The notes under the pieces: generated by a model
What the model was told of the DNA's origin: nothing
Database searches by the model: none
Seen by the model: the letters and a program-made list of their open reading frames with translations, nothing else
Position numbers and translations under genes: made by a program
From: Coptis chinensis
Lineage: Eukaryota > Streptophyta > Magnoliopsida > Ranunculales > Ranunculaceae
Direction: 5' to 3'
DNA length: 64,000 bases
NCBI GenBank assembly: GCA_015680905.1
Contig: CM027385.1
Span: 22,574,501 to 22,638,500, forward strand
In this document: positions 1 through 64,000 of the stretch, one piece after another
Layout of the letters: each line of letters starts with the position of its first letter
Numbering within the stretch: position 1 is the stretch's first letter

Positions 1-49
1 TCGCCTTGCGGGTTGGTCGTATTCCTTGAATGTACGGGAATGTAGGTTT

Positions 50-190
50 GGGTATTCCTTGAATGTGGCGGGAATGACTCAGGGCATTCATTGAATGTGC
101 CATGAATGGCCCGTTAGTATTTTGATGGGTATTCCTTGAATGTGGCGGGAATGACCCAAGGTATTCATTGAATGTGCCATGAATGACCTG
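50..190. repeat. 77-bp tandem repeat, two units
   Basis: Units begin at 50 and 127 with GGGTATTCCTTGAATGTGGC and continue with a second related half containing ATTCATTGAATGTGCCATGA. Each unit is itself two diverged half-repeats around TTGAATGT. A partial earlier half-unit is visible from about 20. Confidence 0.75.
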
Positions 191-293
191 ATATTTTGTT
201 ATGCCCAAACGAGGCTTTGCGATATGTGTATGAAAACCCAGAGATGGCTATCATATTGTGGTATTCGGTGGGAGAGAGGCACACAGAAATGTG

Positions 294-1160
294 TGATTTG
301 GCAAATGTGTGTAGTGCAAATTGTAGAGTAGGAACTAAAGGTTGGGTTGAGTCTGTTTAGAAATGAGTCAACAAGATAATTAATAAGCAAAGTGAAATAT
401 TGATTTTACGTATGAATGAGTTATTGCCTATAAATATTTATGTATTATGATGTATATGCTTTCTTACAAAGAAATATATAGGTGGTTTGTGTGAGGTTAT
501 GGATGTGAAGTGTGATTGGGAATAATATTATTGAATGTTTGTGATCTTTTATGTGATTGTGGAATTACTGTAAAATGATATGTTATTATGAAAGCATTAA
601 TGACTTGTAATAGTTTGAGATATATAGTTATGCACTTGGAAACTTTATGACGTAATGATGTCATGTGAATGACTACCCTTCATATAGGTGGTATAATAAG
701 TAGTATTCCCCGAATATGCGGGACGAACTATGTTGTATTAATTAGACTTCAATGTCTTAAATAAGGTTTGATTATGAATGAAAATTTGACTGACTGAGAT
801 AAATCCTTTTATAGTGCTGTCTAACTCTGTTTTGTAGGAGGGTAGGATCTGTTAATCTTTTATGCAGAGACGTAAATATCCTACCCTGAGACGACGTGCT
901 GGCTTAAAGGTAATGTCTATCAAACCAATATTTAATTAAGTTATCATATGTGTATGTAATAAGTGGTATTTCTGTTGTGAGTTATCTTGGAAATGTATAT
1001 TGGGATTGAAATCTTATTTGGGAAGAAACTACACGCCGTTTTGGAAAATGGAACTATATTGTCTTCCAAGTTGAAATGGTTGGTAATGTTATATTTATTA
1101 ATTTGAAAGATTATTATATATATTTTGTTGTTAGTCTACTCATACCAGCACATTCAATTT
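294..1160 (+). repeat. 867-bp direct repeat, copy 1
   Basis: Matches 3885-4751 at a constant offset of 3591 with no indel. I count about six or seven substitutions by eye. Both flanks differ from those of copy 2. Confidence 0.9.
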
Positions 1161-3884
1161 TGTATTATAAGCACCCAAAACTGTATTATAAAAACCTGTA
1201 GAGACATAACATTTCGGTCAATTTTGTGCTTAATAATCATGAAATAATCGCATCTTCGTGTTTTTTGTAGGTTGGAGCAACTAATGTAAAAATTATGATA
1301 AAGCCAGCATTTAAGCACGGAATAAGGAGTATACACATGCCTTCCGGTCAAGCCCATGTGAAGCCCAACAAATTCGGACTAAAGCCCAAAGACTCAAATA
1401 GTACAGAATCCAATCAGAAACGGGATTACATGCACAGAAGCATCAAACTTCCGAAGCTCATATCTCTTGAACCAGGACTCCGAATGCGACGAGTGAGCTG
1501 CTCCGACGATCAGTGCGATGAACTCTACAAATAGGCGGGAAGTTGTAAAAATGCCAAAAGACCGGACTGCCACTAGACACTGTACGTGGACCCACTAGGC
1601 GGGCCCATAAGATTTGATGAGTCATCATGCAAGTCAAGACAAAGGTGCAAATAATTGGTGCAATTTTGACACCTTGCATGAAGTTAATGAGTTAGTTGGA
1701 TTTAGGTGATGATTATCTAAAAAAATAAAAGGTGTCAAATGGGAGTTAGTTGTGGATAAGTGAAAAATAAATGAGAGGAGAGTGTTTCACGTGGGAGAAG
1801 AGAAAAAGGCTCTCTTATGTAAAGGGGGGCTGATTTTGGGAGTTGGAAGCTTTTACTTCCTTGACTTTTACTTTTCATTTACATCCATGTCTTTAATTTT
1901 GTTTTTTTTAGTTCTTAGTTTTTAGAGAAAAGCTTGTAACTTGTTAATGGGGGAACTCTCTCTAGTTTTTAATAAACTCTTCTTCATTTAGGTAAACAGG
2001 GTTGTAGTTTTCTTGTTTCATTCTCTTTCTTTTCATTTCACATATCTTCTTGTAGTTTAATTCAATCCTAGGATCATGAGCTAAAACTCTCCCAAGGGGA
2101 GGGTTAATGATGCTCATGTGAGGATCATGCTACAAATTTAGGATTCCAAAATCACTACTTAAAAGACTTAGGTTCTATTTTTCATCCCGTCCCAAAAATG
2201 AGAGATTGACAATTATCGATCAATTGTTGTAAAGTAGAACTAGGAGTTGGAATGATATTTCAGAGATGAAATATCATTTCAATTCTACATGCTAGCATGA
2301 TATGTTTAGAGATAGGTATATTATGTTAGGGATTTGAGATGGTAGTGACTGTTTCTAAAAGACTTGTAGCTAGGCCTTGCATGAGTAGGATTAATCCTTC
2401 CCTATCTCTCTCTCTCTTTCATTTAACTATAAACAAACTTACAAATTTTAGATAACTTGTAAAAAAAAAAATATATCTATAAAATCCTTCTCACTTAGTT
2501 CTCCAAAGTGTAGATTCCGGTTGTGATCATTTAAATTCTTGTCTTAGAAGTTGGAACAAAATCCCTACTCGAACTAGTGACATTTTCAAAGAAAAAAAAA
2601 CATGTGAGTAAGGAATTATTGAGTTTTAGCACGTAGTAAGTCAACTTCTAAAAGCACTGAAAAGTGCAAAGATCAAAATGGCCGCTGCCATTCTAAAGAC
2701 CAAGGACCTGTGTTGCAAACCTGGAATTGCTCCAAGGGAAACCCCCACTCATCCTTTCATATATTTCTTTTTCTTATGTTTTCTTCGTTTTTTAAATTTC
2801 CGCATTTTTGCCTCTTGATAAACATTCGGTTTTGGTTGAACTGACAGGTTCCAAATGCTAGGACCTGGAAACTAGGCTACAACAATCACTAAGCTTACTG
2901 TGAAACATTTGGTCTTTTGTGCACGTTTCTTTTATTTGGTGGACTTGCGGGAAGCTTGCAGGTTCCAAATTTTAAATATTTTTGCATGCTTCACATGTAT
3001 GTAGTTATTGTGTTATAGTTAATGGACTATATTTTGCGTATTAGGTTAGTAATATGCATGAATCATGTGAATACGCCTGTGAGTATATATATGCGGTTAA
3101 CTGGTCATGAATTACATAAAAATAGAAGTGTTCTGCATGGTTATCTATATATATATATATATCTAAGTCACATGTTTAGCATATATATTACTGAGTGAGT
3201 GATTATTTGCATGTTAGCATCTATAACTTAGGAGTTATACATAGTAATTAGGATGTGTTTTGGTATTTTGGCCATAACTTTGGCTACGGTTCTCTGAATA
3301 ACGCGTGTGAGCTCAATTCGGAAAGATCTCAACGGCGCGCACGCTGTCTCCACCGAGGTCTGAATAACTTTGCTCGGTGGAGGTCATTTTCGAGGTCAAA
3401 ATCAACTGTTTTCCCCTCCAAAATCATCGATCATTTTAGAAAATGGTGTTGTTTAATAAGTCGATTTTGTCATGAAAGAGGAGAACATTCCAACGAGGGT
3501 TAAAATCTGAGTTGGGTAAGTTGTTTCTAAACCCTAAGGAGTGAAGCTGCTCTCTATATGACATTTGCAATCTCAATGAGTATTGACGAAATCGAATTAT
3601 TAAGCAATACAAAAGTCGTATTTTAGTCTAGGTAAAATACGTTGCCTGTTTAGTTTACATTTTCACATTTTAGTATATATATATCGTCGCATTATAATAT
3701 TTTCACATGCTACCATATCTAAATAATTATGAGTAATTCAAATTTGCCTCAGAATCGTAGATATCGACTCATAATATCGATTTACAAATTAGCGTACATA
3801 TACGTATTACTGATGTATATTTGCCTGTACGTATGGAAATATTTATCGATGATACAACCTTGCCTATTCGTATAGCTATACGTA
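1161..3884. other. Sequence between the two 867-bp repeats; possible LTR remnant
   Basis: No gene recognised. Positions about 1730-2600 look like a different LTR: a G+A-rich stretch, a run ending in AATAAACTCTTCTTC near 1970, then text ending with AACAAAATCCCTACTCGAAC near 2555. The latter resembles a segment of the solo LTR at 52337-53438. A short (TA)n tract lies near 3146-3164. An 82-codon open stretch at 3255-3503 has no recognisable domain. Assignment to a second LTR family is an inference. Confidence 0.35.
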
Positions 3885-4751
3885 TGATTTGGCAAATGTG
3901 TGTAGTGCAAATCGTAGAGTAGGAACTAAAGGTTGGGTTGAGTCTGTTTAGAAATGAGTCAACAAGATAATTAATAAGCAAAGTGAAATATTGATTTTAC
4001 GTATGAATGAGTTATTGCCTATAAATATTTATGTATTATGATGTATATGCTTTCTTACAAAGAAATATATAGGTGGTTTGTGTGAGGTTATGGATGTGAA
4101 GTGTGATTGGGAATAATATTATTGAATGTTTGTGATCTTTTATGTGATTGTAGAATTACTGTAAAATGATATGTTATTATGAAAGCATTAATGACTTGTA
4201 ATAGTTTGAGATATATAGTTATGCACTTGGAAACTTTATGACGTAATGATGTCATGTGAATGACTACCCTTCATATAGGTGGTATAATAAGTAGTATTCC
4301 CCGAATATGCGGGACGAACTATGTTGTATTAATTAGACTTCAATGTCTTAAATAAGGTTTGATTATGAATGAAAATTTGAGTGACTGTGATAAATCCTTT
4401 TATAGTGCTGTCTAACTCTGTTTTGTAGGAGGGTAGGATCTGTTAATCTTTTATGCAGAGACATAAATATCCTACCCTGAGACGACGTGCTGGCTTAAAG
4501 GTAATGTCTATCAAACCAATATTTAATTAAGTTATCATATGTGTATGTAATAAGTGGTATTTCTGTTGTGAGTTATCTTGGAAATGTATATTGGGATTGA
4601 AATCTTATTTGGGAAGAAACTACACGTCGTTTTGGAAAATGGAACTATATTGTCTTCCAAGTTGAAATGGTTGGTAATGTTATATTTATTAATTTGAAAG
4701 ATTATTATATATATTTTGTTGTTAGTCTACTCATACCAGCAAATTCAATTT
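3885..4751 (+). repeat. 867-bp direct repeat, copy 2
   Basis: Second copy of 294-1160, about 99% identical and colinear without gaps. Unlike copy 1 it runs on into further LTR-like sequence up to about 5057. Confidence 0.9.
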
Positions 4752-5057
4752 GCTGAACCCATGTTTGCTTTGTTTTGCAACGTGGGTGTGTTCTTGGGAA
4801 CGTAGATGGTGGAATGCAGCGGATGGAGACGCTTGATTGGGATTCGCTCTTGGAGTCTTACTGGTATAAGTTTTATGAAGTATAAAGTTTTGATTTGAAA
4901 CAGATGTAATAGAGTGGTTTAATAAATTCTTGAATTTGTACATTAAGAGTTGTTCGTTTGGTTTTAATTTGATCTCATATTTTAATATCGTGGTTGATAA
5001 TGGGTTATTAGGATTTTGTTTCATCATGGATTTTCAGAAGATGGAATAGGGTGTGGA
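3885..5057 (+). mobile_element. LTR-like 3' end abutting the MULE
   Basis: After the repeated block the sequence continues with GGGTGTGTTC, an AATAAATTC polyadenylation-like motif near 4920, and a terminus GGAATAGGGTGTGGA around 5045-5057. That terminus is comparable to GGGGTGTGACA closing the LTR at 34871. MULE transposase sequence starts immediately afterwards, so this LTR appears to have replaced or separated the left end of the MULE. The exact LTR terminus is uncertain because the final CA is not clean. Confidence 0.45.
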
Positions 5058-5069
5058 TAATTCCCTATT

Positions 5070-6540
5070 TTTTTTAAGAGATTATAGAGTGGCAAATGGT
5101 TACTCAATTAAATTTATAAAGAATGAATCAAACAGGGTAACTGCTATTTGTGGTGAAGGATGTCAATGGAGATGTCATGCCAATCCAATGCAAGTTGAGT
5201 GTATCTGGTAGATTAAATCACTAAATGATTTGCATAAATGTAATAGGGATTTAAATGCCAAATTTTGCAATGCTAGATGGCTTTCTAAGAAGTACAAGAC
5301 TCAAATCCTTGCCAACCCCAGGTGGAAGTTAGAGGACTTTGTAGCTTCTGTTTTGCATACATATGCAATCGATGTTTCAGTTAATCAATGTTCCAGAGCT
5401 AAGACGTTTGCATTGGGGGAGAGAGATTCAGTTATGATAGACCACTATGCCAAGGTTTATGATTATGCTCATGAGTTGTTGACAAGAAATCCAGATAGTA
5501 CTGTTAGAGTGTAGGGTGAAAATATTACAAATGAGCCTAATTCACCAAAATATTTTAGAAGGTTTTATGTATGCCTAGATGCTCTAAAAAGGGGATGGAA
5601 GCATTGTAGACCTGTGATAGGGTTGGATGGTTGTTTTTTAAAGGGTTATATAAAGGGTGAATTATTGACAGATGTGGGTAGGGATGAGAATAATCAAATG
5701 TATCAAATTGCATAGGCTGTAGTTGAGGGTGAAAACAAAGATTCTTGGTTTTGGTTTGTGAATTTGTTGCTTCATGACATTGGTGTGGAAGATGGGTTTG
5801 GGTGGACTATTATATCAGACAAACAGAAGGGGTTGGTTGATGCAGTGCACACACTTTTGCCATTGGCTGAACATAAGTGTTGTGCAAAACATGTATATGC
5901 CAATTTTAGGAAGAGATTTAATAGTTCTATGTTGAAAGGACTTTTTTGGATGACTGCTAGAAGTACCACCATTCCAGTTTATGAGAGGAACATGAAAATG
6001 ATTGAATTAGTGTCAGCTGATGCAACAGATTACTTGAGGACCAAACAAAATCCAAAATAGTGGTGCAAAGCTTTTCAGTTGGATACATCTTCTTGTGATG
6101 CAGTTGAGAACAATATGAGTGAGTGTTTTAATAGTTGTATCATTAGAGCAAGTTTCAAGCCCTTAATTCATATGTTGGAAGACATCATGATTTATATAGT
6201 CAACAGGATGCAAAAAAAAGAGGGAAGTAATGCAGAAGTGGACTGATGGGTTTGCTCCAAGAATTAGGAAAACCATTGAAGAAAACAAGATGGCAAGTAG
6301 AAACTGGTTGTGTATATACCATGGGGCTGAAGATTTTCAAGTTACTAATGAGAATTATGGATATTCAGTTGACCTAATAAGAAAGAGGATTTGCAGCTGC
6401 AGAGAGTGGATTCTTACTGGGATTTCATGTTGTCATGCAATTTCTTCCATCTTTAAAGCTACCAAGAGGGTGGACAATTTTGTGTAGTCATGGTATAAGG
6501 TTGAGACAGTTAAGCATATTCTTATGAAGAACCTATAAAA
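5070..6540 (+). pseudogene. MuDR/MULE transposase pseudogene (catalytic and SWIM parts)
   Basis: The original protein cut and joined MULE DNA at its terminal repeats. In order I see the MuDR N-terminal DNA-binding segment (VANGYSIKF, near 5090-5190), the DDE region with IGLDGCFLKG near 5620 and IISDKQKG near 5810, the conserved CCAKHVYANF near 5880, a SECFNS segment near 6120, and a SWIM zinc finger with CSC...CCH between about 6392 and 6436. In-frame stops occur at 5512, 5713 and 6058; the 5713 stop sits where the family has Trp. Frame is lost near 6225 and again before 6540. The start is missing because the left end abuts LTR sequence. Certain as a MULE transposase, certain as inactive. Confidence 0.93.
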
Positions 6541-7791
6541 CCTTTGAATGGAGAAGTACAATGGGTGAAGACCAAATGTGTAAATTTGTTGCCTCCAAAG
6601 GCAAAACGAATGCCTGTTAGACCCAAAAGAAATAGGAGAAAGGACCCACATGAGTTACCAAAGAAGGGGCCACAAATCTCAAGGAGAGGGAAACATATGA
6701 GGTGCAATGCTCTAACTGTAAGGAGTTGGGGCATAACAAGAAAGGATGCAAAGAACCTATTGCACCAACTCCAAGGCAACCCAAATTGACTGTAAGTCGT
6801 CATTTTATTATTTTTATTTTTATTTTGGATATTTACATTATTGATTTATATTGTTGTTTGGGTTGTTCACATTATTTATATCTACTCTAAGATGAAAAGA
6901 AAAAACAAAGAGGGGAACACAAGTGCACCACCACAAAAGAGATCAAAGAAGAAACATGTATCAATACCATTCTTATCTTTAAACATATGATGTTTGTTTA
7001 CTTTTTGGTCAATGTAAATGCATTTTTTATAGGCCCCAAGTGCCCCCCACAAGTACTGCAGCTCCAAGTACTGCATCTCCAAGTAATGCACCTCCAAGTT
7101 CCCCCACAAGTACAACAGCTCCAAGTAATACACCTCCGAGAACAGCATCTCCAAATAATGCACCTCCAAGTACTACAACTACAACAAATATATGCATCAG
7201 CCTTCCAAGTGAGACAAAGCCTAAAAGCAGATCCAAAAATGATCTGGTATTGCTCTGTTTAAATCCTTAATTTTTTTATTGGTTTTGTTTTATATTTGTA
7301 TACTTTATACATATACACACATGTCATATTTGTAGGTCCCAACTATGACAAAACCATCAAATCCAATTGTTGCTTCACAATCTACATCATCTACACCCAT
7401 ACGTAAACAACCCAAAAGCAAAGCTGTGATTCTTGCTACAAGTCCTACCAAGATTACAAGGTCATCAGCTGCACCTACTAGAACTGCACCTATTGAGACA
7501 CAAGCATTAGCTGCACCTAGAGCTCTTAAAGGCAAAGCTATGATTTTTGATACAAGTCCTACCAAGACTGCACCTAAAGCCCCTAAAGCCTCTGCCATAA
7601 AAGCATCAGCTGCACCTACTGGGACACAAGCATTAGCTGCACCTAAAGCCCCTACTAGAAAAGTTGCATCAACTCCAGCTGTGATTCTTGATTCAAGTCC
7701 ATCCAAGAATACAAGATCAAAGAAGACTTTGGGTATTAAGCCTCAGGGTATGGGCTATAAGACCAAGACCAAGACCAATTGGAGGATATAA
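6541..7791 (+). pseudogene. MULE transposase C-terminal region: zinc knuckle and P/T/S-rich tail
   Basis: Continuation of the transposase gene. A CCHC zinc knuckle, CSNCKELGHNKKGC, lies at about 6705-6746, but in a different frame from the preceding basic stretch, so there is a frameshift near 6700. A GTAAGT donor follows at 6792. Two further exon-like open stretches follow: 7030-7270, rich in Pro/Ser/Thr with repeated CCAAGTAnnnC units, and 7345-7791, rich in Ala/Pro/Lys and ending LGIKPQGMGYKTKTKTNW before a stop. Such a low-complexity tail after the knuckle is common in plant MULE transposases. The exon structure is inferred from GT/AG dinucleotides only. Confidence 0.7.
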
Positions 7792-8228
7792 CACCTCTAT
7801 TTAATTTGTGGTGAGAAATGTGCCAGTTATTTTGTTAAAATCTTGGAACAATTGTCAGTATTTTGGTTATGTATTTTGACATTTACTTTAATGGAATGTA
7901 ATGGAACCAGGTTTGCCTTTCAATTGAATTGTTGTTCTATTGTGTTGCTATGTTGCTCTGTTTTAGTTATGTTGCTCTGTTGCTATGTTGCCATGTTTTA
8001 GTTATGTTGCTCTGTTGCGAAGTTTTAGTTATGCCTTTTAGTTATGTTGCAGTGCCTTATGTTGCTCTATTTCAGTTTGTTCATGGTTGTTTTCATCTTA
8101 GTAGTTATAATTATGTGTAAGGCTAGTTGTTCCTAGGCATTATTCTTAAAACATAATAAAACATAGGCAACAAGGAAATTACAGTCAATATATTAAAACT
8201 CCATTAAAGTTTTTAAAGTCGATACAAT
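7792..8228. other. MULE intergenic stretch between convergent genes
   Basis: No gene seen. Positions 7925-8090 are made of imperfect repeats of TTATGTTGCTCTGTTTTAG-like units, which give a meaningless hydrophobic open frame. The stretch separates the 3' end of the transposase from the 3' end of the GRF gene. Confidence 0.6.
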
Positions 8229-8552
8229 TCACTTCAACCAGGACAACAACAAGTAAGCAAAAACAAACACTATAATCCATTTCTTCTTCTCGTTCTTCTT
8301 CTTCAGTTTTGCAATTTCAGCTCTCAGTTCTGCAATAATCATTACCGGGTCATTCCCCACCGGTGGATCAACCCAGACAAAGAATAAACACCTTTATGGG
8401 TGTGGAAACTTTCTGCACCCAACAAATCTTCTTCCGGGGTTCGTTAGCGTCTGAGAAATCCAAAACTTGGGTTCAAGTCCACAATAGCAAACAGTTCGAA
8501 ATCGGGAGTTGCCTCGAGAGTTCACATATGTGGTAGAATTAGACATAGACAT
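8229..8552 (-). pseudogene. GRF-type zinc-finger protein with C-terminal membrane segment, one stop
   Basis: Reading down from an ATG at 8552, the 107-codon frame has a GRF zinc finger: CYCGL at about residues 22-26, then NPGRRFVGC, then CLFFVWVDPP, spanning about 50 residues. It is followed by a Lys/Glu-rich coiled coil (ELRAEIAKLKKKNEKKK) and a hydrophobic helix WIIVFVFAYLLLSWL before the stop at 8229-8231. One TAA stop interrupts the finger after KFPHP, so the gene is broken. Small GRF-finger proteins with a C-terminal hydrophobic helix occur commonly in plant genomes. Placement convergent to the transposase, inside the same element, suggests it is a MULE accessory gene analogous in position to mudrB. 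That role is an inference. Confidence 0.75.
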
Positions 8553-8879
8553 CTAAAGTTTGAGCAACAACAATGAAGAGTTTAAGCATAAATGAATAAA
8601 TTGTTGATTTTTAGTGAACTAGGGTTTCAATTTAGATTTTCCATGGAGACATTTGAACATTTGCAAATTAGGGTTTCAAATTAGGTATTTGGGGATAGAA
8701 AATATGAGAGGGAATGATTTTTTGTTGGCACGTGAATTGGTTTTGTTGGTAGGTCATGTGGTTTTCTCGTGTTTTTGTTGACTTGACTTGACCGGGAGTG
8801 TGCTGACTATGCTGGCTGTGTTAGAATTTGACACATCTCAAAATTAGAAATTCCACGGAAGAAAAAAATTACTCCACGT

Positions 8880-9021
8880 CAGTCTTTCGGTGTCAGAAAT
8901 GAACTGGAAAAATGGAGCTAGATACGTTTTACAAGTATAGGGTTAAAATTGCCTAAATTGAACTTTAGGGTGGTAAGTGGTAAAAGTTGACAAGTTCGAG
9001 GGTGAAATATGCATATTTTCC
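8880..9021. repeat. Right terminal region of the MULE
   Basis: Read on the minus strand it begins GGAAAATATGCATATTTCAC and continues with pyrimidine-rich spaced text (CTTGTCAACTTTTACCACTT), typical of long MULE termini. No left partner lies in the window, so the inverted repeat itself cannot be demonstrated here. Confidence 0.6.
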
Positions 9022-9721
9022 AATTGAAAAAGTAAAAAGTAAATAAGTCGTAGAAGTGCAATAGAATAGAAAGAGAGGGAAAAGAAGATGGAGACCAAAA
9101 TAAAAGAAAGATAAAATCATCATAACTCACAAGACTCACATGTAGAAGTAGAAATGAAGGGAAAATCTTTAAAAATGAAAGATCATTTATGTTGCACAGA
9201 CGCAAAGACACATCAACTCGGTTATATCTAAAAACAAAGGAGGACGAACGCGGCAAAGGACGTGAAAATTAATTAATATTAGTAATTTTATTTTATATCA
9301 ATTAAACAGTAAACAACTAATTTAAATGTATCATAATGCATAAATTCAAAACTATTTAAGATAAATAGATGCAAGATTGAGCTAAATATTTCTTAATCAA
9401 ACCTTAAAAACATGTAAGTCTTAACAAGTAAAAAATTGAGTTTTTTTAGATTATTTTGCTATATATTTTTTCATTTTTGACCATGTTGACAAGATCTTGA
9501 CCCGTGTCCATGTCCGACCACAGACACAACCTACCAAGAAGTGCGTCCGTGTTTTGTAAGAGATCGACGGAGGAGGATTTGTGAAGACAGACGTCAAGAC
9601 ATTCTATTTTTTTACACCGTAGTTCAATTCAAGACAACTCACTTTATGAGAAAGATTCCCACAAAAATGGAATGTAATCAAAAGAAGATAAGATAATCAT
9701 AGGTCATAACATATCAGCGAA
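9022..9721. other. No recognisable feature
   Basis: AT-rich sequence. A 112-codon open frame on the minus strand (8918-9256) is hydrophobic and overlaps the MULE terminus; I see no domain and treat it as chance. Nothing else is supported. Confidence 0.5.
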
Positions 9722-9780
9722 GTCGTTGTAGTATAGCGGTGAGTATTCCCGTCTGTCACGTTCGATCCCCGGCAGCTGCG
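9722..9780 (+). pseudogene. tRNA-Asp(GTC) pseudogene with 13-nt internal deletion
   Basis: The 5' 39 nt match a plant nuclear tRNA-Asp: acceptor strand GTCGTTG, D arm TAGTATAGCGGTGAGTATTC (A box) and anticodon loop CTGTCAC with GTC. The 3' part TTCGATCCCCGGCAG (B box region) is present. The 13 nt normally between them, completing the anticodon stem, variable loop and T-stem 5' side, are absent, giving 59 instead of 72 nt. The acceptor 3' strand also has two changes that break pairing. A T-run directly follows (9781 on), as in a Pol III terminator. It cannot fold as a tRNA. Confidence 0.88.
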
Positions 9781-9797
9781 TTTTTTTTTGTTTTTGT
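9781..9797 (+). terminator. Pol III-type T-run after the tRNA-Asp relic
   Basis: A run of nine T residues, one G, then five more T residues begins immediately after the tRNA-like sequence. This is the position and composition of a Pol III terminator, inherited from the parent gene locus or fortuitous. Confidence 0.55.
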
Positions 9798-10440
9798 AGA
9801 TGTAATTTTATTGGAAGTTAGAGTATAAGTTTTAACACAAAATTGATTTTCTTTTCCCTTTGTTATTTTATAACGCGGTTGTCGGAGATCCAGTAGGAGT
9901 AGTGTTTTACTGTGTAACAAGGACTTGACTTGGGAGTGAATTAACTGAAATCAGTGGCTTCTTAGGAGGCCCTTTATTAATGTAAAGAAATGGAAGAGGG
10001 GTATAGAGGGTTGACATGTATATTGGACAAATTTCGCAGATTCATCCACAATGGATTCTTTGGAGGCCTGTACCAGTTAGACATGGACATGGAAGAGCAC
10101 TTCCTGAAGAGGTGAGACTGAGAGGGGTACAGAGGCTTGATAGGGGTATGTTCTCTCCAAAGGATTTGTTTATAGATCTGTTAATGGAAGAAGTTTGGCA
10201 TTTCCCAAGGAAAAGGAAAATGTGGATTACAAGGATGATTATTAGTTATCCAATAAAGCAATAAAAAGTAATTTGCTCCGTGTAAGTCAAAAAAAGGGGC
10301 TCTATCCATCAATGATGCCCTCAACATTCTCCAGAAAGAATGAGTGGTGCAATAAAGAATACTGTATGCCTCTATTGGTATCTCCATTAGTCCTAAGTGG
10401 GTTTTCAGGTGCTAGTCCCTTTTGGGTGTTCTAGCTACAC

Positions 10441-10447
10441 TATAAAA
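10441..10447 (+). promoter_or_regulatory. TATA box of DIR1-like copy A
   Basis: TATAAAA lies 40 bp upstream of the ATG at 10487. The same CACTATAAAACCA context is kept in copy B at 43823-43829, so the promoter was part of the duplicated unit. Confidence 0.65.
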
Positions 10448-10486
10448 CCAGGTCTGGGAGGGGACATGTTCATCAAAGAGCAGAAA

Positions 10487-10954
10487 ATGCAATCTTCAAT
10501 GAAGTACATTTGCATTCTGGGGCTTCTTGTGATTATAGGCTTTGTTGGTATGGAAAGGGCTGATGGAGCAGGGGAATGTGGAAAAGCGTCTCCAAATAAC
10601 GTGGCCTTGAAACTGGCTCCTTGTGCAAGTGCAGCACAAGATGCCAATGCTGCAGTTTCTGATGGTTGTTGTTCTCAGATTAAAAAATTTGGCCAGAACC
10701 CTAGTTGTCTCTGTGCAGCTATGCTGGTCTAATACTGCTAAAATGTCTGGAGTTTATCCAACAATTGCTGTTACCTTCCCAAGCGGTGCAACCTGGCTAG
10801 TCGTTCTGTGGGAATGAAGTGCGGAGGTGAGGGTCCTTTTATACTGTATTTTTCTTTTATTCTAGTGCTGAGTTCCTTTAGATGGACTCCTTTCATTTTC
10901 TAATCCTCAAAGCTTTACAACTGTGCTTGGTTTGCAGATTATACATTGCCTTGA
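10487..10954 (+). pseudogene. DIR1-like lipid-transfer protein pseudogene, copy A
   Basis: The family binds lipids in the apoplast through an eight-cysteine fold; DIR1 acts in systemic acquired resistance. From ATG 10487 there is a hydrophobic signal peptide (about residues 1-29), then CGKASPNN, LAPCASAAQ, SDGCCSQIKK and PSCLCAAML, giving six of eight cysteines. A one-base insertion after ATGCTG then gives a stop at 10730. The next segment (SNTAKMSGVYP, AVTFP) is in another frame, and a one-base deletion near 10781 shifts it again before CNLASRSVGMKCG. Exon 1 ends at 10826; an intron 10827-10937 (GTGAGG...TTTGCAG) leads to a tiny exon coding YTLP and a stop at 10954, as in the family. Two frameshifts make it a pseudogene. 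Copy B lies at 43869-55464. Confidence 0.9.
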
Positions 10955-11067
10955 AGGAATACCAGAAGAACAATAATTGATCGAAGACCGTGGACTGAAC
11001 AGAATACTTGTCTGTCATCACTGGTGCAGTGATATGTATGTTATCTGCCTAGTATTATTGTGTAGCC

Positions 11068-11073
11068 AATAAA
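11068..11073 (+). promoter_or_regulatory. Polyadenylation signal of DIR1-like copy A
   Basis: AATAAA within CCAATAAAAGCCAGC, about 115 bp after the stop. The same context occurs 3' of copy B near 55571. Confidence 0.6.
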
Positions 11074-11089
11074 AGCCAGCTGTGGCTTC

Positions 11090-11748
11090 TGTCTTATGAT
11101 TTGCTCAGTGTTTGTTCTGTTTGGATAATTTTAAATTAAATATCGTCTACTGTTTGTATTTTCCTATTACTCACTTCCTACTAAACACTGATACACAAAT
11201 CTGGTGAGCACTGGACAACAAAGTTCTTGAGCTAATATTGATAAATGGCTATAACACCGCAGTGCTCGAAACTAAATCTCATAATCATTGACTTTACGAA
11301 CTTAAACAGTAAAAAGAATAAAAATCAAATTGTGAACATCATAACATTCAACCACCTGTTCTAGATCTATCTTTTGTGGTTGTTTCAAAGTCACTATGCT
11401 TGTTTTGTATGCTTTTACGCGATAGGAGTTTTTAATAAATGTAATTGTTGTTGCAGACTTGCAATGAGATGTAGTGTGAGTCACATTTTATTGGATGTTA
11501 GTTTTATTATTTATGTGTGTAGTTTACTTTAATTGTGGTTTTTATGAGTGTTGTGCACTTGTGTATAAGTAGGAATTGAATTAGGGGAATTGAAATTTTA
11601 GTATGATTTTAGATATATATTGTTAAGGTAGATTGTAATGTGGTCTAATTTTATTATCAATTCTTTGGTAGTATTGCTAGTTTAGGTTGATTGCTTAAGA
11701 ATTCTGAAAATTGTGGTGATCGAGTTGTGTATGAATGTCATAACTTAT
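11090..11748. other. No recognisable gene; DIR1 3' flank
   Basis: AT-rich. The part 11100-11260 aligns with the 3' flank of copy B and provides the empty sites for the Helitron at 55669-55854 and the hAT element at 55923-57112. Beyond that nothing is recognised. Confidence 0.6.
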
Positions 11749-12210
11749 AAAGCGCTATGAATATCATTGTTAAGTTGCTGATTGTATCAGAAGATTTTAC
11801 TGACTAGGATTAACGCTCCATTCTGTTTAGAAGCTTGAAAGCATAATCACGAGGTTATAGGTATTTGTTTTTTTTTCCGATAATAAGTTTATAGGTATTT
11901 GTTAAACTAGAAAAAGTAGGCGGATAGCTTAAAACAGTTAAACTTGATTGGTAGTGAATATGCGAGTTCGTGATGAGCCAGAAGTTTCTATGCAAGTAAA
12001 GCGCCATGAATTTCCCTATTAAATCACTGATTGTATCAGAAGGTTTTACTGACTAGGATTGTTTGCTCCGTTCTGTTTAGAACCTTGAAAGCATAATCAT
12101 GAGTTTATAGGTATTCGTTAACCTATAAAAAGTAGGCAGATAGCTGAAAACAATTAAACTTGATTGGTATTGAATACACGAGTTCGTGATGAGCCAGAAA
12201 TGGTGTGATG
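11749..12210 (+). repeat. Diverged tandem duplication, ~249-bp period
   Basis: The segment starting AAAGCGCTATGAAT near 11750 recurs near 11999 as AAAGCGCCATGAAT. CTGATTGTATCAGAAG at 11778 and 12027 and GAGTTCGTGATGAGCCAGAA at the far ends confirm the alignment. The copies differ by several substitutions and small indels, so this duplication is older than the 219-bp one that follows. Confidence 0.85.
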
Positions 12211-12587
12211 GAATAGGGAAATAGCTTTTAAAAGTGTTCAGGGAGTGGATAATCAGTATATTGATTATCTAATAGGCTCAACAGTAACAGAGTTTCCTAA
12301 TAAATTCTTCATAAATAGAGATTTTTGGAATTAATTTCCTAGGAGAATTAGTGCAATTGTGGAGGCTTTTATGAAAAGATCCTCGAGCCAGACGTCAATC
12401 TTTTGTATGATACAGTTGGAAGTTCACTTTCCTGATATAGCTGGAAAGTTAGACGGGCATTCTGAATAAGGAAGTTATCTTGTTCTGCTTGCTTGGTTAC
12501 AGTTTTTGAGAACAAAGATGCCAGCTGAAGATACTGGTTTATATCCATTTGGTGAATCAATGGAAGATGTTATGATGTGTCGCAGGA
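12211..12587. other. Block shared with 42970-43310
   Basis: Contains text homologous to sequence just upstream of DIR1-like copy B (TTCCTGATATAGCTGG, CTTGTTCTGCTTGCT, GGTTTATATCCA). It also contains a diverged version (12365-12415) of the start of the 219-bp unit that follows. No protein family recognised. Confidence 0.6.
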
Positions 12588-13025
12588 GAGTTAGTGCAAT
12601 TTGTGGTGCCTTTTATGAGTAGCTCATCGAGCCAGACGTCAATCATTTGTATGATACTGTTAGAAATTCAATTTTAGGGTTAGGGCTTTTGAGGAATGAA
12701 CTTTCGTTTTTCATTGGTATTGTTAGATGTGTTGTTGTAAGTTGTAAACTTTGCAATGAGATGTTTTCTTCTTTGGAAGTAATGTGAATTACGTTTGAGT
12801 TGATTAGAGTTAGTGCAGTTTGTGGTGCCTTTTATGAGTAGCTCATCGAGCCAGACGTCAATCATTTGTATGATACTGTTAGAAATTCAATTTTAGGGTT
12901 AGGGCTTTTGAGGAAGGAACTTTCGTTTTTCATTGGTATTGTTAGATGTGTTGTTGTAAGTTGTAAACTTTGCAATGAGATGTTTTCTTCTTTGGAAGTA
13001 ATGTGAATTACATTTGAGTTGATTG
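12588..13025 (+). repeat. 219-bp recent tandem duplication, two units
   Basis: Unit 1 is 12588-12806 and unit 2 is 12807-13025, nearly identical (GAATGAAC versus GAAGGAAC, ACGTTTGAG versus ACATTTGAG). Each contains GAGCCAGACGTCAATCATTT and CAATTTTAGGGTTAGGGC. Confidence 0.92.
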
Positions 13026-13477
13026 GATTTAAATTTTATGGTTAGTTAGGCATGTTGTTTATCTGATTGTGATTCTTTGACTGTTGTGCTAAAGTAGGAA
13101 TTGAATTAAGGGAAATGCAGCCTAGTATGTTTAGTAGTAGAGGTTGCTCCTGTGCAGATTGTGCTATGTGTTCATTTGGATACTAGTTTTTTTTTTGTTA
13201 ATCATAGGATATGTCATATATATACTTAGAAAATGTTATTACATATAGAGTTTGTTTTCCTCCACTGCTTTTGAAAGCCATGGTGGAGGAATTGATAACC
13301 TTCTCAGAGGAGGTAATTTACAAGCAAAAGAAGCTAGAATATGTGCTGCTGAGTTTGCACTTCTAGGTACGTAGATTATATTTACAAAAGCCGGTGATTT
13401 CAGGAGGTGTGCAGCGTCAATGAGGATACTCTTTGATTTCCATGAGATGCTTGTATCTTTCTTCGAGCTTGTTATAT
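13026..13477. other. No recognisable feature
   Basis: AT-rich single-copy text. A weak open stretch near 13270-13370 has no recognisable motif. Confidence 0.5.
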
Positions 13478-13841
13478 GGACTCCAACTTATATGACTCGA
13501 AATGAACTCCACCAATAAAAGTGGATTTATAAGATGAATTGAGGGCTGATTTTTGGTGAAGATAGTCTTCTTATAATAGAAAATTTTCCTACAAAAAATC
13601 AGCCCAAACGAAAATGTTTAACCTTGTCAAAAGTTGTTTTGAAATTTGAAAAATCTGGACCGTTGGATAATTTTATAACACTATAAGCAAATTTTGATAC
13701 GTCTAGACATCTTCAAAATTCAAATGTACTGATTTTTTCTAAGGATGATCTATATTGTGGGAAGAACATCTCCACCAAAAATCAGTTTCTAATTCATTGT
13801 TTTTCATGGTGGAGTTTCTTTGGAGTTCGTATAAGTGGAGT
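13478..13841. mobile_element. 364-bp MITE with long inverted termini
   Basis: The left terminus GGACTCCAACTTATATGACT pairs with the reverse complement of the right terminus (AACTCCACTTATACGAACTC). Similarity extends inward for about 85 bp, including AACTCCACCA and CTGATTTTTGGTG. TTATAT is directly repeated at 13472-13477 and 13842-13847, a possible target duplication. No coding capacity. Superfamily not assigned. It sits against the truncated end of the RNase H fragment. Confidence 0.75.
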
Positions 13842-13849
13842 TTATATAA

Positions 13850-14286
13850 CGGGCAAGATCTTTCTCCCCCAAAGAGTTGATTGCTGCTTTGTTATCCATC
13901 TCTATCAGTAGCTTGGTGGGTAACTGGAGCTGTTTGCACCAGTTGAGAGCTTTGAAAAGTCTGCACTCTGGTGATTCTGGATCAGGTTCCCATCCAATAT
14001 CAGTTCCTGCAGTAATAAGATTTCCATTATGATCTCTGATGATATAACCATAGCCAGCCGGTTGATTATGATTAAGGAAAGATGCATCAACATTTAGCTT
14101 ATAGCATCCCAAGGGGGGCACCCATCTTTCAGTAGAGATCAGGACATGGTTTTGAAGTTGGTTAGAAAGTTGCACATCATTAAACTCAAACTTTTGTAAG
14201 AGTCTCGAAATCCTATTAACCAAGGGTGGTTGTTGGTTGTGAAAGAAATTACATCTCTCAGTCCACCTTCTATATATACTAGCCAA
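13850..14286 (-). pseudogene. RNase H domain fragment of LINE/RVT_3 type
   Basis: The minus-strand frame reads WVPPLGCYKLNVDASF, then GYGYIIRDHNGNLI, then SPECRLFKALNWCKQL and LLIEMDNKAAINSL. This is the plant RNase H-like domain (RVT_3) found at the C-terminus of LINE reverse transcriptases and as stand-alone pieces: first Asp in NVDAS, Glu/Cys in the SPE helix, Asp in EMDN. The domain is cut off after about 145 residues at the MITE boundary, and no reverse transcriptase lies upstream. An orphan fragment. Confidence 0.75.
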
Positions 14287-14289
14287 TTA

Positions 14290-15548
14290 GTCCGCCTGCG
14301 GCCGGACCTGCTACATTGATAGTTCACGATTAACTATTTTTACTTTTATCAAACTATTAACAACTATAATACAACATTACCTACCGTTATTTGCCATTAG
14401 TTGCATTACCTACCATTGGCAGAGTATTGACTGACCTTCCTCCTCGTAAGCCAATGTAAATGAATCCTTAGCTTTTCAATAGATTAGCTGATAAATTGAA
14501 TATCGGAGAGTGAGAGCGATTAAGGTTTTAATGGAGACAACAAAGGGTTTACAAATGCTAGTATAAACCATGACCACTGACCAACAGTCAAAAACGATCA
14601 TTTCACATGATTTTAGTTAGTTTCAAGTAATGAAAAATAGCATTTGAAATCATTCGGGTCATAGATAAATGCATTTTAAGATTTTCATTCAATGCAACGA
14701 AATACAGATATATAAACCGTGAGAGCCAAATATAGAGTGGGGTGAGTGCTGTTAACTCCTTTGCACGTGAAAGAATGTGGAAATCTTAGTGAATAGTTGA
14801 TGTATAGCTGTACAATAGTGGATGTATATTACAGGTTCGTCTGTGTTCATTATAGATTAAACAGTAAAGCTAAAAAAAAATTCGTGAACAAAGCTATTGA
14901 GACAGAGTGCAGAGACAGAAGGCACAAAAGAACGCCTAAGAAAAGACTAACATCATTTACACATACAGAGTAAGTAAAGTTAGAGCCACTGAAGTTTTTT
15001 ATGTCTGGCAAGTTCTTTGTTGTAGATGGTGACAAAATGTCACAGTTGTCAGAGCAAGAGCAAGAAGAGATTTGTATGAATGATTACATTAAAGATAATT
15101 GAAGAAGTTCCTTGTACCAGACATTATAAAATCTGAAGTTTGTCTGGGGTTTAACTTGTAATCTTATGGTTCAACAAAGACCATGCTGCGCAACTTCATA
15201 TTTGTATTGTAGAAGTTGAGCCATTACTTGATTTAGAAGTGTTTTGTAAGTAGCGGTAACACAGACTGGGCAATGGCTTGTGGCATATGCCCATTAATGT
15301 AATAGTTATGTGATATTGGTTGAGACTTGAGAGTCTAGCTTAATTCCCAGAATTAAATGCAGATTCCGTTTTTTTTTTTGCTTGGGCTTTAAGCAGCCAA
15401 CATGACACCTTTGTCTCTTTATTCAGTCTTTTTTCACACTTCATGTACTAAATCATGTTGCTTTGAATTTTGAGGCACTTATACCAGACATAACTTGTTG
15501 CAGACATCTAGGCCAGAATACAATCAGATCCTTGTGATTGCATTATGG
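14290..15548. other. No recognisable gene
   Basis: AT-rich. GCGGCCGGACCTGCTACATT near 14296 resembles GGCCGGACTTGCTACAT near 39906 and 42571, hinting at a dispersed repeat. Nothing coding is recognised. Confidence 0.5.
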
Positions 15549-15555
15549 CCTACAT

Positions 15556-16178
15556 ACCCGCAGCCTAGCCTTCCTCTCTTCTTTGCAGCTGGGCCACAGC
15601 AATGCATACAAAGGTTTTCGTCCAATAATCTTTCCATTCATTTCGTTCACCTAATAAGAAAATGCATACTTTTAAGAGCTCATAATGTATTATGTATGTA
15701 TATGTGTGTAAATATGGTGGGATCAAAGACAACATACTGCTTTAGCAGCATCCTCAGGAGTAGAAAATGCAACAAAACCATAGCCCTGCTCTGCCCTTGC
15801 ATATCACGCTTGATCTGCAGAAAACCAAAGAAGGATGTGGTTACATACATCATAAGAAAAACGAATGAAATAACATGAAATAAATTTTCCATAATGCTAG
15901 GTCATACCGTGTGGGATGTTATCGTCCCAAATTGAGAAAACAGCTCCTTCAGTTTCTCATCACTAAAGTCATCATCAAGATTTTTCAAATATAAATAAGC
16001 ACCCTGTAGTTTATCGACTTTACCACTGCTTTCTTGTTCAAATTTGGACTTCAACTCAGCCTTTCTTTCAGTCTTGCTCTTAGCCAGCCCAACGTACCAG
16101 ACCTTATCATTATGACTATCCGTTATGCTGCTTATCAAACTTAACAAAACCAAAACCTTCTGTTCACATCCTTCATAA
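15556..16178 (-). pseudogene. Cytoplasmic poly(A)-binding protein fragment (RRM3 end to RRM4)
   Basis: PABP binds mRNA poly(A) tails through four RRMs. On the minus strand: the RRM3 end (VMKD...), the linker VWYVGLAKSKTERKAELKSK, and RRM4 start LQGAYLYLKNLDDDFSDEKL in an exon ending at 15908 with a GT donor. The next piece, 15814-15738, encodes GYGFVAFSTPEDAAKA (RNP1) and ends at a GTATGT donor. A third, from 15650 down, encodes VNEMNGKIIGRKPLYA and a KEERKARL-like tail. Introns are retained, so this is a genomic capture rather than a processed copy. Frameshifts occur in RRM3 near 16155, within RRM4 and in the last exon. RRM1, RRM2 and the C-terminal domain are absent. Confidence 0.88.
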
Positions 16179-16200
16179 CTGGAGATTTAGATTTAAATCT
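16178..16200. repeat. 23-bp direct repeat at gene-fragment junction, copy 1
   Basis: The 23-bp string beginning ACTGGAGATTTAGATTTAAA occurs here and at 16269-16291. One copy sits at the splice-acceptor edge of the poly(A)-binding protein piece, the other at the truncated end of the UBA-like piece. Confidence 0.85.
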
Positions 16201-16237
16201 CAACTCTGAAATAATCCGAAGAGTTAAGGTATATCTG

Positions 16238-16768
16238 TTATCTTTCTGGGGGCTTGATTGATTTTTTTACTGGAGATTTAGATTTAAATCTTCTTGACAT
16301 AAGGTAACCACTGCATCGTTCATGCAACTCCTGTGCGCGCCTCTCCCTCTGGCGTTGGTGTTTCCTCTCATTCTTCTGGTGGGTTTTCTCATGCTTGTCA
16401 TTGTCAGAACCAGGTATAGCCTCCTTCTTAGCTATGGCGGGAGCTGTCTTATCTTTCGGATCTTCTGACTCTCCAGAACAACTACCATTGTTGGAGACAG
16501 AATCATACTCAACCCCAGTGCTAAGTGAGCTACCTGAATCTGTCTCATCTATATTTCGGAATCGGCCATTGCTGTGGGGAGGTGGGGAAGATGCAGTAGG
16601 TGCTGTTTCAAGGGTATGAAATGTTCTTGAAAGTGGATTGTATGCACTTGCTGTTATGCCACTCCCTGTTGTTCCATTTGCAGAAGGCTTGGAAGAAGCC
16701 TTGGGCTGTTCCTTGTTTGTCTTTGCAGAAGACTTGTCCTTGGCCTTAGATTTGGATGCTGGAGACAT
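16238..16768 (-). pseudogene. Truncated UBA-family-like plant protein (N-terminal part)
   Basis: ATG at 16768, 176 codons. Ser/Lys/Thr-rich, disordered N-terminus (MSPASKSKAKDKSSA), then NPLSRTFHTLE, GRFRNIDETDSG, VEYDSVSNNGSCSGESED and a basic segment KHQRQRERRAQELHERC. From memory this order is that of a plant protein family whose C-terminus carries a ubiquitin-associated (UBA) domain; here the text leaves the family after SGYLMSR and ends in 18 unrelated residues, without UBA. Upstream a splice acceptor (TTATGCAG near 16793) pairs with a CAG|GTAAGT donor near 17832, implying a 5'-UTR intron of about 1 kb. The open frame is intact but the protein is incomplete. The family assignment is moderate. 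Confidence 0.6.
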
Positions 16769-17162
16769 TGTCTTGACCTCAATAACACTGCATAATTTAT
16801 AAGTATTAAATGGCTAAAGTGTTGAACAGTACTGGGAAACATTTGAAGGAAGTGACTTCCTCATGATCCAATTAAGAGCGATCAAAATTAAAACAATGGA
16901 ATTTGAGGGAATAAGAAAGGTAAATTCAGTTATTTAAAAACAATATGTAGAAAATTATTGGTAAACCCCGGGGTATGCAACTTAAGTTTCAGCTACAAAC
17001 TTGCGTATCAGTTTTGGTTTTGCAAGCTCATCTCGGTTAAGTCCTATAATATTTCATATGATAAATGAACTAATTTCGTTTAAGGCACAAACTAAACAAC
17101 CAATGACTGTGACTATTAGAACACCTAGGAACTCAAACCTAGAAGTATTGCCAAATGCCAAA

Positions 17163-17164
<2 letters not shown>

Positions 17165-17200
<36 letters not shown>
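17165..17200. repeat. (AT)n microsatellite
   Basis: About 18 uninterrupted AT dinucleotides within the 5'-UTR intron of the UBA-like fragment. Confidence 0.95.
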
Positions 17201-17204
<4 letters not shown>

Positions 17205-17839
17205 ATAACAAACCATAAATCAAAATAATCATGAACAGCTAAATTTTGTCTTTCCAAAAGCTTCTATCTATATGGCATTAGACATGAACACCAAAAAAGT
17301 GGTTAAAATGCAAGAAATAGTACATTATTCATGAAACCACGAAACCTACTGAACTATGTGGCAACGTTGATCATAAAAATGACACAACCCGAGTGACTAT
17401 TCCAAGGACGATCAACATTGGATGTGTCAGCATTGCAATATAACAGGGGGCAAAAAAAACATACCATGCAAATGTCATTTCTTGAACACATTGTTATAAC
17501 CGTAAATTAGACCAAACAATTATGGCCAAAAGTACCATAGAGGAAAATGAAAAAAAAATCTTCCTTCCAAATGATGCCGGAAAACTATATAATCCTCATT
17601 TGAACACTAAATACAAAAACTCTTGATCAGCAAATGCACAAAATACAGCAATCAAACAATCAGATTCGAATAATTAGTAAATCCGTAAAATTCTCAACCG
17701 AATCATAATTCCAAACCGATCTACACATAAAACCCCAAAATCTAACCTTTTTCAAAATCAAACCAGAAAACAATCCGTATAACTTTCAAAAAACAGGAAA
17801 GAAAGAGATTGTAGTACAATAAAGAAACTTACCTGTTTA

Positions 17840-19157
17840 AAAAAAAGGAGGATGGACCGCTTAGAACTTAGGGGTTACCTTGACTTCCTTCAGCCACAGG
17901 CTCTTTAAGTCCGGACTACTAAGGATGGTTGACACAATAAGAGCACCATGGACAAAGGGGGTTGTACATAGGTGCGGCAAGCTGTTGCAATTGACTCTTC
18001 ACAAAGAATCGCTTGTTTTTCATCTTCACAAAGGACACCGCAAAATAAAAGGAGCTCATTGTTAGAAAGCATGACAAAAATCTCCTCCCCGGTAATAGTC
18101 AAAATGAGATGAAGCGACCTATCATTATCCGGACTTGGACATCAACATATCATTTTAGTTTTGGAAGCCAACAAAAGAGTGACTAAAAAGTAATGCTTTT
18201 TTTCGTGGGTCTATGCTATTCCAGTTGGTTCACACATCACTTATATATATTATTTAAGTATTCATTCATATCCTGCAACATGGAGGGAGAGTATGGCCAC
18301 ATACATGCTTCCACAAAATTATGATGAGAAAATCTTTACTGTAGGCCGGGGTGGAACATCTTTGGATATATTTCTAACTTACCATCTGTGCCAATAGTAA
18401 GCACACAACGGAATCATTGTCACTCTATTAGCATAACTATAAACAAATAGGTGTCTCAAGAAAGATAATAAAGTGAGGAAGTTGCAAGAACCCAACTGAT
18501 TTTCTTAGGTTCTTAAGGCAAAGGCTTAAATCTGTAATATTAAAACGTTGCTTAAAGAATGGAAGCGAGCAGGCAGGAATGAAGGTTGCGAACGATACAT
18601 TTAATTTACCACCTAACTCATTAAAGGAGTCAATTTAGATCATAGATGAGATGCTCACATCTATCAAGGACTTTTGGTTATCAGTCAAGTTACTTTACTA
18701 AAACATAATTAAAAAATATATTTGAAAAACAAAAAAAGAATATGGGATTAAGTGCTCACATTAAGAAGCAGGAGAATGTCATTGGCACTACTGATGCCGA
18801 TCGAAGTGCTTGTTTTTCCTTATCTGTTAGTTCATCTCTTTTTTCTTTGTAGCTGCATTAATTGTCAAGATGTTCGAGCATCTGGGATACTTAATCCGCT
18901 CATATTCTGAGAACAAATGCCCTGCAAGGTATCAAAAGGAAACACGCATGCAAATGCATAAGTGCCACTATAGTACTCAAATAATCACAACCATAAAATT
19001 AACAATGCCGGAACTGTTGGGCATTTACGGCACAAAACACCCAATAATATTTTCTTCGAACAAATTGCCATTCATGATAAAGTTCAGTGATTTACCTCTC
19101 CGTTTTGGATGGGAAGAAAGGGTTATTTTATGCGACGAATTGTTTATGCATTTATAC
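17840..19157. other. No recognisable gene; probable 5'-UTR exon of the UBA-like fragment at the left edge
   Basis: 17833-17900 would be the minus-strand leader exon ending in AAACAG|GTAAGT. The remainder is AT-rich. A plus-strand open stretch at 18870-19163 shows no domain and overlaps the SDR exon. Confidence 0.45.
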
Positions 19158-19672
19158 TTTTGAAGAGTCGCAAGTTTTCCGAAGCGTTTTCCAACGTTAG
19201 CAGGTGAGCATTCTTTTCATCATCTGCACGCAATATGGTTGGAAAGATTTCAAAATAGTTACTTTGCATATACGCTCTTTAAAACCAAAGATAATACAAC
19301 TACCACCTTCCCTTTCTTTGGAATAAGTAGCACAACGTTTTGACCATTAGTATAGCTCCCAATCATAGAAAACTTTTCAACATCTTTTTGAATTTTAGAT
19401 TTGAATCTCAATAATCGAACATAGACAATTCAATCTCCAAAGACTTACGTATTTCGTTCGGATGCAACAATATCATTTACAATTTTACCTTCAAAATAGA
19501 AAGTGACTTTTTAATCTTCGAGGAAGAGAAATTGCATGTATAGGGAAAGAGAGTATGTACTTGGGTCTCTGACGGTGGCATGAACCATGTAACCTTTAGA
19601 TAGGAGCAACTTGATGAGCCACGATGCTTGATACCCTCCACCTCCTGTCACGCATACTCTTTCCTTCTCCAT
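19158..19672 (-). pseudogene. Cinnamoyl-CoA-reductase-like SDR, exons 1 and 2 only
   Basis: The extended short-chain dehydrogenase family (CCR/DFR-like) reduces phenylpropanoid or flavonoid substrates with NADPH. Exon 1 runs from ATG 19672 to 19561: [18 protein letters not shown] holds the Rossmann GxxGxxA-type nucleotide motif, followed by [10 protein letters not shown] and HATVRDP. The intron (GTACAT...GTGCAG) runs down to 19224. Exon 2 resumes in phase at 19223 (NDEKNAHLLTLENASENLRL) and stops being recognisable after LFK at 19158. The join restores the family sequence exactly, which supports both splice sites. The catalytic YxxxK and the rest of the roughly 320-residue enzyme are missing. 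Confidence 0.88.
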
Positions 19673-20689
19673 CATTATCTATTTCTCTGTTTTTCCCAGT
19701 TTTGCTGAAAAAGCATTTGTGATTTGCTAACAGGTGCTGCAGCTTTATCGCCAGAAGACCCCTTACCAGGAAATCTTCGAGAGTCATCTCACCGAGAGTG
19801 GGTGGCTTCTCATGAGCTTTATCCTCTTGATTACTGCTAGGCTTTCATTCTTAAGGTCGGACTCTCAGCACCATATTGGGGGTCTGGATTATTTTTCCAG
19901 GAAGCACTCCAAAAACCTATTAGAGCAGTATCTTTTGGTAACTCTGGACTATCAGATGTCGTGTTTAAGGTTTCTTTTTGTTTAAGAATGGAGATAAGAG
20001 GAAGAGAGAAGTTTTACTACTTAGCTCTCACTTTTTGAGGATTCCTTTTGTTTAAGAATAGAGATAAGATTTAAGAATGGAGTTTTTATCTATTTTGGGT
20101 TACGAACAATTGAAATATGCAAAAAAAGGGCGTAGATTTACTTTTTTTAAGAAAAATATGATGTGTCAGTCTCAGAGAAAAAAAAAGGGCTGACGTGGGT
20201 CATTGGGAGCATTTCCCACTACTCAGTATTAATGGTCTTAGATATATAAAAGCTCGCGCACATTCTCTCTCCTCACCATATCGCTCTATTTTGCACCCGG
20301 AGCAATATTAGTGGCTTATAAAAATAAGGAGGGATTAATAATTAGAAACACCTCCCCGCATTTGTTTAATTCTCCTTAATTTATTCTCAAATTATAATCA
20401 CCTCCCCAATACAAAGTAAATGTCGCCCAATTTCATATTAGAAGTTTTCGGCTTTTTAAAACACCAAATTTTTTTTGGAAAACCCTACGTATTCTAAATC
20501 TCATTTTTCTCTTCTCTACGTATTCTAAACATTGGCCGTTTCTTCTCTTCCCAAAATTATCAGTTCCTCCCTACACAGTAACTGTGATTACCTTCATTCC
20601 TTGATGTAGTATTCTCCTTCTTTTCTTCTTTTCAGTATTCATATTCTTTTTATGATTTTCTATATCCAAAAAAATGATTTTCCATTATT
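19673..20689. other. No recognisable gene; TATA-like box
   Basis: Minus-strand leader of the SDR at the left edge. A TATATAAAAGCTCG box at about 20241 on the plus strand is followed by pyrimidine-rich leader-like text, as upstream of a plant gene. It precedes the eIF3c fragment, but a functional link is speculative. Confidence 0.4.
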
Positions 20690-21055
20690 ATATCCAAAAA
20701 TGGATCCTTTTTGAGTTATATGCTGATGAAAGTATTAAGAAGCTGCTTCATCAAGGTGTCTCAGATTGCGACTGCCATTACAAAACTCGAAAGCAGGAAA
20801 TTATGGAAACAAGGAATCAGATGTCTTACCACACACATAAATCTCGAGCTTTTGGAGGCTGTCCATCTGATATGTGCTATGCTTCTGGAAGTTCCTAATA
20901 TGGTAGTGAAGACTCATGATGCCAAAGGGAAAATCATAAGCAAGACATTCCGTAAGCTGTTTGAGGAGAGTCAGAGACAGACTTTTGCACCCTCCCCTGG
21001 GAAATGTTTGTGATTACTTAATGGCTGCCTCTACAATTTTGCTTCAGCAGTTGTT
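20690..21055 (+). pseudogene. eIF3 subunit C fragment
   Basis: eIF3c is a core subunit of the eIF3 translation initiation complex. The plus strand reads [16 protein letters not shown], then a diverged stretch ending NQMSYHTH. After a one-base frame change near 20838 it reads [20 protein letters not shown], then [19 protein letters not shown] and RQTFAP. After another one-base shift near 21005 come [10 protein letters not shown]. These blocks follow the plant eIF3c order without gaps. The N-terminal acidic region and the C-terminal PCI domain are absent. Two frameshifts make this an inactive gene piece. Confidence 0.85.
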
Positions 21056-22862
21056 TTTTAATATTTGGAGTATTTTTGTTGAGTGTACTTCCGATTTTTA
21101 ATTTGATGCTACTCGATGGAGCCATTATATTATGACTATCATTCGTTATTTTTAACATAGTTTGAGAATTCTTTATCTGACTTTCATATGCATTTCTCAA
21201 AGTGCCTCCTCCATTCCCGCCAATCTTATCAGGAAAGAGTTATATAAAGCAATATTTGCTTTTTCGGAAGGAAAAACAAGCAATTGGGTGCCCTTCAGAT
21301 TTATGGGGACTTGCATCCGTTACAGTGTAGGTAAAATATCTACATGAGCCATTAACCTCATTAGAGAAAAGGGAGATCGCTCATATTACTCACTATACCC
21401 ATCATATACATTTCAAAGTATTTGTATGTTGTTAAAGACAGAAACAATGCTAATATATTCCCTGCATTTTTAACGAATCATTATCCCAGTCCTCTACAAC
21501 CCACCCCTTACTGCCACCACAGTCAATACTCTACCTAATCGTATACTACCATTTACTGCAACCTCTTTCGTTTTGTGTGGCTTTTGTTTCTACTCTTCCA
21601 TAAGAATTCTTTGACATGATATCGATTGAAGATGGTTGTGGTGCAAATATTTACTAATTATAATCTACCATGGTGGTTGTTCTCAAGATAATTAGGGGAA
21701 AATTATGGAGTAACAAATTAGGGGAAAATTATGGTGGTTGATGCAGTACCAAATTTATGGAGTAACTGTGTATGAAGACCTAACAAGTGGAAATTCTGGT
21801 ATTAATATTTTAACTTTGATCTCCTTTATTTGATGCCAAGTTTGGTATTGCGTTTTACTATTAGAAACTATATAGTCCTGCCTACTTGGGGTTATTGGAA
21901 TGGCACATTTTCCAAATGTGGAACATTAAGTATATGTTCAATTATGTTGGATTATAGATAAGTGAGTTGGGCTACCATATATGTTGTTGCCCATTGCATA
22001 TAGTTATTTACTATAACATTATTTTTGTATGTTGCAGCCATAACTTTTGTTATGTGAAACTAAGATTGACAAGTCGACAAACTGGGTGCCATATGATACA
22101 AGAACGCATATTACTATCTTGGATAGATATGAGTATCTCTTGCAACTTATAGGAAGTCCATGAGACCAACACCAGTCCTACGAACGGGTGAAATTGTAGG
22201 AAGATATTACTTGCTTTCAAGAATTGTTACCCATTTCCTTTCATAATGCATAAAGCACTTTGGATACATTTTAACTAACGATTAGCGATTGCCAACATAT
22301 TAAGCACATCATCTCTGTACGTTATATCATATTGCCATATACCCATGTTTTGAGCTTTTTTAAATTTTCCTAATCAATTATTCACCATTTTTCGTGGGCA
22401 GGGATGGACATAATTCTTTTTTATCCTCTGTGAAAGAACTTAGAGTCTACAATTTTACCCATTTTATTTTGACTCGACATATTCAACATTTTCCCCTCCT
22501 TTTCTTAAGGGAAGAAGGAAACTTAAACTATAACCCAAATTTAGAGTGGCAGCTTGCCACGTTTGAATTTCATTTAGCTGGTATTGCTTCTTCATTAGGG
22601 CATTGATTTACAATACATAGATAGAGACCTTCTTCATTAGTAGATGAATGGGTTTTTGACAACCTAGCAAAAAACACGTTTTTTCGCAACACTTAGATAG
22701 AGACCTTCTTCATTAGTTAACACCAGTATAGCGGTACAAGTTACACCCATAAATACTATTAAATGCGTATACTTGGAACTGTTCTTTCATATTATTTTTG
22801 GTAAAAGAGGCATCTAGAGTAAATTGGTTTTGTTTCATTATGACTTCTCATTGTTTCTACTC
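21056..22862. other. No recognisable gene
   Basis: AT-rich. Two short local duplications are visible: AATTAGGGGAAAATTATGG twice around 21691-21734, and AGATAGAGACCTTCTTCATT at 22619 and 22695. The right edge 22863-22865 is the CAT target duplication of the CACTA element. Confidence 0.55.
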
Positions 22863-22865
22863 CAT

Positions 22866-23195
22866 CACTACAAGAAAAAAGGCTTTATATCACTGTTAAA
22901 AACAGTCACAAAAAGTTTTGTTACTGTTTTTTTTTTTTTCCAAAACCGTGACCGAGTGAGAGTCATTTTTTTTTTCAAAACCATCACAAATATTTGTTCC
23001 AGACTAGACTATTTCTACGTATAAAACAGTAACAAATAAATAAAACCGTCACAAAAAATCAACTCTTTTGTGACGTTTTGGAAAAAACAGTGCTGTATTC
23101 ATCTAATAACCGTCATAAACAAGTCACCTATTCATGACAGTTTTGTTAAAACTGTGATTGTTTTTTTATCCTTAAAAAAAAAAAAAAAAAAAAAA
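22866..23195. repeat. CACTA left subterminal repeats
   Basis: Repeated short motifs AACAGTCACAAAA, AACAGTAACAAA, AACCGTCACAAA, TTTTGTGACG and ATGACAGTTTTG in both orientations, ending in a long A-run near 23174-23195. Confidence 0.85.
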
Positions 23196-23629
23196 TAGTG
23201 CTAATAAATGAAAACATTCCCCATAGACCATAGAATTTGACCTGTAATAGACTACACTCCTCAATATAATCAATTAAACTTCAAGTAGCATTCATAAAGT
23301 ACTAATTCCATTCATTCCCTTGGATAACCAATATATATTTGTACTTAATCATAAAACATAATGAAGTAAATAACGTATTTCCAATCTAATACATATAAAT
23401 TTAATAATCCTAATCCTAATCCAAATCCAAATAAAAAACCTAATCTCGCATGAAGCGCATTGCATGAATACTCATTGTTTCCTGTCTGCATAGGCCCACC
23501 GGTTGCATAGGGCCCTAAAAAAAATGAAATTGAATTAGGGATTTTATACTCAACTACATACTTCAACATCAAAGACCATACAACCAATTTAAGTGTACAA
23601 TAATTAGAACATGAAACCATTCGTTAGAC

Positions 23630-25100
23630 TTACTTATCTGCTTTTCGAAGATTATCAAAAGCGGCAATTATATCTTTGCAAGTTTGGAGAACAGAGCTGC
23701 CTCTAACATTTTCAGATGAATCAGCTACACGCTCAATATGATGGTGTAGCTTTAAATAGGCATAACAGAGAACAATACCTGAATCTTGGCATGTTTGCTT
23801 AGAGTGCTCACTGTTGTGCACGTATTGAGCTACACATACCAGTTGATTGTTATGTTGACCACTAAAAGCTCTAGGGCAAAACGCCTCAGAGTACGGCCTC
23901 TAGGTACGTGAAGAACACAAATCAAGTGAAAGACACTTTTTCCTTTTTTTTATCCATGAAAGTTAATTCATTAGAATAAACAAAAAGGATTACATTAATA
24001 CTTAAGTAGTTAGCCAGTAGCTAATTAAACAAGACCAAGACCCCCACCTAAACCCCTAATACAGTCATCCCACTAGGGAAGAACACATCACCCCACGCCC
24101 ATCACAGGTAAGCAAAAAGAACAGTAAATACAGTACAATACAAGAAATACAGAGACCCCCAAAGGCCATCCAAGTTAACAGTACTAGTACCCTATCATAC
24201 CACCCGCCAACAGTTTTATCACCATGCAATCCAAGTCAACAACTGAGTATTATTTTAATACCAAGAATGTAACAGTGATGATTATTACCACTTTGGGTAG
24301 TACAGGACTTTTTAGACAACACTTAGCTAATACAAGTGTATATGATGAAATAAGTCAAATAACAGTCTAACCTTCATCGTTGGGACTTGGAAGTTAACAT
24401 CATTAACCTCTCGAGCGATGTTCTCAGTTAAATGGCAGAAACCCTAGAAAATTTTGACTTCCATTAGTAAAACTGCAGATAAAGGATTATAACTGGATCC
24501 ATTATGAAAATTCTAGTATTATTTTTTATACTAATAATTCTAAGTTAATACTTTTACTGAATGCAAAACCACTTAAACTAGATATACTATCTAAGTTTAG
24601 AGGAACAACTAACCAAGAAGTCAAGCGGATGATTTGAGTTTCTATAATTTGTGTCAGTCTCCCTGTAGGTTGCAATAATTAGGCCAAGAGCAAAAGGTGA
24701 CCAAGCCTGCAAATGCAACATCCCACAGCATTGATTCAATGGTCACATGTCAAAGGTGAAAACAACATAATGTTGATCATCGTCATACACTCTTACCTCC
24801 TCCAGACTACAAGTCCTCTACTACCACTTTCGATTTCGGATGTGTTTGAGTGGGATATGTAAACTTCGAGGGAAATCTTTGCATTACGTAAAGGAGTATT
24901 AAACATCTGCTTGAACATCATGAACTTTAAGACCTCATAATAATTACCTTGTCTAACTCGATAAGAAGCTAGTAGCTCGTTATAGTCAGTTCCAGAGATG
25001 TGCTGTCCTTTAAAATATGGAAAATGGCCTCGAACATTTTGCTTCACGATAAAAAATTTAAATATATCACAAGTCAAGTGCAAAAGGAAAAACAATTCAA
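23630..25100 (-). pseudogene. Unidentified multi-exon gene fragment inside the CACTA element
   Basis: The minus strand shows a chain of exon-like open pieces with canonical borders. One is about 25095-24793 (YNELLASYRVRQGNYYEVL, then MFNTPLRNAKISLEVY). Another is near 24713-24614 (AWSPFALGLIIATYRETD), preceded by GCAG and followed by GTTAG. A third is near 24447-24372 (GFCHLTENIAREVNDVNFQV), between AG and GTTAG. The last is 23898-23630 (RPYSEAFCPRAFSGQHNN, then CYAYLKLHHHIERVADSSE), which ends in a stop. I do not recognise the family. The coding look of several consecutive exons suggests a captured host gene rather than chance. Confidence 0.5.
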
Positions 25101-25561
25101 ATCATATTCTATTCACAACAATTACAACATCAAGAAAAATACAAATAAAAATCAGTTTGACTTAACCGAGGGTAACAAGTAGTGAAACACACCATAAACA
25201 CATATTCAGACTCCCTTTGTACAAGCCTCCCTAGAGATTTAAAAAAAAAAGTGAAGTACAAGTTGAGGATACTTAAGAACGCAAGCATTTGTTCTTAAGT
25301 ATCACCAAGGCCGATTTGGGTAGATAGTATCGACCTCCCTCTGTATTTGCTACACTGTACTTTATTCTTTGATTGAATCAACAGATAAAGCTCTTCTGAT
25401 CAAACAGAGGACAAAAGTCTTCACTTTTTATTTTAGTACGTTTAGATTTGTGTCTAAAAAACTTAGATTTGTGGTAAAGTAGTCCGTTGAAGGAATAAAA
25501 AGATGATTGCAGCTTCATTAGTAACCCAAAAGTGTAGCAGTAGCAAGTTTACATTAAGCCA

Positions 25562-26991
<1,430 letters not shown>

Positions 26992-27719
26992 TCAGCAGAG
27001 ATATAACAAGAGGAAGATTGAGTGTCTATGTAATCGGCACTTAAATAAAAGGCCCCAATACGAGAATCAATTTCTCAGCACCGCTCAACCATATTTTTGA
27101 ACCCTAACCCACTAAAGAAATCAAATTTCTCTAAACCTTAAACACTCAAGAAATCATGCAACACTTTTGATGAATTGGGGATTAGGGAAACCAAATCTTC
27201 GAAAATAACTGCAGTTAAACTTGAAAAGTGAAACCCCACCATTGAACAAAAATTATAAAAAGGATGGAATTTATAGAATTACCTTAAGGAAGAACAAATA
27301 TCAACGACTTTGAATATCAAACTACGAAGAGATGCGTCCAGCGTCCACCTTCAAATACCAACGACTTAATTATAACGTCCTCTGATTCGGTCACAAAGTT
27401 GGGATGGAAGTTCATTTTAATTTGTTGAGTTGAAGAAGAATAGTTACGAGCTAGGGCTTTTCTCAAGTTTTAATTTCTTTTTAGTTTTAGATTATATGTT
27501 ACGAGGTGGACCTTTGCCTATGGCTCTTTGACAGCCCACAACAAAATCTAAAGCCGTGGGAGATCGAGCGTTTTTTTTTGGTAGTGTTTCTGGAGGTGTT
27601 GGAAGAATGGGGAAACCGAGCCCTAGGTTTCTAACTACTTTTACTTAGTGGGCTCTTGTTTTTTTTTTTGGATAACTTGGCCTATTGCAGATGGGGGAGC
27701 AAAAAATACCTGGGTCTTT

Positions 27720-28021
27720 AGGACTGTCACATAAAGTCCGGGAATATGTAACTGTTTTTGAACACCAGTCACAAATTATACTTCACAACCTAGAAAAAAC
27801 CATTTGTCACACTTTTGGATATGACAGTCACAAATAGTTCTCCACACATATACACTTTTTTTTAGAAAAAAAACCATTTGTGACTGTTTCGAAAACGCAT
27901 GTCACAAAAAACTTCTTAAAACAGTCACAAAAACCCTTTTCTGCCATTTGTGACTGTTCCGAACAGAACAGTCACAAATAACATTTTAAAACAGTCACAA
28001 AAAGCATTTTTTCTACTAGTG
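27720..28021. repeat. CACTA right subterminal repeats
   Basis: At least eight copies of AGTCACAAA/TTTGTGACT-type motifs in both orientations, e.g. AAAACAGTCACAAAAA and CATTTGTGACTGTTCCG, up to the terminus at 28021. Confidence 0.88.
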
Positions 28022-28024
28022 CAT

Positions 28025-31000
28025 ATGCATTCCCTACTACATTCGGTATTATGACATAAGAACATTCGTTTTGTGATATTCAAATGACCATTACTTATCA
28101 ACAATTGGCATGCTCCCTATCATAACATTTGCAATGGTAGTCGATATGGTGATTTATGGACATAAGTAATTTGTTGTCTACATCTTTGGATGCAGTGTGC
28201 AAACTTCAGTGATTTGTTAATGGAATTATCTGGAGTAACTTTAAGAAAGTAAGGATATACTCAAGTAATTTCATTGCTTTAATAAATAGCATATCAGAAC
28301 ATTATTGAGATTATATATTGCGTTGATTTTCAATATTGTGTCCCCTGCATGTTCATCTAGCTTAGCATATCTATAACATTGAAGTCATTCCTCGAGAACT
28401 AAATCCTTGGTTCGCTTTATTTATTTTTTAAATGCATGAGAGATTGGTGGCAAACCTGCGGGTTCTTTTGTTAGTGATTCTGCGCATTATAAATTTGTGG
28501 AGGAACTGTTCGTTAGCACAGCTCGAGACCTTTCCTTCGTTAAATTATTATGAGATACAAATTATTAGAGTATAACCATATAGCCATTTCCCAATCGAAC
28601 TATTGCATTCATATATGTATATATATTTCTGGAATGAATGACAAATATAATGTTATGCTTATTGTAAGGATAATTGAATAGGTATAGTTATTGGTAACTT
28701 AGAAAAGTTTCTTTTAATGCGTCTGCTGATTGCTTTGTCAAAACTCATCGTATTGTCATATTTGAAGTAATTTTTTATCGAATGATTCCAACAATGAGGA
28801 CTAATTTTAATTGCGAGGGCTTCACTTTTCTTTTTCTATTCCTTTGAAAATCAAAATTCTCAAATGAGTGTTGAACATGCATGAGTGTATTGTTGCTACA
28901 AACCAACTCAAATTAGTGATTTAATTTGTGATATAATATGGTGTTCTAGAAAACGACTTAGGCGGTTCCTAGCCGACTCGCCTAGGCCTAAGATGGTTCA
29001 AAAAATGGTGGGTCTAAGGGGACAATGAGTCGGGCAAGACACACTAATTGGCTTTTAGGCAGACAAATCTTTCTCCCTATCTCTCTTCTTATTACAATGG
29101 ATTGCAACTGTTTTGCTTTTCATGCAATTGATTGCAACCCTTTTGATTTTAGCATCGATCCTTTCCAACGTTGTATGTTGCTGAGAACGCTACATGATTG
29201 TTATCTTTTCAAAATAGGTCGTTAAAAAAAATGATTTCTTCATAAACATGTTGTTTTCCCTTTGAGCGATGCTTCTTGGGACAAGGTATACAATTTCAAA
29301 AATAATCATATTATTTTTTGCAATTATCAGTTATTAGTTTTACTCAATTTTTTGATGTGTTTTATTTGAGAATAAACTTACATGAACTGATATGGAGGTC
29401 AATTGCAATGGGAGCTTATAACTTAGTGTTGGCCCTTTGGCGCTTTTTTTGTGTGATATTGAGGTTTGTATGCTATGTTTGCAGGATCAGTTGGGAATGT
29501 TTTGCATTGGATTGAGAAACATCTAGGTCTATTATATGGGAGCCGAAGTCAGTCGGTACTTATGCCAAACAACTAGAAGGGTGCAACAAAAATTACCTAA
29601 AAAGGTAAAATTACAACGTGATTCATCGGATCCATAATTTTCTTTTGTATAATTATATGAGTTATGAAAGGATTGGGGTTTTAATCATGATTGATAGTGA
29701 TTTATGAATGAGTCATCAAGGTTTTGTTTTCTAGGATTTGAACTCTCTTTTGTTACAACTAGGGGTAATTGCACTTTTCACAATTTTAAACAAACATTGT
29801 TTTTGTAATTATTAATATTTTTCTACTTTATTCAATTTTGTGGCATCATAGTTGCTATGAAGAGAAGTGAATGGTGGATTGTGTATGGTGAACAAAAGAT
29901 TGCAGTTATTATATTCCCCCAAAGGTACTCTTCTTTCTTCAATACCATATTTCTTTATTGGTTCTCCTGTAGATGCATGGTTTAATTCATAAATTTGTAT
30001 CTACGAAATTCATGTAAGAATCTAATGGATGGGAAATTATATACAAATGGGTGTGTGCCCTCTATGATAATATCGGATTGAAGTTCAAATGATCAGCATA
30101 GCTTTCGATTGATCTTCTCAGGCTAATTGGGTGTAGCATGCCAAACATCAAAAGCTTTTGGTTCACCTTTACATGTCCAATGGTAGCATTACTTCATGTA
30201 TTAAAGATAAATAGTCCTACAAAATTATGTCTCTATTGTATATAATATCCTGAAGTTTTGCTTATAGGAACCCTTAATGCTATTCCTCTTATAGGAAAGT
30301 TAGATCGACTTTGTAACCTTCAGCAATTACTTTGTCATTGGTTAGTGATTTGTTTTTTTTCAAAAAATGGGTTAGTAGGTGATGGGTCTACTGAATATGC
30401 CATTTGCTAGACTTTCTTTCTTGATGTAATCAATCAAATAGGAAGAACATATTTTGATTTTTTATACTATGATATATCCTTTCATATGTAACTGATTACT
30501 TTAGTCTCAAAGTAATAAAGGGATCTTGAAATGATGTACCCATATTACAATTAACTGCACAAAATCAGTGTTATATATTGTGAAGTTCAGTTCAACGTGT
30601 AGTGCAATGTACATTTAATGTAAAATTTTATGGCGAGTCCAGTATCATCAGGAGTTAAAAGCATATATGGAGCCATTACCCAATGATGAGAACTTGAGAT
30701 TTGCGTTTGTTCATTGCAATGTGAGTAGGACTGGAAGGGTATGGCTTGGTTGAGCATGGATCTGTATATCACACCTCATTCAAAAATTCAATGGCTTTAA
30801 AGCTTTTAATATGGGTAATTGTTAGGTAGCTATCCTCACCTCCACCCCCTCTTTTATGTTTATATATAGTGTTGCAAGTTGACATACAAACCAATACATG
30901 CTATAAATTGGAACCTCGATAAATTGACACACTTGGGACTAGGTAAAAGCTATTACTTAAGCGGGGTGGGTTATCAATAAGTTGATATTAGCTTATGAAA

Positions 31001-31295
31001 ACATAAACTTTTCAAAAATTGAGTGTTATTTTTGCATTGTTCGTGTCTAAGAAAAAGGAAGTCGTGCCTTAGATAGATATTCATGTATTGCTTAGATGTC
31101 CTGCAAAGAAAATTATTACACATACAAACATAAGATTTATGAGTCCTTGATAATTATCATGTGTTTGGTTCCTCTACTTATTTTTGATGACTTATCATGA
31201 TGGTTGTTTTGAAGTGAATTTCAAAATATGCGTAGTTAATTAATTTTTGCAGAGTTGGTAGAGAAGGGTAATTTAAGTGCTTTGGCCACTAATTT
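28025..31295. other. No recognisable gene
   Basis: AT-rich single-copy-looking text. A CCTAGG-rich patch near 28955-28990 (GCCGACTCGCCTAGGCCT) resembles MITE subterminal sequence but no partner was found. Small open frames at 29025-29515 show no domain. Confidence 0.45.
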
Positions 31296-34200
31296 TGTAA
31301 TGCCCGTATTTAAAATACGTATTTATTTATTTATGTATTAATTAATTTAATTATTTATTTAATATTTGATTGGATTGGATCTGGGATATGTGGGCCTGGT
31401 TTCTGGGCCCGAGTCTGTGTTGGGCTTGGGTTTCAAACCCAAGTATATAATCACATTGTTATAGAGTTATAGAGAATAGGGTTTTTAGAGAATAAAATAT
31501 AATAAAAATGGAGGCAGAGATAGAAGCTGGATTTCTAGAGCGTTGGAACGCGACGATTCGAACTAGGAGGATTCGTGGAGCTTGGGATTAAGGTGAGTAG
31601 TTAGTTTTCTACTTCACCGGTATACAGAAATCGTTTTATTGTTCATTCTTCTTCGTCCTGTCTCATTATTTTCTTTAAACTAGTTAAATATTGGTATGTT
31701 AAATATTGGTATATTGTTTTTGGGTTAGTAGTGAAACTGTTTGAACTGTTGAAGCTCGACAGACGTCAATGGCGGCGCGAGCCAAACCAATGTTCGTCCG
31801 GTATATGGTTTGAAACGGCTATACTGTTGTTTTGTGGGTTGGTTTTTATTTTGTATTGGGTGGTTGATGTCTGGTAGTGAAGATTGGTCGGGTGCTGTTG
31901 AAGCTTCGACAGACGTTAATGGCGTCGACAGTTGTGAGCCTGGAGGTTTTGAGTGGGTGTTGCTTACACTCCAAAGGTTTGGTTGTGAGGGGGATCGGAA
32001 CCCAACCGTTTGAGTGCTGTTGGGGGCAGTTGGAAGCTCGGAGAACCATTAATGCTCCAGTAAAATAGTTTGAACTGTTTTTGGTTGATTTTGTTGGTGG
32101 TTGATGTATGTTTGAATGTTGGGATTTGGTGGGGGGCTGTCGGAGGTTGTATAAGCGTTAATGGCGGTCGGAAAATTTTAGATCTAGTTTTGTAGAAGAT
32201 ATGAATTGAATGATTTGAGGGTTTCGGTTTTGTTAATGTTGTGGGGGTTTTTCCCCTGAGCATTTTCGAGTAGATTGGGAGGAGTGGCGATCGGTATTGG
32301 CGGTGGCCGAATCGGTGGTGGCTGGTGGAGGAAGAAGCCTGAAGAAGACGACCTGGTGGTCTCTCCTAGGCTTGGGCTTTGGGCCTAATTCCTTAGTTTT
32401 GTTGGTTGGGCCGGAACTAAGTTAGTTAGTTGGGTTGGGCCAAAGTTCTATTATTTTGTCTTGGGCCTTAGTTGGTTTTTGGGTCCGATTTTAGTTTGTT
32501 TTGGTTTGGGCCATTTCCAATTAGTTGTTATGGGGCCAGTTCTAATTTTTGTAATCATGGGCCGGTTTTCTTTTATTTTGTGGGCTGGGTCATTTTGGTT
32601 TTAAGTGGATCTGTCTTTTTTAGATATTTCTAGTTGGGCTAAATCTATTGTTGGGCCGGTTTCTGGTTTGGCTTTTATGTTGGATCCGGCGAACATTATT
32701 CGAATCTTTGGTTAAGTTATAGGCTTGGCTAGTTGGGTCCGAACCATGACCTTAACCATTACCTTAGTCGTGAGCCCATGAACTATGCACCTTTGTCCTT
32801 AGCTATGAACCATGGCTATGACCCTGAACCTGTTGAACATGGAAACGACAGTTTGACTTTGACAATGACGTGTTGACTTTGACTTTGACTTTGACCGTTG
32901 ACCGTTGACTGTGGAATGTTGACTTTTTCCAGATTTTCACATATTTGATTCTGTGGACAATTGTAATAATAAAATATTGTCGAACATTGTATAACCTTGT
33001 TTGTCATTATCTAATTAAGATTTGACGTAAGTAGTGTGTAAAACATATAAATATTGGCACGTAACAAGAGGGGAATTATGATAATAAGACTTAGATATAT
33101 ATGTTTTTATGAGTATTAAGTTACATACGGACTTAGATTCATGGACTTTAGTTTTGGGCTTTTTGACGGTTGATCAGTTTGACTTGACTTGTGATTTGGA
33201 CTCGAATAATTATGCGTGACATTTGGACTTGAGTTGTTCCTTCTTTTAAAGTCGTTTCATTTTGATATTTGGTGGAATGGTCTTATATTTTGATTATTTA
33301 TATACTACTTATATTGTGCACCAATGGAAATAATGCGTGCCTTTGATGGTGAATTGAGTTCACATAAATATATGGAATGAATACGTTACATGATTGATTG
33401 CTATTATGAGTTGCTACTGAAATGAATTGTAGTATGTAAGAAGGCTTGAGATATTCCATATGGTGTAGTGCAATATACGATTGGCACATGAAATAATAAG
33501 TTTCGAGATTTGATATAGAGATACGTGGATATCGTGCAATGAATAGTATTGGCACGTGATAATGTGAATTGTATTATAACGAGAAATGTTGAGCTTCAGT
33601 ACAATTAAGTATACTGGCATGGGATAGAATAAGAATTATTATGAGTCATAAATGTATGACACCTGAATAAATTACGTAACGAAAATCCTAGAACCTGACT
33701 ACCACAACTCATGTGATTTGCCCTGTGTGGGCGTATGTGATATGATTGGCCCTGTATATGGTGTATATATAAGATGTTGATTGACCCATGTGTTGGGCAA
33801 TCGTAGCCAAATAGTGGCTTGATTATTCCGTTTGCAAAATTAGAACGAGACGCACGATATTTTATGCCGAATAGTGGCAGTACTTACATAATGGCTTTCG
33901 TGTGAGGGTTACCGGTGTCGCGCATCCATTTCGTAGTAGTTACGCACGGAGTGGTTCATTATGTAAGGGGAGGCATGTGGATGTACATGTTCGGCGTTGG
34001 GAAGCGATTGTGGTAGCCAGGGAAACTAGGTAAGACATAGATACAACGTGATTTTACGGACACACAAAAAAAGCCTTAATTAATATAATTATGGTAATAT
34101 GTTGGTTAATGATGTATCTTTAGATAGATGATTGTATATGGTTTTGGAGAAGGGTGGGTCAAACTAATTACTGGTGCAGGGACGACCCACTCTATAATTG

Positions 34201-34871
34201 AGCTTGAAATGAGGTAAGTATAGAATATGCTTGGTTGGTTATTTGTTTAGTTAGAACCTAAGGCGCCTCGATGGAGGAACTACATGCCTTATTTAATATG
34301 CGTATAGTTTGTTGTGTGGATAGTGGGAAGTTAAGGCGCCTCAGTGGAGGAACTACCTGCCTTAACTATTGTACTTAAGGCGTATTAGTTGTTGGAAGTT
34401 AAGGCGCCTCGGTGGAGGAACTAACTGCCTTATGGATTGTGTATGTATATGTATAAATATATGTTGTATTATAGGGCTACTCACACCAGCATTTTTATAA
34501 TGCTGACCCGATTTGCATGTTTGCTTATCGGGTGTGTTCATTAAATGAACATAGTTGATAAGTCTTGACAGGTTAAGTGTTGAAGAAGATTGGTTGCTGC
34601 TTGTGGTTTGCGTTAGCGTTGCATTTCAAGATAGGCTTTGTTTTCCTTTGAGGTGATATAGATTTTCAGTTGAGATAAGCATTTTCATTTGTTAATTTTT
34701 GTAATGAAGAGGACTTTTGTTGAAGTTAAAATTTTTATTTGTTTTTAATTATCCGCATATTTAAACTGTTTATGGGTTTTTGGGAGTTGATAGTGAATCA
34801 CACCTCGAAGATCGAAGAGTCGAGAACAAATATTGTTTTTTCCGAATTCTGTTGAAATTCGGGGTGTGACA
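31296..34871 (+). mobile_element. 3.58-kb long terminal repeat, probably solo (Tekay/Del-like style)
   Basis: Starts TGTAATGCCCGTATTTAAAA and ends GAAATTCGGGGTGTGACA, i.e. TG...CA. Flanking 5-mers are AATTT (31291-31295) and AATTC (34872-34876), a target duplication with one mismatch. Inside there is a TATATAATC box near 31445 followed by leader-like text, degenerate repeats around GACAGACGTCAATGGCGG (31760-32170), TTGAC-rich repeats (32840-32910) and a three-unit repeat at 34260-34440. No protease, RT or integrase is seen. Very long LTRs with GGGGTGTGACA ends are typical of plant Tekay/Del chromoviruses; lineage is an inference from style alone. Confidence 0.65.
34260..34440 (+). repeat. ~70-bp tandem repeat, three units, inside the LTR
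   Basis: AAGGCGCCTC followed by GGAGGAACTA starts at 34260, 34333 and 34401 (periods 73 and 68). The units differ mainly in their spacer. Confidence 0.85.
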
Positions 34872-34876
34872 AATTC

Positions 34877-36416
34877 AGTCCTTGAAAAAAAATACCTAAG
34901 ATTTTAATCTACCTACGAACAACAAAGATAGGGTTGATATCAAAAAATAGTTGTGGGCTGTCCTTCCCAATTACCAAAAAAGGTATATGCTGAATTACTG
35001 ATGCTTCCCTACTATATATGTTTGGTGCAAAGTAGTAGATATGCATGCTTACAACGTTTTTGTCTGTTGAATATAAATAGGGTGGAACCAAATGGAGATG
35101 CTGTGTTTTGCTGAGGCATGCACACAAGATTGTTAGCCATAGTTTAAAACAATCTAATGCTATTAATTACGATCTGGAGACCATACATTTGTCCCGGGTT
35201 ATGGAACTTTGAGACTGTAGTGGCTGGAACTCAATGGCTATATGCCATTATTATACAGTGGGAGATAATGGTAAGATCATAAGTGAGGGCTACATCAACA
35301 AATTTTTTACACATTATTACGTATAAATTCCTAATGCTCTATTTTTGAAGTTTTGGCAAGTTTTTCTTGCCATTTGTTATCCACCATATAGTCTATAACC
35401 ATTTTTTGTTATCATTGATGTTGGTTGAGTTCTCAGATTCACTTGGTGTCAAAGCAAAGAAGGTTGGAATGGAATCATGAGGTACCGAAGGAACAACCCA
35501 CAATCTCTTTATAAATTATCCATTGTCTTTTTCTTTTCTGCTTTATATACTGATATAGCTCTGGATTGAGTTTCATTTTACAGTTTTGTCTCTATGTGGA
35601 ACAGTCGATGATATTCAATTGCAAGGGAGGACACATGTACGATCTTTCACTCACCTCCATTAGAGTTGTTGACATAGAAACGGTTAGTGCTATTTTTTTT
35701 CCCTCCCACCTATTCTATTCATTTTCTTATATTTATATCCTATATATAAGGTCAATCTCTGTTAATATTCTATTAGGCCAATCAATTAGTACAAATTTTA
35801 GTTTCTTTCAATATACTTGAAGTGGGCATCAATATAGTTAATGAACATATCACTTCCATTCATGTTGGGGACTTTAAACGAAACAACATTCCATATATTT
35901 GCATAAGTTACTAAGTGCGTGTTTTTTGTGACTAACACAACCAATTTCCCAACACAATGTACAAAGTGAACTATTCTTTAAAATTTTCAGTCGACAAGAA
36001 GGTTCCAAGTTTTGCCTCTTAATAAGAAACTTCCGTGAAAAACTTAGTAATAGATGTGGAATATAGTGTTTGGTAATGTATTTCTTCTTAGATTCGGGTA
36101 TTATTTGTAATTTGTAGTTTGGATGGATTGTTTAAATTTTAGGATTTTGTATTGTGAATTATTGAATCAGTATTTTGAGCAATAAAGTATTTTAGAATTA
36201 TTGTAAGTTTTCAAATTTGGTGATGATAATTAAATATTGAAGTTTATTAGTCTAAAGAGTGACACTATTTGTAAGAGAGTTTGATTTATGTATTGGAACT
36301 TGCTATAGTTGAGCTCCTTATTTGGATGCAGTAAAGTACCACCGAATATGTGGGAACAATTATTCATCTCTCACTGTTGGTTTCGGTTTAAGAGGTATAC
36401 AATTTTTATTTTTTTG

Positions 36417-36452
<36 letters not shown>

Positions 36453-38008
36453 TTAAATCAAATAAGTGGTATACAACTGATGTTAATATGCAACTACCAT
36501 CCGACTCTACGGTATCAATGCAAGCATTTGGCAACAAGGAGATGAACTTCTCAGATGATTGTGTGGAAACTCATGATGTTCATCTGTTTAAGATCTAAGA
36601 AATACAGTGAAGTTAACGGAAACCATGTAATTCATGTTTTGCTTGAAGAGAGTCAATTTCAATAGGACACTACACGAATACAACTTTAAATATTTGCAAA
36701 TGGTAAGTAGTTATTCTTCGCTCTTCTTGACTTTGTTACTTGGTGATTAAATGTTTTTAATGCACCGCTGAAATGAAACATTATTTTGATCTTTTGTGCT
36801 TATTAATTTATTCCCAGGTTTGCTTGGTGGCTAGAGTGTTGAAATGTACACATTGGTAGGCTACTATACTAAGCCAGAATGAGTCATTGCCACTGTATAT
36901 GATGGATGTACATTGCTACCGCCCACCATTGATTTTGTTATTTGTATCCCTATGTCTAAATTAAACTTAAGGAGTTGGATTAATTAATTAGGAATTTATT
37001 AAGGATTTTATTATTAAGGACAGACGAACTGACTTGGAAAAATAGGATGATCTTATGAAATGTCTTTGTGAAGATTGTCATGTCGATTGTTTCATACATA
37101 AACTCATGACATATAATTGCGACACAATTTCGAATCCATAATTAGTTCAATTATGTTGATACTATACTTCATTTTTTTTTATTCTGTTTTTAATTGAACA
37201 GACTATTCATATGTTTATTTCTCTACAGCTACTCAAACTATTTTCTTTAGAATTATTTATTTTAGAGTATTTCAAATAGATTGACAATGAAGTAGCGACT
37301 ATATGACATATGTATAGCTTAAAATAGTTGAATTTATGCCACAACAAGCTTTGTTGGAGAAGTCGTACAAAGTGAAGGTAGCAAAGAGTCAGGGTTATTA
37401 ATGTAAGTTTCTAAAACTTCCAACAATGGTATAAATGGAAACATGTGCTATTCTTTCTACATGCAAGTATGCAACTAAAAAACTATGGTCTCCGATTCAT
37501 TGTCAAATTTAAACTATAAGGTCCTACCCAAACAAATTTTATTTCCCGATACAAATTAATAACAAATTGAGCTTTTTCTCTTATAAACAGTTGTACTTGA
37601 TCAATTAAATCATTAACTATTCAATGTATAACATTTAAGTGAGATGAATAACATCTACTATCATAACTATACTTATAGAGAAGACCAATATGGTTTGGGG
37701 GTGGGGGGGAGACAAATCCTAGAGTAATAGCAACATAAAAACATATTTAACAAATTGCATACTATAAGGGTAGCATGGTTCAGTGATTGTATTTGAAATG
37801 ACACGGGTATGCATGCTCAAATACAAGTACCATATGATATGATAACTTAAACTGCATTCCTTGAGTATCCTTGAACGATTTTTATGACCCAAAATTTGTA
37901 TACATCTACAAAAAAAAAAATATATTTCTCAAACCCAGCTGAAAACCAAATGGCATTGGGAAGATGAAATATTTTCATTACCGATTTACGAGTTGTTCAA
38001 TAAATCAA

Positions 38009-38041
<33 letters not shown>

Positions 38042-38698
38042 TTAATATATTTAACATAAATATGGATTTTGGATTTTAGATTTTAGATTTTTCATTTCAA
38101 GTAGTTGTGTAGAGTGTATGATCATTGTATTTTTTTTTTTACTTTTAGATTTCTCCCCTGTAATGTGGGTGCAATTTCCATTCCATTGTAGTTAGTATTT
38201 AATTTGAGACTTAGATTTGATTAGAACTTACCTGCTTAAATTTGTTGCATAACTTGGAGTTGTAGACATATATTTGGTGAAGTATACTTTCGAAATAATA
38301 AACCCCCCGGGTTTGAATTTTCTTTTCTTACTTCTTCTCCAGTATTTTTTTCTATTGAGGTGGAGTTTATTTGTTACACCCTAGCATTTGGCTAAGTTCA
38401 AGACAAGGAGAATACGGATAGATCAGTGAGAGAACTTTTTGGTTTATACTGAGCTTAATTATTTAGTAGTTACTGGCTTACTGCTATATTGCTTATCATT
38501 AGCAACTGTTGTTGTGTGGACTCAAGAACTTCATCTCTTAAAAGTATAAATGTCTTGCATAATTCTTTATTGCTTATTATTTTCCTTATTGTTTGAAGTC
38601 TATAATGAAATTTGGCAAATAATTGGCGCTATGAACTTTGATAAATTAATTTACTATTTGGAAATAAGATTTTTGATACATAAAAAAATTATATTAAA
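34877..38698. other. No recognisable gene; two ATT microsatellites
   Basis: AT-rich. (ATT)n tracts lie at 36419-36452 and 38010-38039. Exon-like pieces with plausible borders occur near 35575-35685 and 36455-36590, but I recognise no family and cannot support a gene. Confidence 0.45.
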
Positions 38699-38734
38699 AC
38701 GGTCCCCGTTCGTTGAACGGGTCCAAAAATCTAG
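38699..38734 (+). mobile_element. Helitron 3' terminus
   Basis: A perfect 7-bp hairpin, CCCGTTC with loop GTT and GAACGGG (38705-38721), is followed by TCCAAAAAT and the terminal CTAG at 38731-38734, with host T next. Hairpin shortly before CTRR and insertion before T are Helitron hallmarks. The same GTCCAAAA...TCTAG end recurs on the minus strand at 61128. The 5' end was not identified. Confidence 0.7.
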
Positions 38735-38966
38735 TATAATCCTATGTAAGGAGTGTCGTACAGAATGCGAAAATGTTGAAAAGTCTAACTCTTGGCATAT
38801 CCCGTCTTATTTCAACTTCTGTGTCGAGATTTTATTTTAAGTATCAAGTATAGAGAGATGGCTGAATGGGACGGTTCACCAGGAAAAAAAAAACAAAAAC
38901 AAAGGACACGGGATATTTAGTGTCGTGAATGTTTCAGCAGGGAAATGTCGAGATAATTTTTCTCTA

Positions 38967-39448
38967 ATCTTCTATCTAATAAAAATGCTTGGTGTGGGGC
39001 CACAGGGCTCCACCCGATGGCTATCATTGTATTTCACAAGTTGTGACATGGTAGATCCAAAGTCTTATAAGATATATGTAGTTTACAATGTTAATTTGAA
39101 AAAATATTGGATCATTGTTGATTTGGTGAACAATGGTTGATTTGTGGGATGGGCTTAATTTGAAACAGTGCCTTGGGCACGGGCTATATATTAGTATATA
39201 ATAAAAAAAAAACTTGGTGTGGGGGTCGTAGGGGCCCATCCGGTGGCTACCATTATATTTCACAAATTGTGACATGGCATATCCAAAGTCTTATAGAGTA
39301 TGTGTAGTTTACAATATTAATTTGAAAGAATATTGAATTATTGTTTATTTGATTGGCTATTTTGTGGGCTAGGCTTTTATCATTCTGTTGGTTGGAGTTT
39401 TTTTGGGCCTAATTTGAAACAGTGCCGTAGGCCCCGACTATATACTAG
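38967..39448 (+). mobile_element. Two tandem Helitron-like non-autonomous copies
   Basis: Copy 1 runs from about 38967 (TCTTCTATCTAATAAAAATG) to TTAG at 39194. Copy 2 runs on to CTAG at 39448. They share CTTGGTGTGGGG, CAAAGTCTTATA and TTTGAAACAGTGCC. Near the end, copy 1 has a 5-bp hairpin GTGCC-TTG-GGCAC, copy 2 a weaker GCC-GTA-GGC, then about ten A/T-rich bases to (C/T)TAG and host T. Ends fit Helitrons; the precise 5' starts are uncertain. Confidence 0.55.
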
Positions 39449-39706
39449 TACTTAATAATTTCGTGAAGTTTTTTGAAATCTCAATTTTGATATCTTCCCC
39501 CAATTAAATGAAAAAGTTATTTTGTAGCAGGTTGTTCACCCGTCTGTTTTATTCATCACAGTCTACAGTTTACATCACACACTGACGCCTACACACACGT
39601 CACACCCATGACGCACTTAACTATTATTGAAAATTGAGTGACCACAATAAACTTTGACAATAAGAGAGTGCCCTTTGCACTACCTGGTAGTCTGGTACCC
39701 ATCAAG

Positions 39707-40300
39707 GTTACGCTGCGGTCCCTTGTGCATTAAGTGTACTAGCCTTGAGCTGTTGAGCACGAGGCTCCCACGTAGTTGTCTCTGATGGTCTCTCTCATCT
39801 TTGATGTTTAAAATTTAGGGTTTTTTTAGACATATCATAATTGGGAATTAGACATACCCCCACTCTAATTTTCTTTAGACACTAGCCATTTGCCCTGGCC
39901 TATGGCCGGACTTGCTACATAGATAGCTAATGACTCAAAAGCCTAAAGCCTACTTGAATAAATAATATATGTATATTGATAGCTAATGATTCATTGCTTA
40001 TAATATATGTATAGTTTGTTTGAAGGGTTTATGTTTTTCTAAGTTTTTTTGAAGGGGTTTTGTTTCTAGTTGGATACTAGTTTTGGGCTCTATTGGAAGT
40101 GGATTTTGAATTGGACACGTGTAAAGAGAATATTTACAGCTTTACTTGAGGGCTTGGATGTAGTGCATCAGGTTCCATAAGGAGTTAAGCAGGTTATGAG
40201 TCTGTGGTGCCTGTTAAATGCTCATGCATATCTGAACATAACCACATATTTTCATTGTTAATTGCTTCAGAAACGAAAATATATTTGGAATTCAGGGAGT
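39707..40300 (+). repeat. ~590-bp direct repeat, left copy (flanks the copia-type element)
   Basis: GTTACGCTGC to TTCAGGGAGT, repeated at 42377-42965 with roughly ten substitutions and one 5-bp deletion. The copia-type element lies exactly between the two copies. Confidence 0.9.
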
Positions 40301-40301
40301 T

Positions 40302-42376
40302 CGTTAGTGGTGATACTAGGAGAGTTGTAACATTGATATATTAGATAAACCAAGAATAAGAACAGAGAAGACTAGAGATTGATTAGGGTTGGAGTTTAGA
40401 GTCTGAGAGAGAGTTTGTTCTCTATCCAGAGTTACATACTTGTACTAACCTAAAATATGATAATAGCAACTACTAGATATGGATGTCCACACTTATAGAA
40501 ACATGGGACTTTCCATATTGGATATATACTAATACTAACATATTCTAATACTCTCCCTCAAGCTGTAATTACGCAAACTATGCAAATTACAACTTGGATT
40601 ACAAAAAAACAAAAAATAATAATACTGCTCCTCATTTTGCATAGAACTGTCTTTAGTTGAAGAACTCGAACAACTGTTGAGACGTTCTGGAGGTGAAACT
40701 GTCGGTGTAGGCAATGGCCTAACCTGAATACTGAAGGTGTACCCAGATCAAACTGAAATCATAACACCGATTTAGTGGCGCGCTGCTTGGCTACTACTTA
40801 CTCCATTCGTTGTTATGGCTGTCATAATATAAAATGAAAACAATAACACTGACTTGATGTGCACTTCTTGGCTGCTACTATCAATGTCACTGTTAATGTT
40901 AACAAAATACTATTATGGGTACTCCTGAAACATACTTGCAGTTGAGGCTTGACTGCTACCTGAAACATACGTGCAGTTGAGGCTTGACTGCTACCTGAAT
41001 ACTGAAGACTGAATAGTGGATATGCCTTGTCATGAAGAGTTCGTCAAGGCTTGCTGGAATATGGAGACATGAGTACTCTTCTTCATACGTCTCCATATTC
41101 TCCTTCCCTCATATACTAATGAATGTCTTCATATCTCCCTATTCCCCCTCTCAAGTTGGAATATACAAGTCTGTTGAAACATACAAAAGCTTGTCTATTC
41201 CGACTTGAACTTGAAACTGAGAAAACTAAATACCAACTTATACAACTAACCAATGCCCACTTCAAAAAACTATACCTCATACTCCAATTCACAAAAAAAA
41301 ATTCTAACAGAACATGCATCAAACAATACTCACTATAGAGGATGAAAGGTGGGTCGCGCCTTTTTATGACTGTGAACTTCGGGAACAGTGGAAGATGGAA
41401 AGAATAATTCCTCGTGAGATAGAGGTCATGTGCCCCTATAATACTTCAAACAAACAACTTGATCATGTTCTAAAAATTGAGACAGAAGACGGCATCAATA
41501 CCAACTGCGCGGAAGCTAGAAACCCAAACATCCATAATGGCATACAAACAATAATACCCCTCCAATCCTGGATGAGAGTGCAAACTACCTTCCAAAGGCT
41601 AAATACTTCAAAAATCTCGAAAACTTATGTGTGGAGGCATGAGCGCATGTGCGCCTTCGTCAAGGCCAAAGACTCCGGGATACAGAGAGATTGTGCCCCT
41701 CTTATCAATACTAAGACAGAGAGATTGTGGAAGACATAGATTGCAGAAGCGAAACAATACTAAGAAACCAATACTGAGAAACTTCGGATCTCTCTCCTAG
41801 CATATCATTCTTCAAACAAACTTTAAACACTAACGGAATCTTAAAAACTTACTTTAACATGACGATGAATAGTACGGTGAACAGTATCGGTGAATAGTAC
41901 CCCGTGAACAGTGCCGGTGAACAATACCGTGAACAGTAAACTCGCCAGAGAAAAAATTGAAACTTGAATTGAGATATAAAAACTTCTTCTTGTGAGAAAT
42001 CCTTCTTCTTGAAACTTGACTTGAATACTATACTGAAAAACTTAAATAAACTTGATTTTATTTTTTGGTGAGGGATTCCTCTCCTAGCATACCACTGAAC
42101 CTCACTCTGATACCATGTTAAATTCTATGTTAGTGGTGATGCTAGGAGAGTTGTAACATTGATATATTAGAGAAACTAAGAATAAGAACAGAGAAGACTA
42201 GAGATTGACTAGGGTTGGAGTTTAGAGTCTGAGAGAGAGTTTGTTCTCTATCCAGAGTTACATACTTATACTAACCTAAAATATGATAATAACAACTACT
42301 AGATATGGATGTCCACACTTATAGAAACATGGGACTTTCCATATTGGACATATACTAATACTAACATATTCTAATA
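40302..42376 (-). mobile_element. Non-autonomous copia-type LTR element, 2,075 bp
   Basis: Two 249-bp LTRs (40302-40550 and 42128-42376) differ at about eight sites. CTCTGATACCA at 42105-42115 is the complement of TGGTATCAGAG, the initiator-tRNA-Met primer-binding site, so the element reads on the minus strand. CTCTCCCTCAAG after the other LTR (40551 on) is, on the minus strand, a polypurine tract. The LTR start reads TATTAG where TGTTAG is expected. The 1.58-kb interior has no gag or pol motif; it includes repeats of a GTGAACAGT/GTACTGTTCACCG type near 41870-41945. No 5-bp target duplication is seen; instead ~590-bp copies flank it. Confidence 0.82.
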
Positions 42377-42965
42377 GTTACGCTGCAGTCCCTTGTGTAT
42401 TAAGTGTACTAGCCTTAAGCTGTTGAGCACGAGGCTCCCACGTAGTTGTCTCTGATGGTCTCTCTCATCTTTGATGTTTAAAATTTAGGGTTTTTTTAGA
42501 CATATCATAATTGGGAATTAGACATACCCCCACTCTAATTTTCTTTAGACACTAGCCATTTGCCCTGGCCTATGGCCGGACTTGCTACATAGATAGCTAA
42601 TGACTCAAAAGCCTAAAGCCTACTTGAATAAATAATATATGTATATTGATAGCTAATGATTCATTGCTTATAATATATGTATAGTTTGTTTGAAGGGTTT
42701 ATGTTTTTCTAATTTTTTTTGAAGGGGTTTCTAGTTGGATACTAGTTTTGGGCTCTATTGGAAGTGGATTTTGAATTGGACATGTGTAAAGAGAATATTT
42801 ACAGCTTTACTTGAGGGCTTGGATGTAGTGCATCTAGTTCCATAAGGAGTTAAGCAGGCTATGAGTCTGTGGTGCTTGTTAAATGCTCATGCATATCTGA
42901 ACATAACCACATATTTTCATTGTTAATTGCTTCAGAAACGAAAATATATTTGGAATTCAGGGAGT
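42377..42965 (+). repeat. ~590-bp direct repeat, right copy
   Basis: Second copy of 39707-40300. After GGAGT it continues into the block upstream of DIR1-like copy B, so the right side is probably the original context. Confidence 0.9.
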
Positions 42966-43822
42966 CCTTTCCTGATGGAGCATGGTAAACGGATTTGTAA
43001 AACAGGGTTGCCTATCATGATTGTTGAGTAGGGAGAGGGATGGGTCTCAGCAGTGATCAGTTTCCTTAACGAAGTTTTCTTAAATGGAAATATTTACATG
43101 ATGAGGGAGAATTAGTGTAAGTCGTAATGATACAATCATACATTTAGAAGTTTGCTTTTCCTGATGTTGCCACTTTAAATGGTCAGGAGATTGCTGGATG
43201 GTTAGAGAGGTATTTTTGATAAATAGTTTTGTTCTGCTTGCTCGGTTATGCATGGTTCCTGAGAAGTGACATCTTGCTTATGGTTTATATCCAATATGTG
43301 GAACACGATCAATCAACTGAAAAATCTGAAAACATAATTTATATGCGTTACAGGGAGTGACTTGGGGAGGAATTGAACTGAGTTCAATGGCTTATTTGGA
43401 GGCGCTCTATAGATATAAATAGATGGAAGAGGGTATAGAACTTTAAGTTTTATATATTTTCTTGGATGGATTAGATCTTTGATATGTATAAAGTTTTTTG
43501 GATAAGCTGTGCAAGCTGGATTCTTTGGAGGACGCCCTTTATACAATTACATTTGAAGATGGAAGACCGATTGCTTTAAAGGTGAGAAGGGTTAGAGCAT
43601 TGATCTGTTTATATTCCGTCTTAGTTTCCCTCTGCTAACAGAAAATATTTGGCATTTCTGAAGAAGGAAAATGTTGATGACAAGGATGAGCTTTGCATTA
43701 CTTACTTCTTCCAATGGATTCTAAAGTGGTGCAATAAACAATACTGTACGCCTCTAGTGGTATTATCAATTATGCCTGAGTGGGTCTAAGGTGCTATCAC
43801 TTTTTTGTTGTTCAGGGTACAC
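42966..43822. other. Duplicated upstream region of DIR1-like copy B
   Basis: 42970-43310 is homologous to 12365-12560. 43350-43822 is homologous to 9900-10440 upstream of copy A (e.g. GGATTCTTTGGAGG, ATTTGGCATTTC, AATACTGTA.GCCTCTA). No protein identified. Together with copy A this shows a segmental duplication of the locus. Confidence 0.75.
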
Positions 43823-43829
43823 TATAAAA
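43823..43829 (+). promoter_or_regulatory. TATA box of DIR1-like copy B
   Basis: TATAAAA in the same CACTATAAAACCA context as in copy A, 40 bp before the ATG at 43869. Confidence 0.6.
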
Positions 43830-43956
43830 CCATGTGTTAGGGAGAGATTGTTCATCAAAGCACATAAAATGGAATCTTCGATGAAGTACATTTGTAGGGG
43901 ATTCTTTGGAGGGTTAAGTAGTATTATCCAAGGCCCAAAATATCGAATTGGGTGAA

Positions 43957-44308
43957 TGTTGTGTGTTACTCACCCTGTCCCCTCAATTCTCTTTTCCTTT
44001 CTCCTCACTCTCTAGGTTTCTTCCAATTAGTCCGCCCCCTCTTCTCTCTCCTCCATTGTTCCTTTTATATCCCCCTAACTCCATCCTGGCCGTCCACCTC
44101 ATTTCCCATCCTGCGCTTCTCCATCCGTCCACGTGTAGGGTTTCTTCCACTCACACCCATCCGTGGTCTGATACTATACACCCAATTCTTTCTCCTACCC
44201 CGCATCGGGCTACCATGGTATATATCCCCTACTCTGTGGTCGTCCCCCATATAGTGCATCGAGCACGATATCCCTAGATTATGTCTCCTGTGAGTAACCA
44301 CCGCTACA
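43957..44308 (-). repeat. Tat element LTR (3' LTR in element sense)
   Basis: 352 bp, TG...CA. On the plus strand it is pyrimidine-rich, with CCACGTGTAGGG in the middle. Confidence 0.95.
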
Positions 44309-44825
44309 GATGCCCCTTTTCGATGCCGCTGCCACTTGTTGGCCGGGGGTCGAGAATACTCTCCTCCCTATCTCCGCAGTACCCCGCGGCCCCTTTCCTG
44401 ACTCACCATCGATCTGTGTGCACTGTAATGATCACCCATCACGCGCATCTTTTCGCTGCCCCTTCGTATTCCGGGCCTCCATGTGTCACCCATTTCTGCT
44501 GGTCCACTTGTCGACTCCTCGATTTCTTACCCTTGGGATATTACTTATTTGCCCCCCTCCTTGTTTAAAGTCCCGCTCATTCTTTCTTCTCCACCACTCT
44601 AGCATTTCACTTTTCTCTCTCTTCTCACTCTTGCTCCAGAGTCTCCTCCTCCCCCTTCGCTTTTGCCTCTCCGGTGGTTGCTCCGACCCTTCCCTCCCCT
44701 ATTGGAAGGCAGATTTAGGTTTGTCACCTCTTCCTTCTTGTTGGTTTAGAGTTTTATTTCCTCATTCCTCCCTTTTTCGAGCAACTGTTTGCATCTTTTT
44801 CAAATCTGTTCATCTTCTCCGCCCG

Positions 44826-47064
44826 ATGTCAGCGTCCACATCCGGGGGCTTTTCGCCTTCCCGATATACGGAGGTGGCCTCTCCACCTCCGGTGACCGCT
44901 GCGGCGGTCCCATCCACCTCAGGAAGGGTTCTAATTCCCCTGCCGCCCCATCCTCGTAGTTGCCGACCTTATCTGCCTGCGATTAGGGCAGCTTATGGAA
45001 TCCCTACTGACATCACCATAGAACACGTGCCCTCTATCACTCACTATCCACACTTGGTACCCCAGAGACCGGGATCTCTTGTAGTCACTGTGGGTCCAAT
45101 AGTTACTAGTCTGTGGCTTCCTCTTAATTTGTTGGATGTCGAGGTGTGTAATCACTTCAACATCCCTCCTTGCCAAGGTATCGGCAATTTCTGGCGGCTG
45201 ATGTATGCCGCGAACTATTACAATAGATCCGATGACCCGAAACTGACTTGCCGCGATATAGTCTCCCAGTACTTCCTCAAAACAAGTACTAAGGACATAA
45301 GTGTGGGATACCAGTCCTTTTGTGTCCGCCCTCAAAAGCAAACTTTTGTACTCCACGTCACTAGCCCCGATAAACAGTGGCACCACTATCCACTGCTTGT
45401 GTCAGGGAATTTCTTACCCGCGGATCTACCCTCCGGGCTGACACTTAACCATCTTGTCTTCCTAACCAGTGGTGAGTTTCCCTATAGCCTCGGTCTTTCT
45501 TTATTTCCGATCTGCCCCACTAATGGTTTTCTGCTGGTGTTTCTTTGCAGGTTGGCGGTCTGACTCCAAGTCCCGCTTATATTCAGGCACAATCTGCCCC
45601 GTCTTTGCAAGGCTCTGCAACCTAGGATCCGCTTAGGCCGAACTTTTAAACATCCATCCCACCACTGGCACTCCTCTGCTGGAGACTCCCCTGTTCCAAC
45701 ACATCGCTGGTCTTTCTGCTCCCTTTTTTCGCCTGCCGTCTCCCAAGGAACAGCGACCCCGAGCCTCCCTTCCTCCCAAGAAACAGTCCCACTCTTACTC
45801 TCACAGCCACCGAACTACCCGAGATTCCTCTCCCTCTTCCACTGTTCCTTCGTCCGGTGTCCCCCTTCCTCCCTTGGCTCCAGAACCTTTACCTTCCTTT
45901 AGATCTATTTCTTCCAGGGAAGACCAATATTCCCCTCCATTTTCTCCCTCTGCAAATATGGACCTTTCCAAATTTAAGTTGTTCGATAGTGATGATGATG
46001 AAGTGACAGAAGTTTCTCCTTCTGCAGTGGCCGTTCCTACCGATGGGCCGCCCCCAGTAAGTGACAAAGGACCACGGTGTTTGAGGAAACAACCCCCACT
46101 ATCCGGGTAGCGGAAGATGAAGCCCCCTCGACCCACGTCCGCAGGCCGGGCAAGGAGACCACTCCTCCACCTGGCCCAGAGGACACCCCCGCTAAGTTCG
46201 CTCCCAAGTTCAAGGTGCACCACCACAAGGTCACCGTTGTGGACTCGGCTCTTGAGAACCCCGCTGTGGCTTCCTCCATCTTCTACGGCTCCCACCTGCC
46301 AAAAGACATGGCCTATGCCGAAGGAGGCACCTTCGAGCACCACCGCACCTCCATGTATACCAATTGGGAAAATGTACTCTCTCTTTCTTCTGCTCCTATC
46401 CTTTCTTCCTTCATCCCTGACTTAGTCGGTCTTGTTGTACTTAGGTGAGTTTGGATATTTCGTTCATGATCCGCGGTCTGTTCAGCGCGTGGTCAAAGGT
46501 AGACTCCCTGGACAAAGAAGTAAGCGGCCTTGACGGCTTGAGGGCGACTTGCGCTCGTCTTCAGCGCGAGCTAGAAGCCGCGGACCTAGCCAAAAGCCGG
46601 GCCCAAGATGATTTGAGGATGGCAGAGAAAAACCACCAGCTATATATGGACTTCGTCAATGATCGCTTGAGCCAGCAGCGGACTGCTCTCCTCCAGCAAC
46701 ACCAAAATAGTACCACAGCCCTTCTGGACCAACATAAGGCCGACATGGATGCCCCTCAAACCCATTTCAGGTTATTGGCTGACAAGAGGGTGGCCCACAA
46801 AATCTAGGAAGAGTATGCGAGGCTTACCAAGGAGGGCCGCCTCCTTCCTGAGGAGCCCCCTACCATTGCTGGGGACTCCGCTGAGATGCACACTAAAGAT
46901 ACCCCTGCATGACTGGCTGAAGTGGAAAAGTTTGCGATGGAGAGGCTGAGGAAGTGGAGGCCGCAGAAGATATGGTCACCGAAGCTGCTGACCCTGCCGC
47001 AGAGGATACCGGTGCCGAGGATCCTGCCTCTACTTCCCAAGGGTCACCTTTGGAGTCCCTCTAA
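44826..47064 (+). pseudogene. Additional spliced ORF of the Tat element, antisense to gag-pol
   Basis: ATG 44826 (MSASTSGGFSPSRYTEV). Exon 1 ends at 45471; it has a globular part with HYPHLVPQRPGSLVVTV, LDVEVCNHFNIPPCQGIG and FCVRPQKQTFVLHV. The intron 45472-45550 (GTGAGT...TTTGCAG) joins in phase to GWRSDSKSRLY, which stays open to about 46075 except one TAG near 45632. This part is Ser/Pro-rich, then acidic (LFDSDDDEVTEV). After a frameshift near 46080, IFYGSHLPKDMAYAEGG ends in NWEN at a second intron, 46374-46444 (GTACTC...CTTAG). Exon 3 starts VSLDISFMIRGLFSAWSKVD and becomes a coiled coil (LQRELEAADLAKSRAQDDL). Stops at 46805 and 46909 and a frameshift near 46950 precede an acidic tail ending at 47064. 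Such antisense additional ORFs are described for Tat elements; function is unknown. Confidence 0.75.
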
Positions 47065-47354
47065 ATTTGTCACTACGAACTCTGCACCTTTACTATGTTT
47101 TTTATTTGTTTGATCATTGTCTGTTTTGTATAACTCTAGTTTCCTCCTCCTATAAGGAGATTTAATGTTTTGTTGTGATGCTACTACCGATGTAATACGG
47201 ATATATTGTATGCTTTCTTCTCCCCTGTTATGTTTAATTATGTCTTTTGTCGTCTCTGGTCTGGTTCAACCGTCGGTGACCCTCTTTTGGTATCCGTTAC
47301 TTCGTTTTTTTATATGCTTTCTCTCCCCTAGCCAGCTCCTCCGGCCAATTTTTC
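47065..47354. other. Tat 3' region between the antisense ORF and the tandem array
   Basis: T-rich on the plus strand, e.g. ATGTTTTTTATTTGTTTGAT after the antisense stop, a plausible 3' UTR for that ORF. No other feature. Confidence 0.45.
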
Positions 47355-48000
47355 CTCCCGCACACTACCCCCGCTGTCTCCCAGAGGCTGCCGAGCCCGC
47401 TAGGTACTGCGTTGCCCCTAAGTTTGATTCGGGCGCGACGTCCGCGAAGGGATCTCCCCCTGCTGTCTCTCGAAGGCTGATGAGCCTGCTTGGGCACCGC
47501 CTTGCCCCAAGTTTGATTCAGACAGGATGTCTGCGAAGGGATCTCCCCCCGCTGTCTCTCTTAGGCTGATGAGCCTGTTGGGGCACTGCCTTGCCCCAAG
47601 TTTGATTCGGACGCGATGTCCGCGAAGGGATCTCCTCCCCGCTGTATTTTGGAGGTTGATGAGCCTGTTGGGGCACTGTCTTGCCCCAAGTTTGATTCGG
47701 ACGTGATGTCCGCGAAGAGATCTCCCCCCCGCTGTCTCTCGGAGGCTGATGAGCCTGTTGGGGCACCGCCTTGCCCCAAGTTTGATTCGGACGTGATGTC
47801 CGCGAAGGGATCTCCCCCCCACTGTCTCTCTTAGGTTGATGAGCCTGTTGGGGCACTGCCTTGCCCCAAGTTTGATTCGGACGTAATGTCCGCGAAGGGA
47901 TCTCCCCCCCGATGTCTCTCGAAGGTCGATGAGCTGCTTTGGGCACCTTTTGCCCCAAGTTTGATTCAAACGTGATGTCCGTGAAGGGATATTGTGCAAA
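47355..48000. repeat. Tandem array in Tat 3' region, seven ~89-90-bp units
   Basis: The GCGAAGGGATCTCCCCC landmark recurs at 47444, 47533, 47622, 47712, 47802, 47892 and (as GTGAAGGG) 47981, i.e. periods of 89 or 90. Each unit also has TGCCCCAAGTTTGATTC and CTGTCTCTC. GC-rich against its surroundings. The array yields repetitive open frames on both strands, which I regard as artefacts of the repeat. Confidence 0.95.
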
Positions 48001-48038
48001 CAACCTAAGTCCTTTTTGTCCAGGACAAGTAGTACACT

Positions 48039-49262
48039 TCAAATATAAAACTTTTTCAACATTCTTACATTCCAAGGTCTCTCAATCAGCTTTCTTTCCA
48101 TGGTCTGGAATTTATACATGCCAGCCCTTCCGACCTCCACCACGATGTAGGGCCCTTCCCAGTTCGGCCCCAGTTTCCCATCGCTTGCTTTCTTGGTGCT
48201 TGGCGTCACCCTGCGCAACACCAAATCCCCCTCTTGGAACTTCCGCGGCCTCAATCGCTTGTTGTATTATCTTTGAAAGCGTCGGTGATATTCCTCTAGT
48301 CTGATCCGCGCGGCCTCTCTCCTCTCCTCTGCCAAGTTTAAGTCTCTCGCCATTATGCCCCAGTTCAAACCTTTCTCCACGGCCATAGTACGGGTCATGG
48401 ACGCCACCATCTCTGAAGGGATCACGGCTTCAATGCCGTATGCTAACGAGAACGGAGTTTCCCCTGTTGAAGTCCGCGGTGTGGTTCGATAGGCCCAAAG
48501 CACCTTGCTCAACTCGTCGGCCCACGCCCCTTTTCTATCTTCTAACTTTCTCTTGAGGTTGTTCATTATGGTCTTGTTAGATGACTCGGCCTGTCCATTT
48601 CCCTCAGGGTTGTAAGGAGGCTGTTTCACGCGGTATGCCTGTAAGAACTCTTTCACCTTCGATCCCGTGAACTGTGTCCCATTATCTGCTATGATGGAAT
48701 GAGGTAATCCGAAGCGGCATATGATTTTTTCCCATAATAATTTAATCACTTGCTCCTCCTTGACTTGCTGCAGTGCCACTGCCTCTATCCATTTGGTAAA
48801 ATAATCAGTGGTGGCGAGCATGAACCTTCTCTTCCCACTGGCCATTGGTAACGGACCCACAATGTCCATGGCCCACATAACAAATGGTCATGGACTGGAC
48901 AGGTTGTGCAGTGGCTCTGCTGGAGCGAATATTAACTGGGAGAATCTCTGATATTTTCCACACCTCTTTGCGAACTCCACTGCGTCCCTTTTCATATGAG
49001 GCAAGAAGTACCCTTGTGTTATCAACCGATGAGCTGTTGTCCTTCCTGCGGAGTGACTTTCGTAGTCCCCGTCATGTATCTCTGCCAAAACCTCCTGTGC
49101 CCGGGCCGGCCCCAGACACCTCAACAGCGGTCCATCAAAATTCTTTCGATACATCTCTCCCTCTATTACAGTGTACCTACGCGATGTCTGCTCCCACCTT
49201 CTCCGTTCTTTGGGATCGCTTATCTCCCCTCCCGACAGAAAATGCTTGATGGGGTCCATCCA
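48039..49262 (-). pseudogene. Tat integrase (zinc domain, catalytic core, C-terminal domain)
   Basis: Integrase joins element cDNA to host DNA. The N-terminal zinc domain has EIHDGDYESH and KRCGKYQRF, so the second Cys of the usual CxxC is Tyr. The core has the first Asp in WAMDIVGPLP, the second in IIADNGTQF and Glu in NGQAESSNK. The C-terminal part reads FQEGDLVLRRV, LGPNWEGPYIV and RPWNVRMLKKFY. Stops occur at 48888 (TGA where the family has Trp, SSP*PF) and at 48267 (FQR*YN), both without loss of frame, plus the stop at 49284 just upstream. The nonsense changes look like point mutations after insertion. Confidence 0.93.
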
Positions 49263-49283
49263 TCCTCCTGTATCTTCTGCGGT

Positions 49284-49790
49284 CTAGTGCACCTTGTCCC
49301 CCTTCTCAATACTGGGTCTCTCCAGTTTCCTTACTCTTATGGTTCTCTCCTCGGATCCGGGCATAGCCGCTGCCACATAGGCTAGGGCGTCTGCATGCCT
49401 ATTCTCCCCGCGACCTAGATGTATGAACTGGATCTGTTTAAACTTCGCCACTCTCTCATGCACCACCTTCAAGTACCTCGACATTCGGTCGCACCTAGCC
49501 ACAAATCCCCCATTCGCCTGACATACCACCAAATTGGAGTCGGAGTACACAATCAACTCGGTCACCCCCAGATCCTCTGCCATCCCTAACCCTGCTAACA
49601 CGGCCTCATATTCTAACTCATTGTTGGTTGCTGCGGCTTCATAAACAGCTCGATCCTATCGTAATCCGGCGTAACCAATACCACCCCCACTTTGTTGCTC
49701 ATGTCAGTGGCCGATCCGTCTGCAAACACTCTCCACCCGTTCCTCTTATCCCATGGATCTAACATGTTTGCTTCACTCTCACATTCGGGC
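49284..49790 (-). pseudogene. Tat second (archaeal-type) RNase H domain
   Basis: Begins with WRVFADGSATD (first catalytic Asp), then VGVVLVTPD. After a frame change near 49650 come [18 protein letters not shown] (catalytic Glu), [16 protein letters not shown] (Asp) and ENRHADALA (Asp). This order is the additional RNase H found in Tat-lineage Ty3/gypsy elements, proposed to cut polypurine RNA. A TAG stop at 49284 separates it from the integrase in the same frame. Confidence 0.9.
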
Positions 49791-49799
49791 TCCATAACC

Positions 49800-50074
49800 A
49801 GTTCCTCTCCCCACGTAGGATCCTCAGTTGGGAACTCGGCCACGACCTGTGCCTTTTCCGCAGTCCTTATCTGATACTGTACTTCATAAGCACTTAGCAT
49901 CACGGCCCATTTCAGCATCCTTCCAGATTTTTTTGTTTTCAGTGCTTGCTTTAGAGGAACATTTGTTACTACCACCACCGAATGTGCCTCAAAGTACGGC
50001 TTCAACTTCAGTGCCGAGAATATCAACGCCAATGTGTTTTTCTCCACCCTACTATACCTTGTCTTCACGTTCAA
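49800..50074 (-). pseudogene. Tat first RNase H domain (retrotransposon type)
   Basis: Continues the RT frame after one TAG at 50075. KTRYSRVEKNTLALIFSALK, LKPYFEAHSVVVVTNVPLKQ and GRMLKWAVMLSAYEVQYQ are the standard RNase H blocks following a Ty3/gypsy RT, ending near QVVAEF. Apart from the upstream stop this stretch is open. Confidence 0.88.
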
Positions 50075-51324
50075 CTAAGTTTTACTCTGGAAGTACACTG
50101 ACTTTTCTACCTTGTCGACCACTCGGACGAGGACCGAACTGACCGCGTACTCTGTAACTCCCAAGTATAGGTATAACTTCTCCCCCGGTTCTGGCCGAGA
50201 CAGTAGGGGCGCCTTGCCCAAATAACCTTTCAGTTCTTGAAATGCTTCCTCGCACTCGGCAGTCCAAGTGAAATCCGACATTTTCCTCAGCAGCCTATAC
50301 AGCGGTCTACACTTGTCTGATGATTTCGAAATGAACCTATTTAGTGTCGTGACCCTCCCAGCCAACCGCTGCACTTCCTTAACATTCTGCGGTGAGGGCA
50401 TCTTTACCAGTGCCCGTATTTGCTCAGGGTTGGCCTCTATCCCTCGGTGAGTCACAATGTATCCCAGGAATTTCCTAGTGGTCACCCCAAAGGTGCACTT
50501 CTCCTGGTTAAGCTTCAGATTGTGCATCCGCAGTATTCTAAATGTCTTTCTCAGTCCCTCTATGTGTTTCTCCTCTGACATGCTCTTCTCCACCATGTCA
50601 TCTATGTATATCTTAATCCCCCTCCGAATCTTGCTCTCGAACATTTTCTCTCCCAGCCTCTGTAAGGTGGCTCCGGCGTTCTTCAACCCGAACGACATCC
50701 TTGTATAACAATAGGTTCCTCCTTCCACTATGAACGCCGTCTTCTCCTGATCGGATCCATACATCACAACTTGGTTGTATCCCATGGACGCGTCCATGAA
50801 GGAGAAAATCTTGAATCCCGCCATTCTGTCCACCAACTCATCCACCCTTGGCATGAGATAACTATCTTTAGGGCACACCGCATTGACATCCGTGAAGTCG
50901 ACACACATGCGGACCTTTCCATTCTTCTTAGGCACTGCAACTATGTTCGATAACCATTCCGCGAACTCAACTTCCCGTATTATCCCAGCTTCCCTCAACG
51001 TTGCAACCTCTTCACGGATTCCTTCCGCATACTTCGGTCTAACCCCTCTCATCTTTTGCCTCACAGGCTTCACATCCTCCCTCATGTGCAAGTAGTGGCA
51101 TGCGAACTCTGGGTCCAGTCTGGTGATGTCTTCGATCGTCCAAGCAAAGACATCTTTATTTTCAGGTAGAAACATTATCAGCTTATTTTTCCACTCTTCC
51201 GGCAAGCTTGATCCTATTGACGTGAACTTCTCTTCCTCTCCCATCCCCACATTCACGATCTCAATCTCGTCCAAAGTCTTGGGTACCGTCGTCGACTCTC
51301 TGTCCCCCTCCATTGGGCGCACTG
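50075..51324 (-). pseudogene. Tat reverse transcriptase
   Basis: RNA-dependent DNA polymerase of the element. About 415 open codons. Blocks: EWLSNIVAVPKKNGKVRMCV, DFTDVNAVCPKDSYLMPRVD, FSFMDASMGYNQV (first catalytic Asp), MSFGLKNAGATLQRL, the YIDDM box at 50597-50608 with its Asp pair, then FLGYIVTHRGIEANPEQI and the connection region with AECEEAFQELKGYLG. CPKDS and FTDVN wording is that of the Tat group. The frame begins without an ATG as part of a polyprotein and is separated from protease by a frameshift near 51330. Confidence 0.95.
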
Positions 51325-51330
51325 TAATTG

Positions 51331-51990
51331 CTATGCCTGCCTCTTTCTTGGATTTGAGGTCTCTCCTTCATCTCCGCGGATCATCCTCTTCACCGTCCCC
51401 TGATGGCTATTCCTTGCCATCACCTGGTCACTGCGGACCTCATACATTCCCGACGGGGTGGGGAACCGGATCACCTGGTAGTAGGTGGAAGGCACTGCCT
51501 TCATCTCGTGAATCCACCGCCTTCCTAGGATGGTGTTGTACTGTGACCGGGCGTCCACCACCTTGAACCGAGAAAACACTGTCACCGGACCAGTGGTTAT
51601 AGGGGAGCAAGAGCTCTCCCAAAGGCTCGGTCATACTCCCGTTGAACTCGTACAAGTTTGTCTGCGATGGTCGCAACTGTTTCCTGTCGATCTTCATCTC
51701 CTCCATTGTCCCCCGGAACAACAAGTCCACGACACTACCACAATCCACCAACACTCTTTTCACCATGTAATTGCCCATTGCAACAGTGATCACCAGTGCG
51801 TCCTCATGCGGGTAGTCAACCGCCTTCAAGTCCGCATCAGTAAACACAATGCTTCCCCGCTCTGTTATCGACCGTGGAACAAGCCGTGACTGTCCTGATG
51901 TCTCATTAACTTGTTGTATGCTCGCAGTTCGCCTTATCCTATCCCGATGAGCATTATGACTCAAAATCTTACCGCTAAAAATGATGTTGA
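51331..51990 (-). pseudogene. Tat protease region
   Basis: Retroviral-type aspartic protease: VKRVLVDCGSVVDLLF holds the active-site Asp (codon near 51745; family D-G/T-G/S is D-C-G-S here). After a frameshift near 51600 it continues with VVDARSQYNTILGRRWIHEM and AVPSTYYQVIRFPTP, the conserved protease C-terminal block. The two halves lie in different frames, so the protein is broken. Confidence 0.9.
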
Positions 51991-54151
51991 TCGTCCCCAG
52001 TATCCTCCCCTGGTTGGGCTCCAGCTCCTCCTTCCCTTTTCCCCCGATGAACTCCTTCAATAAACCCCTCCCTATCATTCTCTGTACCTGCCACTTGAGC
52101 GCGTAGCATTCATTTGTCTCATGATTCTGCACCTGACGGTATGCGCAATAAGGTTTCCCTGGTATCTCGTCTAGCTTGTTGCGCGGACCTTCGTACCCCG
52201 GCATACTTCGAATCAGCGACAATATTTCACTCCAAGGCTAGTTCACTGGTGTCTGTTCTGTGTCCCGGTGCGGTTTTCTCTCTCTATATTCCTTTCTCCC
52301 CTCGCTTCTCTCCCTTTCGGGCTGCGCATAGTATCCTGATAACCCGTAAAAATAATAGAATCCAAAATATTAATGTTAACAACACTAATAAGTAATCCTA
52401 CCGTTCTTACGTTTAAATCAATTCTTCTTACTCTCAAAACATAATCATGCAATATAATGAGTAAGGATTCGTTCCACTCTTAACTCTCTAGACTTTAATT
52501 GAATTCAACTAATCAAACCAAAAGGAACAATGGTGAGAGTAATGATTTGATGTGAAATTTCTATACTACCATTCCCAACATAAGAACAAGACATAATTAA
52601 ATTAAACTAAAATTAAAACTAATTTAGAACTAAGATTGTGAATAACTAATTATGAATTTAAGACAACTAAATCCAAATACGAATTTAAGCAATAATCTAA
52701 ATTGAAATGAAGAACTAATACTTTATTCTAAAAACTAAATATGATTCTAAACTAACTAATTGAATGAATGTAAAAAAAACTAGATCTAGATCTAAAAACT
52801 AATCTAGATCTATCTTTTTCTAACCCTAAACTCCATTAACATTAGCTTCCTAACCTAACTGCCATTAACAAAGAGTCAAGCTTTTATTTTTATACTTTCA
52901 GATCCAAAAATCGTGCATGGGCTTGGAGCCATATTTTGGGCCGGAAAATCAGGCCCAAAACCCAATTTCTTTAGTCCAAAATGGGCTCTTTAGCTGTAGT
53001 TGGCTTTGATAGATGTTTCGTCCACTTCTGCTCCTTTGATTGGGCCAAAACTTGGACCATTGGAAAGCTCTTTTCAAGCCGGTTGTTTTGACATAAGGTA
53101 GGCCCAATTCCGAGGTCTGAGTCCAAAGATATGGTCTTCAGAAGTTCTGCTGACTTTGTGCACTGTTTCTGCCTGCGTGGACTTTGACTTTTCAGCTTTT
53201 GACCGGGCATTACAAAGGCTTTCTCTTCTTGAAAATTGGCCTTTAATCACAGAACTCATTAGCAATCGACCTTTGCTCCATTATCTCGCTAAAGTGGCAC
53301 ATTTCTGCACATAATGGACTTTGAAGCCTGAAATGCATAAAAACACGTAATCAATATTAACTTTTACTTATTATTCACATAATTGGTCTAAAAGTACGAT
53401 TGTTAAGGGGTTAAAACTACAGTTTTGGGCTCTTATCATATCCCTGATTCCCACCGCTTCCTTTGTTTGACGCCTCTAATCGTTCACGGTCTTCACTCCT
53501 CTCCAATGATAACACGGTTTTACCCGGCCTTTTCGTCTCTTTGTGCATAGTATCTTCGTATCTGATATATTTCTTCACCCTCGGGTACAACTCTTGTAAC
53601 ATCGCGATCTCGTTTTTAGCCACGGACTCATGTACCCTTGTCCCGGGTCGCAGCCCCCTTTCGCAGTTCTCTCATCCAGATTTTCCACCTTCAGGATCTC
53701 CGCTTTGAATCTGCACAAAAAATTCCCTCACCGACTCCGCGGTCCTCTGTCTCACATTGAATAGAGCCGCGATATCCACTACCCACTTTTTCTGGTGTAT
53801 AAAGTGGTCCACGAACACTCCTGACGGGTTGCGGTTCAACCCCGCCACAACCTGATTCGCCGCCCTACCCATGTTTTTAGCCTGCTCTAGATTTGCTTTC
53901 AAGTCACTTGCTATCATTTCCCTCACTTGCTCTCTGGTGAGCCTAGGCGCCCCCTCATCCACCAAATTGTGCCTCCTCTCCTCCCTCAACCTTGTTATCT
54001 CCTCATGCAACAATCTTGTCCCTTCTGACACCGACGCGGTGGTGTCCTCTATGTCTTGCTCTCCCCTATCACTCCTCACCGATTCCCCCTCCTCCTCTGC
54101 AACTGCCACCTTCCTCGGCCTCCCCACTCCTCTCTTTACTTTTGTGGCCAT
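51990..54151 (-). pseudogene. Tat gag, frameshifted and interrupted by a solo LTR
   Basis: Gag packages element RNA. ATG near 54151 (MATKVKRGVGRPRK, a basic AT-hook-like start), acidic stretch, a helix-rich part (TRLREERRHNLVDEG), GLNRNPSGVFVDH and AESVREFFVQ. After a one-base shift near 53700 it reads EILKVENLDERTAK, ELYPRVKKYIRYEDTM and ends at 53444 where the solo LTR begins. Beyond that LTR it resumes at 52336 and includes CAYRQVQNHETNEC, a modified zinc-knuckle-like C/H/C pattern, before merging into protease. Both the shift and the insertion abolish function. Confidence 0.85.
52337..53438. mobile_element. Nest layer 4: 1,102-bp solo LTR inserted in Tat gag
   Basis: Ends TGATAACCCG...GGGCTCTTATCA, with TGATAA/TTATCA as short inverted ends. 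The target duplication TATCC is perfect (52332-52336, 53439-53443), and the gag text joins across it. No internal gag-pol, so one LTR remains after recombination. AT-rich, with repeated AGATCTAGATCTA near 52785-52815. Family not assigned; the text GGAACGAATCCTTACTCA near its minus-strand end resembles sequence near 2550. Confidence 0.9.
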
Positions 54152-54180
54152 TCTTCGGTAGCCTATTTCTTTCCCCACAG

Positions 54181-54189
54181 ACGGCGCCA
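54181..54189 (-). promoter_or_regulatory. Primer-binding site of the Tat element
   Basis: On the minus strand TGGCGCCGT follows the LTR after two bases. It is complementary to the 3' end of plant tRNA-Asp (ACGGCGCCA), the primer class used by many Tat and Athila elements. Confidence 0.75.
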
Positions 54190-54191
54190 AA

Positions 54192-54543
54192 TGTTGTGTG
54201 TTACTCACCCTGTCCCCTCAATTCACTTTTCCTTTCTCCTCACTCTCTAGGTTTCTTCCAATTAGTCCGCCCCCTCTTCTCTCTCCTCCACTGTTCCTTT
54301 TATATCCCCCTAGCTCCATCTTGGCCGTCCACCTCATTTCCCATCCTGCGCTTCTCCATCCGTCCACGTGTAGGGTTTCTTCCACTCACACCCATCCGTG
54401 ATTTGATACTGTACACCCAATTCTTTCTCCTACCCCGCATCAGGCTAGCATGGTATATATCCCCTATTCCGTGGTCGTCCCCCATATGGTGCATCGGGCA
54501 CGATATCTCTAGATTATGTCTCCTGCGAGTAACCACCGCTACA
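54192..54543 (-). repeat. Tat element LTR (5' LTR in element sense)
   Basis: 352 bp, same length as its partner at 43957-44308 and about 96% identical by eye. Confidence 0.95.
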
Positions 54544-55014
54544 GTGAATATTTCGATGTACCCAAAAACCGATATATATCATAAATATCAGAGATATCTA
54601 TTTTTTTGTTGACCAGTTAAAATTTTGTTTTGTATGTCTATATATCAAAAATATCGTTGATTATATCGGAAATATCATCAATATATCGGTCAAAGTCAAC
54701 AATATTTGGTCAAAATCAACAATATCGGTCAAAGTCAACAATTTATATCGGATATATCGTATATATCGATCGATATATATCGTCATATCGGAAATTGTGA
54801 TATATATCGAAAAAAAAAGATTCAATATTCGGTTGAGATATATCGAATATTTTCATATCGGTGTACCAAAAAAACAATATATATCAGCAATATATCGGAT
54901 ATATCGGCAATATTTTGGGCATTGGTATTATCCCTAGATTAGCCAATTAGGATTTCTCCCACTAGATGGGAAATTAGGGTCTCCCCCCTAAATACTTTTT
55001 TGGGTGTATTGGGT

Positions 55015-55032
55015 GGGGGGGGGGGGGGGGGG
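55015..55032 (+). repeat. 18-G homopolymer run
   Basis: Uninterrupted run of G in nest layer 1, preceded by GGGTGTATTGGGT and followed by more G-rich text. Confidence 0.9.
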
Positions 55033-55668
55033 ATCTTGTCTAGTGGGGGTAGGTAATACTACACTTAACCCTTCTTTTGATTGTAGGCATTGATGGTATT
55101 GAAAGGGCTAATTGAGTGGGGGAATGTGGAAAAGCGCCCCATACAAAGTGGTCTGGAAACTGGGAGTGCAGCACAAAATGCCAATGCTGCAGTTTCCGAT
55201 GGTTGTTGTTCTCAGATTAAAAGAATTGGCTAGAACTCTAGCTTCCTCTGTGCCGTTATCTTTGCCCAATATTGCGAAAAATGCGAGCTGTCCCCAAAGA
55301 ATTCTTTGTTACCCTTCCCAAGCGGTGCAACCTTGCTAATCGTCCTGTGGGAATGAAGTGTGGAGGTGAGGGTCCTTTTATACCGTAATTTTGTTTTATT
55401 CTAGTTCCGAGTTCCTTTAGATGGACTCTGTTGTGCTTGGTTTGCATCTTACACATTGCCTTGAAGGAGTACCGGAAGACAAATAATTGAAGGCCATGGG
55501 CTGGACATAATACTTGTCTATCATCTCTGGCGTAGTGATATCTATGTTGTCTACCTAGTGTTATTGCGTAGCCAATAAAAGCCAGCAATGGCTTCTGTCT
55601 TTCGATCGATTTGCAAACATCTGAATGTTGTTTGTATTTCCTCAGTGTTTGTTCTGTTTGGAGAATTA

Positions 55669-55854
55669 TCTTTAATATATAGAAAAACGAGTGGTCGAGT
55701 GAATAGTGGATGCGTGTGGACGTAGGGGCATTTTGGTCATTTCACATTATTTATTTATTTTAACTTTTGAGGGGTAAAATAGTAATTTAACGTTTATAAG
55801 CTTTAAAAAAAAATTCTATGGATCCCACGTGGGTACCACGTGCACAGTAGCTAG
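55669..55854 (+). mobile_element. 186-bp non-autonomous Helitron
   Basis: Starts TCTTTAATATATAG and ends CAGTAGCTAG. Near the 3' end a perfect hairpin ACGTGG-GTA-CCACGT lies about 13 nt before CTAG. It is inserted between A and T, with no duplication. The empty site is visible in copy A near 11130 (GGATAATTTTAAATTAAATATCG against GAGAATTA | TAAACTTAATATCG here). Confidence 0.88.
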
Positions 55855-55922
55855 TAAACTTAATATCGTTTTCTGTTTGTATATTGACTATATTCCTATG
55901 ACTCACTTCTGGTATGCATTGG

Positions 55923-57112
55923 TAGGGGTGATAATTTGGCCCTCAGGCTCTCAACCCGGCCCTAAAAAATGTTTGCAAAAGCCTTCAAAAGCTGGCCCTC
56001 AGATTTGAGGGGCAGGCTAGGGCTTAGGTTATGGAACATGAGCCTGACCCTCATTAGGCCCTCACCAGCCCTCACTTAGAGCATTTGCAATGCAGGTGGA
56101 TAAGGGGGGTTTGTGACTATAGTCACCAGTTTTGTTGAAAAAAGGGTGTGCAATGCAGAGGTGAAAAACTGGTGATTATTTTTCCCTGTTGAAATCAAGG
56201 TGAAACCTTTCACCGAGATAGTGGTTGACTTATTAACTTCGGACGGGATGTTGGATTCCGTCTTGTGTGTTTTTTTCGATTTTTTTTTCGGACGGAATGT
56301 TTCATTCCGTCTCACGTGTTTTTTTTTTTTTTTTTTTTGTTTTTTTTAACTTTAGACAAAATACCGGACGGGATGTTACATTCTGTCTCGATAAAAAAGC
56401 CTCTAGACGGAATCTAACATCCCATCCGAGATTTTTTTTTTTCACCTTTTCATTGCACAACTTCACCTTGCTTTTCATCGTTTTGGTTAAATGAGGGGGA
56501 ATAAGTGTCTACGTGGAGGTGAATAAGGAGGGGATTATTTTGACTTGCATTGCAAATGCTCTTAGCCCTCATAATTTTTGTTGTTGTTTTACATTGCATA
56601 TATGTTTTCTAATTTAATTATCTAGGTTATATCATTTTTTTTTCGCTACAATTAGTATTCAAGAAGGAGTAGCTTATAACATAACATATATATATTTTTT
56701 ATAATTAAATGAAAGAGAGAGATATACGTTATATAAGGACAAAGTTAACATACAATTCTAACGTAGTAATATAGTTCAATATTGAAAGTGTAAGGCTTTC
56801 ATCTCTTCCACCATCTCTATATCTTATTTTCTAAATATATAAAAATAAGTTTTATATCCTTTGTTGAAATTGATATACATAATCAAAAGTATAATAAAAA
56901 AAATTAAAACTACTAAAAAAAAATTAAGTAAATTAGTAGTGTATAATTTGATTGGGCCCGGCCTGGGCCGAGGGGCGGATAAAGGCTTGCGTATTTATGT
57001 CCTGACCCTATTTGACCCAACCCTCAACACACATTAGGAACGGGCTGACTCGGCCCTCAGTCATGAGGGCTTTTATGGTTTGAGGGTCGGGCTAGCCCTT
57101 TTAACACCCCTA
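55923..57112. mobile_element. 1,190-bp non-autonomous hAT element with 8-bp target duplication
   Basis: The left terminus TAGGGGTGATAATTTGGCCC and the right terminus (minus strand) TAGGGGTGTTAAAAGGGCTA are Ac-like hAT ends. Flanks TGCATTGG (55915-55922) and TGCACTGG (57113-57120) are an 8-bp duplication with one mismatch. Subterminal GGCCCTCA/TGAGGGC words are abundant. Copy A lacks the element. No transposase. It contains a MITE at 56079-56561. Confidence 0.9.
56079..56561. mobile_element. 483-bp Harbinger-type MITE nested in the hAT element
   Basis: The termini GAGCATTTGCAATGCAGGTG and (minus strand) GAGCATTTGCAATGCAAGTC are inverted copies; TTA is duplicated at 56076-56078 and 56562-56564. 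TTA target and GAGCATnT.CAA-type ends fit Tourist/Harbinger MITEs. The interior has several GACGGAAT/ATTCCGTC inverted words and a T-rich core. Confidence 0.88.
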
Positions 57113-57369
57113 TGCACTGGGAAGCAAAGTTTTTGAGCTAATATTGATAAAGGGTTGTAATTATAAGTTTGGTTTCATAATAGAAGTTTGATTGAAGTTT
57201 TGTGAAAATGCCCAATGTACGTGATGAAGATAATATTGAAGCTACTTGAATAACATGACATTCTTAATCATAATAAAAAAATTATGATAAACACTACTTA
57301 AAATGCAAAACTATATTTGTCGAGACATTTATTCCCCCTACATATAATACAAACATGTTTTAGGGTTAT

Positions 57370-58640
57370 TAGTTCAATGCATTTGCATCAAGTTTCTGAT
57401 TTTCCATTAATTATTCTTTGAGGTTACTTCAATGTAGTACATTGCATTCAGTTTCCAATTTCTCATTAATTATTCTTTGAGGTTAGTTCAATGCAGTTGC
57501 ATCAAGTTTCTGATTTTCAGTTAATTATTATTTGAGGTTAGTTTAGTGCAATTGCATCCACTTTATAATTTCCCGTTAGTTATTCATTAAGGTTAATTCA
57601 GTACAATTGTATCCAGTTTTTAATGTTTCGTTAATTAGTCTTTGAGATTAGTTCAATGAATTTGCATCCAGGTTCCAATCTCCCGTTAATTACTCTTTGA
57701 GATTAGTTCAATACATCTGCATCCAGTTTCTGATTTTCCGTTATTTATATTTTGAGGTTAGTTGAATGCAGTTGCATCTAATTTTTTATTCCCGTTATTT
57801 ATTTTTTGAGGTTAGTTCAATGCAGTTGCATCCAGTTTTCGATTTCTCGTTAATTATTATTTGCGGTTAGTTCAATACATTTGCATCCAATTTTCAATTT
57901 CATGGTAATTGTTCTTTGAGGTCAGTTCAATGCATTTGCATCCAATTTCTAATTTTCAGTTAATTATTATGTGAGATTAGTTTAACGCATTTGCATCTAA
58001 TTTTCGATTTCTCGTTTATTATTTGATAAGATTGCATTTGCATCTAGTTCCCGATTTTTAGTTAATTATTGTTTGAGCTTAGTTCAATGAATTTGCATCC
58101 AGTTTTCGATTTCCCGTTAATTATTTCTTGAGGTTAGTTCAATACATTTGCATCCAATTTATTATTTATGCTTTGAGGTTAGTTCTATACAATTACATCT
58201 GGTTTCTGATTTCCCGTTAACTATTATTTGAGGTTATTTCAATGCATATTTGCATTTAGTTTCTGATTTTCCACCAATTATTCTATGAGGTTAGTTCAAT
58301 GCAGTTGCATTTGGTTTTTGATTTTCTGTTAATTATTTTTTGAGTTTAGTTCAATACATTTGCATCGAGTTTTTGGTTTCCCATTAATTATTATTTGAGG
58401 TTTGTTTGATGTATTTGCATACCATTTATGATTTCCCATTAAATATTTTTCAAGGATTTGAATCCAATTTCTAATTTTCCGTTAGTTATTCTCTGACGTT
58501 AGTTTAATGCAATTGCATCCAGTTTCGGATTTCTAGTTAATTACTTTTTGAGTTTAGTTTATTGCATTTGCATAAAGTTTTCGATTTCCCATTAATTACT
58601 CTTTGAGCTTAGTTATGTATTTGAATCCAGTTTTCAATTT
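57370..58640 (+). repeat. 55-bp minisatellite array 1
   Basis: About 23 diverged units; approximate unit landmarks are GGTTAGTTCAATGCATTTGC, ATCCAGTTTCCGATTTCCCG and TTAATTATTCTTTGA. Successive GGTTA landmarks at 57481, 57536 and 57591 give the 55-bp period. Confidence 0.93.
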
Positions 58641-59189
58641 TCTTTAAATTATCCAATGTGGTGTGTAATACCAACTTCTACTGATCCATCTGTAGTGTCC
58701 TTGCAAACATGACATAAAAAATAAATTATGTTTGATTAACTATGTTGGATCATCAAAGATTATCCAGTTCCCGATTCCCGTTAATTATTCTTTAAATTAT
58801 ACATGACTCACTATGTGGAATCTGCAAAAATTATCTACGAACGGGTGTTGCTATATTAATTATTCTAAAAAATATTTGCAAATATGCAAAACTATTATAT
58901 ATTAATATTATATTGATCACTCATCCAAATTTCTTATAACGTGAAAACTTCACTCTCCATTTAAAAAAACTCACATTTGATACAACCCTTCAACTTCATT
59001 TTGTTATTTCATAATAGAAGTTTGATTGAAGTTTTGTGAGATTGCCTAATAAGACGAAGTTCATATATACTGAAGCTAGTTGAATAGCAAGGAGTTACCA
59101 ATCATACGGAAAGAGATAAGATAAACACAATTTTAAATGCAAAACTATACTTATCGAGACATTCTCATAACATATAATCCAACTATGTT

Positions 59190-60118
59190 TTGAGATTAGT
59201 TCAATGCATTTGTATCCAGTTTCTGATTTTCCGTTATTTATATTTTGATGTTAGTTTAATGTAGTTGAATCCAATTTCTGATTCCCGTTATATTTTTTAG
59301 GTTAGTTCAATGCGGTTGCATCTAATTTTCGATTTCTCGTTAATTATTCTTTGCAGTTTGTTCAATATATTTGCATCCAATTTTCAATTATCTGTTAATT
59401 GTTCTTTGAGGTCAGCTCAATGCATTTGCATCCAGTTTCTGATTTTCTGTTAATTATTATGTGAGATTAGTTTAATGTATTTGCATATAGTTTTCGATTT
59501 CTCGTTTATTATTTGATAAGGTTGTATTTGCATTTAGTTTCCGATTTCCCGTTAATTATTATTTGAGGTTAATTCAAAGAATTTGCATCCAGTTTCCAAT
59601 TTCCCGTTAATTATTTCTTGAGGTTAGTTTAATACATTTGCATCCAGTTTATGTTTTAAGATTAGTTTAATGCAGTTGCATCGGGTTTCCGATTTCCGTT
59701 AATTATTATTTAAGATTAGTTCAATGCATTTGCATAATGCTTCTAATTTATAATTAATTTTTCTTTGAGGTTAGTTCAATGCAATTGCATCCATTTTTCG
59801 ATTTCCTGTTAATTTAATATTTGAGGGTTAGTTCAATGCATTTGCATCCAGTTTCCGATTTCTCAACAATTATTTTTGTATATTAGTTTGATGTATTTGC
59901 ATCCAAGTTTTGATTTCTCGTTAATTATTTTTTGAGGTTAGTTTAATACAGTTATATCCATATTCTAATTTTCTATTAATTATTTTTTAAGATTAGTTTA
60001 ATACTTGCATTTGCATCCAGTTTCCGATTTCCCGTTAAATATTATTTGAGGTTAGTTCGATGCATTTGCATCCAGCTTTCGGTTCCCCATTAATTGTTCT
60101 TTGGCGTTAGTTTTATTC
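59190..60118 (+). repeat. 55-bp minisatellite array 2
   Basis: About 16-17 diverged units of the same consensus after leader B. Confidence 0.92.
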
Positions 60119-60328
60119 AGTATTATATATGTTTTAAAATATTTGTCATTATTGCAAATATTTGTCATTATTGTTTTGCCGTTATTTTTTTTTTCATTTT
60201 CTATTATATATTTTGTGATGTTATTTTTTGTATAATTTAATTTTCCACATGTAATTTGTTTTGGTTTGGTATATAATTTATTTAAGCCCAACGTCCACTT
60301 TAACTTAATCTCGTTATTCCGCCGAATA

Positions 60329-60373
<45 letters not shown>

Positions 60374-61690
60374 TTGGAAATTTATAAATTTAATTGGAAT
60401 ATGTCGTAATTATTATGGCCAGAAATGTGATTTTTGGAATCCTTAACTATGAATAAATGTTTAAATCCCATTGTGAATGACACATCAAATCAAAAGGGTT
60501 TTAGGAAAATTGTTTTCGGTGGAAACTATTGTTTTTAGCAATTTAGTTTTTTGTCTCATATTTTTTTTCGTAATTAGCTATATTGTTTAGGAAAAGTTGG
60601 AGACTCTATAAAACTCTAGATGAGATTATTTTTTCGTAATTAGTTATAGTATTTAGGAAAAGTTAGAGACTTGAAACTTTAGATGTGATTGTTTTCTTAT
60701 TTATATCCTATTTTTTTTATAAGTAGTAATAGAGTTTAGAAAAAAACTGAAGTCCCTGCGAGTGTTCAAAAAAATAGATTGGTGAGGGTATAAATGTAAT
60801 ATTTATCTAAGGAATTTGAATATGTCATAATTATTGTGGTCGTAATTGTGATTTTTTGAATCATTAACTGAATAAATGTCTAAATCACACAGTGGATGAC
60901 GCATCAAATCGAAAGGGTTTTAGGAAAATCGTTTTTGGTGGAAATTATTGTTTTTAGCAATTTAGTTTTTTGTCTCCTATTTTTTTTTCATAATTAGCTA
61001 TATTGTTTAGGAAAAATTAGAGATTCTGTGAAACTTTAGATGAGATTGTTTTTTTCGTAATTAGCTATAATGTTTAGGTTTAGTTGGAGAGTCTGTGAAA
61101 CTCTAGAAGGGATTGTTTCTTTATTTACTAGATTTTGGACTCGGGCATACGCCCAGGATCTATTAAATATTTTGTGTGCTAAAAAGGCTTTACAAAATGT
61201 CTCACACAAATTTTCAAATAAGAATATATTTTTATTGAAAATAAACCGAAATACGTTAATGAGCAGCAATTATGGTGCATAAGTACTTGGAAACTAAGGG
61301 ATCAAATTGAGATAGGCTCTTCACTTTGTGGTTTAGAATATTAATATGTAATTTTCAAATGAAATTATTTTAAACTCAATCTAGCTTGTATAATAGTTTA
61401 TTAGATTTATGGTAATTTAGCGGTAAATCATCACCGTTCGGCTTTCGTACTAATGTGTACAAATCACTAAAACAGATTGATTGTTTCTATATCCTCAAAG
61501 AATACACTACTCTCACTTAAAAAGATTTATCACATGAACGTGTCTTACGAATGGGTGTTGTTATATTAAATTATTCTAAAAAATATTAGTAACTACGCAT
61601 AGCAATGAGATATGAAAATTATATTAATTACTCATTTAAATTTCTTTCACCACTCTCTATAAAAAGGAAGCATCAAACCTTGATAAAACT
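60119..61690. other. Spacer between minisatellite modules
   Basis: Holds an (AT)n tract at 60331-60370, a 421-bp tandem duplication (ATGTCGTAATTATTATGG at 60401, its partner at 60822, each followed by GGGTTTTAGGAAAAT and TTTAGCAATTTAGTTTTTTG), a Helitron terminus at 61128, and from about 61540 a diverged copy of the pre-leader sequence. No gene. Confidence 0.75.
61128..61165 (-). mobile_element. Helitron 3' terminus on the minus strand
   Basis: On the minus strand it reads GGGC-GTAT-GCCC (hairpin), GAGTCCAAAATCTAG, then T. The end matches the Helitron terminus at 38734 in GTCCAAAA.TCTAG. The 5' end was not located. Confidence 0.65.
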
Positions 61691-61899
61691 CATCGACTTC
61701 TTTTTATTGTTATGTTTAATAATAGAAGTTTGATTGAAGTTTTGTGAATATGTCCAATGTGGCGAAGATAATATTGAAGCTACTTGAATAGCAATGCATT
61801 CTCAATCACAATAAAAGAATTATAATAAACACTACTTGAAATGCAAAACTATATTTGTCAAGACATTTATTCCCCCTACATATAATACAAATATGTTTT

Positions 61900-63310
61900 A
61901 GGGTTATTAGTTCAATACATTTGCATCAAGTTTCTGATTTTTCATTAATTATTCTTTGAGGCTAGTTTAATGTATTACGTTGCATCCAGTTTCCAATTTC
62001 TCATTAGTTATTCTTTGAGGTTAGTTCAATGCAGTTTCATTAAGTTTCCGATTTCTCGTTAATTATTATTTGAGGTTAGTTCAGTACAATTGCATCCACT
62101 TTATGATTTTCCATTAGTTATTCATTAAGGTTAATTAAGTATAGTTGCATCCAGTTTTTGATGTTTCGTTAATCAACCTTTGAGATTAGTTCATTACATT
62201 TGCATCCAAGTTCCAATCTCCCGTTAATTACTCTTTGAGGTTAGTTCAATACATTTGCATCCAATTTCTGATTTCACGTTAATTGTTTTTCTAGGTTAGT
62301 TCGATAGTTTGCAATTTCTATACAATTTGCATACATGTAAGAGTCTGTTTTTATAAACTCACTTTCGTTTTGGGTTCCTAATTACTCATAATTACTCATG
62401 TGAGAAGGCTAAAGAAGTGGACATTTATGCTTTGAGGTCAGTGCGATGCAGTTACATCCGACTTCTGATTTCTAGTTAACTATTTTTTGAGGTTATTTCA
62501 ATGCATTTGCAACCAATTTTTGATTTCCCATTAGTTAATATCTGATTTAAGTTTAATGCAGTTGTATCTAGTTTTTGGTTTTCCGTTAATTATTCTTTGA
62601 GGTTAGTTCAATGCAGTTGCATCAAATTTCTGATTTTATGTTAATTGTTCTTTGAGGTTAGTTCAATGCATTTGCATCAAGTTTCCGATTTCCCGTTAAT
62701 TATTTTTTGAGGTTAGTTCAATGCAGCTATATCAAATTTATAATTTTCCGTTAATTATTCATTTAGGTAAGTTCAGTGCAGTTTCATCCATTTTTTAATA
62801 TTTCGTTAATTAGTCTTTGAGATTAGTTCATTGCATTTGGATCCAGTTTCCGATTTTCCATTAATAACTCTTTAAGGTTAGTTCAATATATCAGCATCTA
62901 GTTTTTGATTATTTATGCTTTTTGGTTAGTTCGATATACTTATATCCGGTTTCTGATTTCCCGTTAACTATTCTTTGAGGTTATTTCAATGCATTTGCAT
63001 TTAGTTTTTGATTTCCCACCAATTATTCAATGAGGTTAGTTCAATGCAGTTGCATTCGATTTTTGCTTTTCTGTTAAATGCATTTGCATCCAGTTTCCGA
63101 TTTTCCATTAATTATTATATAAGGTTTCTTTGATGTATTTGCATACCGTTTCTAATTTTCCATTAAATATTTTTCAAGGATTTGCATCTAATTTCTAATT
63201 TTCCATTAGTAACTCTCTGTCGTTAGTTTAATGCAATTTGCATAAAGTTCCGATTTCCCGTTAATTACTCTTTGAGCTCAGTTATGTATTTGAATCTAGT
63301 TTCCAATTTT
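61900..63310 (+). repeat. 55-bp minisatellite array 3
   Basis: About 24 diverged units following the second leader A, including a locally degenerate part at 62300-62440. Confidence 0.92.
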
Positions 63311-63859
63311 CTTATAATTATCCAATGTAGTGTATAATACCAATTTCTACTGATCCATCTGTAGTGTCCTTGCAAACATGACATAAAAAGTAAATTATGC
63401 TTAATTTATTATGTGGGATCATCGAAGATTATCTATTTCCCAATTTCCTGTTAATTATTATTTAAATTATGCATGACTCACTATGTGGAATCTTCAAAGA
63501 TTATCTACGAACGGATGTTGTTAGATTAATTATTCTAAAAAATATTTGCAAATATGCAGAACTATTATATATTAATATTATATTGATCACTCAACCAAAT
63601 TTTTTATAACGTGAAAACCTCACTATCTATTAAAAAAAAAAAACTCACTTTTGATAAAACCCTTCAACTTCATTTTGTTGTTTAATAATAGAAGTTTGAT
63701 TGAAGGTTTGTGAGATTGCCTAATAAGGCGAAGTTCATATATATTGAAGCTACTTAAATAGTAAGGAGTTCCCAATCATACGGAAAGAGATAAGATAAAC
63801 ACCATTTTAAATGTAAAACTATACTTATCGAGACATTCTCACAACATATAACCCAACTA

Positions 63860-64000
63860 TGTTTTGAGGTTAGTTCAATGCATTTGCATCCAGTTTCTGA
63901 TTTTCTGTTATTTATATTTTGAGGTTAGTTCAATGCAGTTGCATCTAATTTAATTCCCGTTAGTTATTTTTTGAGATCAGTTCAATGCAGTTGCATCTAG
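63860..64000 (+). repeat. 55-bp minisatellite array 4, cut by window end
   Basis: Starts after the second leader B and mirrors the beginning of array 2, including the CCCGTTA unit variants. Confidence 0.9.

Follow-up and report, generated by a model that had tools for sequence, protein, structure and literature searches.

A four-layer transposon nest in a DIR1-like lipid-transfer pseudogene of Coptis chinensis

We analysed a stretch of 64,000 nucleotides of Coptis chinensis DNA (the window), in which one copy of a DIR1-like gene is interrupted by a nest of elements and a second copy, the paralog, is free of it. The interrupted copy is a lipid-transfer pseudogene, and the elements, named L1 to L4 from the outermost to the innermost, form a four-layer nest (L4 < L3 < L2 < L1). 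All four layers and their target duplications could be located, at the places given for them in the initial annotation. The features are as follows, with the strand where one was assigned.

10466-10951, plus strand: paralog without the nest, first exon frame-broken (alignment, homolog search, tblastn)
43344-43901, plus strand: interrupted DIR1-like pseudogene copy, 5′ part and upstream flank, block-wise similar to 9911-10512 (BLASTN, alignment)
43902-43910: left 9-bp target duplication of L1 (TTCTTTGGA)
43911-43928: left arm of L1, whose inverted ends (about 20 bp) contain small gaps
43921-43928: left 8-bp duplication of L2 (GTATTATC), within the L1 inverted repeat
43929-43956: left part of L2, without a coding body
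43952-43956: left 5-bp duplication of L3 (GTGAA)
43957-44308, minus strand: 3′ LTR of L3
44826-45563, plus strand: 245-codon open frame lying antisense to gag-pol, in the interval from pol to the 3′ LTR; no Pfam match
47368-47990: annotated part of the L3 region
48267-49283, minus strand: L3 integrase, split over two broken frames, with its zinc-binding and core domains (Pfam)
49284-51367, minus strand: further L3 domains in broken frames (reverse transcriptase, then the native and the additional RNase H)
51440-52237, minus strand: open frame, by eye the 3′ part of gag and the protease region; no Pfam match
52332-52336: left 5-bp duplication of L4 (TATCC)
52337-53438: L4, by its anatomy a solo LTR (TGATAA...TTATCA); its longest stretch free of stops has 91 codons
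53439-53443: right 5-bp duplication of L4 (TATCC)
53672-54151, minus strand: start of the L3 gag region (gag by position), first ATG inside the 5′ LTR
54192-54543, minus strand: 5′ LTR of L3, candidate primer-binding site (TGGCGCC...) at its inner edge
54544-54548: right 5-bp duplication of L3 (GTGAA)
54549-54924: right part of L2
54925-54932: right 8-bp duplication of L2 (GTATTATC)
54933-55071: right part of L1, with 18 consecutive G starting at 55015
55072-55080: right 9-bp target duplication of L1 (TTCTTTTGA)
55081-55667, plus strand: interrupted DIR1-like pseudogene copy, 3′ part (BLASTN, alignment, tblastn)

The domain and the named relatives place the host gene in the lipid-transfer protein family. 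The copy at 10487 matched PF00234 with 25.1 bits (Pfam cut-off, 21.7), while Pfam gave no match for a 40-codon piece of the interrupted copy. For the DIR1-like gene, 47 of 47 homolog candidates were retained at E 0.001, one of them named putative lipid-transfer protein DIR1. Performing tblastn, we find that P0121, P0122 and P0123 all match the interrupted copy. Queried against PDB sequences, the gene gave six weak matches (lipid-transfer, Ara h 2), the best at E 0.053. The initial annotation had called the paralog at 10487 unbroken, but its first exon changes frame twice, and it is a pseudogene rather than an intact reference. The interrupted copy carries further frame lesions besides the nest. 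We also noticed that a public Coptis gene model extends over the neighbouring pseudogene, and that the 3′ flank of the interrupted copy contains a further hAT-like element, itself holding one more element, neither of them listed before.

Elements of the MULE type are recognised by a target duplication of about 9 bp and by inverted ends. The two parts of L1 add up to 157 bp, its duplications (TTCTTTGGA and TTCTTTTGA) are identical at 8 of 9 positions, and its inverted ends span about 20 bp with small gaps. From this end structure and the 9-bp duplication, L1 appears to be MULE-like. The right copy of the duplication encodes LLLI, matching the intact Coptis protein P0122. The 14 bases around the left copy are repeated 381 bp upstream and again at 10053; given these repeats and the one mismatch, local conversion at the left junction is possible. 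The flanks of L1 align with the paralog through the insertion site, and it is mainly this alignment that supports L1, because looser scans for duplications and inverted ends do not discriminate. Those scans were too permissive to serve as evidence (102 and 31 matches in the window) and were rejected. When the layers were excised and the flanks joined, as the initial annotation had proposed, the result was colinear with the paralog.

An 8-bp target duplication with short inverted ends is the mark of hAT elements. L2 has a total length of 404 bp, both copies of GTATTATC agree at 8/8 positions, and 14 of 15 end bases pair, so that its ends and duplication suggest a hAT-like element. We scanned the window for identical 8-bp flanks next to 15-bp inverted ends with at most one mismatch, 60-15,000 bases apart, with simple-sequence ends excluded. 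This strict scan returned a single match, which is L2, and none in 15 dinucleotide shuffles. A relaxed form of it gave six matches in the window versus ten in total over the 15 shuffles and was discarded. Performing BLASTN at E 0.001, we detected no further copies of L1, L2 or L4 elsewhere in the 64,000-nt window.

L3 occupies 43957-54543 (10.6 kb) on the minus strand, with GTGAA on both sides (5/5). Its Pfam domains run in the order reverse transcriptase, RNase H, second RNase H, integrase (RT_RNaseH, RVT_3, Integrase_H2C2 and rve on the minus strand). The second RNase H, lying between RNase H and integrase, bears out the earlier assignment of L3 to Tat. The core acidic residues were read by eye against the expected pattern. 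The order RT, RNase H, RVT_3 recurred in 4/4 relatives checked, which had been chosen from 120 listed because the listing already showed RVT_3. The lack of a chromodomain after the integrase is usually a feature of non-chromoviruses; none was present in the two L3 integrase frames scanned, within 48267-49283. An additional RNase H between the native RNase H and the integrase is described for Ogre and Retand (PMC6317226), and a dual RNase H is reported in PMC10508981 too.

In the Retand lineage (PMC11963269), the region between pol and the 3′ LTR measures 2,933-6,566 bp and holds an open frame of over 600 bp, mostly antisense. L3 resembles the elements described there in its long region (3,958 bases, ~3.96 kb, from the last open integrase frame to the 3′ LTR), in its antisense frame of more than 600 bp (44826-45563) and in a tandem repeat array. 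It differs from them in that the copy is decayed and no TRP28 domain was detected in its antisense frames. An antisense TRP28 domain (PF04195) is reported in print for 97% of recently active clusters; in L3, none of the six plus-strand pieces (0 of 6) matched a Pfam family at values up to E 10, and of 7,999 candidates scored against the antisense frame, no homolog passed E 0.001. Since TRP28 was not found, we file L3 as Tat and regard its place in the Retand lineage as likely only.

We also examined the dating of the nest. The divergence of about 15 in 352 given before for the Tat LTRs was confirmed by counting: the two 352-bp LTRs differ at 15 positions (13 transitions and 2 transversions; 95.7% identical; K2P 0.044 ± 0.012). 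At the rate of 1e-8 printed for Coptis chinensis, which is an assumed rate, this corresponds to about 2.2 My. As a raw count, CpG or CHG contexts account for 8 of the 15 differences, and looking by eye for gene conversion we found 11 of the 15 within the first 143 bases. The two gene copies differ at 97/687 sites (K2P 0.157). The ages thus agree in order with the nesting, the gene copies (0.157) being more diverged than the Tat LTRs (0.044). The nesting order is more secure than the date from the LTRs, because about one fourth of the nested elements in PMC7251063 exceed the surrounding elements in LTR divergence.

The innermost element, L4, measures 1,102 bp, is flanked by TATCC on both sides (5/5), has TG...CA ends and is without a coding body, an anatomy from which we infer a solo LTR. 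That the insertion lies in gag, as had been claimed, agrees with its position and with our reading by eye; Pfam found no gag family on either side of L4 in four pieces. The insertion call rests on the reading frame across the joined flanks. With flanks of 45, 60, 75 and 90 bases, one of the three frames was free of stops every time, and with L4 in place this frame stops 24 bases inside the element. Agreement of the outer frames across L4 is uninformative by itself, because L4 and one duplication together span 1,107 bases, a length divisible by three, and we dropped it as an argument.

The nest very probably arose as elements transposed, successively and independently, into a single gene copy that was decaying. 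The signal-peptide codons of the DIR1-like copy were entered by a MULE-like inverted-repeat element of 157 bp with a 9-bp duplication, and a hAT-like element inserted into the L1 inverted repeat with an 8-bp duplication. The hAT-like element received in turn, in minus-strand orientation and with a 5-bp duplication, a Tat-clade Ty3/gypsy element, and the gag region of L3 a further LTR retrotransposon, again with 5 bp. Finally, as the anatomy of L4 suggests, LTR-LTR recombination may have deleted the body of the last element and left the solo LTR.

The junctions and matched duplications uphold the nesting order of the initial annotation, which had described the order of four superfamilies as fixed at one site. 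The order in which the elements entered each other stands, but the presence of L1 in the gene before the entry of L2 is not fixed thereby, and the count of superfamilies is not supported, as L4 is unassigned and the classes of L1 and L2 come solely from their ends and duplications. L1 might already have carried L2 when it landed, so that two layers arrived in one event as a composite of about 570 bp. Nesting by itself cannot tell this from two events at the site, and both elements are short, making for a small composite; joint arrival would mean that an element can still transpose with its terminal repeat split. L2, however, splits the left inverted repeat of L1, which would probably hamper its mobility, and a second composite copy was not found in the 64,000-nt window. 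We consider joint arrival unlikely, and two separate events are the simplest reading.

Less probable still is that repeats were wrongly joined into layers during assembly. The region is repeat-rich and an 18-G run lies inside L1, but every layer is bracketed by a matching duplication of its own, all in proper nesting, and the paralog is colinear with the outer flanks, a pattern that mis-joins would not yield. Least credible of all, with hardly any chance of being right, is selection on the nested copy as a regulatory locus, for example in small-RNA silencing of related genes. Beyond a family member named after DIR1 we found nothing in its favour, whereas the host copy carries additional frame lesions, the paralog is likewise broken and L3 lies in several broken frames. 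The nest is best taken as a passive record of insertions within a pseudogene.

Nesting is routine in plants, and the Coptis case adds one more example. The survey of wheat chromosome 3B counts 30,199 nested insertions of up to 8 layers (PMC4290129). As in that survey, layers were resolved here by element borders, and its counts likewise include solo LTRs flanked by target duplications; unlike it, ours is a single case with four layers, of which the outer two are small inverted-repeat elements, and it lies in a pseudogene. The nesting is real and readable but ordinary for plant genomes. The use of nesting as a relative clock is already established and has been applied genome-wide, so that no long-standing question is opened by this case. 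In Coptis chinensis, the nest provides a clean and checkable marker, with four junctions, a fixed nesting order and one layer datable by LTR divergence.

Re-reading every layer of the nest in the interrupted copy, a DIR1-like lipid-transfer pseudogene, we confirmed the coordinates and target duplications reported in the initial annotation.

Layers of the nest (window positions)
43911-43928 + 54933-55071: L1, outermost inverted-repeat element, 157 bp, both ends GGGTTAAGT
43929-43956 + 54549-54924: L2, element inside L1, 404 bp, ends CAAGGCCCAAAATAT and CAATGCCCAAAATAT
54543 down to 43957, minus strand: L3, element filed as Tat, inside L2, GTGAA on either side
54192-54543, minus strand: 5' LTR of L3
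43957-44308, minus strand: 3' LTR of L3
52337-53438: L4, putative solo LTR inside L3, 1102 bp, TATCC on either side, ends TGATAA and TTATCA

The left and right copies of the L1 target duplication read TTCTTTGGA and TTCTTTTGA, respectively, while L2 sits within the L1 inverted repeat and is flanked by GTATTATC on either side. Performing a strict scan of the 64-kb window (identical 8-bp flanks and 15-bp inverted ends differing at no more than one base, 60-15,000 bases apart, simple-sequence ends omitted), we found a single site, L2; 15 dinucleotide shuffles yielded no site. Looser scans gave 102 and 31 window matches, many in simple sequence, and a relaxed scan gave 6, compared with 10 in total over the 15 shuffles. 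These looser tests of duplications and inverted ends do not discriminate, and so the support for L1 comes mainly from the paralog alignment. When the L1 flanks were joined, the gene aligned with the paralog through the site (GGGGATTCTTTTGATTGTAGGC versus GGGGCTTCTTGTGATTATAGGC), and colinearity was thus restored. The right copy of the duplication matches the codons LLLI, the same as in P0122, an intact Coptis protein; the left copy has one additional change. From duplication length and ends alone, we take L1 to be MULE-like and L2 to be hAT-like. Separately, the plus strand has three occurrences of the 14-mer GGATTCTTTGGAGG (10053, 43518, 43899), one upstream of each gene copy and a third spanning the left L1 junction, either from a small conversion event or by chance.

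L3 carries, in order, reverse transcriptase, RNase H, a second RNase H-like domain (RVT_3), integrase zinc-binding and integrase core domains, spread over several broken frames. The position of RVT_3 between RNase H and integrase bears out the earlier Tat identification. Among plant LTR lineages, dual RNase H domains are described as exclusive to Tat (PMC6317226; also PMC10508981), and a second one at this position as the mark of Ogre and Retand (PMC6317226). The same RVT_3 order was seen in four relatives, chosen from the 120 matches listed because RVT_3 was already visible there. Between the last open integrase frame and the 3' LTR lie 3,958 bases, holding a 245-codon antisense frame along with a 90-bp repeat in seven copies; the long region, the antisense frame and the repeat array all resemble Retand as described in PMC11963269. 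That source reports a TRP28 domain in 97% of Retand clusters. Pfam and homolog searches of the antisense frames of L3 found no TRP28 domain, and so we file L3 as Tat, with Retand only likely.

Joining the L4 flanks (45, 60, 75 or 90 bases), we obtained the same single stop-free frame each time. When L4 is left in, that frame runs into a stop 24 bases past the L4 border, and the other two stop earlier, in the flank. L4 and one duplication make 1,107 bases; as this is divisible by three, the outer frames are in register with or without L4. The flank is called gag from a by-eye reading and from its position, with the 5' LTR on one side and pol on the other; Pfam searches of four pieces around L4 found no gag family. 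By its anatomy, L4 is a putative solo LTR that is not assignable to a superfamily. Nesting is reported widely, with 30,199 nested insertions and up to 8 layers in wheat 3B (PMC4290129) and 1,491 nested LTR pairs in twelve plant genomes (PMC6911290). The commonest nested-LTR sites named in the latter are the 3' UTR, the RT-RNase H interval, the GAG-AP interval and the 5' UTR, whereas L4, in the gag region, is not clearly in any one of them.

The initial annotation held that the relative order of four superfamilies is fixed at one site. The order of entry into each other stands: L2 into L1, L3 into L2, and L4 into L3. That L1 was present in the gene before L2 entered it is only likely; L1 and L2 could have moved as one composite of about 570 bp. 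Joint movement of L3 and L4 with the outer layers is unlikely because of their size. The mention of four superfamilies is not supported, since L4 has none assigned and L1 and L2 were classed by duplication length and ends alone. Successive independent transpositions into one decaying gene copy are very probably the best explanation of the nest, with confidence slightly reduced by the lack of any profile match for the gag label.

The 10487 copy, the window paralog that lacks the nest, has a PF00234 match, and among its relatives is one named putative lipid-transfer protein DIR1. Its first exon shifts frame twice; therefore its earlier description as unbroken is true for transposons only. The public C. 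chinensis protein IFM89_026641 (P0160) matches the window at 10016-10147 (44/44 residues), 10538-10663 (42/42) and 12497-12619 (40/41), and looks like a gene model spliced across the 10487 pseudogene and neighbouring sequence (10016-12619). These matches indicate that the window comes from Coptis, very probably C. chinensis. Comparing the interrupted copy as five short pieces with the 10487 copy and with P0122 and P0121, both intact Coptis proteins, we found two pieces nearer P0122 than P0121 (20/21 versus 16/19; 14/17 versus no match), one tied in identity (17/19 each, P0121 slightly ahead in bits) and one favouring P0121 (13/16, versus 9/9 for P0122 over a shorter stretch). One of the five matched neither P0121 nor P0122. 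The same pieces against the 10487 copy gave 12/16, no match, no match, 19/22 and 14/16. Judged by these counts, the 10487 copy appears more distant than an intact Coptis protein, by a small margin or more, in 4/4 matching pieces, all of them short. A plant-type lipid-transfer protein filed under Staphylococcus aureus (P0150, on a 279-base contig) is perhaps contamination or mislabelling.

The neighbouring sequence holds further insertions and repeats. A hAT-like element lies in the 3' flank of the interrupted copy (55923-57112; ends TAGGGGTG, duplication TGCATTGG/TGCACTGG, 7/8), where the paralog near 11208 runs on. Within it is an inverted-repeat element of about 490 bp (56076-56564), flanked by TTA or GCCCTCAC/GCCCTCAT; such relaxed matches arise in shuffles too. 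About 180 bp at approximately 55670-55860 is not in the paralog near 11130. Just upstream of the interrupted copy, some 570 bases are directly duplicated (39730-40300 and 42400-42970, 97.9% identity), and downstream of it a 55-bp minisatellite and its relatives form several arrays (57369-63168).

Counting differences between the L3 LTRs, we found 15/352 sites (K2P 0.044 ± 0.012), in agreement with the earlier estimate. Over the three longest BLASTN blocks out of six, the gene copies differ at 97/687 sites (K2P 0.157), a value that may be too low because the weaker blocks were omitted. At an assumed rate of 1e-8, as applied to C. chinensis LTRs in PMC8172641, the Tat insertion would be about 2.2 My old, and about 4.4 My at 0.5e-8, the synonymous rate used for demography in that paper. 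CpG or CHG contexts hold 8/15 of the LTR differences, and such changes may inflate the age. In C. chinensis, a Gypsy flood is placed near 1.5 My (PMC8172641), and one survey assigns 53% of Ty3/gypsy elements to Tat (PMC8166882). L3 is younger than both L1 and L2, and the insertion and LTR recombination of L4 are younger than L3. Because the other gene copy is without them, L1 and L2 most simply postdate the split of the two copies.
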